Shown: positions 1 through 64,000 of the stretch, piece by piece
Position numbering within the stretch: the stretch's first letter is position 1
Layout of the letters: each line of letters opens with the position of its first letter
From: Blattamonas nauphoetae
Taxonomy: Eukaryota > Preaxostyla > Oxymonadida
DNA length: 64,000 nucleotides
Direction: 5' to 3'
Assembly (NCBI GenBank): GCA_033064195.1
Contig: JARBJD010000086.1
Span: 124,001 to 188,000 of the forward strand
Notes under the pieces: model-generated
What the model was told of the DNA's origin: nothing
Databases searched by the model: none
What the model saw: the letters and a program-made list of their open reading frames with translations, nothing else
Made by a program: the position numbers and the translations under genes

Positions 1-252
1 GACGGATCTGCATGCAAGGCAGGAGCAGTTGGACAGCGAGTGGTGATGGAGGCAGATGGACGAGAAGGAAAGCGAACATTGAAGCTGTCGCAAGATGGAG
101 AGACACAGCCAGTCTTCTTCTCCAACATTCCTGTTCCCTTCCGATTCGGCCTTTTTATGTACGAATCAGGTGCATCAGTTGAGATTGTGTCGACAGAAGT
201 GCTTCAAGAGCCATCGTTGGTTGGAGGGAGTTTGGAAGTTGTGATGGACTAA
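1..252 (+). CDS. 3' end of a protein with a SPRY-like C-terminal domain (partial)
   Basis: The frame is open from base 1 to a TAA stop ending at 252, so this is the last 83 residues of a gene that begins left of the window. The visible part contains GKRTLKLSQDGE, then QPVFFSNIPVPFRFGLF and a hydrophobic strand, SVEIVSTEVL. That order (a 'G..RTL.L..DG..QPVF..NIP.P..F' pattern) resembles the end of SPRY or concanavalin-like domains found at the C-terminus of many metamonad proteins. Function is not assignable. GTG (40, 43) and ATG (46) codons inside the frame are unlikely starts because the frame is open and coding-like upstream of them. Confidence 0.55.
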   Translation, partial: DGSACKAGAVGQRVVMEADGREGKRTLKLSQDGETQPVFFSNIPVPFRFGLFMYESGASVEIVSTEVLQEPSLVGGSLEVVMD

Positions 253-513
253 TCCGAGTTCTTCTCTCTTCACACTCGCTTTCACTTCATTCTTCTTCAT
301 TCTCTTCCACTTTTTTCCAATCACCAGACTATCAGTGAAGCCTTGTCTCTCAACCGAAAACACCAATTCTCTCCCAATATGGTTGTGTATGTGTGTGTTT
401 TGAATCAAAACAGTTGCTTAGATGTGGATACACTGGGTATGCCATGAAAAATTAAACAGAGAAAAGAATTGTAATGGGATAATAAAAAAGGGTGCATAGA
501 TGTCGATTGGCTT

Positions 514-1446
514 TCATCCTAACACGTCGTCGTTCTGTGAATAGTCATGTTGTGCGTACGGAGTTCCGACATATCCTGGCGTGACCTGACTTGGTGGTGG
601 ATAATCCGCCTGTCTGTGCGGGCGATAGTGTTGCATCTGTTCATGCAACAACGCTTCAACTTGTGTTGGAGCAGATGGTTTTATTATTTGTGAAAATGCA
701 GGTGGTGGTTCGATTGGTTCGAGCAACACAGGGATGACTTGCGGTTCGCCTTTCGATGTGTCCTGTCTTTCTTCTTCTGGTTTATCTGCATCAACGAGCT
801 GGGCTGGAGGAGCAGATGCTTGCACAGTTGGTAATTGTGGATAGTCGCTGAGATATCCAGTCGTGTAGTTCCTAGTTGGGTCTGGAAAGTCGCTTGGATG
901 AACTTGCTTTGAATCATCTTTCTGGAAGGGGCAAGTGCAGATGCAGCAATTTGAACAGTAGTTCGCTTCATTTGGAGAACAGCACACGCACACCTTTTTC
1001 TCAGATCGACAGTAAATCAGAGCCAAAACGAAAAGAACCAAGCACAGAGACGTCACAACGATGACAGGAACCAGCCAGATCCACATCACCGCCTTCGGAT
1101 CGCGAGGAGCAGACGAGGCGACAGGTGTCCTGAAAGGAGAGACTGAAACATCGATCGACTGATTCTGACCCAGCGAGACTACAGCAGACACAGTGTATCG
1201 TCGACCAGGAAGGAAAGAATCGACCCCCTCTTCACTGATCGGAACAACCCGACTTTCGAGTGCGGTTGCTGAGACAGAAGAGAATGTGAGCGTCCTTCTG
1301 TGCGTCTGGCTTTTGTCGTCAACTGTCGAAAAGGTGATCGAGTACTTTGGACAGACAAGATTCTTGCCAAACAGTTGGACACGCAGAGATCCGTTGCGGT
1401 CATCGGTGGAGATTGGGGGCCGACTATATCTCATCAAGCATTCCAT
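514..1446 (-). CDS. Single-span membrane protein with Cys-rich juxtamembrane and Pro-rich tail, possibly a truncated surface-protein relative
   Basis: This frame encodes 310 aa and ends in TGA. Residues 1 to about 112 look like the last beta-sandwich modules of the surface proteins elsewhere in the window (a G-R-Y-T-V strand, then a strand ending in FRTP). A membrane span follows at about 118-145 (WIWLVPVIVVTSLCLVLFVL). Next is a cysteine cluster (VCVCC, CSNCCICTC) and a Pro/Gln-rich cytoplasmic tail of about 140 aa. There is no kinase-like region, unlike the larger relatives. No signal peptide is visible, so the ATG at 1446 may not be the original start. The gene may have lost its 5' part, perhaps when the neighbouring MULE arrived, but no junction could be proven. 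Confidence 0.55.
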   Translation of the reverse strand: MECLMRYSRPPISTDDRNGSLRVQLFGKNLVCPKYSITFSTVDDKSQTHRRTLTFSSVSATALESRVVPISEEGVDSFLPGRRYTVSAVVSLGQNQSIDVSVSPFRTPVASSAPRDPKAVMWIWLVPVIVVTSLCLVLFVLALIYCRSEKKVCVCCSPNEANYCSNCCICTCPFQKDDSKQVHPSDFPDPTRNYTTGYLSDYPQLPTVQASAPPAQLVDADKPEEERQDTSKGEPQVIPVLLEPIEPPPAFSQIIKPSAPTQVEALLHEQMQHYRPHRQADYPPPSQVTPGYVGTPYAQHDYSQNDDVLG

Positions 1447-1664
1447 CTATATCTCATCAAGTTTTGATCAGACCTTAACCCTGTCCCTTAATAGTCTTTT
1501 CTCAAATGCTGAATTCAGTCTTTTTCACACTCACCACGTCAATCTTGTTTTCATCTCAGTCTATTTCTCTCTATTTCGGATATTTTTGGTGCAAACAACT
1601 CGAATATGTTGGTTCAAATAGAACACGCTGATCCAGCCCTTAATAGTTTTCTTTAGCCGTTCGG

Positions 1665-3641
1665 ATGACAGAGGGAGAGTTTCTCCCGGACCAGTATCAA
1701 GTATGCCGAGGAACCACTTTTCAAGAAACAATAAAGAAACTGCGTCTCAAGTGCGTTGCCAATGGTTTTGGGATTTACATTGCTCAAAGTTACAAAACAG
1801 AGCACAGCCAAGTGTACATCCTTAGATGTGAATGTGCTGGACAATGGAAATCAAAACGGGACCTAACCAAGAAACAACGAAAGGAAAAATCATCAAAAAA
1901 ATCAAATTGTTTATTCAAGATCAAGCTCGAAGGATCGGACGCGAACCATTCAATCAAAATCCAAAATGAAACGCACAATCATAATCTCTCCTTCATGGAG
2001 AATGCATGGAACTCGAGTCGCAAGATAACAGAAGAGAAAAAGGAAATCCTGCGACCATTTGTAGAGACGTTCACAAAACCCATGAAAGTACAGCAGATCC
2101 TTGAAAATCGAGAAGAGCCCGTCAGAATACGTGCAAGGGACTACACAAATTTTGCTCAGAAACAGCGGAAAATCGAAAGATCTCAGAAAACCGAGCTGGA
2201 AATCATACGCAATTTGGCAAGCTGTAAAGGATGGGTTTGTTCCGAAAATACGGTTGGTTCGGTTCTCAGTGCTTTGTTTCTCGTACCACCGGAAGCAAAA
2301 CCATATTTTCAATCCAACGCCCAGTTTCTAGCCATGGATACAACGTACAGGACAAATGCGAATGACTACCATTTACTACAAGTCGTTGGAGTTTCATCAA
2401 CACTCCAATCGCTTCCGCTTGCATTTTGCTTCCTATCAGCGGAAACAGCCAGCCAATATAGATTCGCTCTTTCGGAATTGAAGAAAGTTGTTTTAACAGA
2501 CCCTGCTGTCGTTATTACGGACAAGGATGCCAGTATCCGATCGGCAATCCAATCAGTTTTTCCCTCAACTCAACGACTCCTCTGCTCTTGGCATGCGGCT
2601 GAGAGTGTCTTCACAAAGGCGCGATCCTACTATCCGCTGGAGCAGTCCACTCACGTTCAAAATCTGATGCGAACTGTTTTAAGATCACCAACAGAAACCG
2701 AAGCTATCTCAGCATATTCGTCGCTCATTGAGGAGGTAGGAGTTGACAGTGAGATGGCGGAGTATCTGGACTCGAATTGGTGGTCTATTCGGGAATCGGT
2801 TTGCGAATTCTCGACGAAACGCTTCCTTCGCTTCCGTTTCACGACGACAGGTCTCTGTGAGGGAGCTCACTCCACTCTCAAAACGTTCCTTGGAACATCC
2901 CGCTTCAGACTCGACTCAACTTTTCAATTGCTGTCACAGCATACAACACTGAGGTACAGACGAGTCCGAGACCAAGAAACACAAAATGCAGTGAGTCGAC
3001 CATCATTTACTCGTTCGACTGACTTCTTTTCTCCAATCGTCGGAAAAGTCAGTACTGCTGCGTTGGAGTTGATTTTTGTTGAAATGCATCAAGAACAGAC
3101 AAATCCTCCGCTAACCTTTGAATGTACCCACGAGATTCGCTCGTCCCACGGTTTGCCCTGTCATTGTGAGCTTCAACATCTCACAACAGGAAAGCGCCAG
3201 TTGACTCTGGATTTACTGAATCCTTGTTGGAGGCTCCCAGCGAAAATTACAGAAAAAGTCGTACATCCACCGAGGCATGAACAAACCTCACAAAGAATCG
3301 AAGCTACTCTAGACAAAATAAGACATACAATTATGTCTCGACCTCAACGTGAACTGGATGATATGACTCATGCATTGGAGCAGTTTGCACAAAACCTTCC
3401 CCAAGCGGTGTCATTGAAGGCAGTTCAAAAGAGAAAGACTCAGAAAACCACGAGATTCAAAACTACGGCCGAAAGAATGAGGTCGGTTCGTTTGCAGTCG
3501 AAACCAACACTTGCCAAGAACAATCTTCTTCTTCTGAATCCTACGAGAGCGAGAGGACACCAGATTCCGAAAAAACAGAAATCGGGAGACGTAAAAGTGG
3601 CAGCTTCTGCCAGGAAACCATCAGTTCGTTCACAGTCATGA
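1665..3641 (+). CDS. MULE-type (Mutator-like) transposase
   Basis: The 658-aa frame starts at ATG 1665 and ends in TGA. The N-terminus (about 25-115) carries a WRKY/GCM or FAR1-like zinc cluster: RCEC, a later NC pair and a closing THNHN. The DDE core has the family pattern: AMDTTYRTN (first D, about residue 224), VVITDKDASIRSA (second D), LLCSWHA (the Cys/His pair typical of MULEs) and GLCEGAHSTLK (the likely catalytic E). A SWIM-like zinc motif follows (FECTHEIRSSHGLPCHC). The C-terminal 120 aa are basic. Its role is cut-and-paste transposition by terminal-repeat recognition. The reading frame is uninterrupted, so the copy may be recent, but I could not identify terminal inverted repeats or a target duplication. 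Confidence 0.85.
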   Translation: MTEGEFLPDQYQVCRGTTFQETIKKLRLKCVANGFGIYIAQSYKTEHSQVYILRCECAGQWKSKRDLTKKQRKEKSSKKSNCLFKIKLEGSDANHSIKIQNETHNHNLSFMENAWNSSRKITEEKKEILRPFVETFTKPMKVQQILENREEPVRIRARDYTNFAQKQRKIERSQKTELEIIRNLASCKGWVCSENTVGSVLSALFLVPPEAKPYFQSNAQFLAMDTTYRTNANDYHLLQVVGVSSTLQSLPLAFCFLSAETASQYRFALSELKKVVLTDPAVVITDKDASIRSAIQSVFPSTQRLLCSWHAAESVFTKARSYYPLEQSTHVQNLMRTVLRSPTETEAISAYSSLIEEVGVDSEMAEYLDSNWWSIRESVCEFSTKRFLRFRFTTTGLCEGAHSTLKTFLGTSRFRLDSTFQLLSQHTTLRYRRVRDQETQNAVSRPSFTRSTDFFSPIVGKVSTAALELIFVEMHQEQTNPPLTFECTHEIRSSHGLPCHCELQHLTTGKRQLTLDLLNPCWRLPAKITEKVVHPPRHEQTSQRIEATLDKIRHTIMSRPQRELDDMTHALEQFAQNLPQAVSLKAVQKRKTQKTTRFKTTAERMRSVRLQSKPTLAKNNLLLLNPTRARGHQIPKKQKSGDVKVAASARKPSVRSQS

Positions 3642-3956
3642 AGACAGAAAAGACATTTTATTTCTCCATTCGATTCCATCGTTTCCCACTTCACTAACAC
3701 AGATGGTCATTTTGATTGTCATCAGAGGTGTTTTTTTACAATAACAATCGTTTCGGTAAAATTTTTGGTGTGTGTGAGAAGTTGTCGAAGCCACTTCAGT
3801 AAACGACACGTCCCTTTGAAATGGATACATAAAGACTCTGGCTTATCCTGGAAATACTGAAGAAAGACGAAGGAGAGGTCAACACGAGAACAGCGTTCTC
3901 AGAATGCGAGTGATCGTCGTCGAAGTACTCGTTTCGGGCTCAGCACAGCATGTCGT
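3642..3956. other. Non-coding interval downstream of the MULE gene
   Basis: I see no gene, repeat or RNA here. The right end of the MULE probably lies in this interval or beyond it, but no inverted match to the left flank (about 1440-1660) was found by eye. Confidence 0.4.
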
Positions 3957-4437
3957 TCATGTTGCGTGTCTGTTCGGCGTCAGTTCCGCTGCTGGCAGAG
4001 TGATCAGCTGTTCTGTGTTCGACACCAGCCACGCCAGCACGTTGTCCAGCCCCACAAATGTACCCATCCATCCTGGAATCCGATCTGGCTCGCTCACCTC
4101 GTTTCGCAGGAAGCAGTCGCGTGTTGCTGTGCTGAACTCGTCGGCTGCTGGGAACATCCCGCGTGTGCGAGGAATCTTCAACTTCGACAGAACTGTGTCG
4201 GACACTCCAGCTGTCAAAGTCGCGTCCAGCGCTTCATTCCCAAACACTGCGATCTGGTTCAGCATCTCCAAATACTTCACTGCTTGCTTGTTCGTCTCTC
4301 ACAGCGCGTCGGTGTCTAGATACACCGACTTGCCTGTCAGCATCGGAACAAACGTCAGCGTCAGTGCTCCCAACACAAACACGGGCCCCACTCCCAGACA
4401 CAGCATCTTCAGATGTGAATACACCTCACCTATTCCT
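3957..4437 (-). pseudogene. Remnant of an unidentified membrane-protein gene
   Basis: On the minus strand about 160 codons read as good coding sequence but are broken by one in-frame TGA and have no start. The upstream piece contains a hydrophobic span (GVGPVFVLGALTLTF). After the stop comes a soluble stretch with NQIAVFGNEALDA, DEFSTATRDCF and MGTFVGLDNVLAWL. The stretch ends at TGA near 3957. The base composition is richer in G+C than its flanks, as in the real genes of the window. I do not recognise the family. It may be the leftover exon of a larger gene removed by rearrangement near the MULE. Confidence 0.4.
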
Positions 4438-5167
4438 CTCCGTACGCCTGTTCCTGTTTCTGTGACATTTCCTCACCAAGATTTGCACATCCTGCTACAT
4501 GCAGGATATTCTTCTAATTTTGTACATGATTTGAAGCGGAAAATCGCAATTTTTTATCAATTTTTACCTTCTCGTCTTCTCTATCCAACTCAGTTTTTTC
4601 ACATCTCAGATCTGACGACAAAATTCTACAATAATCTCACTAATCAAGTCTTCAGGTTTGTTCAACTCATTTTCTGCTGTTTTCAAATTATTGTTGGATA
4701 GTTGTGCTCATATCCTCTCAGAGTGAGCGTTCTGTGTTAGATTTTCTTTCTTTTTTCGTTCTATTCCGCAAGAGTAGTTCCCAGTTGAAAATTCGCATCA
4801 AATCCACAATTTAGACACATTTAGAGTATTTTCATGGAGGTACTCATTCCTTATCGTGAGGATTGCTCGAAGTGTTAATTGAAACTTTATGAATGATTCA
4901 TGCATTTCTTGTTGCTATTCTTCAAATCAACGCTCTTTTCTGTCATTTTGCATGACCTCTTTGTTTTCTGACGCTTTTAGGTTCAAAAAAAAGTGACAGA
5001 AGACGACTTTCTAAAAAGTGCTCTCTCGAACGCGATCAAGACAAAATCGACATCATTCTACCCTCATCCGTCTTGAGAGCAGGTAACTGATATTTACACA
5101 AAAATTGATTTTAACTGACGCTCCATAGTGTAAAGTAACATTTCATTTAGAATCGGCCATTTACACA
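4438..5167. other. AT-rich interval with no recognisable gene
   Basis: Low-complexity T-rich DNA. I see no coding signal or repeat. Confidence 0.4.
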
Positions 5168-5729
5168 ATGATGGAGAATCTTTATAGTTTAACTTTCAAC
5201 ACAGAAGCCGGAACCATTGCAGCACTTGCCTATATTCACACACTTGAAGGCCGAAAAGCGTTTGTGAACAACACATTTTGGAATTTTGAAAGGATTGAAC
5301 CAGAAGTAAAAACTACTCCAAGGCGAATGACAACTATTTTCCCACGTGATGTTCACACTGGCGACAATGTCGCTGAATCGACTCAGACACTCAAAAACTT
5401 CTCCCGTCGATCATCGAAAGTCGCATGAGACATTTGATCAGTTTTTAGATAGCATCGTCGATGACGAGCTGAGTGATATTGACGATGTTGAGATGACTAG
5501 TGAACCAATCGCAACTCTGTATGATTACACTCCGCCACAATCAACATTGTCAATTGGAACGCAGCCAGAGGAGATAGTGCTCTTCCTCTTTTCAGGACAT
5601 TCCATCGCGAAGACAAATGGCATTTACTCAATGAAATTGATTGGAAAACAATACTCACCATCAAGAGAAGTCAAGAAAACATGGGCCAAAACGAGTCAGT
5701 CCGAAAATCTTGAGTCAGGTGACTGGTGA
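5168..5729 (+). CDS. Small hypothetical gene, possibly two exons
   Basis: Two overlapping plus-strand frames (5168-5428 and 5346-5729) could be one gene of about 160 aa. A GT-AG stretch of 70 nt beginning near 5350 would join the first frame to the second without a stop. The downstream part has an acidic patch (DDELSDIDDVEMTSEP) and a basic end (KLIGKQYSPSREVKKTW). No family is recognised. It could instead be unrelated open frames, or a second product of the MULE region. Codon use is AT-richer than in the surface-protein genes. Confidence 0.25.
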
Positions 5730-6641
5730 CCATTAACTTCTGATGTATGCTCGATCGTATCCTTTAGAAGTGCTTCTGGATTCATGATGTCAAGATCTTT
5801 CGCTCCTCTTATGATTTGTCTTGCATGTGCCTGGCTCGTTTTTCGATTCACTCAATTTAAAAACCAAATTGTTGGAATCTCACCCATGTTTTGACATCGC
5901 TCAAAATAATTGCCAAATCATCCCAAAAGCAGATCTAGCTATACTTAAGTGTGTTCTGGAGTTTTGAACCACCAAAGCCAATTGAAATCAATTGATCTCG
6001 CGTTTCCACTCCACGGATTACTCAGAACAGTATGAATTGTGAAATTTTGTTTTGGATGTCTACTCCGTCAAATCTCGACATGGAATGCTTTTCATCTCTT
6101 AAATTCCACAAAAGGTTGAGTATGACATGCAGTGAAGTGGTTTTAAGAACAACTTTGAGACCAGAAAATCACATGTTTTCGTGATGAGGATGAAATCAAA
6201 ACTTGCGTTTCATCGTTATTCGGGAATGATAGCATCTGAACCGAAGGTGAGATGATATAAAGAGTAAATCAGTATTATTGAGATGAGGGGAATGAGATAT
6301 AAGTATCGAATCAGTATTGTTGGTTTTTGATCAAGACCCATTTTTCCTACGAGTGGACGTTCCCAACGAAAAACTCCCAATTGTCCTCCTTTGAAGAATA
6401 GATCCATCGGTGCATGATTTGGTCTGAAATGAGGTCGTGACATGGGAAAGTGGCTCTCAGAGAGATATCTAGAGAAAAGAATAAAAATCAACAAACCAAT
6501 CGGAAGATCGGATGTTGGATAGTGTCAAATCGAAAGAAGAGCGAGGATGACTGAAAAGTGGGCATCCTTGCGAAATGAATCAAAATGATGAGACAAGAAA
6601 GAGGAGTTTGAATGAAGATTGAATGAGTATGAAAAAGAAAA
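5730..6641. other. Intergenic DNA, nothing recognised
   Basis: About 900 bp without a coding frame I can support. It lies between the unassigned frames and the 3' end of the first surface-protein gene. Confidence 0.4.
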
Positions 6642-6793
6642 GTGACATGAACTGGATCAGAATGAAGATGAAAAATGAAGAGTGATATGAACTTGATCAG
6701 AATGAAGACGAAAAATGAAAAGTGAGATGAGTGGGATCAGAAAGAAAAAGAAAAATGAAAGGTGATATGAGTGGGATGAAAAAGAAAAAAAAG
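6642..6793. repeat. Degenerate 40-bp tandem repeat, about 3.8 copies
   Basis: Units start near 6642, 6682, 6722 and 6762, each opening with GTGANATGA and rich in GAA/AAA. The array lies directly downstream of the 3' end of the surface-protein gene, so it is probably in its 3' flank or terminator region. Confidence 0.6.
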
Positions 6794-6805
6794 GTGAAGT
6801 GTTCT

Positions 6806-9800
6806 TCAGAGTGGGTTCAGTGGAATGTCATTCGCTTTCTGTGCGAGACTCGGATTCTTCGATGCTTCTTGAGAAAGAAACGATTCGATCTCTGACAACG
6901 ATGGACGGTCCTTTGCAACAGGACTCAAACATTTTGTGATCATCTCGGCCATCTCTTCCGACGATACCAGTGCCATCAGAGGAAGAAGACCTGACGAAAG
7001 TTGCCGATGCGCGCTGAGGGCATCAATCTCCCCAAAGGGAACCTGTCCTGTCTCAATCGAGAACAAAACAAGGCCAAGACTAAAAACTGCCGCTTTCGTC
7101 AAATCAACTCCTTCTGTCCTCATCGTTCCATCCCGATTTACTAACTCGGGCGCCATCCAGCGAATCCCATCAAACGACGTCACTGAACTCTTTCCCTGCA
7201 CTTCCTCTGACACGAACATTGACTGTTCCGCGAGCAATGGAGTGATGTTCGAGGTGGTGAGAGGAGCAGCTGAAGGGCGAGTGGCTGGTGTTCCATGCGG
7301 CTGTGTATTCTGTTGGAACACAATTCCATCGTTCTTGTCAAACATGATCAGATGAGGCGAGAGGAACCCAAGAATCATCGCATTCTTGTCTTTCGAAGCA
7401 ATCTTCAACAATCCATTTCCAATCTCCCAACCAACTCTTCTCCTCTTTCGAAGAGGTTTGTGAAGCGGAGTGTGGAGTCTGTTGTACAGCGTGTCCATTT
7501 TGTTCCCCATCACCTCTTCCACTTTCTCATTCTGCTCATTGAATCGTATCGCAGGGATCAGTTGCACAGCACAAGCATTTACTAATGACCCATCTGACGT
7601 GTCACATCGAATAGTGTCCGAATTCTCACCCAACGCTTTCAGACCAGTGTACGTCGATTCATTGCCCATCAAACGGACATCGGTGCCGAATCCAAATTCG
7701 TCCTTCACTTCAATCTTGATCTCGTCCACATTGTCGAGTTCTTTCTGTGAAGCTAACGATCCATTCTTCGAAGTGTTCTTTCGTCTTCGCCAGCATATAA
7801 ACACAATCACGATCAGCAGAATGAGAGAGACAGACAAGACAATCGCAACAGGAAGCCACCATTTCATGTTCTCTTTGACAGACTGGGCAATTCGATCCTT
7901 AGAGTTCGCTTGGATGAGGAATGATTGGGTGGTTTGTTCATACTCACCAAAAAGCAGACGACCTCGCCATTCCAGTGACGATTCCAGAGATGACAGAGAC
8001 GATTGGGAGAGTGTCAGAGAGATCGATGATTCGGTGAAGGAAGTTGTGGTGTCCAGATCCAGTTTGATTCGTTCCGCTTTTCCAATCGTCTTCTGCTTCG
8101 ACACTTCGAACACTTCCAGAAACAGATCACACGGAATCAACGTCATTCCGATCATTTCGAGAGTGACTGTTTTGTCTTTCTTGTTAAACGAGGATGTGGA
8201 TGTCGGAGAGAGAGTTGGGATGAAGAAAGGTGAATCCACATTCACATCAGCTCCCGACAAGAGGCATTCATCGTGTGACAGCCACAAATGGCAATGTTTT
8301 TCGGATGAACCATCACCACTACCCAGACTCCCAATTTCAATCTCACCACCTTCTGAGCATCGAATGTTCTGTCGAGTTGATGGGAATGACGACACGCCTG
8401 GCGAGTTGTCAAAGAAAGTCGAGGAGACAATTGAGAGAGATCCTCCCTTAATGTTGATTGCTCCTTGACGAAGATGAGACAGAACTGTGTCGGTGATGTT
8501 CGTCGTGCTGTTTGAAAACTGGAGAACTCCAGTGTCCCATTCACACAACACTTCATCAGTGTTCGATTCATTCCGAGTTTTCACACCAACAATCGATCCA
8601 TCGCGAAGAACGATCGTCGAGTCAATCCCTGACAGAAGAACGAATGATGGAACTATCGATTCAATCACAACATCAACATCACGAATCTCAAACAATCCAG
8701 ACGAGACGGAAATCATTCCTTTCTCTCCCATCGATGCTGATGACGGAATGATCAGTGTCGGTTCGGTCGATGTTCCCTTCTCAACAACAACAATCCCATT
8801 CGACAGACACACAATCGGCGACGAGAGTGTCGCGTTCAGAATCAGTCGCAGCGAAACGTCCGACGCGCCAACATTCGATGCAATCTTCCAAGCAGAGTCC
8901 ATCGAACTGCACGGCTCGTCCTTCCTTCCACACAATCGAGAAGAATCGGAGGAAGACGAGTCGAAGAACACAACAATCTGTTTCGGTCGTTTCTCAGTCG
9001 TGAAAGTCACAGAAGAGTCAATGAAAACAATTTTTCCAGATTCTTCATTTGAGATCGACACGATTCGATAGTCGGTGTCGTATTGAAGAGAATCGGTCCA
9101 TCCAATCGCCATTTCAGCACTCGTTCCCGAACTTGAGTTTGTGATGACAACTTCGAATGAATGGGAGGAGTCGAGAACAACCACGAATCGTTCGTGAGAG
9201 GGAAGGTCAGTTCCACCAAGAGTCACAGAGAATGTCGTGTTCAGGTCAGAGCAGAACGAGAACGACGCGGTGTCAACACGAGGCGGATGAGGAATCGAGA
9301 ATGTCGACATCTCCAGAATCGCTGAAGAAGAATCGCTCTTCAGAGAATGAACAGACAACACATCTCCAAACTCCACACTCGACACATCAGAGGTCGAAAT
9401 CGGAAGTGTCAATGTCAGTTCTGTTTCAGACACAGTCGAGCATTGGAGTTCGAATTGTGTGCCTGAAGTTGGTGAGGTAACTTGCAATCCCACAGAAAAA
9501 GATCCATCAAAACATCGACCACCAAAAGTGAGAGTCACAGTTTCGAGAGAGGCTGCGAGTACAGGTGAGATTGATATGAGACGAGATGGTTCTTCGGGAG
9601 TGAAAAATGAGAGATCAGAATTATGGAGTAGAGTTGATCCATCGAGGGACACTGAATCGACAACGTATTCATATCCAAACAGTACTTCTGCTGAAGAGAG
9701 CGGAAAGAACTTGATTGTCTTCGAGCAAGATTCACTCGGGTCAGTAGAATCACTTCGGACTGTGATCGTTCGTTTGTCCGGCTCAGTGTTAGCTCCCATC

Positions 9801-10724
9801 AATGATGTTGATTTCGGCTGTCCAGTCACATGCATCGCATAGTCGGTGTTCGCTTTCAGTGCTCGGCCTGTCATCGTCAGCGTCGCTTCCGTTTTCTGAG
9901 CGTCTGAGAAATCCCCAATCGTGATGTCTGTGATCCGAGATGGTTCAGAAATGGTGAACGAGTTGGGATTCGCGTCGATCAGGAGAGGTGTGGAGGGTGA
10001 GGAAGTTGGGATGACAGAGAAGAGAGTGTAGGTCGTTCCGAAAGACATAACTGGCGAGTCCCCAAAAATTGAAACAGATGCCACACTCGAGTTCCTCTCA
10101 TCACCCACTCCATCCGAAAATGAAAGATCAAACCAGGGACCACTCTCCGAGTTCAGTCTCACCGTGTACGATCCTTTCGCGATCTGTCGACCACGAAGAG
10201 TCACCGATGTTGTGTTCCCACTCGAGTCCAACTCGACCCAAATCCCAACAATTCGCGCTGGCTCAGCTGGAACCTCGAAAGTTGCTGTCTCTTCAACTGC
10301 CGTTCGAACTGTCGGAACTGTCGAAATTGCCAGTGATGTGATTCGGTAGCGACGAGAATATTTCATCAATTGGGCGACAGGGAAGAGCTCGATCGACAGT
10401 GTGTGAGTTGTCAACCCAGCGTCACCAATCACTCCATCAAACGTGTCAGACAGCGTGATCGGAGTCGTCCCAGCAATTACATTCCCATTTTTATCAATCT
10501 CATCCAGCGATATCGAGAATGATTCGCCCGCTGGCAATGCTTCTCCAGTCAGAACAACAGCTCCAGATCGCTGCAATGGTCCAACAAGAGAACACGATGC
10601 GGTTTTGATCCGAGGAGGAGCAGCAGGTGTTTCGAATGTGATCGACCCAACCAGCGAGCAGTGCAGAGACGACGATGTCAGACTCACCACTGTGTACAGT
10701 GTTCCATACTTCAGCGTCGATCCT
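6806..10724 (-). pseudogene. C-terminal segment of an interrupted giant surface protein (beta-sandwich modules, membrane span, pseudokinase tail)
   Basis: About 1,306 codons, entered from the composite insertion at 10725 and ended by TGA. The extracellular part is a chain of modules of about 90-100 aa, each with strands like VTLRGRQI, GSYTVRLNSESGPWF and TTYTLFSVIPTS; an Ig- or IPT-like fold is inferred. A membrane span near residue 960-990 (WWLPVAIVLSVSLILLIVIV) is followed by basic residues. The roughly 300-aa cytoplasmic tail ends in a kinase-like C-lobe (GIRWMAPELVNRDGT, then VFSLGLVLFSIETGQVPFGE and a terminal RPSL). The region where HRD and DFG should stand reads LGFLSPHLIMFDKND, so catalysis is not expected. 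The local ATG gives a chance start inside the insertion. Confidence 0.8.
10720..10724. repeat. Target-site duplication, left copy (ATCCT)
   Basis: ATCCT here and at 15586-15590 flank the composite insertion. The unbroken paralogue near 49825-49840 has a single ATCCT at the matching position. Confidence 0.85.
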
Positions 10725-11101
10725 TGACACAAACCAGTGCTCATCAACAGATTGAGTGAGTCCCTGGGTCCGTTAAAGACGGTCCATGGGTTGGCCGATC
10801 AACAAACAAAATAATCAAAGTTTTATCTGTTGAAAGAAAAATCCCGACCCGAGAGGTTAATCATCGAGCCGGTTCTGCCCAAGTGGGGGCGGTTGATGAG
10901 CAAAAGGATGGGATCAACCCATTACTCCAGAAAAGCCCCAACGGGGATGAAAAACTGGAGAAACCGAAAAGTCAGAATGACATGAAATGAAAACCACCAA
11001 AAGGTTACTACTTAAAACGCCGCAGTGCTAAAGACATACCGATGTCCTCTTTCAACTGCTGTGTGACAGAGAAAGAGGTTGATGAGCACTGGTTTGTGTC
11101 A
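10725..11101. repeat. Small chamber of composite element 1, bounded by 23-24-bp inverted repeats
   Basis: It begins TGACACAAACCAGTGCTC and ends with the inverted copy of that tip. The interior is unique and has no coding frame. The left arm extends to the motif GGCCGATCAA near 10793-10802, where its match to the far right end of the element stops. Confidence 0.75.
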
Positions 11102-11106
11102 AGGAT
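11102..11106. other. Central 5-nt spacer AGGAT between inverted tip copies
   Basis: AGGAT is the reverse complement of the ATCCT flanks. Read on the minus strand the junction is right tip, ATCCT, left tip, which is the order expected in a circularised element that kept one flank. Confidence 0.75.
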
Positions 11107-11155
11107 GTCGCAAGCTCCATCCGACACATAACCAGGGCTCATCAACAGATTGAGT
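11107..11155. repeat. Internal copy of the right tip of composite element 1
   Basis: It matches the last 48-49 bases of the element (15537-15585) in inverted orientation, and the match ends abruptly after GATTGAGT. Confidence 0.75.
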
Positions 11156-11628
11156 TTTGAAAAGGACTAAAATCAAGTGGAAAGTAAGAATGAGAATTAG
11201 AAAAGAAGAAATCTTCCACGACTCTACCCACTTGCTCCCCTTTTACATCAACAACGGCCGTGCTTCCTCCAAAGCTGGCACCAGCAGTTGGCGAGCGAGG
11301 AGTCTTATCGGACGATTAGGACTGGAGCGGAGTAGATATCGAAAGCGGTGGTGGTTTCGCCAACCACGTGAAATGACCATTCGGGAAACTCCACTCACAT
11401 ACAAATGGTGAGGAGCACTCGACTCGCTACCGGAAGCGAGGAGATCTCCCGAAGGCTTCGCATATCCCAATGCGGAACGAGTGAGGAGACAACTCGACTC
11501 ACTTTTGAAGTCTTCTGAATCAATAACGCTATCGTCGTTTCGTTCAGTTCAATCACAATTCATCCACGCCATTCCCCACTCTTCTCGAATCCTGACTTCG
11601 ACGATACAGGCAAACTCATTTCTGTCAG

Positions 11629-12688
11629 TCATCTTCTTTCAATCCCATTTTCCTGCATATCGAACACTTCCCCGAAGGTAGAACATGGAATCACCGTTGT
11701 GCCTATCTTTGACACTTTACATCCCGCTTTCTCGGTGCTCAGTTCGCTTGTATGCGATGAAGAGAGTGTTGAGACGAAGAACAGCGAGCGAGAAATCACT
11801 TCTTTTGATGTGAGTGAACAATCACTCGTCGAGATCCACGATGAGAGCCTCTCCATTCCAGCTCCTCCATACAGATTCCCAATCTCATTCTCTGCACTTT
11901 CTGAGAAACGACTGTTGTGACAGAGCGCACTCGTTTCAATCGTCAGGATCCCTCCCTTCACATATATCGCTCCTTGCGAGAGACGTGCCAGGTCGGTCTG
12001 TTTAATGGCTGTCTTCCTTGTTCAGTAAGTTCAGGATTCCACTCTCCCACAAACAATTATCTGCTTTCGTCGTCAGCTCGCTCGAAGTTGAGCATGATGA
12101 ATCCCAAGGTGACATCCTGAGATTCCTGTCATTCATCTTTCTTCAAATCCTGACATCGATGAGGGAAATGAAAGTAGTAGTTCCGTTGTCGGTCCTTCTT
12201 CAATCCAAACTTCACGACCGGTACTCATTTCTTGCTTGTTCTTTCTGTGTGGAGATGGAAATGATCGAGAGCGACAGCGACAAAGGCCTAATCCCTTCCA
12301 GAATCGTTCATCCATCCTCAATCGAGGAGCAATGACGCACGTGATCCCTTCTGAACACATTTGATTCGAACGACGAGTTAGAACTGACGCAATGACATTG
12401 TCAGGACGAGAGACAGTCGAGTCTGATGTCGCTGCACAGAAGATGGTCTCTCCCTGATCCGTTTCAGTCGCTTTGATCGATGTGATTGCGTTTGGCTTCT
12501 ATTTTCGAAGTGACTGTTGCGATGAAGGAGTACGAGGAGTTCAGTGTGATATTCAGTGATTCTCCAACAATCAGACCGGTCTCAATCAACGTCACATGGC
12601 AGTCGGTATGGAGAGAGTTCAAGTTCTCGAACTTCAGATCGGAAATTGCTGGACAGAACGGTATCTTGACCGTGATTTCATTTTCCAC
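11629..12688 (-). pseudogene. Decayed surface-protein gene fragments carried as cargo
   Basis: Two minus-strand stretches are clearly related to the host surface proteins. At 11629-11961 the string KIGTTVIPCSTFGEVFDM lines up with MTLIPCDLFLEVFEV of the intact genes. At 12464-12688 the string NITLNSSYSFIATVTS lines up with the FVVVLDSSHSFEVVITNS strand pair. They keep the gene's order and strand but are far more diverged than the paralogues in this window, with stops and frame changes between them. The cargo therefore looks older than the insertion event itself, or was copied from an already dead gene. Confidence 0.65.
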
Positions 12689-15491
12689 ATGAACTCCATT
12701 CGATTCTGTTCGGCTTCCTTCAGGCGTGCATTCTTCTCCAAATGTCAGATGATCTGATTCGACTTCATCTCCAACTGTAACACGGTTCTGCAGTGTGTGC
12801 TACTCAGAATCTCCGCTTCCAACGACTATGAATCTGTTGAGCCTTCTCTGCGTTTGTCACTCAACTTCACAACGGACCAGAACACACTTTCAACGCTAAG
12901 ACCCTCCTACTTCATTAGAATCTCAGCTCCTTCGAAAGTTGATGATTTGAAAGGATTTGGGTCTAAAGACTGGAACGACCCTTCCATTGAGGTTTGAGGA
13001 TAGATAATCGTTGCTTGTCAACTATAGTAGAATTGTCTCAAGCTTTCCGGTATTGGAAGGTGTGTACTCTCATGTTGCCCCGCTGCTGGACGGGATGAGA
13101 GAACACAACCAACATCGCCATGCGATGGATCTGGCGACAAAGGAGGCAATGCTCCGTGAGACAATTCGAGCGATCTTTCTCTGATCGACTCTTGTTGGAG
13201 CCTTCCAACGCACGTCTGAATATTGAGGAGCCGTTGTACGAATAATTACGCACGTCCCACCCCTCCAACAGTTCAGCGTGTTTTTCATTTGATGAAAAGA
13301 GCATGCAGACTGGCGTTCTTCTTGTTGAAATCTTGCTGGATTGTTCAACCGACAGTGTGTCGCTCTGCGAAGCTTGTAGCACTGAAACGCCGTCAAACTA
13401 GAGTCGGTTTGCGAATTAGAATGGATGTCCAGCTCCCGCCAAATGTTCTAAATGTTTTCTATTTGAAGACATTCACATGGTCGATCTCGACTGATAATTT
13501 GCTAATCGGTGCCAAGTGGCCTGTCAGAAACTGGATGGAAATACTTCCGGACGTGATCGAGTCTTCAATTCGAAGTCTCACTTGCGGATTGGCGTGGTTC
13601 TTGATGAGCTCCTGCTTGTTTGTTCATCCGACAGTGTGGTGCTGCGAGCATCTCGTGTCCTCTTCTTCTCTGCCGGCAACGATGACTATTCATGTCGAAC
13701 CTAGTTATCCAGCAGTACCATTGGCAGGATGGTCTGACTATAGGAATTTCTGAGAGTGTCTCTCTTCAAAGAGAGTATGAGGACTTCCCAAATCCAGATG
13801 TCTCGGACGAGAGTATGATGGTGTGTCTCTTGTTGGTGTTGGATAGCTCTTCATCGTTTTGCACGGATTATTCCCACGCGAGTGGATGGAAGAGGATGGC
13901 TGATCAACTGACCCGCATCTTTCTTTGTTTTTTCCCGAGTTCGCTTGATCAGGGTGTGTCTACTTCATGCTTGGAGAGATGGTGTTCTGTACTGACACTA
14001 CTTCACCCAGATCTGAATCTCTTCTTTGAAACAATCAACTCTCTTCTTCGAAGCTTGAGGAGGCCACTTTACGTGCTCAAATGAGCCAACTTGTGAACGG
14101 CTGAGATCGATTTGGACTCATCCTTTAAATGAAGCAATCCATCGCGAACGTGCTGAATAATCTACCCTGTGCGACTCGTATTCCGACGATGTGCCCTCTA
14201 TTCGAGTTTACAGGGCTGTTTTGTTTGTCGATTGGATGATAAAGATTGTGCGATGGGTCTGACGTGAATGAGGGTGAATTGTCGTATTCTATCAAGAAAA
14301 TCGTTGCCGATGGGATTTTATACGTCTTTGAGAGTGCAAAATCCATTTGATTACGAAATGATCGTCCGCTGGAAAGTTCATGATGGGAACCACTTATGAA
14401 CTGGTGTTGAGATATTCCGCAATGAAGAGTACTTGGATTTAGAAGGGACGATGTAAATGCGCGGAGAAGATTGATCAAATTGTGGATAACTCACCGTTGG
14501 ATCTCCGACTCAGTATTTGCGACTTGATCATATTCTTGTATGATCTGCGGTCGATTTCTTGGTATCTTATGGCTGTCTGGAGTGAGTTGCAGTTATTTTC
14601 CAAGACTATTCGTACGCGCAACTGCTTTCTCATCTCACCTCGATCTGTCCTTGTGGTGGGTCCGCCAGCGAGCACCAGAACGGTTGACGATCGAGAAACT
14701 CGGCACTTCCATGCTGGACGTGGCCAGCTATCGGTATTGAGAGGTATCAATCTTCATTTCGTCCTTTCCTTTTCCACTTAGAGCAACATGAAAGTTCGCC
14801 TCCCGAAATGAGCAGAATATGGTTCTGGCGTCAAAAAACAGGCATTGGTCCAGAAAGATCCACCTCCATGTTGATCGTCCTGGTACGGAGTAGGTCGTGA
14901 TGATCATCATCTATTCCACGGGGATCTTCAAATGAAGACTTGGTAATCTTTCCTTTTTCCTGTGTCTGCCTCCTCCTCGTCTTAAATAGCGGCAGTATCA
15001 TTTATCTTGTTTCATCTTTTTTGGTTGCTGCATCAATCTGATCTTCTTCTCAAGAAGTTGACGACGTCCTGTCTCTTCGTCCAATTTAGCTTGTTTACCA
15101 GGTCCATATGTGATTTCGAAGAATCAGAGCAATCTAGTTCACGTTCTCCACACTATTTTGAGTGTTCAGAAAAGTTATTGAGCCAGAGTAGCCATCAGTT
15201 CGTAACAGGAATGAAATCTTTGAGATCGGATCAGTGAGATATAGAAACATCTGATGTGATTATCTACTTCTTGAAGCAGTTGTACGATTCCTTCTCCTTC
15301 AAGTCATTGCTGCTTTCAACAATTTTGTCCATTTGATATTGGATGTTTGTGGCGTAAACAGTTGAAAACTGAAATGAGGTATTTCGAAAAGATTCTGCTT
15401 GAAAGTTGAATCAACGATAATGAATTCGAGGATAGTTTCAGATAGTTTTGCCGCTAAAGACGAGGAGGTCTGTTGCTTCAGTTTGTTATGT
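12689..15491. other. Remainder of the large chamber, no recognisable gene
   Basis: About 2.8 kb in which no open frame shows a family I know. Composition is similar to decayed coding DNA. More relics of the surface-protein gene may be hidden here, but by eye I could not align them. Confidence 0.4.
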
Positions 15492-15585
15492 TTGATCGGC
15501 CAACCCATGGACCGTCTTTAACGGACCCAGGGACTCACTCAATCTGTTGATGAGCCCTGGTTATGTGTCGGATGGAGCTTGCGAC
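15492..15585. repeat. Right terminal arm of composite element 1
   Basis: An inverted match to 10739-10802 (inner part), with an extra outer tip ending GCTTGCGAC that is shared only with the internal copy at 11107-11155. Confidence 0.8.
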
Positions 15586-18211
15586 ATCCTCCGAAAACAA
15601 CAACCTCAACTGATCCAGCTTCTGAAGAAACGAATGACACTTCAATCTCAATCGGTGTTGATCCACTTTCTTTGATCGTCAGATTCATCGCTCCAACAGG
15701 CATTCGTAAAGATTCCAGCGTCAACATCACATTGTTCACATTTGATGTCCTCAGAGCAGCTTTCACATCAACCAATGTCGGCCCAATTGGTGTTTTGAAT
15801 GACACTGAATCACACTTCATCTTTCGATCACCCTTCGTCACTGATGCAACAGAATACGATGTGTCGAACTGCATCTCTCCAGGAACACTCGCTGAGATCG
15901 TTCCATTTCCTTCTGTCGATGAACTGAAGTCAACCAAAAACCAGAGACCACCAACCAGTTCCACTTTGAACCCACTTTCAATCGGCAGGTCTGTCCCAAC
16001 AATCCCAACTGGGAATGAAGACGACGCGCAAGTGAGAGGAGCAGAAATCGATTGGACGATTGGACCAGAAGGAACTGTGAAGGACAACTCTGGAGTGATG
16101 ATCAATTCGTTCGATCCTCCACTCCCACCAACCAGCGTGTATGTCTTCAGGAATTCAAGATGAGTCATGTTCTCTTCCCATCCCACTTTGAACGTGATCC
16201 AACATTCGGACTCGCTTTTTACATCAATCTCGCCATCACTCTCAATCTCATCCCCATCTGACGACGTAACAATCATCCATCTCGTGTCTTGTTTCAGCGC
16301 GAATCCTTTCACAATCACAATCACGCCATCCTTCGAATCCATCAGTGAACACGATTGAATCGATGACAGGCGAGCCGGTTCGTCTGGTGTGGAAAATGAG
16401 AGATCAGAATTCTGCAGCAGGGTTGATCCATCGAGCGACACAGAATCCACAATGTATTCATATCCGAACAGCAACTCCGCCGAATCATGAGGATAGAATT
16501 TGATTGTCTTCGACCCAGATTCACTTGGATTCGAAGAATCACTTCGGATTGTGATCGTTCGTTTGTCTGGCTCAGCATTCGCTCCCATCAACGATGTTGA
16601 TATCGGGCGTCCTGTCACAAGCATCACGTAGTCCGTGTTCGGTTTCAGTGCTCGGCCGATCATCGTCAGCGTCGCTTCCGTTTTCTGAGCATCTGAGAAA
16701 TCCCCAATCGTCACGTCAGTGATCCGAGATGGTTCGGATATGGTGAATGAGTTGGGAGTCGCGTCGATCAGGAGAGAGGTGGAGGGAGAGGAAGTTGGGA
16801 TGACAGAGAAGAGGGTGTATGTTGTGTCAAACAAAAGAACTGGCGAATCGCCAAAAATTGGAACGGATGTGACACTCGAGTTCCTCTCATCACTCATTCC
16901 ATCCACAAACCAAATCTCAAACCAGGGACCACTCTCCGAGTTCAGTCTCACTGTGTACGATCCAGGCGCAATCTGTCGTCCTCGAACTGTGATCGAAACG
17001 ATTTTCCCACTCGAGTCCAACTCTCCCCAAATCCCAACAATTCGCGCTGGCTCATCTGGAGTTGTGAATGACAGACCGTTTCTCACATCTACATTCGTCG
17101 TTCCCCTCAGCACAGATGTCACTGTGTATTTCGTTCCATATTTCAGTTCGGCCGACGTGATCGGATAAAGAGACACCGATGTCGAAAGTTCTGTCGAACT
17201 TGCTAATGTCAGAGAGATGTTCGTTGGTGTCCCGCTCGCATCCTTCACAAGCATCGAATACGAACCAGAGACTAACTTTGTTCCTGTGAGATCAATTTTG
17301 GTGGTGTTTGGGGTGACCAGTGATGCATCAGCACCATGAATTGATGATTCAAGTTTGTAGCCCGCCAAAACTGCTGCTTCGAGAGAATATTCGTTCGTTG
17401 ACGGAAGCACAGCCGTTGTTGTTCCTGTTCCTGTTGTCGAGCCTGGCGATTGGAATGACACGAACACGAGACGAGGAACAAGACCGCCAGACAGAAGCAC
17501 ACTCATCACTCCACTCACAGCATTCACTGTTGTGATCGTCACTGTCGATGTCGTCCCCGAGTGAGACACTGAACACGACACAATCGCAAAACCAAGAGTG
17601 ACTTGCTTGAGAAGAGTGGAGTCTGTTTCAAAAATTGAAGAGCCATCAGTGTAGAAAAGCGTTGGCACCGCTGAGGATGAATCACACCTCGTGACATTCT
17701 CTGCAATTGCTGAGGTCGTTGTCCTAAGATACATGTCTGATGCGGTTGGTGGGTTTGTGTCAACGTTGTTACGGAAAACGACGTCAGTGAACTTGATCGA
17801 GGCAGGAGTCTCGGAAAACACAGCTCCTCCCATAAGAGAGGCCACACTGTCAACGATGGCTGAGTTAGAAACCGACAGCGAGCTGATGCTGACATACACG
17901 AATGCCCCTCCGGCATAGGCTGAGTTTCCCCGAAATAGACAAGAATTGACAGCAAATGATTGGATGTGCATTCCCGCAATCGCTCCACCAGCGTTCTGGG
18001 TAGAACAGTCCGAAAAACTTGATTGTGAGATTGTGAGTGTCGAAGCAGGGCTGACATTCTCGCCGGGTCCCCGAAAGCAGACAGCTCCTCCATTCGCAGA
18101 AGTACCCGTTGCAGAGCAGTCGTGGAAGGCGCATCGTGAAATGGTTAGATACGCTGTAGTGTGATTCAAAGAGATCGCTGCTCCACCAACGAAAGTCGTT
18201 GACAACCAGGT
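15586..18211 (-). pseudogene. Middle segment of the interrupted giant surface protein (beta-helix end and beta-sandwich modules)
   Basis: About 870 uninterrupted codons lie between the MITE and the composite insertion. The first 170 residues are beta-helix repeats with GGA motifs (NGGAVCFRG, NAGGAIAG, YAGGAFVYV, MGGAVFSE), of the chlamydial Pmp / pectin-lyase-like kind. Then come beta-sandwich modules, including GIWGELDSSGKIVS and SSIQSCSLMDSKDGVI. The frame enters from the MITE side in register (MTWLSTTFVGGAA) and leaves at VVVFGG in register with the segment beginning at 10719. Apart from the two insertions, nothing disables this stretch. Confidence 0.8.
18207..18211. repeat. Target-site duplication CAGGT, left copy
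   Basis: CAGGT here and at 18660-18664 flank the MITE-like insertion. Confidence 0.75.
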
Positions 18212-18659
18212 GAGTAATTCTCAATGAAATGATGCAAATTATATATGAGCGTGGAAAAAAATCAAATTTTACAGAATTAAGATTTAGTTGTTGAGTACAC
18301 ATGAGAAAGATGAATTTATAGATTTCAAGCCTGATCGCGCATGAAATGGCCTTTTTAAGATCAACACATTTTTGCATACTTTTTATTGCAAAACAAGTTC
18401 TAAGACAGGGAAAGGATGGAAAACAACAAAAAAAGAGGTCTCCATGTGAGACAATGGAAATAAACCGTCCATTAAAGAGAAAAATGGAAAAAACGTGAGA
18501 TGTTTGGGTTGATCGAGACAACTTTAATGTTTTTTGAAAATGAAAAAAAGTTCAGTAATGATGTATTTCGGTATGATAGACGAAAAAAGATGATTTTTTA
18601 GGAGAGTTTCTGCGTCTGTGCGATTTTGTGACGCTTGGATTATTTCATTGAGAATTACA
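18212..18659. mobile_element. 448-bp MITE-like element in the surface-protein gene
   Basis: An AT-rich, non-coding 448-bp insertion. Its ends are inverted repeats of about 20 bp: GTAATTCTCAATGAAAT at the left, and the same reversed at the right. It is flanked by CAGGT on both sides and interrupts the gene exactly where intact paralogues run from CTFRHMTC into VGGAA. The superfamily is not decided; the terminal sequence differs from that of the composites. An intron interpretation fails because the nearest GT-AG pairs give a stop at the junction. Confidence 0.75.
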
Positions 18660-19753
18660 CAGGTCATGTGGCGGAAGGTGCAGGATGTGAAGGTCTGTGT
18701 TCCGTTATTAGTATAACCATACTCGATGCGGCCTCCCTGCGTGATGTTCAGGTCTGCGGCGGATGAGCAGTGGGCGAACGAGGAGTTCGAGCAGAGCACA
18801 TTCCCACCCATGTTCATGTCCCGCAGAGCCGTTCCACGGAAATGGTCGGTGCTTCGGAGCATCGAACAGCCAATCATTTTCTGAGTCAGCCGAGGTCGGT
18901 TTGTTTGAGGGCCACTTCCCAAAGAGAGCGAGCTCACATTCACAAAAGACGACTTGATCAGAGTTGTTGTGCAGACTTCTTCGTTTGGCTGGCCATCTGG
19001 ACATCTGAACTTGTGGTTGGTGTTTGTGTCCATTTCGAGGAGAGGTCCGCTTCGTCCAAACAGCCAAGTTGAAAACGACAGATCGCATCCAATCACTGAG
19101 ATTGACCCTTCACTCAATTGGTCGGATTGCTTGACAGTCGTCAATGAATGATCATTTGGGAGGATGTTCCGATCCACACCGACAAATGGATGCACCACCC
19201 ACGATTCAGAAGAGTCGTGACAACAACCAATCATCGTGATCGTTGACGATCTCGATACTGTCGGTGAAGACACAAACAGAGGAGAGCATTCCACCGACGA
19301 CCCAATCCTGCACCCCACCAGCCCAACATCTGACGAATCAACAAAACAAACGAGTCCTCCCTTCCACACAGACAGAATCAGACTTTTCAGAGTGACCGAG
19401 CTGTTCATCACAATGAAAATCGACGGGTGAGACTTCTGGATGGAAATGGATGGGTTCGGTTGTTCATTGTTTGTGGACGAGAATGGTGGAGATTGGTTCG
19501 AGTGAAGAATCATCGTGTTTCGTCCTTCAATCTCCACTTTCTGGGACACAATGTGATATCCATCGGTGTGGAATGATCCTTCAGTCAGTTCAAACTTAAT
19601 CGTTTCATTTCCGAGATCGTTTTTGTTCGAGAATTGTTGGTGGCTCAGAGCTTCGGAAAGTGGGAGCAAAGTGGGTTGATAGGCGAAAGGAGAGAGGGGG
19701 CTGTCACCTCGATATGCAAAAAGAGCCGAGATGCGTATCCAGAGGAGATTCAT
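18660..19753 (-). pseudogene. N-terminal segment of the interrupted giant surface protein
   Basis: It starts at ATG 19753 with a signal-peptide-like run (MNLLWIRISALFAYRG), which matches the starts of the intact paralogues. About 365 codons follow, with the family's conserved blocks FHTDGYHIVSQKVEIEGRN, VWKGGLVCFVDSSDVGLVG and FVGVDRNILPNDHS. The frame reaches CTFRHMTC, then the MITE ends it prematurely. Summed with the other two segments, and counting one copy of each target duplication, the gene is 7,629 nt, exactly 2,543 codons. A TTG directly before the ATG is not needed as a start. Confidence 0.8.
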
Positions 19754-20283
19754 CAAAATAGAGTGATCACACCGACATTTGGAACCAATTGAAGAGTCAA
19801 CTTTTCAGAAAGAGAAATTGAATTATTAATGTCAATATTGAACGAGGAAATCTGCTGGAAGAGGTGATAAAGACGCTGATTAATGAAGAAAATGAAAACT
19901 GCTTGAGAAACCAAACAAAAGTGAAATGAAGATTGAATGACACATTGAGCATTGTAACAAACCGAGGTTCCTCTCACATGAGATATGGTCTGAGTAAGGG
20001 CCGGTCAATGAGCCGACTGAACGAAACACTTCAAAACTTAGAGTTATCCGTTCCTTACTCTTTTTCCAATCGCTGAGGCAGAGCCACAAGGGATGGAGAC
20101 TGTCGCAATGCGACGAACGAGGAACAAAAAATTTATAAGGGCCTGATCACAGAAAATCCTCAACGAGGAACAAAAAACTGTGACAGGACTTTGAAAAGAG
20201 TCCCAAAGGGAACTCGGGAAGTCTTCTGCTCTCCTCGCGGCTTGTGGAAGCAGGTATTCGAGAGGAACCTCGGTTTGTTACAA

Positions 20284-20288
20284 GCACC
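20284..20288. other. Central spacer GCACC of composite element 2
   Basis: It lies between 24 bp of inverted left tip (20260-20283) and 46 bp of inverted right tip (20289-20334). It is the reverse complement of the right flank GGTGC at 24439-24443. Confidence 0.65.
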
Positions 20289-20537
20289 GCCCTTCTAGTA
20301 GGTGCTGTCCAAACCTCGGTTCCTCTCACATGAGTCTTGAAAGGAATTACGACAAGAGAGAAACACAATGAATGAAATGAAGGTGAAGGACATATCTTGA
20401 CGACTGACACTTGTTAATGTAGATGACCGTGATTCCCCGTTTAGGGGCTGCCATCAAGTCGCGGGGGTGGCAGAATTGCCTGTTGAATGTTGGTAACACG
20501 TCGAGGACACTGGCAACATGTCACGCACGTTTGATAT

Positions 20538-20832
20538 TCAAACACTGATCAGACCGTCTAGTTCGTCCAAACTTTCCTCCAAACTGACTTCGTGACAGTC
20601 GTTCTTCGTGAAGAGGTTGAGGTTCTGATCAAAACAGGGCATTACACGGCGGAAGAGCAGATATCTCCAGATGCATGCAGATGGTTGCAGACGAGATGTT
20701 GTGAAGGGAAAGGGAGGACAGGAGATTGTGGTGGAACAGCGGGATGAATGCGTTTCGGACGAGAACGAGCTTCTCCTCAAATCTCACCCGTTTGTGAACG
20801 ACTCCTGCGGGATTCTTGACTTGGGAGCACAC
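20538..20832 (-). pseudogene. Relic of a hypothetical helical-repeat protein gene (cargo)
   Basis: Two overlapping minus-strand frames carry complementary parts of one protein-like stretch: VHKRVRFEEKLVLVRNAF, HNLLSSLSLHNISSATIC, then (frame changed) NLFTKNDCHEVSLEESLDEL. The wording resembles a repeated hypothetical family I associate with oxymonad genomes; this is from memory and unverified. It has no start and at least one frame change. Confidence 0.35.
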
Positions 20833-20834
20833 GT

Positions 20835-23800
20835 GATTGAGTCTTTGGAGGACTTCTTCAATGGTTTTTGGACAGAACTTGCTGAAGGATGTCCAGCGCT
20901 GACAGAGAGGAAGCTTATTCGATCGGTGACATTGGAATCATGCCGGGCGGTATGCTCGTTCCCGATGAGGGAGGTCCAGCGCCGACAGAGAGGAAGCTCA
21001 CGCGAATTCTAACTTCAGAGATCAAATCATTCAGCAATCACTGGCCAGTATTTCCGTTGTTCAGGCACCGATCTACACGAAGACGAGTCTCGGATCTGAT
21101 GTCATCTCTCCCTTGAAGTCGATTCTGACTTCTAACAACACAGCTGGATTGCTTCTTCCGTTGATCAAGAGGTCTCCGTGATTGAATCCGCTTGGAAAGC
21201 AGAGAAAGACAAGACACATATCCCGTTGGATCGGCTCACTTCCTTCACTGTGATAAGAGTGCTCATATACACCGATATCGCCTCCGCTGTCGAAGATGTT
21301 AGCGAAGCCTACAATGACAGCTCATTCTGTCACCACACTGACAGAGAGAGGGCCAACTATGATCTCCCTATTCACTCATTCCATCGATTTCGAAGCAGGT
21401 CCCAGAGAAAATCGGTCTGGACCCGATACTGACTGTATCGAAGAGCACACGACCACATCATGGACAACCACTGTCCATACATGATCCTGACCATGATCCT
21501 GATTCTGTCCGTGTGGACAAGAACAGGATGCGGTAAGTGTGTCTCGAGTCAACCCATATTATCTGGAGGAGCTTGACATCTGATCGTGGACAGGATGGAC
21601 CAGACAGGATAAAGGCGATCCATGATTCGTCAGGCTTGCAAGTAAGGCGAAGCCTGACAAGGTGAGTAGCTCGTCCGTGAACGAGGAGGTGATGAAAGGA
21701 AGGCGATGCAAGAGGCCTGATTCAGGGTTCTTAATTGAGATGGGACGTCTGCTGGGATGAGAGGTTTTCGAGAAGTTTACGGTTAATTCCACCGCTGTCC
21801 GGATCCCGAAGATGTGGATGACCCCTTTGAGTATAAAAGATGGCTTACAGCTTTCATTTCGTGCTTCAAGACGAGTTGGGGGTGAAAAGAGGTATTGATG
21901 ACCCCCAACAATGAAAATCCTGTCGAACCCGATTCCTGGAGGCCTTCTTCTTCAACTCTCTGAACTGGAGCTTCGAGTTTAATGCTCTCGGCGCCCAAGC
22001 GACGTTCTGACATCGTAATGTCGTTCCCTGTCTGACAGAGGGAACATTTCGTGACGGTGATGGGCCAAATACTTCTCCTTCCATGTCCCGAGTGTATCGC
22101 CAAAATGCGTAGTCGAAAGATGATTCGATGCTTCCTTCCGTACGAAAGATAACAGCAGTCAATATCATTAGTGTCCTGTCAAGATCGATGACTGGCGATG
22201 ATGACGGATATTTCCTCAGGGAGAGGCTGGTGAAGGTCAACGCTCTCATCACCTTCTTCCCTGTTCTCAACGGATTTACGGATCAGCCAGTACTGGTGCG
22301 CCTTCTATTTCGGGTCGCTGTTGGAGCAATTGTTACTACCCCATATCAGGTCAACTTTGTGAACTATCCGTGTGCGTTTTTTGAAGGTCTGGACTGATCG
22401 AAAGAAACTGACATGTTTCGGAGTTGGATTGCCGCTGACAGGCGTATAAAATCGATTTGTTGTAAAGAATGAGTAGTACTTCACCATATTGAATTCTCCA
22501 CTGCCTCAGGACCAAGAAAAGGTCATCGAAGCTGTGCCCGGCTTCGTTGTTCCGACTATGACGCATGGATGTTCGTTCCCCAGCGTGACTTACTCGCGGG
22601 GAAATGGTGCGTCGTTCCGACTAATACGCATGGTGGTCCGTCCTCTCCTGGCGTGTCCGTCTCGCAGCTAATGTTCATCGAAGTGAACTGACGGAGTGTT
22701 CTTCTTGCTTGTCTGGCGCTGTTCCCTATAAATTCATGAAGTGGAGATGCTCAGAGTCCTAACTCGTTGAGAAAGATGTCTCATGGACTGATCTGCTAAT
22801 TGTCGAGAGAAACAGGGTTCTAAGCCCTGGAATCCTGTCCGATCAGGAATTGATTAACTCACGCCATTCTCGACTTTGAAATTGGAGATGGGAACTGCCA
22901 GGGAGTTGTTAAATGGAAATGAGACGATAGAGCGACCACATATTTAAACTAACATGACTTTTGAGCCGATGGGTGAGCTGTTTTAAAATGTGTCATCTCA
23001 AGATTTTAGGATGAATTTATCTGATGATCCCATTGGTACCAGGTGGTGATCGTAATGTATTTGTGATCCAGTACGGCTCCAAGCTATCCCAGCGTAAATA
23101 AATGAGCCGAAGATCTAGATGAGTCAGGTTTCACTAGGAAAAGATATTGACTCCAGATTCAAGAAGTTTCCCAGCGAAACGTGTATATACTGCCATTATT
23201 TGACGAGTTGAGTTTGTTCACATCGTCGGAGAATGGATCGACCTTGTGATGGTGTCAGTTCGGGTTTTTCTTTGATATAGCCATTCTTCACTGGATAAGA
23301 CTGTTTTGTCGGCTAGTCGTTAGTGTATCGCTAAGTAATTATGATCATTCGACTTCCCCAACTGACAGAGGAGTGGGTTGTGATCCAGGTTTTGAGGCGC
23401 AGTGATATGCACATTGGAATGTTAACTTTCCCCTTCGACAGATAATCTACTTTATATTGTCGGTTTTCTTTCCTTGTGAAGGAATCAGTCGCCTCCAGAT
23501 TGATTCAGATATCTTCCAAAACGTCATCCCGAGTAACAGTGTCGTAGAATCGTCTGGGATCCTTGTCTGACGTATCATCGACTGTGGTCACAATTTGTCG
23601 ATCGCTATGTGTCGAACAACGTTGATGAAACTATACAACGACTCCGTCTGGGTACTCGGGCCGTTCGAAAAGTCCGAGGAGTTGTGCAGGGATCATCTCA
23701 TAACTGTGGATATCAGCATCGGCTCATCCACACTTCGTCGAAAATGGAGGGTATCCTGTTCCGTTCCTTCGACATGGAATCGGACTGAAGGATGAAAGAC

Positions 23801-24366
23801 TTCAAGGATGCTGGTTTCTGTGCCTGACTGATAAAGTGACTCCGATGTGTCGGAGTTGGATGCTAGAGATTTATCTTTTCTATATTCCTCACTTCCTCCT
23901 TTGACAAGACCTGAAAATGTCCTTGCGGTAGCTCTTGTGCCGTCGCCTTTGTCCCCTCCTTCTTTCCTTGCGAGGACGGGGCGATATCTATCGGTTTCAT
24001 GTGCCAGATGACTAATATTGTGCGTGGAAGCTGTGACCTTGAAGAAGGTCGATTTATCGATTCTGATGACATTTGTCGATTGTGACTTGTGAAGCCACCA
24101 GTTCTGTGAGCGCTTTCAATTTCTGAACTGTTATGGCGATATACTTGGTGTATGACGAGCACGGGAAAAACTTTGTGGCATATGAACCAAGAGACAATGT
24201 CTGAATATGTCTAAATTTCGTTTCGTTCGATGACGAAAGTTGAACCGAGATTTTGTCTTGTGAGTTGATTTTGAGATGTAAACTGGCATCTCGTGGGATT
24301 TCGGACAAAGGCAATTGCAAAGGAGGAAGTTAAATCATAAGAAGTGTTCGTTTCAAAGAGTGAATT
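20835..24366. other. Remainder of the large chamber of composite 2, no recognisable gene
   Basis: About 3.5 kb with only short open frames on both strands, which looks like decayed DNA. Short GCTGACAGAGAGGAAGC-like repeats occur near 20895 and 20980. Confidence 0.4.
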
Positions 24367-24443
24367 TTGACCGGCCCTTACTCAGACCATATCTCATGTG
24401 AGAGGAACCGAGGTTTGGACAGCACCTACTAGAAGGGCGGTGC

Positions 24444-24934
24444 TCATCTTCCTCTCTGCTCCTTCCATCTTTGGAAGAACAACTGTTGAGAGCTGGGCCT
24501 GCGTATTTGTTGCATTTGCTCTGTCCATGGCTCACGATCTGTCTTGAATTCGAGAAAATTTCGAGTGGACGAAGGAGAGTGCAGATGTCATTCTCACTCT
24601 GTGTTTGTTCCTAGAAACGACACAAAGAGATGTGTGGAATACGCAATCGACGCTCCTGTTCCGGTTGTCCCCTCGTTCATCAGCTTCGCCTCAAAAACAT
24701 CAACAAGTCCTTCCGCTTCTTCGCGACGCCACCAATCCCACCCATTCCATCGTCGCCCATTTCGTGGGCCATCCTTTCCACAGCACCAGTCAATGCACGA
24801 CAGAGCTTCTGCAATCAGCACGAAAATCGACGATTCCTTCGTCACTTCGCACAGCATCGATGACGACACCATACTCACCCCCAAATCCCCAAACAGCTCA
24901 AACAATCCCCCGCTGCTCGCTGAAAGCCGCACAC
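24444..24934. other. Interval between composite 2 and the hypothetical gene
   Basis: A minus-strand frame (24594-24971) overlaps the end of the hypothetical gene in another register and may be its next exon or a frameshifted 3' part. Nothing else is seen. Confidence 0.3.
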
Positions 24935-25762
24935 TCACCCCAAGAAGTCGCAACTTGGAAGAAACACCCATTTCAGCAGAGATCTGAACACTTCATCACC
25001 TGAGTCCCTTGTTTCGTCTTTGTTTTGGGTCGGAATTTTGGGCACGCCGGATTGGCCCATCAGATGCAGCATTTCCGTCATCTGCTGATGCATCTTCGAC
25101 GACGGCAGTTCAATGTCCAGTTGGGGGAGACTCGAAAGCAGAGAAGAGATCTGTCCGAAAGTGGCCAGTTCGATTCGTTGATTCGCTGTGCTCTTCTCCA
25201 AAAGACTCAACACGAACCCAAACACACTTTCCGTCAGTCCTGAGTGCTTCACAGACAGAAGGATTTTGAGACTTGACACCAAATTGCGGCTGTCTCCGTC
25301 GTCCGAAGGGCAGAGAGAGAACAACACTTCGTCGGCCGAAAATCCAAATCCAAATTCAGGTTCCAGTTGTTTCAGAAGCGAATACGACTGTTCCAACGCC
25401 TGCCGTGTCACTGGTTCTCTTTCTTCGAAGAATCGAACCATCGAGCGAAACGCAATCGACGCGATCGTCAGTGGCACTTTGTTAGCCACTGAGAGACGCA
25501 GGAACAACGGCCTCAGTTCAACAGCAGATTTGGAATGAGGGCTTGGGACCGCAATGGCATTGCGCTGTTTTGGCTTCATCGGTCGTCCAAACTCGGGGAG
25601 AGTTTGTGAAAGCCTGTCTTCTCGTTCATCTTTGTCCCGAATGGAACGAACGTGCAACGTTGACGAAAGCACATCAATCTGCTTCGGGTGGCCCCTTCCT
25701 CGGAGCGGCGCTGAAACTCGTTTTGGTCGTTGGATTGTTTCAGAAAGAATGGGCTCGTTCAT
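24935..25762 (-). CDS. Hypothetical protein, probably helical-repeat, 3' end uncertain
   Basis: ATG 25762 gives 275 aa; the frame is open further upstream to 25837 but only through a TTG. It begins with a basic, probably disordered segment (about 1-70), then Leu-rich amphipathic stretches such as ELRPLFLRLSVANKVPL, DEVLFSLCPSDDGDSRN, SLKILLSVKHSGLTESV and LSLLEKSTANQRIELATF. These look like alpha-helical (armadillo-type) repeats. The frame stops at SCDFLG-TGA, but coding-like sequence continues in another frame to about 24594. A spliced or frameshifted 3' part is possible; I could not place an intron that keeps the frame open. It lies 109 bp downstream of the ABC transporter on the same strand. 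No function is assigned. Confidence 0.5.
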   Translation of the reverse strand: MNEPILSETIQRPKRVSAPLRGRGHPKQIDVLSSTLHVRSIRDKDEREDRLSQTLPEFGRPMKPKQRNAIAVPSPHSKSAVELRPLFLRLSVANKVPLTIASIAFRSMVRFFEEREPVTRQALEQSYSLLKQLEPEFGFGFSADEVLFSLCPSDDGDSRNLVSSLKILLSVKHSGLTESVFGFVLSLLEKSTANQRIELATFGQISSLLSSLPQLDIELPSSKMHQQMTEMLHLMGQSGVPKIPTQNKDETRDSGDEVFRSLLKWVFLPSCDFLG

Positions 25763-25871
25763 CTCTTCATTTGTTTTACAGACAAACAACGATTCAAAAT
25801 ATGATTCTATTCTGAGAAGTGAAAATGACGATGCCAAAAAAAGAGAGATTCCACAAAACCAAAGTTGTGTT

Positions 25872-28800
25872 TCAAGTCATTTTCAGTTCTTCATCTTTTC
25901 TTCCTTTTTCTTTTCGTTCCTCATCTTGTCGTTCCTTCTCTTCCGCCATCGCTTTCAGTTTCGCAAACTCACTCTCCCCGTTCGCCATCCCCATCTCCCA
26001 AAATCGCGATCCTTCCTTCCGAAGCAGTTCCGCTGGCCTTCCCGACTCCACAACTGCCCCTCTCTCCATCACCACAATCACATCCGCGTCCCCCACCGTC
26101 ACCAGCCGATGCGCAACCGTGATCACCGTCGCGTCCACAAAACACGTCCGGATCGCTCGCTGGATCATCGCGTCGGTCTGCCCATCAATCGACGACGTCG
26201 CCTCGTCCAGCAGGATGATCTTCTCTTTCTTCAGAAGCGCGCGCGACAGGCAGATCAGCTGCTGCTGCCCCACACTCAGGTTCCCTCCGTCTTCCGCCAC
26301 CCGCCAGTCCAGCCCTTCCGCGTGACTTCGCACAAACTCCCCCATCCCAACCTCATCCAACGCTCCCCAAATCCGCGAGTCGTCCGCAATCTCTTCAAAC
26401 GGGTCCAGGTTGAACCGAATCGATCCTTCGAACAGCGTCGGGAGCTGTGGCGTCGTCCCAATCCAACCGCAGCTCGTGCAGCCCAACCTCTTTCTGGATG
26501 TCTTTCCCATCAATCCGAATCTCTCCCCTTTCTGCCTCAACCAGCCGAAGCAGCGATAGAATCAGCGTCGACTTCCCACTTCCCGTCCGCCCCACCACGC
26601 CCACCTTGCTCCCTCCCGCAATCTTCAGCGACAGCGACGACAGCGACAGAGGCAGGTCGGGTCGATATCGCACGTCCACGTTTCTGAACTCCACCTCGCC
26701 CGCACTCGGCCAGCCCCGATTCCGCGTCGTCGGCGACGAGAACACGTAGCGACGCGGTTCTTGCTCGATTCGAGACAGCTCTTCCAGCTTCTCCACGCTC
26801 GTCATCTCGTTCTCCAGGAACGTCTTGTGCCGCAGTTGGTTCGACATCGACTCTGTCAGCGACGCCGACAGCTTCAGAGCAACTGGCAGGAACCCAACAC
26901 TCTTTCCGAGTGCTTTCGTGATCACCGCAAACACACACAGCGACGTCACAATCAGCGCGGTCTCCAGTTCCAGCTTCAGCTCAAAGCGACGATTCCCAGA
27001 ATTCACCAAAAAGTTCCCAAACGCCTTCTTGTCCAGCACTTCCATGCTCCTCTCCGAGAACATCCCATCCTTCCCAAACGCGTGGATCGTGCTCATCCCG
27101 CTGTACTGCTGAAGGAGGTCGTGCAGCACGTGCGTCGTCGCAACAGACAGAAACCGACGCGAACGCCGAGTCGGCTCTGTCGTCGTCTTGTTCGTCTTCC
27201 ACAGCAACACCAGAACAGGAACCAGCGCAATCACAATCAGCGGGAACGCCACCACTGTCCCAACCAGCGACGACACAATCGAGAACACCGTCACCACTTG
27301 GTACACCATCGCACTCGGCACTGTCGTGTCCACCGTCTCCAAATCTTTGCTGAACCGCGCAAGCAGACGGCCTGTCGGCGTCACATCGAAGTACGTCAGA
27401 GGCGCCGAGAACAGCCGAGAGATGCACACTGAGTGGATGTGCAGCGCGGCTCGGATCGACGCCGTCAGAACCGTCGCCGAGCGGGGGAACACGAACAGCA
27501 GCGACAGGATCTGCGTCTCCAGATACACAACGAAAGCTGGTCGACGCCGAGTCACTTCCCCCCTCGTCGACGACCCAGACGACAGCCACGAGAGCGCGTA
27601 CGGCTCGCACATATAGCACAGCTCGGCCAGCACATTCACAACCACTGCCAGCACCAGAAGCAGCGTCGGCGCCGACGAGAAGGAGAACTTGAACACGCGC
27701 CCAGACAGCCCCTTCCCCGACACTTCATCCGTCGTCGTCAGGCGGTACTCCGTCGACGGCGACAGCGACGGCGATCCGTTTGGGGCGTGGCGAGTGGTGG
27801 AGGACGTTGGGAGGGGAGTGGGTGTGAAGACAGACGGGGTGTGTTGTGTTTGGGTGTGCGTGTTGGTTTGGGGAGAGTGTTGCTCGTTCTCTTCTTTCTC
27901 CTCGTCTCTCCTCTTCCCAAATGTCGCGGCCAGATCGGTGAACGATTCTGGTCTTCCCTGACGCACAATCTGCCCATCGCTTCCCAACTCCACTCCCCAA
28001 TCGAAGTCCCCAACCAGCCCCGTGTGATGTGTCGTGCAGATCACTGTCCGCCCAACCAGCAGCTCCCCAACACACTCCCGCACCAGCCGCTCCTCCACGT
28101 TCCCATCCACACTCGCAAACGGATCGTCCAGCAGCACCACGTCAGCCTGCGAGTAGCACGCACGAGCCAACGCCACACGCACACGCTGTCCTCCCGAAAG
28201 CGTCATCCCACGCTCCCCAATCTCGGTCTGGTCGCCCACTGGCAGCATCTCCAGATCTGCCTCCAGACAGCATTTCTCAACCACGCGACGATATCGCTCA
28301 GCATCGAAGTCGCTCCCAAAAACAATGTTCTCTTCCACCGTCGCGTTCAGAAGCCACGGCGTTTGGGGCAGGAAGGCAACAGACCCGCGCACAACACCTG
28401 CGCCTTCCGAACAATCCAGCTCGCCCAGAAGAGCAGACAGCAGCGACGACTTCCCACACCCAACAGGCCCAAACACCACCACGTGCGACCCGCGAGGGAA
28501 CGACAACGACAGCGAAGAGAGCACAGCGCGGGAGGGGTCGGAGGGCGAGTGGTGGGGAGTGAGGGAGGGCGATGGGGAGGACGAGGGGGCGGCGAGGAGC
28601 GGTTCTGTTTGGGACGAGTCGGCATTTCGATATTTTTGGTTGGCGGTCGGCTTTGGGGAGGAGAAGGCGGGGATTGTTGAGAAAGGGCGGATAAACGTGG
28701 CGTTATGCAGTTCGACAGCGGGGTGGTCAGTTTGGGGATCGGTTGATCCATCGTTCCCAAGATGTGATTGGGTCGAATTGACTATGCTTGAATTCGTTGT

Positions 28801-30220
28801 TGCGAACTCCATTTCTTCCTCTGCATCATCCAAAGTCCATTCTGCTTGTTTCCTTCCTCTTCTTCCTTTCGATTTCCAAACAGTTGATCTGATGTGCAGA
28901 ATCGTCTCCCCCGATCTGCCTGTCTCTCGTTTGTATTCTGGATACTCCTCCGAAAGCATTTTCCCAAGCGAGCGAGGAAGCGCCATGATCGGCGTTTTCA
29001 GCGAGCCCAGCGCACTCAACGCCGGAAAGAGCGTCGACGCCGACAATTCGCCCTTCCCTCCATATTGCAGAATCACAACAAGCAGCGAAGACAGAATCTG
29101 CGCAGAGTTCGAGAGCAAGTCCGAGATGTTCTTCCGGTTCTCCATTTGCCCAATGAATCCCATCTCGCGCTCACGAACCCGACAAATCGCCTCCTTCATC
29201 GGCTCTTCCCATCCGTTCATCTTGATCACCTGAACAGCAACCAAAACATGTCACAAACACAAACGGAACAAACCCGAATCCCATGGATCGATTCTGATGT
29301 TTTCTGGACTCGACAGTCCGTCTCCGCACGAACCACTCGTTTCAGCTTCGCCGAGCTCCGCGAGAACAGGAACGACAGAGGCGCCAGCACAACCAACACG
29401 CAGATGCCCCACAGCGACGACGCATCCAGAAGCCCAACCAGCAGCACCGTCGACAGCACCAGCTGCACCGGAAGGTCAACAATCTGGTTGATTTCCCGCA
29501 CAATAATGTCAAACTGCACGTTGTCCGTCGTCGCAAGATTCGTCAGCGTTCCCGACCCAAATTGAAGCCGAGCCTGCGGAAGCATGCGGTGCAGATGCTC
29601 ACCCACAATCCGCGTCAGCGTGTGCTGGAACACATGCCCCTGATGGTAAAGATGGTAGTTGTATCGCGACGTCAGAAACGCTTTCACAACGTAACACCCC
29701 GCGTACAGCCCTCCATACCCCAGCCCCGCCACCCACCTCGACGACGGATCCGCTGCCCATGCCAGCAGCCATTTCATCGAGAACGTGATCGCGTATGTCA
29801 CAACTGAGAACAGGATGAGAAGAACGAAACAGACTGATGGAGAAGAGACGAATCAAATACACAAGCAGAAAGGGAATTCCACGCAACTTCACAAATGCTC
29901 GCAAAATCGACGGTCTGACAGAGAAATCACGAGCGGGTCAGAGAGAACAGCCATGCAAACTCTTCTTTCGACAGTTCCTTATTCCAGATCTTCCAGAAAC
30001 GAGAGATCCACTTTTCCATTTCAGCTCGTTGGTTTGATGCCGCACACTTGTCTTTCGTGTAGTCCTGACCATGTCAAATCAACAAGAAACAAACTATCAA
30101 TCCAGGATTCTTCTCCACCTGCCTCATGTACGAGAAGAAAGGATATGAAAAGACACCCGGATTCGCTTGACTAACAAAATAAATGCATCAAAAACGATAC
30201 ATCTGGAGATTGTTCGTCAT
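25872..30220 (-). CDS. ABCC/MRP-type ABC transporter, six exons, one frameshift
   Basis: This is a full-size ATP-driven exporter. Both nucleotide-binding domains are complete: NBD1 has GPVGCGKSS, LSGGQRVRVALA and VVLLDDPFASVD; NBD2 has GRTGSGKSTLILSL, LSVGQQQLICLSRA and IILLDEATSSID. Proposed introns, all GT-AG, are 30171-30200, 30065-30118, 29915-29960, 29834-29882 and 29230-29273 (30, 54, 46, 49 and 44 nt). They give the family's reading, for example NPGVFSYPFFSYM before the first span and IHGIRVIKMNGWEE across intron 5. The first exon (ATG 30220) is tentative. Near 26463-26469 the frame shifts by one base between LHELR and IGTTPQLPTLFEG. That is a disabling indel or a sequence error, since no intron fits. 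The C-terminus is Lys/Glu-rich. Confidence 0.85.
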
Positions 30221-30527
30221 TGAATTGATCAAGCCATACTGCATTGTGAAGGGAAACGAACATCCTCTTCATGAACGAGATCAGATCCGAAATGTTCGTA
30301 TTGATCCTGTGAGATCTCTCAGATGATTTCTTTCGAATTGCTAATCCCAATTGATCCAAATGAGGCAATGGAAAATAAAAGTAAAATGAGCTTATAGAAG
30401 AATGAAGACAAGACAATGAAGAGAGAAGAAGGGGATTGCGTGTGGTGAGCCATTGACGCATTCCCCTGAACATCACAAAACAATCGAAGTGGAATGATGT
30501 GTATGTTGTGGAGAAGTGGACGGCTGA
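30221..30527. other. 5' flank of the ABC transporter
   Basis: No gene is supported. It presumably contains the transporter promoter and ends at the TA target site of the pogo-like element. Confidence 0.35.
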
Positions 30528-30529
30528 TA

Positions 30530-30728
30530 CTATTGTTCATCAACCCCCAACATTCTTAAACCCACAACATTTTGAGAATGTGTCAGTTTTGTTCTCTCAT
30601 TTTCTGCCTTATGCCTTCTCATTTCATTTTGTTCTTTCTCTCATCCCTTCTTTTCACAATATTAATCAGGTTTGAGTCAAAAAACAGAAGAAAACTAAAA
30701 AGTCTTCCCTGAACGAAGTGATCTTCCC
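30530..30728. repeat. Left terminal inverted repeat of the pogo-like element
   Basis: Base for base the inverted copy of 38885-39083. Beyond 30728 the match ends (A here against G on the other side). Confidence 0.9.
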
Positions 30729-30932
30729 ATTTTGTCATTTGTCTGCATCCTCCTGAGTAGTCCCTTGTAAGACTTCCGTTTTGGTTTTGTTGCATTCATT
30801 TTTGGTTTTTGAGCTGGGAGAGCCTGTTTTTTTTCCTTCTCTTTCTTTCTTCTCAAGGTTTTTGGCGTGCATTTTCGGATTCCCAACTTCACGTTTGGAA
30901 TTTTCTTCCTTTCACGCTTGGTCGCTCTTTCT
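30695..30932 (-). CDS. C-terminal exon part of the pogo-like transposase, cut off by the hAT
   Basis: About 79 codons of a very basic tail (KERATKRERKKI, TLRRKKEKEKKQ, KGLLRRMQTNDKMG), ending in TAA inside the terminal repeat. Joining it to 37325-38379 through a single copy of the target duplication keeps the frame (KENEI then KERATK). It is therefore the true C-terminus of the pogo-like transposase, now 6.4 kb from the rest. A local ATG at 30985 lies in hAT sequence and is an accident. Confidence 0.75.
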
Positions 30933-30940
30933 TTGATCTC
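30933..30940. repeat. hAT target-site duplication TTGATCTC, left copy
   Basis: The identical 8-mer is at 37325-37332, immediately outside the right hAT end. Eight bases is the usual hAT duplication length. Confidence 0.85.
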
Positions 30941-30950
30941 TAAGGATGAG

Positions 30951-31300
30951 CAACGGACGGACAAAACAAGAGTTTCTTCGGACATCGGACAGAGGTCTTG
31001 TCCAATCTGAGAAAATTCAGTTCTTGCAACGTGACTACCTGTGAATAATCCTCCATTTGAGTCTAAACTCTTTTTAAATCATGATATTGTTCAAAATTTG
31101 TCCATAAAGAGTGATTAGAAACAAGAATTGAGAATTCGGACAAAATGACCCATTAATTGTAAAAATGTCCAACCATGTCCGATCTTGGACAATCTCTCCT
31201 GTATTGAAAAACAGAATCATTTGAATTTCTTCATTATCCAGATGTGATTAGTTGAAAACGGACAAATCTGTCCAGTCCCGGACATCGGACGATCAACCCA
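30951..31300. promoter_or_regulatory. Subterminal GGAC/GTCC motif cluster, likely transposase-binding sites
   Basis: Thirteen GGAC or GTCC occurrences fall in 350 bp, often as GGACA and several as close inverted pairs; GGACATCGGAC occurs twice. hAT elements such as Ac carry repeated short subterminal motifs bound by their transposase, and this cluster has the right position. The motif recurs at the other end of the element. Confidence 0.6.
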
Positions 31301-31453
31301 CGCGACAGTTTTTTGATTCAAACACGAATCGGAAGACAACTTCTTCTTCAGTTTCAAATTCACACGAGTCAAGATTGTCAACTCTTTCAGCTATCAGAAC
31401 AGTGATCAATGCACAAGAAACATTTCACACATGAGATCGAAATCAATTCGAAA

Positions 31454-34220
31454 ATGACCATTCACAACGCAACAGGTTTTCTCTTTTCACTTTCACTCGT
31501 CACCATTTGAAGAAAAAGACATTATCCGCCATCCTCATGATCAATCACTCATCATTACAAGAGTTGAGAGGAAAACAAGTGGCGGAAGAGCCTATGCAAA
31601 ATACTATCGCTTAAACCTCCGAACGAAATCTTTATGCGCAGACAAAAAAGATTTTCAATGTCTCAGTCTGGATAATGATGGGAGCTTATGTCGCTTCTAC
31701 GGTCGTGGAACCCTCTCTTCTTTCGATGCTCATAAATGCCGGTTCAACCCATCATCCACACAAACAATATCCGCGCTCATTGAAGCTGGCCATCGGAGGA
31801 CAATCGAAGAAGCACAGAATCATGAGAGAGATTCTCAACTCTCTCAGGTTGAGCAGTCAGTTCTTGTCTTCTTTGCCCGATCCGGAACACCATTCAGGAC
31901 GGTTGAAGACAATGGGTTTGTAAAAATGGAAGAATCGCTCATCAAACTTGGTCAAAGGTTTCCCAACAAGCCCACTTCTGAACTTCTTCCTCAAACATCT
32001 CGATTCTCACTCTCCCGGAACATGGTTAGGCTATCGGAACAACTTCGAAAAACAACTTGTGATATTACATTCACTGTGTCAATGTGCGTCGATGGGGTGA
32101 CACCACCAGCTGGACACGAACACACACACGTGTTCGTTCTTGCAGATCCAAGTCAACAATCTTTCCCTCGTTTTCACTCTATTCGGGAAATATCAGCGAG
32201 TGGCATTGATTCTGCCACTGCTATCCTTGATGAAGTGACGAATCTCAATGAAACTGGTGTGCGGATCCACTGCTTCGTTTCGGATGGAGGCTCTGGATAC
32301 GTATCCGTGTTTCATCCGAACACTGACGCGAGAAGGGAGATGCTGCTTCAGCCATTGTCCGAGTTGTATGGTTTCGTACCACTTCATTTCCAGTGTTGGG
32401 CCCACAAACTAAACACAGCCCTTCGTCATCTTCACTCTCGATCAGTTCTCCTTCGAGCATCACTCGAACTTCTTTCCACTTTTTCCGAGACTGTTCCAAC
32501 CTCCAAAACAGATGTCCCCAATCCACCAAAGTTCATCGGCTCGCGTTGGATTTCGTGCGGCCCGATTGTTCAATGGTTCAGAGCGAACCGTCAATCGCTT
32601 TCGACAATGATGGCTCTATCCGTGAGTGAACTCCATTTCATGGACCTCCTTCACGACTTGATTAACCCTCTCTTCAACACAGTCGGCATTTTAGAGAGGA
32701 ATACCATGTCGATTGCTAACTCACCACCACTCCTCACAAACCTTGTTTATCTGTTGTGCTCCCTTGCACAAAGTGTGCACTCTGTCTCATTTCAATGGGC
32801 CAATCTCATCAACGACTTGGCCACCGAAGTGTGTCGACTCACTCTCCTCGATGACGACGGGTCCGCAGCCATTCTCGGATACTCTCTGACATCGTGTGGG
32901 AGAGAGGCGTATCAAGGCAGTACTTTCTTGACTTGTGTGGATGGTCTGATATCAGAATGGCACCGACCTAGTCAGCCAGAACACTGGGATGAGGCATTCA
33001 TCAACAGGCTTCGAACTAAGTTGCAACGGATCACAAAGAATCGAGAGGAATCCGAAGTAGAAATGGAGAGTGAAGAGGATGATGAGGATACAGTGGCAAT
33101 CCATTCAATTGAACAAGCTCGACAGAGAAAGAGAGAGACTTGGAGAACTTGCCTTGACGAGAGGTCCTCGAAGAGGAGAAGTGATGATGACGAAATCATT
33201 CTACTCGTACAACCAGGTGATTCTGTCTCGAAAGGAGTCGAAGTAGCTGTTGAAATTGATGAAGTGGTCCGATTCACCCGTCCACTGGCCAGTTCCTTCA
33301 TTCCGCAATTAACACAAACCAGCTCAATGGTCGCAAACCTCGAAATTCTTCTTGAAACAACCTTTCCCAAGATGATGAAGACCGACATTGACAGGAATTT
33401 GTCAGCCTATGAAGTGTGGCTCGATGGAGGAGTTGTCCCTAATCAACATCGTTTGATGAGAAGCAGTCTCGACTTTTGGAAGAAGGAAGTCGAAACTGAA
33501 GACTCGGAATTCTATCATCTTGCATTTCTCGCAGACACGTTGCTCCGTACTCCTCCAACCCAAGCAGCAGCCGAGAGGACAATCAAGGTTGTGAAGCGCC
33601 ATGCTTCCCTCAAACGTCCCCGGTTGGCATCCAAAACGAATGATGCTATTCTACGAGTTGCCTCCCTCTCCGAATCCACTCTGAGTCTGCCCCCAGTTGT
33701 GAAGACCAAACGAGATGAGGACCCGATGCAGAAGGATTGGCGTGTGAATTGTGACTCTGACACAAAATCAATTCGAACTGATGGAAGATCGCTGGATGAG
33801 ATTCGATTTGACGCGAGATATGGGAGATCTTGGAAGAGAGCCGAGTCTGTCACGAATGGTTCCTGCTTCTACCACTCCATTCTTCTTCTCCTCCGAGATG
33901 TTGACATCTCCATCTCTGATCTGAGAAGACAAACGGTGGAATATATGAATCAGAACAGAGAGTCGATCGATGTTGATACGTTTCTACACGACTGGGAGAA
34001 CAGAATGAGCGAGAACCTTCTCCAAACCACCCCAGTTGAGATGTGGGAAATAGTTGCTGTGTCCCACCTTCTCCAGAGACAGATCATCATCCATTCCAGT
34101 TGCATGAGGCCGATTGCAACGATGCTTCAACCATCACAAGTCGTTCGCCAACAACCAGCTCTTCGTGTTGCCTATGTTAATGGGAATCATTATCAGCCGA
34201 TGATTCCAGTAGCCAAGTAA
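31454..34220 (+). CDS. hAT transposase fused to an OTU-type cysteine protease domain
   Basis: Exon 1 is 31454-31475, the intron 31476-31512 (37 nt, GT-AG) and exon 2 31513-34220, giving 909 aa. Without the intron the frame is open from 31458 with no ATG until 31926. The N-terminus has a Cys/His cluster (FQCLSLDNDGSLCRF, FDAHKC) in the position of a BED finger. hAT hallmarks follow: FFARSGTPFRTVEDNGF, VSMCVDGVTPPAG, CFVSDGGSGYV, HFQCWAHKLNTAL and the C-terminal dimerisation block TPPTQAAAERTIKVVKRH. After an acidic linker, residues about 775-905 form an OTU-like domain: SVTNGSCFYHSILLLLRD (catalytic Cys) and YVNGNHYQPM (catalytic His). The protease could process or deubiquitinate; substrate and activity are not known from sequence. 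The frame looks intact. Confidence 0.88.
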
Positions 34221-34335
34221 TTGAGAGAAGTGTGATTCATTTCATGTTGATCAAAATGTTGATTTGGGTCAGAACTGTTTTAGAATGGAAAGTGAAAGAG
34301 TGTTCAGAGAGTGATTCAGATTCCAAGACAGCCAA

Positions 34336-35512
34336 TCATATTCCCATTCTCATCTCCCACATCCCCATTCTCATCTCATTCGTCCCCATTCTCATCTCCC
34401 TCATCCCCATTCTCATCTCGATCATCCCCATTCTCATCTCCCTCATCCCCATTCTCATCTCGACCATCCCCATTCTCATCTCCCTCATCCCCATTCTCAT
34501 CTCGACCATCCCCATTCTCATCTCCCTCATCCCCATTCTCATCTCCCTCATCCCCATTCTCATCTCCCGCATCCCCATTCTCATCTCCCGCATCCCCATT
34601 CTCATCTCCCGCATCCCCATTCTCATCTCCCGCATCCCCATTCTCATCTCCCTCATCCCCATTCTCATCTCCCTCATCCCCATTCTCATCTCCCGCATCC
34701 CCATTCTCATCTCCCGCATCCCCATTCTCATCTCCCGCATCCCCATTCTCATCTCCCGCATCCCCATTCTCTTCTCCCTCATCCCCATTCTCATCTCCCT
34801 CCTCCCCATTCTCATCTGCCACATCCCCATTCTCATCTCGACCAATCCTATTTTCATCTCTTGCTTCCCCATTCTCATCTCGACCATCCCCATTCTCTTC
34901 TCCCTCATCCCCATTCTCATCTCCCCCATCCCCATTCTCATCTCCCTCATCCCCATTCTCATCTCCCCCATCCCCATTCTCATCTCCCGCATCCCCATTC
35001 TCATCTCGACCAATCCCATTCTCATCTCTTGCTTCCCCATTCTCATCTCGACCATCCCCATTCTCTTCTCCCTCATCCCCATTCTCATCTCCCGCATCCC
35101 CATTCTCATCTCCCGCATCCCCATTCTCATCTCCCTCATCCCCATTCTCATCTCTTGCTTCCCCATTCTCATCTCGACCAATCCCATTCTCATCTCCCTC
35201 ATCCCCATTCTCATCTCCCCATCCCCATTCTCATCTCCCGCATCCCCATTCTCATCTCGACCAATCCCATTCTCATCTCTTGCTTCCCCATTCTCATCTC
35301 GACCAATCCCATTCTCATCTCTTGCTTCCCCATTCTCATCTCGACCAATCCCATTCTCATCTCTTGCTTCCCCATTCTCATCTCGACCAATCCCATTCTC
35401 ATCTCTTACTTCCCCATTCTCATCTCGACCAATCCCATTCTCATCTCTTGCTTCCCCATTCTCATCTCGACCATCCCCATTCTCTTCTTCTCCATCCCCT
35501 TTCTCGTTGTCT
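34336..35512. repeat. 18-bp minisatellite, about 65 copies
   Basis: The unit is CATCCCCATTCTCATCTC with a few variants (CGC, CTC, CGACC and CTTGCTTC at the junctions). Toward the 3' end a 36-bp double unit containing CTTGCTT and CGACCAAT is repeated about five times. Because 18 is divisible by three and the unit has no stop, several frames on both strands stay open for hundreds of codons (PILIS, SPFSS, HSHLP, and REMRMGM in antisense). These are probably not proteins. The array starts 115 bp after the hAT stop codon. Confidence 0.9.
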
Positions 35513-35831
35513 CCTACCTCTTCAACATCTTTTCCGTCGATTTTCTAGAACAGATAAAGTGGTGATGGGATGAAATGGAGTCGTTGCTTGAGTTCAGTGA
35601 ACCTAGAAACGACGTAGGAAAGAACGGGGAGAGTCGTAGACGAAAGAGAATACCGGCATGATGGTGGGAATAGAAGATATCGGAAGTTCGAAATAAAAGG
35701 GACTCAAGATAACGATTCATGAGAACAATGGACTGGAAAAAAAAGAAACAGAAAGAGCACACGAGAGGATGTTGTGTGACGCGAGTCGGCAGCTCCCCCA
35801 ACAACGCCATGTGATCTGGGGAGAGGAGTGT

Positions 35832-37000
35832 GATCGAGCTGGCGAACAACTGAAGGGAAGGAGAATAAGAGCGAAAATACTTAAGGACCGGAGAGAGCAC
35901 ACCTGTTTGCGCTGCATAATGCCAGGGATCGGCGACGCCAACGATCGGGGATGAGTGAGGGAGGGGGCACGATCGAGCTGGCGAACAACTGAAGGGAAGG
36001 AGAATAAGAGCGAAAATACTTAAGGACCGGAGAGAGCACACCTGTTTGCGCTGCATAATGCCAGGGATCGGCGACGCCAACGATCGGGGATGAGTGAGGG
36101 AGGGGGCACGATCGAGCAGGAGTTCACCTGATAGGAAAGAGATAAAGTGATGAAAGAATGAGAAATATGGAGAGCACACCTGTTTGCGCTGCATAATGCC
36201 AGGGATCGGCGACGCCAACGATCGGGGATGAGTGAGGGAGGGGGCACGATCGAGCTGGCGAACAACTGAAGGGAAGGAGAATAAGAGCGAAAATACTTAA
36301 GGACCGGAGAGAGCACACCTGTTTGCGCTGCATAATGCCAGGGATCGGCGACGCCAACGATCGGGGATGAGTGAGGGAGGGGGCACGATCGAGCTGGCGA
36401 ACAACTGAAGGGAAGGAGAATAAGAGCGAAAATACTTAAGGACCGGAGAGAGCACACCTGTTTGCGCTGCATAATGCCAGGGATCGGCGACGCCAACGAT
36501 CGGGGATGAGTGAGGGAGGGGGCACGATCGAGCTGGCGAACAACTGAAGGGAAGGAGAATAAGAGCGAAAATACTTAAGGACCGGAGAGAGCACACCTGT
36601 TTGCGCTGCATAATGCCAGGGATCGGCGACGCCAACGATCGGGGATGAGTGAGGGAGGGGGCACGATCGAGCAGGAGTTCACCTGATAGGAAAGAGATAA
36701 AGTGATGAAAGAATGAGAAATATGGAGAGCACACCTGTTTGCGCTGCATAATGCCAGGGATCGGCGACGCCAACGATCGGGGATGAGTGAGGGAGGGGGC
36801 ACGATCGAGCTGGCGAACAACTGAAGGGAAGGAGAATAAGAGCGAAAATACTTAAGGACCGGAGAGAGCACACCTGTTTGCGCTGCATAATGCCAGGGAT
36901 CGGCGACGCCAACGATCGGGGATGAGTGAGGGAGGGGGCACGATCGAGCAGGAGTTCACCTGATAGGAAAGAGATAAAGTGATGAAAGAATGAAAAACAG
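35832..37000. repeat. 139-bp satellite array, two unit types
   Basis: Nine unit starts (GATCGAGC) lie at about 35832, 35971, 36110, 36248, 36387, 36526, 36665, 36803 and 36942. One type continues TGGCGAACAACTGAAGG, the other AGGAGTTCACCTGATAGG; both share the second half (CTGCATAATGCCAGGGATCG). The order of types is 1-1-2-1-1-1-2-1-2. Minus-strand frames such as MASPIPGIMQRKQVC are by-products, since the unit length is not a multiple of three. Confidence 0.85.
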
Positions 37001-37267
37001 GGAGAGAAGACTTGACCATGTCGTATGATAGACTTCAGCGGCTCCAGTCACGTTGCCCAGTGATTGGAGGATGGGAGTATCATGGAGCTGGTGAACACGA
37101 GAATGAAACGAGTGAAACAACAAACAACCAATGCTGAATAGTGAGAACACACTTGGCTCAGTCGTTTGTATATTCTATCGAGAGGTATCACTCTTCTACT
37201 CCCTTTCTATCCAACTCTAAATCTGATCCTTCCCATTGTTTCTCCTGATGAGCTCGACCTCCGAAAT

Positions 37268-37310
37268 AGGCGCTGTCCGAGGTCGGACAGCGCCCCCCTC
37301 TGTCCGGACA
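37268..37310. promoter_or_regulatory. Palindrome and GGAC cluster at the right hAT end
   Basis: GGCGCTGTCCGA is followed two bases later by its exact inverse TCGGACAGCGCC, then TGTCCGGACA. This mirrors the GGAC cluster at the left end and lies within about 60 bp of the right terminus, so it is a candidate transposase-binding hairpin. Confidence 0.6.
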
Positions 37311-37324
37311 ATTGCTCCTCCCTA

Positions 37325-37332
37325 TTGATCTC
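37325..37332. repeat. hAT target-site duplication TTGATCTC, right copy
   Basis: Identical to 30933-30940; it encodes the E-I of the pogo-like transposase at the break. Confidence 0.85.
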
Positions 37333-38668
37333 GTTTTCTTTTTTTTTCTTCTCAGAAATGTACTCCTGTGTCGTCAAGAGGATTCCAGATTTCACTACTG
37401 GCTTAACCGATGCAAATGATGCATTTGCAAACTTCTGAATTGTTGACTGAGATTGGTTTTCGGAATCATTTTCTTGCTTTGGAAGTCTGTCGAGAAGTGG
37501 TCTCGAATCTAGTGGCTGAATTCCACACCTTCGAAATGCTGCTTCGATGACTGTTCGTCTGAATGCGGTTTGAATTGCATTTGGAAGCGCTCTCGTAATT
37601 GCCTGACGATGCCCAACTTGTGTGAATGGGTGTGGAATAGAGTAAGACGATGAGTAGCTTCTTTTGAGATTCTGAAAAATTCGATCGTCGAGTGGCTGAG
37701 TGAGGTTGGTGGTATTGGGTGGCAACGTGAGGATGTGGATTTGATTTTGGAGAGCTAGTTGAGAGACGGAAGATGAGAGGTGTGACGAACAATTGTCCAT
37801 AATGAACAATGCCCACTGACCGGTTTGATTTGCCTTCTTTCTCTTCTTAATGATTGCTGGTTGGATCCAAGTTGTCCACAATTGATGAAATAGATCTGAG
37901 TGGACACCACTGTCTCCCTGACAAAGCACCTTAATTCCAAACGTCTCCAACTCGATAAATTCAACCGGTATAGTTTTCATTGGATAAATTAGTCTTGGCT
38001 TGAAATATGAACCGTCAGCACACACGCATGCAACAAGAGTGAAGTTGGTCACTCTTGTATTTTTCCGAAGGAGGGGAGGAGGATCGTTGATGCGATGGAT
38101 AATTGATTGTTGCGAATGTTTTACTTCGCTAAATCCAGTTTCATCACAGTTAAAAATCAGGTTTTTCTGGATTTTGTTTATTATGATGATGTCTGAAAGT
38201 TGTTTGTGCCATTCCATCATATTTGTTTCGTTTGCAGCAGCTGTTTTTGCGGAATCCATCCGTTTCGGAACAGAATAGTCAAGGTTGGGGTGATTGGAAA
38301 CATGATTGTGTGTCCAGTTTGGTGCAATCTGTATCTGCCTCGTCACTTCGTTTGGAGACGAGGAAAGAACATCTTCAAGCTGTATGATTCCAATGAACGA
38401 AAGAAACGTGAGATACCTTGGAATGTGCTTCTTTAACAGTGATGCATTTACTCGCATCGACTTGTTTTTGCAGCCAAGATTCAAATAGTGCCAACTCGGC
38501 CTGAGGGATTGCAGAAGGTCGTCCATTCTTCTGGATTTGCTTCCCTGATCGAAACATGGTTCGAGCTCGTGAGATTGTATCTGATCTCAAATGAGTAATT
38601 TCTTGAATCACTCCCCGCTCGACTTTGGTTTTTTGTTCGAGAATGAGCAAGGCAAGAAGGGGATTCAT
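37325..38668 (-). CDS. pogo-like (DDE_1) transposase, two exons, 3' part displaced by the hAT
   Basis: Exon 1 is 38417-38668, the intron 38380-38416 (37 nt, GT-AG) and exon 2 runs to 37325; the tail is at 30695-30932. The complete gene would be 514 codons. The N-terminus has helix-turn-helix and CENP-B-like parts (NGRPSAIPQAELALFESWL, ITVKEAHSK). The catalytic triad is in NLIFNCDETGF, LFIMDNCSSH and TNLTQPLDDRIFQNLK; the last two aspartates are 35 residues apart. The visible frame continues past the hAT border to a TAG at 37207, adding about 40 foreign residues, so a protein lacking its basic tail could still be made. Splicing of the short intron is needed to link the DNA-binding and catalytic parts. 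Confidence 0.88.
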
Positions 38669-38884
38669 CGTCTTCTATGGTTGCTTTTGAAGTTTCAATC
38701 TGATTTCAATCAAATTTTGTTTCCACCTTGCGGAGTGATGAACAGGTTTTCTGTTTCGGGACAGATTTGATCTCTATGGGTGACATATTGAAGCAATCAA
38801 AACAGCAGACAACATACAGCACGTGTAGTGATTCCCATCGCAATTCTTGAAGCTTGGGGACGGAATTTTGGTTCGCAAAATAAC

Positions 38885-39083
38885 GGGAAGATCACTTCGT
38901 TCAGGGAAGACTTTTTAGTTTTCTTCTGTTTTTTGACTCAAACCTGATTAATATTGTGAAAAGAAGGGATGAGAGAAAGAACAAAATGAAATGAGAAGGC
39001 ATAAGGCAGAAAATGAGAGAACAAAACTGACACATTCTCAAAATGTTGTGGGTTTAAGAATGTTGGGGGTTGATGAACAATAG
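38885..39083. repeat. Right terminal inverted repeat of the pogo-like element
   Basis: Identical to the inverse of 30530-30728 and followed by TA. The 216 bp between it and the transposase start (38669-38884) is the likely promoter and 5' leader. Confidence 0.9.
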
Positions 39084-39085
39084 TA

Positions 39086-39463
39086 GTGAATCGAGAGAGG
39101 GTGATTCCTCAATCCACACTCACCATCAGCCAAGCAAATCAAAACTGTGGTGTTTGTCTGGTGTCTGTGTGACGCGTGAAAAGAAGAGAGAATGAACAAT
39201 TATAAACAGCTGAGACACCACAAACGGGAATGAAGAGAAGGAAGAAACGATTGATCGATGATGGGGATATCAGCTGGTATATCGTTGAAAAAACAAAGAT
39301 AAATCACGAGAGAGCGAAATAGACTGACTGCATGTGGTGTAGGACACAAAATGAGAGAAAGAAGATGGATATAAACGTGAGTTGAGATCGATAAAGCAGT
39401 GAAGGAAGATAAGCGTGGGTGAGGTGAAGTGAGTGTGACAGGGTTGGTGGAGTGTTGTTGGAT
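39086..39463. other. 3' flank of the intact surface-protein gene
   Basis: About 380 bp, A/G-rich on the plus strand. No gene or repeat is seen. Confidence 0.4.
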
Positions 39464-42400
39464 TCAGAAGTGGAGTGTGTCTTTCCACGTTGTTGCATCT
39501 TCCTCAATCCCATTCAGCGTCGACAGAACGGATTCCAGTGATGGTCGCGAATCTCCATCAACCGACAGACATCGAGTGATCAGATCTCTCATCGACAAAC
39601 TCGACACTCCATCCATCGCCGGAACAATACCCGCTTTCAACTGACGGCACGTGTTCACCGCATCCGTCTCCCCAAACGGGATCTGCCCAGTCTCGATTTC
39701 CCACAAGACCAGGCCGAGCCGAAAAACCGACACCTGCACCGGGTTGATCGCCTTCTCCGCCTCGCCTTCTTCCAAAAATTGCTCTGGCGCACTCCATCGC
39801 TGCCCATCCAGCTTCTCCCTCTCACAATCAACTTTTAGTTCTTGTTCTCCAGCAATCGCTCCTTCCATCTTGTCTTTCTCCACTCCCTTCTTCTTCTCAA
39901 GCAGAAGACAAATCTCACCTTCCGTTGTCATCTTCAACCAGTGTGTCGACAGATGAATGAACACTTCCGCATTTCCATTCATCCCTTTCAACTTCGCAAG
40001 CGCTGAAACGAGATGTCGTTCTTGAATCCTCTTGTTCGTCAGTGGTCGATTCTCAACGTGAAGTCGATGGTACAGCGAGTTCTGACGAGAAACAAAATGC
40101 GACTCAAACTGAACACAATCCATCACTTCAATCACTTCAATCTCTTTTCGACCATCCCATCCATCCGACGCCTCGTTTCCAGTCACTTCCGTCTGTCCGT
40201 GGATTTCTGGACCATGTGCTGTGATCGTCTTGTCTTTCATCGCTCGCACACTCGTTTCAACCACACTCTGTCCAACCAGCTCGTCCCGCTCTTCCATCTT
40301 CACAATGATTTCTGCATCCTCCATCTCTTCAGGTTGATTGGCTGACTTTGAGGGAACCTGCCTTCTTCTTCGCCAGCAGAAGAAAACAATCACAATCAGC
40401 AGAAAGAGAGAGACAGCCAAGACAATCGCAACAGGAAGCCACCATTTCATGTTCTCTTTCATCGCTTGTGCTCTTCTTTCCACCGAGTTCGCTTGGATCA
40501 GGAATGAGTCGCTGCTTCGTTCATTCTCACCAAAAATTAGACGACCTCGCCATTCCAGTGACGAATCCAGTGACGAGAGAGATGAGTGGGAGAGTGTCAG
40601 AGAGATCGATGATTCGGTGAAGGAAGTTGTGGTGTCCAGATCCAGTTTCATTCGTTCCGCTTTTCCAATCGTCTTCTGCTTCGACACTTCGAACACTTCC
40701 AGAAACAGATCACACGGAATCAGCGTCGTTCCGATCATTTCGAGTGTGAATGTCTTGTCTTTCTTGTTGAACGAGGATGTTGACATTGGAGAGAGTGTTG
40801 GGATGAAGAAAGGCGAATCCAGATTCACATCAGCTCCCAACAAGTAGCATTCATCGTGTGACAACCACAGATGGCAATGCTTGTCGGATGATCCATCTCC
40901 TCCATGAAGACTCCCAATCTCAATCTCACCACCTTCTGAGCATCGAATGTTCTGTCGAAAAGATGAGAATGACGAAATGCCGGGCGAGTTGTCGCTGAAC
41001 GATGATGTGAAGATCGTCACATTTCCACCTCGCACGTTCACCACTCCCTGCGAAATGCGGTACAGAACAGTTTCAGTGATGTTCGTAGTGCAATTCGAAA
41101 GTTGAAGAATTCCAGTTTCCCATTCACAACACACTTCATCAGAGTTCCATTCGTTCCGAGTCTTCACACCAACAATCAATCCATCTCGAAGAACGATCGT
41201 CGAGTCAATCCCTGACAGAAGAACGAATGATGGAACAATCGATTCAATCACAACATCAACATCTCGAATCTCAAACAATCCACACGAAATCGAAATCATT
41301 CCGTTCTCGCCCATCGATGCTGATGACGGAATGATCAGTGTCGGTTCGGTCGATGTTCCCTTCTCAACAACAACAATCCCATTCGACAGACACACAATCG
41401 GCGACGAGAGTGTCGCGTTCAGAATCAGTCGCAGCGAAACGTCCGACGCTCCAACATTCGATGCAATCTTCCAAGCAGAGTCCATCGAACTGCACGGCTC
41501 GTCCTTCTTTCCACACAAGCGAGAAGAATCGGAGGAAGACGAGTCGAAGAACACAACAATCTGATTCGGTCGTTTCTCAGTCGTGAAAGTCACTGAAGAG
41601 TCAACGAACACATTCCTTCCAGTTTCTTCATTTCTGATCGACACGATTCGATATTCGGTGTCGTATTGAAGAGAATCCGTCCATCCAATCGCCATTTCTG
41701 TGCTTGTTCCCGAACTTGAGTTTGTGATGACAATCTCGAATGAATAGTCGGAGTCGAGGACAACCAGGAATCGTTCATTCGAGGGAAGGTCAGTTCCACA
41801 AAGAGTCACAGAGAATGTCGTGTTCAGGTCAGAGCAGAACGAGAACGCCGCAGTTTCAACACGAGGCGGATGAGGAATCGAGAATGTCGACATCTCCAGA
41901 ATCGCTGAAGAAGAATCGTTTTTCAGAGAGAGAACAGACAACACATCTCCAAACTCAACACTCGACAGATCATGGCTCGAAATCGGAAGTGTCAATGTCA
42001 GTTCTGTTGCATACAATGATGAGCATTGGAGTTCAAATTGTGTACCTTGTGTTGGTGATGTGACTTGCAAGTTCACAGTGAAGTCTCCATCAAAACATCG
42101 ACCACTAAAAGTGAGAGAGACAGTTTCGAGAGAGGCTGATAGGACTGGAGAGATTGAGATGAGACGAGCTGGCTCGATGGGTGTGGAGAACGAGAGACCA
42201 GAATTCTGCAGCAGAGTTGATCCATCGAGAGTCACAGAATCCACATAGTATTCATATCCAAACAGCAAGTCGGCCGAAGAGAGCGGATAGAACTTGATTG
42301 TCTTCGAGCCAGTCTCACTCGGGTCCGAAGAATCACTTCGGATTGTGATCGTTCGTTTGTCGGCTTCAGTGTTGGCTCTCATCAATGATGTTGATTTCGG

Positions 42401-45091
42401 GTGTCCTGTCACATGCATCTTGTAGTCAGTGTTCGGTTCAAGTTCCAGACCTGTCATCGTCAGTGTGGCTTCCGTTTTCTGAGCATCCGACAAGCTCCCA
42501 ATCGTCACATCTGTGATCCGAGATGGTTCAGAAAGTATGAACGAGTTCGGATTCGCGTCGATCAGGATAGAGGTGGACGGAAGTGATGTTGGGACGACGG
42601 AGAAGATGGTGTATGTCACCCCGGGCGACAGTACTGACGAGTCGCTAAAAAGAGAAAACGAAGTTGGACTTGAATTCCTCTCATCACTCAGTCCATCTGA
42701 AAACGAAATCGAAAATGAAGGACCACTCTCCGAGTTCAGTCTCACTGTGTACGATCCTTTCACGATCTGTCGACCACGAAGTGTCAGCGATACTGTGTTC
42801 GCTCTCTTATCCAACACTCCCCAAATCCCGACAATCCGCGCTGGTTCGTCGGGCGTTATGAACGATACACCATCTTTCATAGCCAGTTTCATCGTGTCCC
42901 TCATCACTGACATCACTGTGTATTTCGTTCCATATTTCAGTTCCGCAGAGCTGACTGGATAAAGTGCCATTGTTGTGGACAGTTCTGTCGAACTTGAGAC
43001 TGTCAGAGAGATGTTCGTTGATGTACCGCTCGCATCCTCCACAAGCATCGAATACGAACCAGACACCAACTCGGTCCCAGTCAGATCAATTTTGGTGGTG
43101 TTTGGGGTGATCAGTGACGCGACAGCACCAAGAATTGATGATTCAAGTTGGAATCCGGCCAACACTGCTGCTTCGAGAGTATATTCGTTCGTTGACGGAA
43201 GCACTGTCGTTGTTGTCGTTCCTGTTCCTGTTGTCGAGCCTGCCGATTCGAATGACACGAACACGAGACGAGGAACAAGTCCGCCAGACAGAAGTACACT
43301 CATCACTCCACTCACAGCATTCAATGTTTTGATCGTCACTGTTGATGTCGTCTCTGAGTGAGTCACTGAACACGACGAAATCGCAAAACCAAGAGAGACA
43401 CGATTGAGTCGAGTCGAGTCTGTCGTTCTATCTCCGGAGAACCAGATTGTTGGCTTGGCAGAGGATGTGTCACATCTCGTCAAGTTCGCTTCCGGCACAT
43501 ACGACAAACTAATTCCGCTGAAAGAGAGATCTGACCCTCCCGACTCTTGTGTCGCAACATTGTCACGGAAGAGGTGGTCAGTGAGCATGAACGGGATGAT
43601 ACTGTTGTAATGAATCGCTCCTCCAAACGCGGCCAGATTCTCTTCGAAAGAGGAGTTGGATATTGTCGAGGAAATCATGTTTTGATGACAGATTGCTCCT
43701 CCAACACGAGCAGAGTTTCCCCGAAAGAAACAATCATCGAGAGAAATAGATTGGATGTAAAACACCACAACCGCTCCCCCTCCATCGACAGTTGAACAAT
43801 CCGTAAAACTGCATTGAGAAATTGAGACCGTCGAATCTGGGCTGACATTCTCGCCTTTCCCCAGAAAGCAGACTGCGCTACCATCCGCTGAACTATCCGA
43901 TGCATTGCAGTCGTGGAAGGCGCAGAGAATAATTGTCAGATTTGCCACCGAGTAATCTAAAGCGATTGCGGCTCCACCGACATGGAGGGTAGCCTTGCAG
44001 GTCATGTGGCGGAAGGTGCAGGAGGTGAAGGTCAGCGTTGACGTTGTTGTTTGGTTGTACACGCACCGGCCTCCCTGCGTGATATCCTCGCTCGAGGCGG
44101 ATGAGCAGTGTGCGAAAGAAGAGTTCGAGCAGAGCACATTCCCACCCGTGTTCATGTCACGCAGAGCTGTACCACGGAAATGGTCGGTGCTTCGGAGCAT
44201 CGAACAGCCAATCACGTTCTGAGTCAGTCGAGGTCTGTGTGTTGGAATGCCACTCCCCAAAGAGAGCGAGCTCACATTCACAAAAGACGACTTGACCAGA
44301 GTCGTTGTGCAGATCTCTTCTTTTGATTGGCCATCTGGACATCTGAACTCGTTTGTGGTGTTTGTGTCCATTTCGAGGAGTGGTCCGCTTCGTCCAAACA
44401 GCCAAGTTGAAAACGACAGATCGCATCCAATCACTGAGATCAACTCTTCACTCGTTTTATCGATTTGTTTGTCAGTCGGCGATGAATGATCATTTGGGAG
44501 GATTTTCTGATCCACACCGACAAATGGATGCACCACCCACGATTCAGAAGACGAGTGACAACAACCAATCATCGTGATCGTTGTAGATCTCGATAATGTC
44601 GGTGAAGACACAACCAGAGGAGAGCATTCCACCGATGACCCAATCCTGCACCCCACCAGCCCAACATCCGACGAATCAACAAAACAAACGAGTCCTCCCT
44701 TCCACACCGACAGAATCAGACTTTTCAGAGCGAGTGAGCTGTTCGTCACAATGAAAATGGATGGGTGTGCCTTCTGGTTGGAAATGGATGGGTTCGGTTG
44801 TTCATTGTTTGTGGACGAGAATGGTGGAGATTGGTTCGAGTGAAGAATCATCGTGTTTCGTCCTTCAATCTCCACTTTCTGGGACACAATGTGATGTCCA
44901 TCGGTGTGGAATAATCCTTCAGCCAGTTCAAACTTAATCGCTTCATTCCCGAGAACATTTTTGTTTGATAATTGTTTGTTGCGCAGAGCTTCCGAAAGTG
45001 GGAGTGATGTGGATTGATAGTCGGAAGGAGAGAGGGTGGTGCCGCCTCGATATGCAAAAAGAGCTGAGATGCTTATCCAGAGGAGAATCAT
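39464..45091 (-). CDS. Intact giant surface protein with beta-helix, beta-sandwich modules and pseudokinase tail
   Basis: This is the reference copy of the family: 1,875 aa from ATG 45091, which begins a signal peptide (MILLWISISALFAYRGG), to TGA. The frame is open further upstream, but that stretch has no family similarity. Residues about 20-560 include the conserved block FHTDGHHIVSQKVEIEG and beta-helix GGA repeats. Residues about 560-1500 are beta-sandwich modules (GSYTVRLNSESGP, TLTMTGLELEPNTDYKM). The membrane span is at about 1550-1575 (WWLPVAIVLAVSLFLLIVIV). The 300-aa tail resembles a kinase C-lobe (GQRWSAPEQFLEEGEAEKA, FRLGLVLWEIETGQIPFGE, SRPSLESVL), but HRD and DFG are absent (FIHLSTHWLKMTTEGEICLL). 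It probably lies in the plasma membrane as a receptor or adhesin, with ligand unknown. Confidence 0.88.
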   Translation of the reverse strand: MILLWISISALFAYRGGTTLSPSDYQSTSLPLSEALRNKQLSNKNVLGNEAIKFELAEGLFHTDGHHIVSQKVEIEGRNTMILHSNQSPPFSSTNNEQPNPSISNQKAHPSIFIVTNSSLALKSLILSVWKGGLVCFVDSSDVGLVGCRIGSSVECSPLVVSSPTLSRSTTITMIGCCHSSSESWVVHPFVGVDQKILPNDHSSPTDKQIDKTSEELISVIGCDLSFSTWLFGRSGPLLEMDTNTTNEFRCPDGQSKEEICTTTLVKSSFVNVSSLSLGSGIPTHRPRLTQNVIGCSMLRSTDHFRGTALRDMNTGGNVLCSNSSFAHCSSASSEDITQGGRCVYNQTTTSTLTFTSCTFRHMTCKATLHVGGAAIALDYSVANLTIILCAFHDCNASDSSADGSAVCFLGKGENVSPDSTVSISQCSFTDCSTVDGGGAVVVFYIQSISLDDCFFRGNSARVGGAICHQNMISSTISNSSFEENLAAFGGAIHYNSIIPFMLTDHLFRDNVATQESGGSDLSFSGISLSYVPEANLTRCDTSSAKPTIWFSGDRTTDSTRLNRVSLGFAISSCSVTHSETTSTVTIKTLNAVSGVMSVLLSGGLVPRLVFVSFESAGSTTGTGTTTTTVLPSTNEYTLEAAVLAGFQLESSILGAVASLITPNTTKIDLTGTELVSGSYSMLVEDASGTSTNISLTVSSSTELSTTMALYPVSSAELKYGTKYTVMSVMRDTMKLAMKDGVSFITPDEPARIVGIWGVLDKRANTVSLTLRGRQIVKGSYTVRLNSESGPSFSISFSDGLSDERNSSPTSFSLFSDSSVLSPGVTYTIFSVVPTSLPSTSILIDANPNSFILSEPSRITDVTIGSLSDAQKTEATLTMTGLELEPNTDYKMHVTGHPKSTSLMRANTEADKRTITIRSDSSDPSETGSKTIKFYPLSSADLLFGYEYYVDSVTLDGSTLLQNSGLSFSTPIEPARLISISPVLSASLETVSLTFSGRCFDGDFTVNLQVTSPTQGTQFELQCSSLYATELTLTLPISSHDLSSVEFGDVLSVLSLKNDSSSAILEMSTFSIPHPPRVETAAFSFCSDLNTTFSVTLCGTDLPSNERFLVVLDSDYSFEIVITNSSSGTSTEMAIGWTDSLQYDTEYRIVSIRNEETGRNVFVDSSVTFTTEKRPNQIVVFFDSSSSDSSRLCGKKDEPCSSMDSAWKIASNVGASDVSLRLILNATLSSPIVCLSNGIVVVEKGTSTEPTLIIPSSASMGENGMISISCGLFEIRDVDVVIESIVPSFVLLSGIDSTIVLRDGLIVGVKTRNEWNSDEVCCEWETGILQLSNCTTNITETVLYRISQGVVNVRGGNVTIFTSSFSDNSPGISSFSSFRQNIRCSEGGEIEIGSLHGGDGSSDKHCHLWLSHDECYLLGADVNLDSPFFIPTLSPMSTSSFNKKDKTFTLEMIGTTLIPCDLFLEVFEVSKQKTIGKAERMKLDLDTTTSFTESSISLTLSHSSLSSLDSSLEWRGRLIFGENERSSDSFLIQANSVERRAQAMKENMKWWLPVAIVLAVSLFLLIVIVFFCWRRRRQVPSKSANQPEEMEDAEIIVKMEERDELVGQSVVETSVRAMKDKTITAHGPEIHGQTEVTGNEASDGWDGRKEIEVIEVMDCVQFESHFVSRQNSLYHRLHVENRPLTNKRIQERHLVSALAKLKGMNGNAEVFIHLSTHWLKMTTEGEICLLLEKKKGVEKDKMEGAIAGEQELKVDCEREKLDGQRWSAPEQFLEEGEAEKAINPVQVSVFRLGLVLWEIETGQIPFGETDAVNTCRQLKAGIVPAMDGVSSLSMRDLITRCLSVDGDSRPSLESVLSTLNGIEEDATTWKDTLHF

Positions 45092-45821
45092 CAAAACATA
45101 CTGATCTAGCCCAATCAAATTGTGATCAAAAAAGTTGATATAGTGTCTGAAGGATATGGGTGAAGTGCGTGTTATGTGAAAGTGAACAATCTGATAAAAA
45201 GAGATGTGAGATGTCGTTGAATGAGCGATGCTCGGAGAGCAGTTGAGAGAATGAAATAGGTGAAACAACAAAGTGAAGCAATCTCCAGTGTTGTATCAGT
45301 TGATTCATGTGTCCGAGTTCAGGGAAAGGGATAAAGGAGTGAGGGAAGAATAGTGGATGGACACGACATAACGAAGACAAAATCAGAACGAAGAAAAGAC
45401 GAAAATGACGATGGGGAGTGATATGACGTCAGTGACAAACTCGGAAGTGCATTCACTGGTCAGAATGGCGTGGTGTGACGAAGATCACGACAGACGAGGA
45501 TTGTGAGTGGTGACGTGGATGGACGAGACTCAATAAGGGTGATTCTCAAACATGAGTGACCATCTGCCGAGACACACAGTGAAGCAGCTCAGCAAACAGG
45601 ATTTCTGTGAGATGATGTTCAAAGCAATAGGATAGTTCTTTCGCTGAGAAGCCGAAAGAGATATTCGGACAGCGAATCTATTCGATCGAGTTTGAGTGCG
45701 TGTGAGAGTGAAGGGGTTGAAATGAGAGTGAGTGACATGAAGAGCTGAGTGAAAGTGGGGAAATGAGGAGGAAGTGGGTCAGAAATGATGATTCAAGAAA
45801 TGAGAAGATGAAGTGTACGGA
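45092..45821. other. Intergenic DNA between two tandem surface-protein genes
   Basis: About 730 bp with no gene. The sequence just upstream of both surface-gene starts (read on the minus strand) shares GGGCTAGATCA and then TTTTGATG over the ATG, a candidate promoter or initiator element. Confidence 0.4.
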
Positions 45822-48800
45822 TCAAAACGGATCTGCTGTAAAACCATTTCCAATCTGGGTCAGACTCGGGTTCTTCGACGCTTCCTGAGCAAGAAACGAC
45901 ACAACTTCACTCAGCGAGGGACGATTCTTCGCAATAGGACTCACACATCGAGTGATCATCTCGTCCATCTCTTCAGACGACACCAGGTCCATCAGAGGAA
46001 GAAGACCAGACGAAAGTTGCCGATGCGCGCTGAGTGCATCAATCTCCCCAAAGGGAACCTGTCCAGTCTCAATCGAGAACAAGACAAGGCCAGGACTAAA
46101 AACTGCAGCTTTCGTCAAATCAACTCCATCCACCTTCAGAGTCCCATCTTGATTCACCAACTCAGGCGCCATCCATCGAATCCCATCAAACGACGACACA
46201 TGAATGCTCGGTTCAGTCTCTTCGGACATGATCAACGATTGTTCAGCGTGGTTTGTTTCCGACTGAGGAGAGCCTTCCAACGTCATCAATTCTGCATCCA
46301 TCTCGTTCATCAACACATGCTCGTCTTTCCCTGATCCATCCTCTGCTGGATGTGGGGCAGAAGACGGAGGATGAGCACTGGGCATCGATCCTCGAGTCGT
46401 CACATCTGTTGGAGACTGCTCTTTGAACAGAATCCCATCGTCTTTGTCAAACAGAATCTGATGAGGCGACATAAATCGAAGAATCGGCGCGTTCCTGTTT
46501 TCTGACGCAATCTTCATCAATCCGTTTCCAATCTCCCAAGCCACTCTTCGACGGTTTCGAAGTGGCTTGTGCAACGGATTATGAAGTCGATCAAACAGCG
46601 TGTCCATCTTGTTCCCCAACCCTTCCTCCACTTTTTCGTTCTCTCCATTCACTCGAATCACGGGAATCATCTCAACTCCAAAACTATGTGGAATTGACTC
46701 TTCCCCAGTTCGGTTTTGAGTCGCTTTCGTTTTCCGATCCAATGCCTTCAGACCAGTGTATGTCTCCTCGTTTCCCATCAGATGTGCATCCGTCCCATGT
46801 CCAAATTCCTCGTCCTTTATTTCAATTTTCTGTTCATCAATGACATCCAGTTCTCGTTGGGATGCAAGTGATTCTTTCGTCGGTTTGTTCATTCGACGAC
46901 GGCAACAAACAACGACGATGATCACAACAACCAACAGGCACACAACAGAAACAACAACAGGAATCCACCATTTCATGTTGTCCACAACCGATTGTGCCAT
47001 CCTCGCTTGCGAGCTCAACTGAACAACAAACCAACTCGACGTCCTCTCATTCTCTCCAAAAATCAGGCGACCTCGCCATTCCAGCGACGAATCCAACGAC
47101 GACAGAGACGATTGGGAGAGTGTCAGAGAGATCGATGTTTCAGTGAAGGAAGTTGTGGTGTCCACATCCAGTTTGATTGGCTCCGCATTTCCTTCGTTCT
47201 TCTGCTTGTCCACTTCGAACACTTCCAGAAACAGATCACATGGAATCAGCGTCGTTCCTGTCATCGAGAGTGTGAATGTCTTGTCCTTTTTGTTAAAGGG
47301 GGAGGTGGACTTTGGAGAGAGGGTTGGGATGAAATGAAGTGATTCTTGTGGTGAATCTGCTCCTCCAACTTCACAATCAGTCGCTGAGACCCAAAGATGA
47401 GGATGTTTGTCTGATGATCCGTCTCCGCCGTGAAGACTCCCAATCTCAATCTCACCACTTTCTGAGCATCGAATGTTCTGCCGAAAAGATGGGAATGACG
47501 ACACGCCTGGCGAGTTGTCGCTGAACGATGAAGTGAAGATCGTCACATTTCCACCTCGCATGTTCATCACTCCCTGCGAAATGCGCGACAGCACAGTTTC
47601 GGTGATGTTTGTCGTGCAGTTCGAAAGCTGGAGAACGCCAGTTTCCCATTCACAACACAACTCATCAGAATTTGATTCGTTCCGAGTTTTCACTCCAACA
47701 ATCGATCCATCTCGAAGAACGATCGTCGAGTCAATGGCTTACAGAAGAATGAATGATGGAACAATCGATTCAATCACAACATCAACATCCCGAATCTCAC
47801 ACAATCCAGACGATATCGAGATCATTCCATTCTCGCCCATCGATGCTGATGACGGAATGATCAGTGTCGGTTCGGTCGATGTTCCCTTCTCAACAACAAC
47901 AATCCCATTCGACAGACACACAATCGGCGACGAGAGTGTCGCATTCAGAATCAGTCGCAGCGAAATGTCCGACGCTCCAACATTCGATGCAATCTTCCAA
48001 GCAGAGTCCATCGAACTGCACGGCTCGTCCTTCTTTCCACACAATCGAGAAGAATCGGAGGAAGACGAGTCGAAGAACACAACAATCTGTTTCGGTCGTT
48101 TTTCTGTCGTGAAAGTCACTGAAGAGTCAACAAACACATTCTTTCCAGTTTCTTCATTTGAGATCGACACGATTCGATATTCGGTGTCGTATTGAAGAGA
48201 ATCTGTCCATCCAATCGCCATTTCTTTGCTTGTTCCCGAACTTGAGTTTGTGAAGATAACTTCGAATGAATGGTCGGAGTCGAGAACAACCAGGAATCGT
48301 TCGTGAGAGGGAAGGTCAGTTCCACCAAGAGTCACAGAGAATGTCGTGTTCAGGTCAGAGCAGAACGAGAACGACGTAGTGTCAACACGAGGCGGATGAG
48401 GAATCGAGAATGTCGAAATCTCTTGAATCGCTGAAGAAGAGCCATTGTTCAGAGAAAGAACAGACAACACATCTCCAAACTCCACACTCGACTGATCAGA
48501 CGTTGAAATCGGCAGTGTCAAGTTAAGTTCTGTTTCAGATACAGTCGAGCAGGTGACTTCGAAAGCTGGGCCGAGTGTTGGTGATGTGACTTGCAGTTTC
48601 ACAGAAAAAGATCCATCAACAAAACACCGACCACCAAATGTGATAGTGACTGTTTTGAGAGAGGCCGCGAGTACTGGGGAGATTGAGAAGATACGAGACG
48701 GTTCGTCAGGTGTTGTGAATGAGAGACCAGAATTTTGGAGTAGAGATGATCCATCGAGTGACACAGAATCCACATAGTATTCATATCCAAACAGCAAGTC

Positions 48801-51800
48801 GGCCGAAGAGAGCGGATAGAACTTGATTGTCTTCGAGCCAGATTCACTCGGGTTCGAAGAATCACTTCGGACTGTGATCGTTCGTCTGTCAGCTTCAGTG
48901 TCGGCTCCCATCAATGATGTTGATTTGGGCCGTCCTGTCACATGCATCGCATAGTCGGTGTTCGCTTTCAGTGCTCGGCCGATCATCGTCAGTGTCGCTT
49001 CCGTTTTCTGAGCGTCCGATAAGCTCCCAATCGTCACGTCAGTGATCCGAGATGGTTCGGAAATCATGAACGAGTTGGGATTCGCGTCGATCAGGAGAGG
49101 TGTGGAGGGTGAGGAGGTTGGGATGACGGAGAAGAGAGTGTAGGTCGTTCCGAAAGACATAACTGGCGAATCGCCAAAAATTGAAACAGATGCCACACTC
49201 GAGTTCCTCTCATCACTCACTCCATCCGAAAATGAAATATCAAACCAGGGACCACTCTCCGAGTTCAGTCTCACCGTGTACGATCCTGTCGCAATCTGAC
49301 GGCGACAAAGTGTCACCAATGTCGTGTTCCCACTCGAGTCCAACTCGACCCAAATCCCAACAATTCGCGCTGGCTCAGCTGGAACCTCGAAAGTTGCTGT
49401 CTCTTCAACTGCCGTTCGAACTGTCGGAACTGTCGAAATCGTCAGTGATGTGATTCGGTAGCGACTCGAATATTTCATCAATTGGGGAACTGGGAAGAGA
49501 TCGATCGATAGTGTGTGAGTTGTCAACCCAGCGTCACCAATCACTCCATCAAACCTGTCAGACAGCGTGATCGGAGTCGTCCCAGCAATCACATCCCCAT
49601 TTTTATCAATCTCATCCAGTGACATCGAGAATGATTCGCCCGCTGGCAATGCTTCTCCAGTCAGAACAACGTCTCCAGATCGCTGCAATACTCCAACAAG
49701 AGAACATGATGCAGTTTTGATTCGAGGGGGAGCAGCTGGTGTTTCGAATGTGATCAGCCCATCCAGCGAGCAGTGCAGAGATGACGATCTCAGACTCACC
49801 ACTGTGTACAGTGTTCCATACTTCAGCGTCGATCCTCCGAAAACAACAACCTCAACTGATCCTGCTTCTGAAGAAACGAATGACACTTCCATCACAATTG
49901 GCGTTGATTCACTTTCTTTGATCGTCAGACTCATCGCTCCAACAGGCATTCGGACTGATTCCAGAGTCACAATCACATTGTTTACGGTTGATGAGCTCAG
50001 TGACGCTTTCACATCAACCAATGTTGGCCCAACTGGTGTTTTGAATGACACAGATTCACACTTCATCTTTCGATCACCCTTCGTCACCGATGTAACAGAA
50101 TACGATGTGTCGAACTGCATCTGTCCAGGAACACTCGCTGAGATCGTTCCATTTCCTGTCGTCGATGAACTGAAGTCAATCAAAAACCAGAGACCACCAA
50201 CCAGTTCCACTTTGAACCCAGTCTCAATCGGCAGGTCTGTCCCAACGATCCCAACTGAGAATGACGACGACGCGCAATCGAGAGGAGCAGTGATCTGTTT
50301 GATGATTGGACCAGAAGGAACTGTGAAGGACAAATCAGGCGAGATGATCAAGTCGCTCGATCCTCCTCTCCCACCAACCAGCGTGTATGTCTTCAGGAAT
50401 TCAAGATGAGTCGTGTTCTCTTCCCATCCCACTTTGAACGTGATCCAGCATTCTGACTCGCTTTTCACATCAAGTTGGCCATCACTCTCAATCTCATCCC
50501 CATCTGATGAGTTCACAATCATCCATCTCGTGTCTTGTTTCAGAGCGAATCCTTTCACAATCACAATCACTCCATCCTTCGTATCCGTCAGTGAATAAGA
50601 TTCGATCGATGACAGGCGAGTTGGCTCGTCAGGCGTGGAAAATGAGAGATCAGAATTCTGCAGAAGAGGTGATCCAGAGAGGGACACAGAATCCACACTG
50701 TATTCATATCCAAACAGCAAGTCGGCCAAAGCATGTGGATAGAACACAATTGTCTTCGACCCAGATTCACTTGGATTCGAAGAATCACTTCGGATTGTGA
50801 TCGTTCGTTTGTCTGGCTCATGCTCAGTGTTAGCTCCCATCAATGATGTTGATTTCGGATGTCCTGTCACAAGCATCGCATAGTCGGTGTTCGCTTTCAG
50901 TGCTCGGCCGATCATCGTCAGTGTCCCTTCCGTTTTCTGAGCGTCTGAGAAATCTCCGATCGTCACGTCAGTGATCCGAGATGGTTCGGAAATCATGAAC
51001 GAGTTGGGATTCGCGTCGATCAGGAGAGGTGTGGAGGGAGGTGAAGTTGGGACGACGGAGAACAGAGTGTATGTGATTCCGAATGACAGAATTGGTGAAT
51101 CGCCAAAAATCGAAACTGATGCCACACTCGAGTTCCTCTCATCTCTCACTCCATCCGAAAATGAAATATCAAACCAGAGACCACTCTCCGAGTTCAGTCT
51201 CACTGTGTACGATCCTGTCACAATCTGTCGACCACGAAGTGTTACCGTTGTCGTGTTCCCATTTTCATCCAATTCGACCCAAATCCCAACAATCCGCGCT
51301 GGCTCGTCGGGTGTTGTGAATGACACTCCATCCAACACGGCCAGACTCGTCGTGTCCCTCAGCACTGACATAACTGTGAATCTCGTTCCATACTTCAGTT
51401 CCGCTGAGCCGATCGGATAAAGAGACACTGTTGTGGAGAGTTCGGTCGAACTTGACAATGTCAGAGAGAGGTTCGTTTCAGACCCGCTCGCATCCTCAAC
51501 AATCATCGAGTACGAACCAGATCCAAACTCGATCCCTTTCAGATCAATTGTGGTGGTGTTTGGATCGATCAGTGATGCGACAGCTGCAAGAATAGATTCA
51601 GGTTTGAACCACCCCAACGCAGCAGCTTCGACAGAATACTCGTTCGTTGACGGAAGAACTGACGTTGTTGTTGTTCCTGTTCCTGTTGTCGAGCCTGTCG
51701 ATCCGAATGACACGAACACGAGACGAGGAACAAGCCCGCCAGACAGAAGCACACTCATCACTCCACTCACAGCATTCACTGTTGTGATCGTCACTGTCGA

Positions 51801-53555
51801 TGTCGTCTCTGAGTGAGACACTGAGCACGACACAATCTCAAAACCGACTGAGACTCGACTGAGAAGAGTGGAATCTGTTGATCCATCTTTAGCGAAGAAT
51901 ATCGTTGGTGTAGCAGAAGATGAATCACATCTCGTCAGGTTCGATGCCAGTAGCTCTGACTTCACAATTTGAGAGATCGAAAAATCAGATCCACCAGATG
52001 TCTGAGTGGCAACATTGTCACGGAAGAGGAGATCAGTGAATTTGATCGGAATGATTGAATGTATCAGAAACCCTCCTCCATGCACAGCTTCGTTGTTCAT
52101 GAATGAAGAATTGGAAATAGTTGACGATTGCATGCGATAATTACAGATGGCTGCTCCTCGCTTGGCTTTGTTTCCGTAAAATGAGCACTCGTTCATGGTC
52201 ATCGATGCAAGGTGATACACACACAATGCGCCACCAGCATCCGGACATGAGCAGTTTGTAAAACTGGTTTGAGATACTGTGATTGTCGAAGCAGGGATGG
52301 CAGTCTCGCCTTTCCCTCGAAAGTTCACGGCTCCTCCATCTGTTTCGGATCCGTCTGTCGCGGAACAATTGTGGAAGGCACAGAGAGATATAGTCACAAA
52401 AGATGTTACATTATCTAGAACGATTGCTGCTCCACCAATTTCACCATCACCAGATGTAGTTGTTGTCATGTGGCGGAAGGTACAGGATGTGAATGTCTGT
52501 GTAGATGCTGTTGTCTGATTGAATACGATGCGGCCTCCCTTTGTTATGTCTTGGTTCGCAGAGGATGAGCAGTGGGCGAAAGAGGAGTTCGAGCAGAGCA
52601 CATTCCCACCCATGTTCATGTCACGCAGAGCTGTTCCACTGAAATGGTTTGTGCTTCGGAGCATCGAACAGCCAATCACTTTCTGAGTCAGTCGAGGTTG
52701 GTTTGTGGGAATGCCACTTCCCAAAGAGAGCGAGCTCACATTCACAAAAGACGACGAGACTAGAGTCGTTGTGCAGACTTCTTCGTTCGGCTGGCCATCT
52801 GGACATCTGAACTCGTTTGTGGTGTTTGAGTCCATTTCGAGGAGAGGTCCGCTTCGTCCAAACAGCCAAGTCGAAAACGACAGATCGCATCCAATCACTG
52901 AGACCGACCCGTCACTCGATTAGTCGGATTGTTTGTCAATCGTCAATGAATGATCATTTGGGAGGATGTTCCGATCCACACCGACAAATGGATGCACCAC
53001 CCACGATTCAGAAGACGAGTGACAACAACCAATCATTGTGATCGATGACGATCTCGATAATGTCGGTGAAGACACAACAAGAGGAGAGCATTCCACCGAT
53101 GACCCAATCCTGCACCCCACCAGCCCAACATCCGACGAATCAACAAAACAAACGAGTCCTCCCTTCCACACAGACAGAATCAGACTTTTCAGAGTGACCG
53201 AGCTGTTCATCACAATGAAAATCGATGGGTGTGCCTTCTGGTTGGAAATGGATGGGTTCGGTTGTTCATTGTTTGTGGACGAGAATGGTGGAGATTGGTT
53301 CGAGTGAAGAATCATCGTGTTTCGTCCTTCAATCTCCACTTTCTGGGACACAATGTGATGGCCATCGGTGTGGAATGATCCTTCACCCAGTTCAAACTTA
53401 ATTGCTTCATTCCCGAGATCATTCTCGTTTGAAAAATGTTGGTTGCGCAGAGCTTCCGAAAGTGGGAGGATTGTGGGTCGAGAGTCGGAAGGAGACAGGC
53501 AAGTACCACCTCGACATGCTGACAGAGTCGAGAGGCTTATCCAGAGGAGAATCAT
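45822..53555 (-). pseudogene. Giant surface protein, full-length copy with two in-frame TAA codons
   Basis: From ATG 53555 (MILLWISLSTLSACRGG, signal peptide) to TGA at 45822 the gene is exactly 2,578 codons in one register, with TAA at 52920-52922 and at 47739-47741. The first replaces a Gln present in two paralogues (SDQLSEGS). The second lies where paralogues have SGIDST. Otherwise all parts are present: N-terminal FHTDGHHIVSQKVEIEG, beta-helix GGA repeats, more beta-sandwich modules than the intact copy, a span (WWIPVVVSVVCLLVVVIIVV) and a pseudokinase tail (GIRWMAPELVNQDGT, FSPGLVLFSIETGQVPFGE). It is either a recent pseudogene or a silent sequence donor. Read-through cannot be excluded. 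Confidence 0.82.
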
Positions 53556-53757
53556 CAAAACAGATTGATCTAGCCCAACTCATTTACAATGCTGGAAAAA
53601 GACTCAAAGTTCATCATCTTTTGTTTCTGTTTCTTAAAGAATAATCCTTTCTAATTTTTCGAACAATTCTTTCTGAATTCAATTACGAATGAAGACACCA
53701 GTCTCAAGACCATAATGTCATTTTTCTCCATTGTCTAAATTCGCCGTCATTCTTCCG
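53556..53757. promoter_or_regulatory. Shared divergent promoter region
   Basis: This 202-bp AT-rich interval separates the starts of a minus-strand and a plus-strand surface-protein gene, so it must serve both. The TAGCCCAA-type motif seen before the other minus-strand start is present at 53570-53577. Confidence 0.45.
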
Positions 53758-56700
53758 ATGCATCTGTTCCTCCTCTTGGTCGTTTCAACTGTTCGTTCGA
53801 CTCTTCAACCTTTCCCTATGAAGACTCGGCTCGTCCCGAACGCCCTCTCCAACCAATCCGGTGGTCATTTTTCCGTATCAGATTTTTCTGAAACTCCTGC
53901 ATATTTCGTACTTCCCGCAGGGTTCTACCATACATCATCATATGCAGTCACCTCTCAGCAACTTTCTCTTGTCGGTGACAAATCCGAAATCAGTCACTCT
54001 TCTACTCATTGGAATGAAAATCAGCAAAATGATGAAAATACCAAGCACTCAACATTTTTTGGATCAATTTTCATCATCCAGAATAGCACAGCATCTTTCA
54101 CATCTCTGACATTTAGAAGCCCAGTCTTTGGATCGTCCATCTGCTCTCTCTCGGGATCATCTCTGACTGTGGAATCATGCACCCTGGAGTCGAACACCGG
54201 CAATTCTCCTTTTGTGATTTCACCAGTATTTTCGGAATCAGGGACTTCTATCCACATCCTGAACACCACTCACAAAACTCTGTCATCGTTCTCCATCCTT
54301 CCTCTTGTCTCAGTCTCAAGAGCTCCCCTCCACTCGAACCACTTTTCAGATGCTTTTTCGTCGTCTCATTTGACCTCCGACGTCACATTACTGGGTCACA
54401 GACTCCAAATCTCGCATGCCCGTCTCACGTGTGGAACAGGACCCCTCTTCGACTTCACTGCCCCGGACTGCCTCTCAAATATGGATGGACTCAACATCTT
54501 TACTACAGTTTCGTCAGTGTCTTTCTACAATACAACCTCAGGTTCATCAGAAGAACACCAACACGCCTCTTCCTTGTCCGCTCACATCCAGCGAATTTTG
54601 GGATGTCAAGCGCTTCACTGCACCAACCATCTGTCTGGAACGGTGTGCAACGATATGAACATGGGCGGTAACCTCCAAACGATCAACTCAACATTCGCCC
54701 ATTGCTGGACAACCAACACGCAGCAGCACAACTATCTTCATCAACACTCAACCACACACCTCACCCACTTCTCATACAGCCATCTCTTCCAGTTCTGCAC
54801 TTTTCAATCCTGCTCGACCACATCGTCTGGTGGGGCAATCAACTCAAACTTCGTGCAAGCCTTCCTCGACGTCATGTCGTGTTCGTTCGATTCGTGCTCT
54901 TCCGAGTCTTTGGGAGGCGCGATCTGTTTCTGGGCTTCGTCTGATTCTCCCGAATCGTTCACACTCACCTCGTCGTCGTTTGTCCGCTGCAGAACGACTT
55001 CTGAGAAGGCGTGGGGTGGGAGTGTGGCTCTGATCTGGGCACAGCAAGTGTCCTTCTCCGATTCCACCTTCCTCCACTCCCAATCCACCTGGGGCGGCGC
55101 AGCCTTTGTCACACTGCGGACTTCCGATGAATCGTCGTCGGGTCTCCACAACTGCCTCTTCCAGGACTGCACAGCGATTTCGATCGTTTCGGGTGAAGAC
55201 TCGTCGGAAGCGCAAGGTGGGGCACTGTGGCTTCAAGTTGGATCTGACTTCGCTCTCACGTCGCTCCATTTCAGGGCTTGTTCGTGTCGTTTTGGGTTCG
55301 GGCAGGATGTCTATCTTTCTGCGGACTTCGTTCCTGTCCAGTCGCAGATCGTCGCATGTGACTCCACTTCAGACGGGCCGAATCGATTGGGAGTGACCTC
55401 TCGCGACGACCTTGATCATCTCATTCCCACTCCGCCTCACTCAGCCAACATTGTGTCGTTCGCTGTTCGCGAACACGAACACAACACAAACATGGCTGAA
55501 GCAGTCATCAGATTGGACAGTCTAGCCACAGGAACTGTTCTGGCTGTTGTGGTCAATTTCGCTGGAGTCGCTAGCGACATGTCGAATGCCGAACAGAATG
55601 CTCATCGCGTGCTGAAGTTTGTGTTCGATTCATCAGACACTTCGTCGTGCTCTGTCTCTTCAGGTGCCGAGGGAGTCCTTCAGCTTCCTCTCTCGCAGAA
55701 CAGACTGATCGCATCGTCGTCATCCATCGAACCTGCCCTTCTTCTGAGTGTGTCGTGTGTTCCAGATGAAAGAACGGTTGATGCCCGATTGACACTTGAA
55801 GGGAAGAATCTTCCAGCTGGGTTCTTCACAGTGACACTGCACGACAACTTCTCATTTGAGGTCGAAATGAGGAAGGAAGAGACTCACTCTCGTGGACATG
55901 TTCTTCTGAAGGACATCGGAGAGTACAGTCGATGGACGGAGGGAGCGACTTTTGGAGTGATCGAGATGAGAACAACCGACACCAACCATGTTGTGACCAT
56001 CCTGAATCCCTTCCACTTCTCTGTCCCTCCACTTGCTCGTGTCCTTTCTGTCGAAGTGAGTCCGTTCCTGAACGAGGACATGTCCGAAGTGCGCCTCACT
56101 TTCGTCACAGCAAACATGAACGATTCTCACGATCACATTTTTCAGATTGTGGACGAGGAAGACAACGAGATCAGCGTCAAATTGTTGTCGTTCTCGCCCG
56201 AAGACAGTCAGACGGTGACAGTGTCGTTGGAACGCTCTGAAGATGCCCCAACCCCGCTCAATCAGAACGTGGACGCCGCTGCTGTGCTTCAATACGGGCG
56301 GATGTATCGAGTGGTGTCAGTCGCCAAGAACAATCAGAAGATCCCGCACGCTCTGTCAGGTGTGGAGTTCACGACACCACCAGCCCCCGTCCATATCCAA
56401 GCAACCGAGTTGAGAAAAGTCAATCGTACAAAGTCCATCGTGTCTGTGTCTGGTGTTGGGTTTGTGAAGGGCGAGTTGTACAATGTGAGTGTCGTTGGAA
56501 GAAGGAAGTACCAAAATGGAACAGTTTCGACACCACACGAACTGCACATCGCGATGTTGGGAAAGAATCACACCACAGCCACAACAATCGAGAATGTGGA
56601 TCACCACCTGAAATCAGGATACACGTACAAAGTCCTTGAGATCCGGAGTCCCCACTCTGTTGGATTCGTCGACACAGTCTCGTTTGACTTCGATGATTCG

Positions 56701-57696
56701 ACAAACGAGCTCGTCGGCTACCAACCTCCAGCTGTGGTCAAAGTGTCGGCTGTCACTGTCGCGTCGGTTGTGTGCCTGCTGCTCTTTGTTTTCACCTTCA
56801 TTCTGTTCGGACGAACACTCAGCGTTCGAAAAGCTCATCGTCGCTCGATCCGTAGAATTCAGAATTGGAAGGCTGAAAGGAGATCCAAACAGGAAGCGGC
56901 GAACGAGAAGAAGGAGGAGTTCCATCCACCAAAGATCGACACAACTGAGGAACTGATAAGTGGATATGAAGAGGCAGAGAAGAGAGAACAAGTCGGAGGA
57001 GAGGCAGAGAAGAGAGAACAAGTCAGAGAAGAGGCGAAGAGTGAGAAGAGGACGGAGAATCGTCGAGTTGATGCCATCCCGCTGAGTGGGAACGCTGATC
57101 GACTTGTGACAGTCGATGTGGACCACACGCTGTTCCGAGCACTGCACGAAGACAAGCGGATTCTGTGGAAACGAGAAACAGAACTGCAGATTGCGAAAGG
57201 CCTGGCTCACATGGCAAAGTCGGATATGACGAAAGAAGTGTTTGGTGTTCTGAGCTCGCATTTGGTCGTGTTCAACTTTGAGAAAGAGTTGTTCCTTCAA
57301 ATCTCGAGACTTGACGAGTCATGCCAAGAACGGTGTTGGGACACACCAGACGAAGCGCGGATCTCGATGATTGACGGGAAGGAATTCAGCCACGACTCAG
57401 AAGCAGTGGCAGTGTTCCGACTCGGAATCATCATTTGGGAGATCGAGACAGGCGAGATTCCGTTCTCAAGCACGATCTCTGAAGATGCTGAAGACAGCCC
57501 AGACTTCTGGACGTCATTCACTCAGAAGGTGGATATCCTGAAAGTGGAGAACATGGAGATTGGGAGGGTGATTCGCCGCTGCTTCGAGCGTGAGCCAGGT
57601 GCTCGTCCAACGCTGTCTGAAGTGGTGTCTGCCCTCGCTGCAATCGAAGAAGAGACTCAGAGGGAGATGGATGCTGACAGTGCTGATTGGCAATAA
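53758..57696 (+). CDS. Divergent surface protein with beta-helix, membrane span and pseudokinase tail
   Basis: ATG 53758 gives a signal peptide (MHLFLLLVVSTVRST) and 1,312 aa; the frame extends 27 bases upstream to a TTG, which is not needed. The beta-helix region (about 90-540) has GGAINSNF, LGGAICFW, WGGSVALIW, WGGAAFVTL and QGGALWLQV. Fewer beta-sandwich modules follow (to about 985) than in the giant copies. The membrane span is near 1000-1025 (VASVVCLLLFVFTFILF). A charged linker repeats EAEKREQV. The tail has AKGLAHMAK, VFGVLSSHLVVFNFEKE in place of HRD/DFG, and FRLGIIIWEIETGEIPFSS with ARPTLSEVVSAL. It clearly shares ancestry with the neighbours but is diverged at DNA level, and it shows no disruption. 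Confidence 0.85.
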   Translation: MHLFLLLVVSTVRSTLQPFPMKTRLVPNALSNQSGGHFSVSDFSETPAYFVLPAGFYHTSSYAVTSQQLSLVGDKSEISHSSTHWNENQQNDENTKHSTFFGSIFIIQNSTASFTSLTFRSPVFGSSICSLSGSSLTVESCTLESNTGNSPFVISPVFSESGTSIHILNTTHKTLSSFSILPLVSVSRAPLHSNHFSDAFSSSHLTSDVTLLGHRLQISHARLTCGTGPLFDFTAPDCLSNMDGLNIFTTVSSVSFYNTTSGSSEEHQHASSLSAHIQRILGCQALHCTNHLSGTVCNDMNMGGNLQTINSTFAHCWTTNTQQHNYLHQHSTTHLTHFSYSHLFQFCTFQSCSTTSSGGAINSNFVQAFLDVMSCSFDSCSSESLGGAICFWASSDSPESFTLTSSSFVRCRTTSEKAWGGSVALIWAQQVSFSDSTFLHSQSTWGGAAFVTLRTSDESSSGLHNCLFQDCTAISIVSGEDSSEAQGGALWLQVGSDFALTSLHFRACSCRFGFGQDVYLSADFVPVQSQIVACDSTSDGPNRLGVTSRDDLDHLIPTPPHSANIVSFAVREHEHNTNMAEAVIRLDSLATGTVLAVVVNFAGVASDMSNAEQNAHRVLKFVFDSSDTSSCSVSSGAEGVLQLPLSQNRLIASSSSIEPALLLSVSCVPDERTVDARLTLEGKNLPAGFFTVTLHDNFSFEVEMRKEETHSRGHVLLKDIGEYSRWTEGATFGVIEMRTTDTNHVVTILNPFHFSVPPLARVLSVEVSPFLNEDMSEVRLTFVTANMNDSHDHIFQIVDEEDNEISVKLLSFSPEDSQTVTVSLERSEDAPTPLNQNVDAAAVLQYGRMYRVVSVAKNNQKIPHALSGVEFTTPPAPVHIQATELRKVNRTKSIVSVSGVGFVKGELYNVSVVGRRKYQNGTVSTPHELHIAMLGKNHTTATTIENVDHHLKSGYTYKVLEIRSPHSVGFVDTVSFDFDDSTNELVGYQPPAVVKVSAVTVASVVCLLLFVFTFILFGRTLSVRKAHRRSIRRIQNWKAERRSKQEAANEKKEEFHPPKIDTTEELISGYEEAEKREQVGGEAEKREQVREEAKSEKRTENRRVDAIPLSGNADRLVTVDVDHTLFRALHEDKRILWKRETELQIAKGLAHMAKSDMTKEVFGVLSSHLVVFNFEKELFLQISRLDESCQERCWDTPDEARISMIDGKEFSHDSEAVAVFRLGIIIWEIETGEIPFSSTISEDAEDSPDFWTSFTQKVDILKVENMEIGRVIRRCFEREPGARPTLSEVVSALAAIEEETQREMDADSADWQ

Positions 57697-58842
57697 CAAA
57701 GCCAGATCTCTCCATCACGTCTCTTCTGACCCCTTTGTTTTTTTTTTATTCTGACACTCCATAACTCGAGTGTCTTTCCCGTTTCTGACCCTTTTTCCTC
57801 AAGTTTCTGCGTCGACGATCTTCTTTTCTCTCGACACATCCCAACTGCTACATTCTCTTGAAAATCGCTTTTGTCTCTTTTCGTTCTTCTTCTCTTCTGT
57901 TCCTCATACTCCGTTTGTGATCTTCGTTCTCTTTGGCGTTCTTCGTTCTGTCCTTTCGAGATTCTGTGATGGTATAAGCATTTTAATGGCATTTCGTTTC
58001 CATCGTCGCACTCTTTTGCGTGTATTTGTGATGGGGAAACAGGTTTCTTGCCATTTTTCGTGTAATCGTTCCGTTTTGAATTGAATCAGAGAGTTCATAT
58101 TTCTCTTTGTTTCATTTCCTGATGATATCAACATGTTGTGTCATTTCAAGGAGAAATTTATGTGATCTCTCGATTGGTGAGAAAGTCAGTTCGATCTATC
58201 CCCCGATTGATCTTTCTCTCTTCTGAAAACGGACAAACATATGGACCACGCAACTATTATATCAACCCAGTATACAAGAACTCGTTTTTAATTCAAAAAT
58301 TCTATTTTGTATGTGAGACTCGAAAGAAAATGGAGTGAAAAGATGAATGGGCTTCAGACAATGAGTACCGTATTCATCAGCTCAAATTCCGGCTTCTGAA
58401 CTATTGTCGGCACTTTTCTCTCGTGCACGCGACTTTTTGTGACTTACATTTAATTGTTATCTTCACTGAGTCAAAACGTCCACCACAACTCTCCTTTACT
58501 CTATCCCATTTCGATGACTCACGCAACAATCAACTTTCAATGAATATTAATATCCAAAACTACACCAATTCCTTCTTCTCCACTGAATGCATTTTCGTCC
58601 TATTCCACCAAATCACGACTTTTCAATCGCCCGATCAATATATCCTCATCTGGAGACAAATCGTTCATGTTTTCCTCATTTTCTCTTCATATTCACTGTT
58701 CTCTCAAATAAAACCAACTCATTCTCGAAGGATCAAGAACAAAGACTCGGAATCGTGTGGTGAGTGTTTTCTCCGCTATTTCTCTATCTGAAGATAAAAT
58801 GCCTCCCAAAAGTGCTAATGTCGGTTTGATCAACCTTCCTCG
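57697..58842. other. Intergenic DNA, no gene supported
   Basis: T-rich, including a run of nine T near 57739-57747 that may lie in the 3' end of the upstream transcript. The open frames here show no family resemblance. Confidence 0.4.
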
Positions 58843-61800
58843 ATGTTCCTCCTGTGGATAAACCTCTCGACTCTGTCCTCCTGTCGAGATGGTGCTACCC
58901 TCTCTCCTTCCGACTATCACCCCACTTTGCTCCCACTTTCCGAAGCTCTGCGCAACCAACAATTTTCCATCGAGAACGAGGCCAAAAATGAAGTGAATAA
59001 GTTTGAATTGGCTGAAGGATCATTCCACACCGATGGACATCACATTGTGTCCCAGAAAGTGGAGATTGAAGGACGAAACACGATGATTGTTCACTCGAAC
59101 CAATCTCCACAATTCTCGTCCACCAACAATGAACAGGGGAACCCATCCATTTCCATCCAGAAGTCTCACCCATCGATTTTCATTGTGATGAACAGCTCAC
59201 TCACTCTGAAGAATCTGATTCTGTCTGTGTGGAAGGGAGGACTCGTTTGTTTTGTTGATTCGTCGGATGTTGGGCTGGTGGGGTGCAGGATTGGGTCATC
59301 GGTGGAATGCTCTCCTCTGGTTGTGTCTTCACCGACATTATCGAGATCTACAACGATCACGATGATTGGTTGTTGTCACTCGTCTTCTGAATCGTGGGTG
59401 GTGCATCCGTTTGTCGGTGTGGATCGGAACATCCTCCCAAATGATCATTCATTGACGACTGTCAAGCAATCCGACCAATTGAGTGAAGGGTCAATCTCAG
59501 TGATTGGATGCGATCTTTCGTTTTCAACTTGGCTGTTTGGACGAAGCAGACCTCTCCTCGAAATGAACACAAACACCACAAACGAGTTCAGATGTCCAGA
59601 TGGCCAGCCAAACGAAGAAATCTGCACAACGACTCTGGTCTCGTCGTCTTTTGTGAATGTGAGCTCGCTCTCTTTGGGAAGTGGCATTCCAACAAACCGA
59701 CCTCGACTGACCCAGAAAGTGATTGGCTGTTCGATGCTTCGAAGCACAGACCATTTCAGAGGAACAGCTCTACGGGACATGAACATGGGTGGGAATGTGC
59801 TCTGCTCGAACTCTTCTTTCGCTCACTGCTCATCCGCCTCGAACGAGGACATCAATCAGGGAGGCCGCATTGTGTTCTACCAAACGGTGGCCTCGACACA
59901 GACATTCACATCCTGCACCTTCCGCCACATGACCTGCACGTCGACGGAACATGTCGGAGGAGCCGCAATCTCACTTGATCGAACACTGGCCTGTGTCACC
60001 ATCTCACTCTGTGCTTTCCACGACTGCAATGCAACTGATAAGTCTGCGGATGGAGGAGCAGTCTGCTTTTGGGGGACAGGCGAGACAGCCAATCCTGCTT
60101 CAACCATCACAATCTCTCAATCTAGTTTTACGGACTGTTCCACTGCGGATGGAGGAGGAGCTGTTAATGTGTACTTCATCCAATCTCTTTCTCTCGATGA
60201 CTGTTTCTTTTGGGGAAACTCAGCCCATATTGGAGGAGCACTCGCTCATCAAAGCATGCGATCCTCGACAATATCCAATTCGTCTTTCGAAGAAAATCAG
60301 GCCACGTATGGAGGAGGAGCAGTCCATTTCAACAATGCGGTTCCTTTTCTTCTCACTGACCTTCTCTTCCGTATCAATTTTGTGACACGAGTCTCTGGAG
60401 GCTCAGATATCTCATTCTACGCCCTTCAGTCATCGAATGTACCGGAAGCGAACATTACACGATGTGACACGACATCTCCCAAACCAGCAATCTGGTTCTC
60501 CGGAGATGGATCGACAGACTCGACTCGTCTCTATCCAGTCACTCTCGGTTTTGCCATCTTATCGTACTCAGTGTCTCACTCAGAGACGGAATCGACAGTG
60601 ACGATCACAACAGTGAATGCTGTGAGTGGAGTGATGAGTGTGCTTCTGTCTGGCGGGCTTGTTCCTCGTCTCGTGTTCGTGTCATTCGGATCGACAGGCT
60701 CGACAACAGGAACAGGAACGACAACAACGGATGTGCTTCCGTCATCGAACGAATATACGCTCGAAGCAGCAGCATTGGCGGGGTTCAAATTGGACTCATC
60801 AATTGTTGGTGCTGTTGCGTCGCTGATCAATCCAAACACCGCCAGAATTGAACTGACTGGAACCAAGTTGGGATCTGGTTCGTATTCAATGCTTGTGAAG
60901 GATGCGAGTGGGAAACAAACGAACATGTCTCTGACATTGTCGAGTTCGACAGAACTTTCGACATCGGTGTCTCTTTATCCGATCACGTCGGCCGAACTGA
61001 AATATGGAACGAACTACACAGTAACGTCGGTAAAGAGGGACACGACGAGTGTTCTTGTGAGAGATGGTCTGTCATTCACAACACCCGACGAACCAGCGCG
61101 AATTGTTGGGATTTGGGTCGAGTTGGATGTGAGTGGGAACACGACATTGGTGACAGTTCGTGGTCGACAGATCGCAAAAGGATCATACACAGTGAGACTG
61201 AACTCGGAGAGTGGTCCCTGGTTTGATATTTCATTTTTGGATGGAGTGAGGGACGAGAGGAACTCGAGTGTGTCTTCCGTTTCGATTTTTGGAGAATCAC
61301 CAATTCTGTTGTTTGACACGGCATACTCTCTCTTCTCGGTGACGCCAACCTCCTCACCCTCCACACCTCTCCTGATTGACGCGAATCCAAACTCGTTCTT
61401 GATTTCCGAACCATCTCGGATCACTGGCGTGACGATTAGGGATTTCTCAGATGCTCTGAAAACGGAAGCGACGCTGACGATGACTGGCCGAGCACTGAAA
61501 CCGAACACCGACTACGTGATGCATGTGGCTGGACACCCGATATCAGCATCATTGATGGGAGCGAACACTGAACCAGACAAACGAACGATCACAATCCGAA
61601 GTGATTCTTCAGACCCGAGTGGGACTGGCTCGAAGACAATCAAGTTCTATCCTCTCCCTTCGGCCGAGTTGCTGTTTGGATATGAATACATTGTGGATTC
61701 TGTGTCCCTCGATGGGCACACTCTTCTGCAGAATTCTGATCTCTCGTTTTCCACACCCATCGAGCCGGCTCGCCTGTTATCGATAAAAACCTGTTCACTG

Positions 61801-64000
61801 ACGGATTCGAAAGATGGATTGATTGTGATTGTGAAGGGGTTGGCTCTGAAACAGACCTCGACATTGATGATTGTGGAGTCATCAGATGGGGATGAGATTG
61901 AGAGTGATGGCGAGATTGATGTGAAAAGCGAGTCCGAATGCTGGATCACGTTCAAAGTGGACTGGGAAGAGAACACGACTCATCTTGAATTCCTGAAGAC
62001 ATACACGCTGGTTGGTGGGAGAGGAGGATCGAGTGAATTGATCATCACTCCAGAGTTGTCCTTCACAGTTCCTTCTGGTCCAATCGTCCAATCGATTTCT
62101 GCGCCTCTCGATTGCGCGTCGTCTTCGTTCTCAGTTGGGATTGTTGGGACAGGCCTCCCGATTGAGACTGGGTTCAAAGTGGAACTGGATGGTGGTCTCT
62201 CGTTTTTGGTTGACTTCAGTTCATCGACAGAAGGAAATGGAACGATCTCAGCGAGTCTTCCTGGAGAGATGCAGTTCGACGCATGGTATTCAGTTGCATC
62301 AGTGACGAAGGGTGGTCGAAAGATGAAGTGTGAATCTGTGTCATTCAAAACACCAGTTGGGCCAACATTGGTTGATGTGAAAGCATCTCTGAGCACATCA
62401 ACTGTGAACAATGTGATGTTGACGCTGGAATCTGTGCGAATGCCTGTTGGAGCGATGAGTCTGACGATCAAAGAAAGTGAATCAACGCCAATTGTGATGG
62501 AAGTGTCATTCGTTTCTTCAGAAGCTGGATCTGTTGAGGTTGTTGTTTTCGGAGGATCGACGCTGAAGTATGGAACACTGTACACAGTGGTGAGTCTGAG
62601 ATCGTCGTCTCTCCACTCCTCGCTGGATGGGTCGATCACATTCGAAACACCAGCTGCTCCTCCTCGGATCAAAACCGCATCATGTTCTCTTGTTGGAGCA
62701 TTGCAGCGATCTGGAGACATTGTGCTGACTGGAGAAGCATTGCCAGCGGGCGAATCATTCTCGATGTCACTGGATGAGATTGATGAAAATGGAGATGTGA
62801 TTGCTGGGACGACTCCGATCACGCTGTCTGACAGGTTTGATGGAGTGATTGGTGACGCTGGGTTGACAACTCACACACTATCGATCGATCTCTTCCCAGT
62901 TCCCCAATTGATGAAATATTCGAGTCGCTACCGAATCACATCACTGACGATTTCGACAGTTCCGACAGTTCGAACGGCAGTTGAAGAGACAGCAACTTTC
63001 GAGGTTCCAGCTGAGCCAGCGCGAATTGTTGGGATTTGGGTCGAGTTGGACTCGAGTGGGAACATGACTTTGGTGACACTTCGTGGTCGACAGATTGGGA
63101 CAGGATCGTACACAGTAAGACTGAACTCGGAGAGTGGTCCTTCATTTTCGATTTCATTTTGGGATGGAGTGAGTGATGAGAGGAACTCGAGTGTGGCATC
63201 AGTTTCGATCTTTGGGGACTCACCAATTCTGTCGTTTGGAATGATATACACTCTCTTCTCCGTGACCCCAACTTCCCTTCCCTCCACACCTCTCCTGATC
63301 GACGCGAATCCGAACACGTTCATGATTTCTGAACCATCTCGAATCACTGACGTGACGATTGGGGATTTTTCGGATGCTCTGAAAACAGAAGCGACGCTGA
63401 CGAAGACTGGCCGCGAACTTGAACCGAACACCGACTACGTGATGCATGTGACTGGACAGCCGAAATCACCGTCATTGATGGGAGCGAACACTGAGCCAGA
63501 CAAACGAACGATCACAATCCGAAGTGATTCTTCGGACCCGAGTGAGACTGGATCGAAAACCATCAACTTCTATCCTCACTCTTCAGCAGAGTTGCTGTTT
63601 GGATGTGAATACATTGTGGATTGTGTGACTCTCGATGGATCATCTCTACTCCAAAATTCTGGTCTCTCATTTTCCACTCCCGAAGAGCCATCTCGTCTTG
63701 TCTCAATATCTCCTGTTCTCGCCGCTTCTCTCGAGACAGTCACTCTCACTTTTGGTGGTCGATGTTTTGATGTTGGTGACTTCACTGTGAACTTACAAGT
63801 CACTTCACCAACACCAGGCACACCTTTCGAAGTCGCATGCTCGACAGTATCTGAAACAGAACTTACATTGACACTTCCGATTTCGACATCTGATCTGTCG
63901 AGTGTGGAGTTTGGTGATGTGTTGTCTGTTCTTTCTCTGAAAAACGATTCTTCTTCAGCGATTCTGGAGATGTCGACATTCTCGATTCCTCATCCGCCTC
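58843..64000 (+). CDS. Giant surface protein, open to the end of the window (partial)
   Basis: From ATG 58843 (MFLLWINLSTLSSCRDG, signal peptide) every checkpoint I tested (60601, 61081, 62101, 62341, 63001, 63421, 63961) is in the same register. No stop was met in the stretches I read, so at least 1,719 codons lie in the window. The conserved block FHTDGHHIVSQKVEIEG, the beta-helix region (GGAAISLD, DGGAVCFWG, GGGAVNVYF, IGGALAHQ) and many beta-sandwich modules follow in the same order as in the gene at 45822-53555. The membrane span and pseudokinase tail should lie beyond 64000. It runs in the same direction as the divergent relative upstream and opposite to the tandem minus-strand copies. 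Confidence 0.85.
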   Translation, partial: MFLLWINLSTLSSCRDGATLSPSDYHPTLLPLSEALRNQQFSIENEAKNEVNKFELAEGSFHTDGHHIVSQKVEIEGRNTMIVHSNQSPQFSSTNNEQGNPSISIQKSHPSIFIVMNSSLTLKNLILSVWKGGLVCFVDSSDVGLVGCRIGSSVECSPLVVSSPTLSRSTTITMIGCCHSSSESWVVHPFVGVDRNILPNDHSLTTVKQSDQLSEGSISVIGCDLSFSTWLFGRSRPLLEMNTNTTNEFRCPDGQPNEEICTTTLVSSSFVNVSSLSLGSGIPTNRPRLTQKVIGCSMLRSTDHFRGTALRDMNMGGNVLCSNSSFAHCSSASNEDINQGGRIVFYQTVASTQTFTSCTFRHMTCTSTEHVGGAAISLDRTLACVTISLCAFHDCNATDKSADGGAVCFWGTGETANPASTITISQSSFTDCSTADGGGAVNVYFIQSLSLDDCFFWGNSAHIGGALAHQSMRSSTISNSSFEENQATYGGGAVHFNNAVPFLLTDLLFRINFVTRVSGGSDISFYALQSSNVPEANITRCDTTSPKPAIWFSGDGSTDSTRLYPVTLGFAILSYSVSHSETESTVTITTVNAVSGVMSVLLSGGLVPRLVFVSFGSTGSTTGTGTTTTDVLPSSNEYTLEAAALAGFKLDSSIVGAVASLINPNTARIELTGTKLGSGSYSMLVKDASGKQTNMSLTLSSSTELSTSVSLYPITSAELKYGTNYTVTSVKRDTTSVLVRDGLSFTTPDEPARIVGIWVELDVSGNTTLVTVRGRQIAKGSYTVRLNSESGPWFDISFLDGVRDERNSSVSSVSIFGESPILLFDTAYSLFSVTPTSSPSTPLLIDANPNSFLISEPSRITGVTIRDFSDALKTEATLTMTGRALKPNTDYVMHVAGHPISASLMGANTEPDKRTITIRSDSSDPSGTGSKTIKFYPLPSAELLFGYEYIVDSVSLDGHTLLQNSDLSFSTPIEPARLLSIKTCSLTDSKDGLIVIVKGLALKQTSTLMIVESSDGDEIESDGEIDVKSESECWITFKVDWEENTTHLEFLKTYTLVGGRGGSSELIITPELSFTVPSGPIVQSISAPLDCASSSFSVGIVGTGLPIETGFKVELDGGLSFLVDFSSSTEGNGTISASLPGEMQFDAWYSVASVTKGGRKMKCESVSFKTPVGPTLVDVKASLSTSTVNNVMLTLESVRMPVGAMSLTIKESESTPIVMEVSFVSSEAGSVEVVVFGGSTLKYGTLYTVVSLRSSSLHSSLDGSITFETPAAPPRIKTASCSLVGALQRSGDIVLTGEALPAGESFSMSLDEIDENGDVIAGTTPITLSDRFDGVIGDAGLTTHTLSIDLFPVPQLMKYSSRYRITSLTISTVPTVRTAVEETATFEVPAEPARIVGIWVELDSSGNMTLVTLRGRQIGTGSYTVRLNSESGPSFSISFWDGVSDERNSSVASVSIFGDSPILSFGMIYTLFSVTPTSLPSTPLLIDANPNTFMISEPSRITDVTIGDFSDALKTEATLTKTGRELEPNTDYVMHVTGQPKSPSLMGANTEPDKRTITIRSDSSDPSETGSKTINFYPHSSAELLFGCEYIVDCVTLDGSSLLQNSGLSFSTPEEPSRLVSISPVLAASLETVTLTFGGRCFDVGDFTVNLQVTSPTPGTPFEVACSTVSETELTLTLPISTSDLSSVEFGDVLSVLSLKNDSSSAILEMSTFSIPHPP

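Follow-up and report, generated by a model that had tools for sequence, protein, structure and literature searches.

The window, a 64,000-nt stretch of the Blattamonas nauphoetae genome, contains a host gene in two parts with an insert between them (Table 1). When the flanks of the insert were joined, a single open frame of 2,182 aa was obtained; the first-pass annotation had correctly reported that the insertion splits a gene. Judged from its sequence, the split gene resembles a surface-receptor gene.

The layout of ATCCT (10720-10724), 377 bp, AGGAT (11102-11106), 4,479 bp and ATCCT (15586-15590) was confirmed to the base. Inverted arms were found at 10720-10748 and 11078-11106 (29 nt, 100%), at 11102-11155 and 15537-15590 (54 nt, 100%), and at 10732-10802 and 15492-15562 (71 nt, 99%). 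The centre had been described as an inverted join of the element's own tips around the reverse complement of a target duplication. The join of the tips stood, with arms at 100%. The duplication did not, because ATCC is the right end of the element, and within the centre both tips abut directly with zero bases between them.

Table 1. Features of the insert, its host gene and its empty target sites in the window.
Feature	Coordinates	Strand	Remarks
Whole element, very probably non-autonomous DIRS1-like	10724..15589	-	4,866 bp; constant tips (30 + 30 loci), empty paralogous sites, C206 copy 99.75% identical full-length
Inverted terminal repeat, ICR-proximal (sense 3') end	10726..10810		95% to opposite end of C206 copy, corresponding to 15482-15569; 71 nt at 99% inside window
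Inverted terminal repeat, ICR-distal (sense 5') end	15482..15569		Inverted match to other end
20-nt terminal extension, sense 5' end (left-extension type), closing with fixed ATCC	15570..15589		Within element; matched by ICR, not by other end
ICR half complementary to + strand left tip 10724-10748	11078..11102		25 nt, 100%; tip/ICR agreement at 29/30 loci
ICR half complementary to + strand right tip 15537-15589	11103..11155		53 nt, 100%; repeat variant common to both at 29/30 loci
Tyrosine recombinase gene, degenerate 3' stub	11224..11358	-	Presumed catalytic-tyrosine region; two in-frame stops before end; collinear with C49 recombinase C-terminus
Degenerate fragment like host surface-protein gene family	11632..12021	-	E 1.7e-15 to host open frame in same window (139 aa aligned, 39% identical)
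Interrupted host gene, 5' part	15590..18205	-	97% to BLNAU_11230
Interrupted host gene, 3' part, kinase-like C-terminus	6806..10723	-	Open frame over joined flanks
Empty paralogous target site	62353..62753	-	375/401 bases identical, junction gap-free
Second empty paralogous target site	49636..50036	+	364/401 bases identical, junction gap-free

The ends of the element were delimited by comparing its tips across the genome. The right tip ended in ATCC at all 30 right-end loci, and ATCC preceded the left tip at only 2 of the 30 left-end loci. ATCC at 15586-15589 is therefore part of the element and ATCC at 10720-10723 part of the target, while the fifth base, T, belongs to the element on the left and to the target on the right. 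Thus, the element is bounded at 10724-15589. ATCCT as a target duplication was ruled out by the tips at the 30 left-end and 30 right-end loci. Among 19 copies with both ends, no target duplication of a common length was found; the flanks matched over 0 bases in 11 of the 19 and over 3 at most. A TIR DNA transposon with a 5-bp target duplication was also rejected as a candidate, as the two ends are not flanked by direct repeats of varying target sequence. The inverted terminal repeats (ITRs; 95%) were present in L073 and L074 too. The sense strand of the window element is the minus strand; it begins with GGA and ends with CAA, and the terminal trinucleotide NTT is absent.

The insertions favour targets like the circle junction, TCC|T, and this preference is significant yet loose. 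The three bases just left of the insertions were T, C and C in 19, 17 and 15 of 30 loci (binomial p 4e-5, 6e-5 and 1e-3), and the base just right was T in 20/30 (binomial p 8e-6), with the exact TCC ahead of the left tip in only 6/30. Ten of the 30 left flanks, one of just 189 bases, matched 12 surface-receptor proteins; this is a raw count, from which no excess over chance is claimed.

The centre at 11078-11155 is the internal complementary region (ICR) of the element. It holds the complements of both tips and lies 354 bp off the sense 3' end. A search of the 88.3-Mb assembly with the centre pattern, allowing up to 3 mismatches, gave 45 matches, compared with 0 for the reversed-pattern control. 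The centre was therefore not born at this locus. The first-pass annotation held that the 5-mer ties the junction to this very locus. This claim failed, since the centre reads AAGGATG at 30/30 left-end loci whose flanks clearly differ; the same letters stood in all 45 genome matches, found with a pattern that includes them and allows up to 3 mismatches.

The variants of individual copies were compared between ITR and ICR. A 4-base variant was common to both at 29 of the 30 loci (shuffle mean 10.3; none of 10,000 shuffles as high), and agreement over 8 bases was found at 27/30. The agreement at 29/30 loci is what one would predict for ends that are re-templated from the ICR. Furthermore, the ITR/ICR structure was clean in dozens of copies of this oxymonad genome.

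The copy at C206 was 99.75% identical to the window element over its full length, both chambers and centre included, and its flanks differed. This copy and the 45 genome matches contradict the earlier view that the junction formed here, during or after insertion. The identity of the pair speaks for recent movement. Whole-length copies with both chambers were found at C206 and C253. The interior stretch 14032-15400 was 72% alike in C336 and C179.

We consider it very probable that the insert at 10724-15589 is a non-autonomous DIRS1-like tyrosine-recombinase retrotransposon. The window copy is best read in this class from its termini, ICR and recombinase stub. Neither a reverse transcriptase nor an intact recombinase was found in it, so it is not capable of self-mobility. 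Its stub and the C49 recombinase C-terminus showed 87% DNA identity in a 638-base alignment reaching 11352. The host-like gene scraps within the copy are unusual. In one reading, which we regard as unlikely, this DIRS-type family took up fragments of the large host surface-receptor gene family and also inserts into such genes, spreading mobile donors that could drive their diversification through gene conversion or template switching.

Relatives with coding capacity were found in the same genome. C49, C4, C189 and C767 matched 11107-11352 at 89%, followed by a recombinase frame, and a reverse transcriptase match lay 1.62 kb upstream in the first three. The left tip was read in C49 alone of the coding relatives, over 811 bp with the far terminus outside; it is TTTGACAC, and the ICR of C49 contains ATCC+TTTGACAC, with the recombinase stop 71 bp past the ICR. 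Left tip and ICR are the same in C49 and the window copy. The C590 relative carries an ICR, a recombinase and a reverse transcriptase with YLDD. At least 28 of the 62 recombinase matches were preceded on their own strand by a reverse transcriptase, which in 24 cases lay 1,503-1,630 bp upstream; the 28 is a lower bound from 32 of 150 listed reverse transcriptase rows, picked by eye. Open-frame lengths were equal in 5 of the 28 pairs and unequal in the other 23. The equal lengths suggest a fused reverse transcriptase-recombinase frame in those five.

By eye, 13 of 24 Dam matches lay no more than 1 kb upstream of a same-strand recombinase match, all below the Pfam cut-off. Four of the 13 have a listed reverse transcriptase farther upstream; these weak Dam-methyltransferase-like matches between reverse transcriptase and recombinase were in C233, C270, C512 and C712 (E 0.001-0.004, below the cut-off). 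None of the 3 Dam matches above the cut-off adjoins a listed recombinase, and C49-type relatives gave no methyltransferase match. With the C590 recombinase fragment as query, solved structures gave no match at E up to 0.1. A database search with the reverse transcriptase fragment of C590 returned 12 matches, all PF00078 and only one named ('hypothetical protein'). The family placement therefore comes from anatomy and gene order.

For the movement of the element, we infer an RNA intermediate, a circle and a recombinase supplied in trans. In the published model, the ICR rebuilds the ends of DIRS1-like elements from truncated RNA (cited parts of PMC3266345 and PMC5633606). Here, the element transcript would lack the outermost end bases, which would be restored in reverse transcription by copying the ICR, the complement of the right tip joined to the left tip. 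The ICR would also act as a splint that closes both ends into a circle, whose junction would read GCGACATCC|TT(T/G)ACAC. Tyrosine recombinase would be supplied by the same-genome relatives that encode both enzymes. It would recombine the circle junction with a similar genomic site, in this case ATCC|T, so that the complete element is inserted and no target bases are duplicated.

A cut-and-paste DNA transposon with a 5-bp target duplication, its inner junction made locally by tandem-dimer inversion or gap repair, would explain why the flanking ATCCT resembles a duplication and why its complement is present in the centre. However, the centre is identical at 30/30 left-end loci with 45 genome matches, ATCC closes the right tip 30/30 but is absent before the left tip in 28/30, and the whole unit lies at another site with 99.75% identity. 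Provided that the assembly is correct, the family copies refute this highly improbable explanation. Of the three causes proposed earlier, an inherent feature of the family was retained, and tandem-dimer inversion and gap repair were discarded because the centre is constant in the family.

Perfect inverted repeats bound each chamber, as would be expected of two independent small inverted-repeat elements of 377 bp and 4,479 bp side by side. This reading was nevertheless rejected. Both centre halves were found at 30/30 left-end loci, and the whole-length C206 and C253 copies hold both chambers. With 40 of 203 candidates scored, all 40 long matches among the 98 to the first chamber and centre span both, and the rest, among those listed, are short tip matches. 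We give this pairing almost no credence. A Crypton-like DNA element, moving by tyrosine recombinase and an excised circle without RNA, would fit the abundance of tyrosine recombinases in the genome and the lack of a target duplication, and the circle junction is compatible with a circular DNA intermediate. However, the relatives pair reverse transcriptase with recombinase, and the ITRs and inverted internal junction, which in the published model rebuild the ends from truncated RNA, would be superfluous for excision. This possibility is very unlikely.

The DIRS1-like reading means that a known mechanism settles the puzzle, and no hunt for a new element class is needed. The plan is not new: it had been stated that no known family has it, and DIRS1-like retrotransposons have this ITR/ICR plan. 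What is new, though modest, is a clean DIRS1-like structure in an oxymonad together with a host-gene-carrying derivative. A survey of DIRS1-like elements could not settle whether they occur in Excavata, as the copies there were mostly too degraded (PMC3266345). The Blattamonas copies put the ICR model to the test in nature, with ends and ICR matched at 29/30 loci and targets resembling the junction. If the host-gene-carrying non-autonomous branch is confirmed, DIRS elements would be able to spread host sequence, like Pack-MULEs.

The DIRS type of mobile element has been known since 1985. The window element shares with DIRS1-like elements, such as DIRS-1 of Dictyostelium discoideum, its ITRs, a terminal extension, an ICR near the sense 3' end and the lack of target duplication, and its relatives likewise carry recombinase and reverse transcriptase. 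The window copy differs in being non-autonomous with host-gene-like sequence, and the Blattamonas family has TCC(T) as its core where NTT is usual. In the cited part of the survey, NTT occurs in most but not all published elements (23 of 28), sizes are 3,974-6,283 bp in the 28 compared with 4,866 bp here, and the ICR of 78 nt is slightly below the 85-130 given (PMC3266345). The extension at the sense 5' end only is given there just for AcasDIRS1 (Acanthamoeba) and AmDIRS1 (Allomyces), which are likened to the window element by description, and the terminal motif of AmDIRS1 is likewise GC-rich (PMC3266345). Their hosts belong to Amoebozoa and Fungi, unlike the oxymonad. PAT, Ngaro and VIPER combine tyrosine recombinase and reverse transcriptase, as in the Blattamonas relatives, and PAT and Ngaro have split direct repeats at their ends. 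Ngaro and VIPER are described without methyltransferase in the cited part of the survey (PMC3266345). The window copy is also similar to Pack-MULEs, which are non-autonomous with host-gene fragments aboard. They belong to the DNA transposons and duplicate their target sites, whereas the window element is of DIRS type.

The positions of ATCCT, AGGAT and ATCCT, of the 377-bp and 4,479-bp chambers and of the inverted arms, reported in the first-pass annotation, were all confirmed in the window sequence. A genome search with the tips and the centre, which that annotation had proposed, found dozens more copies in the assembly (837 contigs, 88.31 Mb searched; the published B. nauphoetae assembly is described as 879 contigs, 88.54 Mb, PMC10703272). 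For a query of the element's opening 441 bases, nearly whole matches lay at no fewer than 40 loci, including the window's, with 40 of 203 candidates scored. The 28-base centre pattern, at up to three mismatches, had 45 matches (42 without mismatch), and the reversed control had 0. The sequence in each of the 45 was AAGGATGTCGC, which is part of the search pattern. AAGGATG was common to all 30 fetched left-end loci, whose flanks visibly differed. Compared with the window element, a copy in contig C206 showed 99.75% identity over its full length and one in C253 showed 96%, each with different flanks. The proposal that the junction formed at the window locus is at odds with the 45 genome matches and the near-identical C206 copy in other flanks, and independence of the chambers is contradicted by C206 and C253, where chambers and centre occur together. 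Since copies with the centre lie at other sites in other flanks, the whole unit, centre included, is a single mobile piece as judged from these sequences.

ATCCT had been taken as a target duplication. This was rejected, because ATCC is the right end of the element and is seldom present on its left: it preceded the left tip at only 2 of the 30 left-end loci, and the element ended in GCGACATCC at every one of the 30 right-end loci read from a list of 40. The left end started with TTTACAC, with the variants TTGACAC (window, C206) and TTCACAC (one locus, L030). When a flank duplication was sought in the 19 copies for which both ends were available, left and right flanks agreed at the junction over 0 bases in 11 copies and over no more than 3 in any. 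The window target held ATCCT beforehand, the same as the circle core ATCC|T, which reflects a preference of insertion for sites like that core. Directly left of the element, three successive positions held T at 19, C at 17 and C at 15 of 30 loci (binomial p 4e-5, 6e-5 and 1e-3), and the base directly right was T in 20 of 30 (p 8e-6), all tested against pooled flank composition. No preference was found at the fourth base left (A 11/30, p 0.17) or at the second and third bases right (T 9/30 each, p 0.44), and exact TCC preceded the left tip at 6 of 30 loci. Such a preference is predicted for a recombinase that joins the circle junction to similar sequence.

The centre was also compared with the ends as an internal complementary region (ICR). 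At the 30 loci, a 4-base stretch of the terminal repeat showed four variants, and in 29 the copy's own ICR carried the matching variant; the shuffle mean was 10.3 and 0 of 10,000 shuffles reached 29, a significance that is overstated since the shuffle treats related copies as independent. Agreement over 8 bases was 27/30 (exceptions L019, L020 and L029). The barely variable left tip agreed with the ICR in 29/30 (exception L030). In contig C49 the left tip was TTTGACAC, different again, and its own ICR matched. These shared variants are as expected if the ends are copied from the ICR.

The insert does split a gene: a minus-strand open frame is interrupted, and the rejoined flanks give a single 2,182-aa open frame across the junction. 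The protein at the element flank showed 97% identity to BLNAU_11230. The 401 bases of joined flanks had 25 assembly matches, two of them the window locus itself as two halves. The suggested empty-site comparison yielded two gap-free sites in the window, which are paralogues of the target, not alleles. Among the left flanks of the 30 left-end loci, a raw count of 10 matched members of the host surface-receptor gene family at E <= 1e-6, in a comparison with 12 of its proteins. Separately, window 34001-36000, which has a very strong GC skew (-0.46) and long open frames that overlap on the two strands, may be a tandem repeat array.

Features located in the window and in one further copy of the element
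Feature	Position	Strand	Evidence
Empty paralogous site	62353-62753	-	375/401 identical to joined flanks, gap-free through junction
Empty paralogous site	49636-50036	+	364/401 identical to joined flanks, gap-free through junction
Host surface-protein-like degenerate fragment	11632-12021	-	39% over 139 aa, E 1.7e-15, against host frames
Host surface-receptor-like degenerate fragment, C822 copy	L073 1042-2327	-	sequence likeness

A 107-aa stretch of the C822 copy (locus L073) resembled a host frame at 55% identity (E 5e-37), and two weaker pieces were collinear with it. With 150 of 1,090 candidates scored, this stretch recurred at full length and 92-100% identity at 12 or more assembly places, in short frames of 115-134 aa. 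Long open frames, whose lengths run from a few hundred aa to several thousand, also held places resembling it at up to 73% identity, among them the window's interrupted gene itself. The simplest reading is that the passengers were captured from a host gene. Elsewhere in the interior, 14032-15400 matched C336:17334-18692 and C179:213809-215168 at 72%, outside the listed tip matches, and a 74-nt direct repeat (13304-13377 and 13583-13656) was 74% identical.

Profile searches of the assembly gave 62 recombinase matches (PF00589) and at least 150 reverse transcriptase matches (PF00078; 150 of 392 candidates scored). For at least 28 of the 62, a same-strand reverse transcriptase match lay upstream, in at least 24 cases at 1,503-1,630 bp; both counts are lower bounds, as 32 of the 150 reverse transcriptase matches were compared. 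A search with a recombinase query gave 150 matches, several being fragments of one gene. Window 11107-11352 was matched at 89% in C49, C4, C189 and C767, followed by a recombinase frame. The 811 bases fetched from C49 held the left tip, an ICR with the same junction and a recombinase C-terminus whose stop lies 71 bp past the ICR, with 87% identity to the window over 638 aligned bases. The window carries this same C-terminus with two in-frame stops, as a stub. C590 has ICR, recombinase (Pfam E 2.5e-5; 24.6 bits, under the cut-off of 27.1) and YLDD-bearing reverse transcriptase (E 1.4e-25) in succession. Both domains were reported with the same frame length (1,027-1,160 aa) in five of the 28 pairs (C189, C373, C168, C212 and C342), which suggests a fused reverse transcriptase-recombinase frame; lengths differed in the other 23. 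Dam methyltransferase had 24 assembly matches, 13 of them, by eye, within 1 kb upstream of a same-strand recombinase match, below cut-off. In C233, C270, C512 and C712, a weak Dam match, likewise below cut-off, lay by the recombinase with a reverse transcriptase further upstream.

The features described in the first-pass annotation are best read as those of a DIRS1-like retrotransposon derivative. No known family had been named there for this plan, which is described in PMC3266345 and PMC5633606. According to PMC3266345, DIRS1-like elements have inverted terminal repeats, left or right extensions and two ICRs near the 3' end that overlap at the circular junction; they integrate at a short identical genomic sequence with target duplication absent, and Ngaro and VIPER are given as without methyltransferase. 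In PMC5633606 the ICR is complementary to the beginning of the left LTR and to the last part of the right one; that paper proposes the ICR's job as restoring missing ends, reports circles in an agnA deletion strain and cites Cappello 1985, with an internal circle junction in its title. Among the open-licence papers listed for oxymonads, Preaxostyla and DIRS elements, no report of this Blattamonas DIRS family or of gene-carrying DIRS elements was found, which is weak evidence of novelty. Moderate interest attaches to the species it was found in, to the clean natural experiment on the ICR and to its host-gene passengers. The structure itself is not a new kind: the Blattamonas element agrees with published DIRS1-like elements in the structural points, but its extension is on the sense 5' side, its core is TCC(T), the window element is without coding capacity, and the 3-bp identity with the target required for integration in the published model (PMC3266345) is lacking at most Blattamonas loci.
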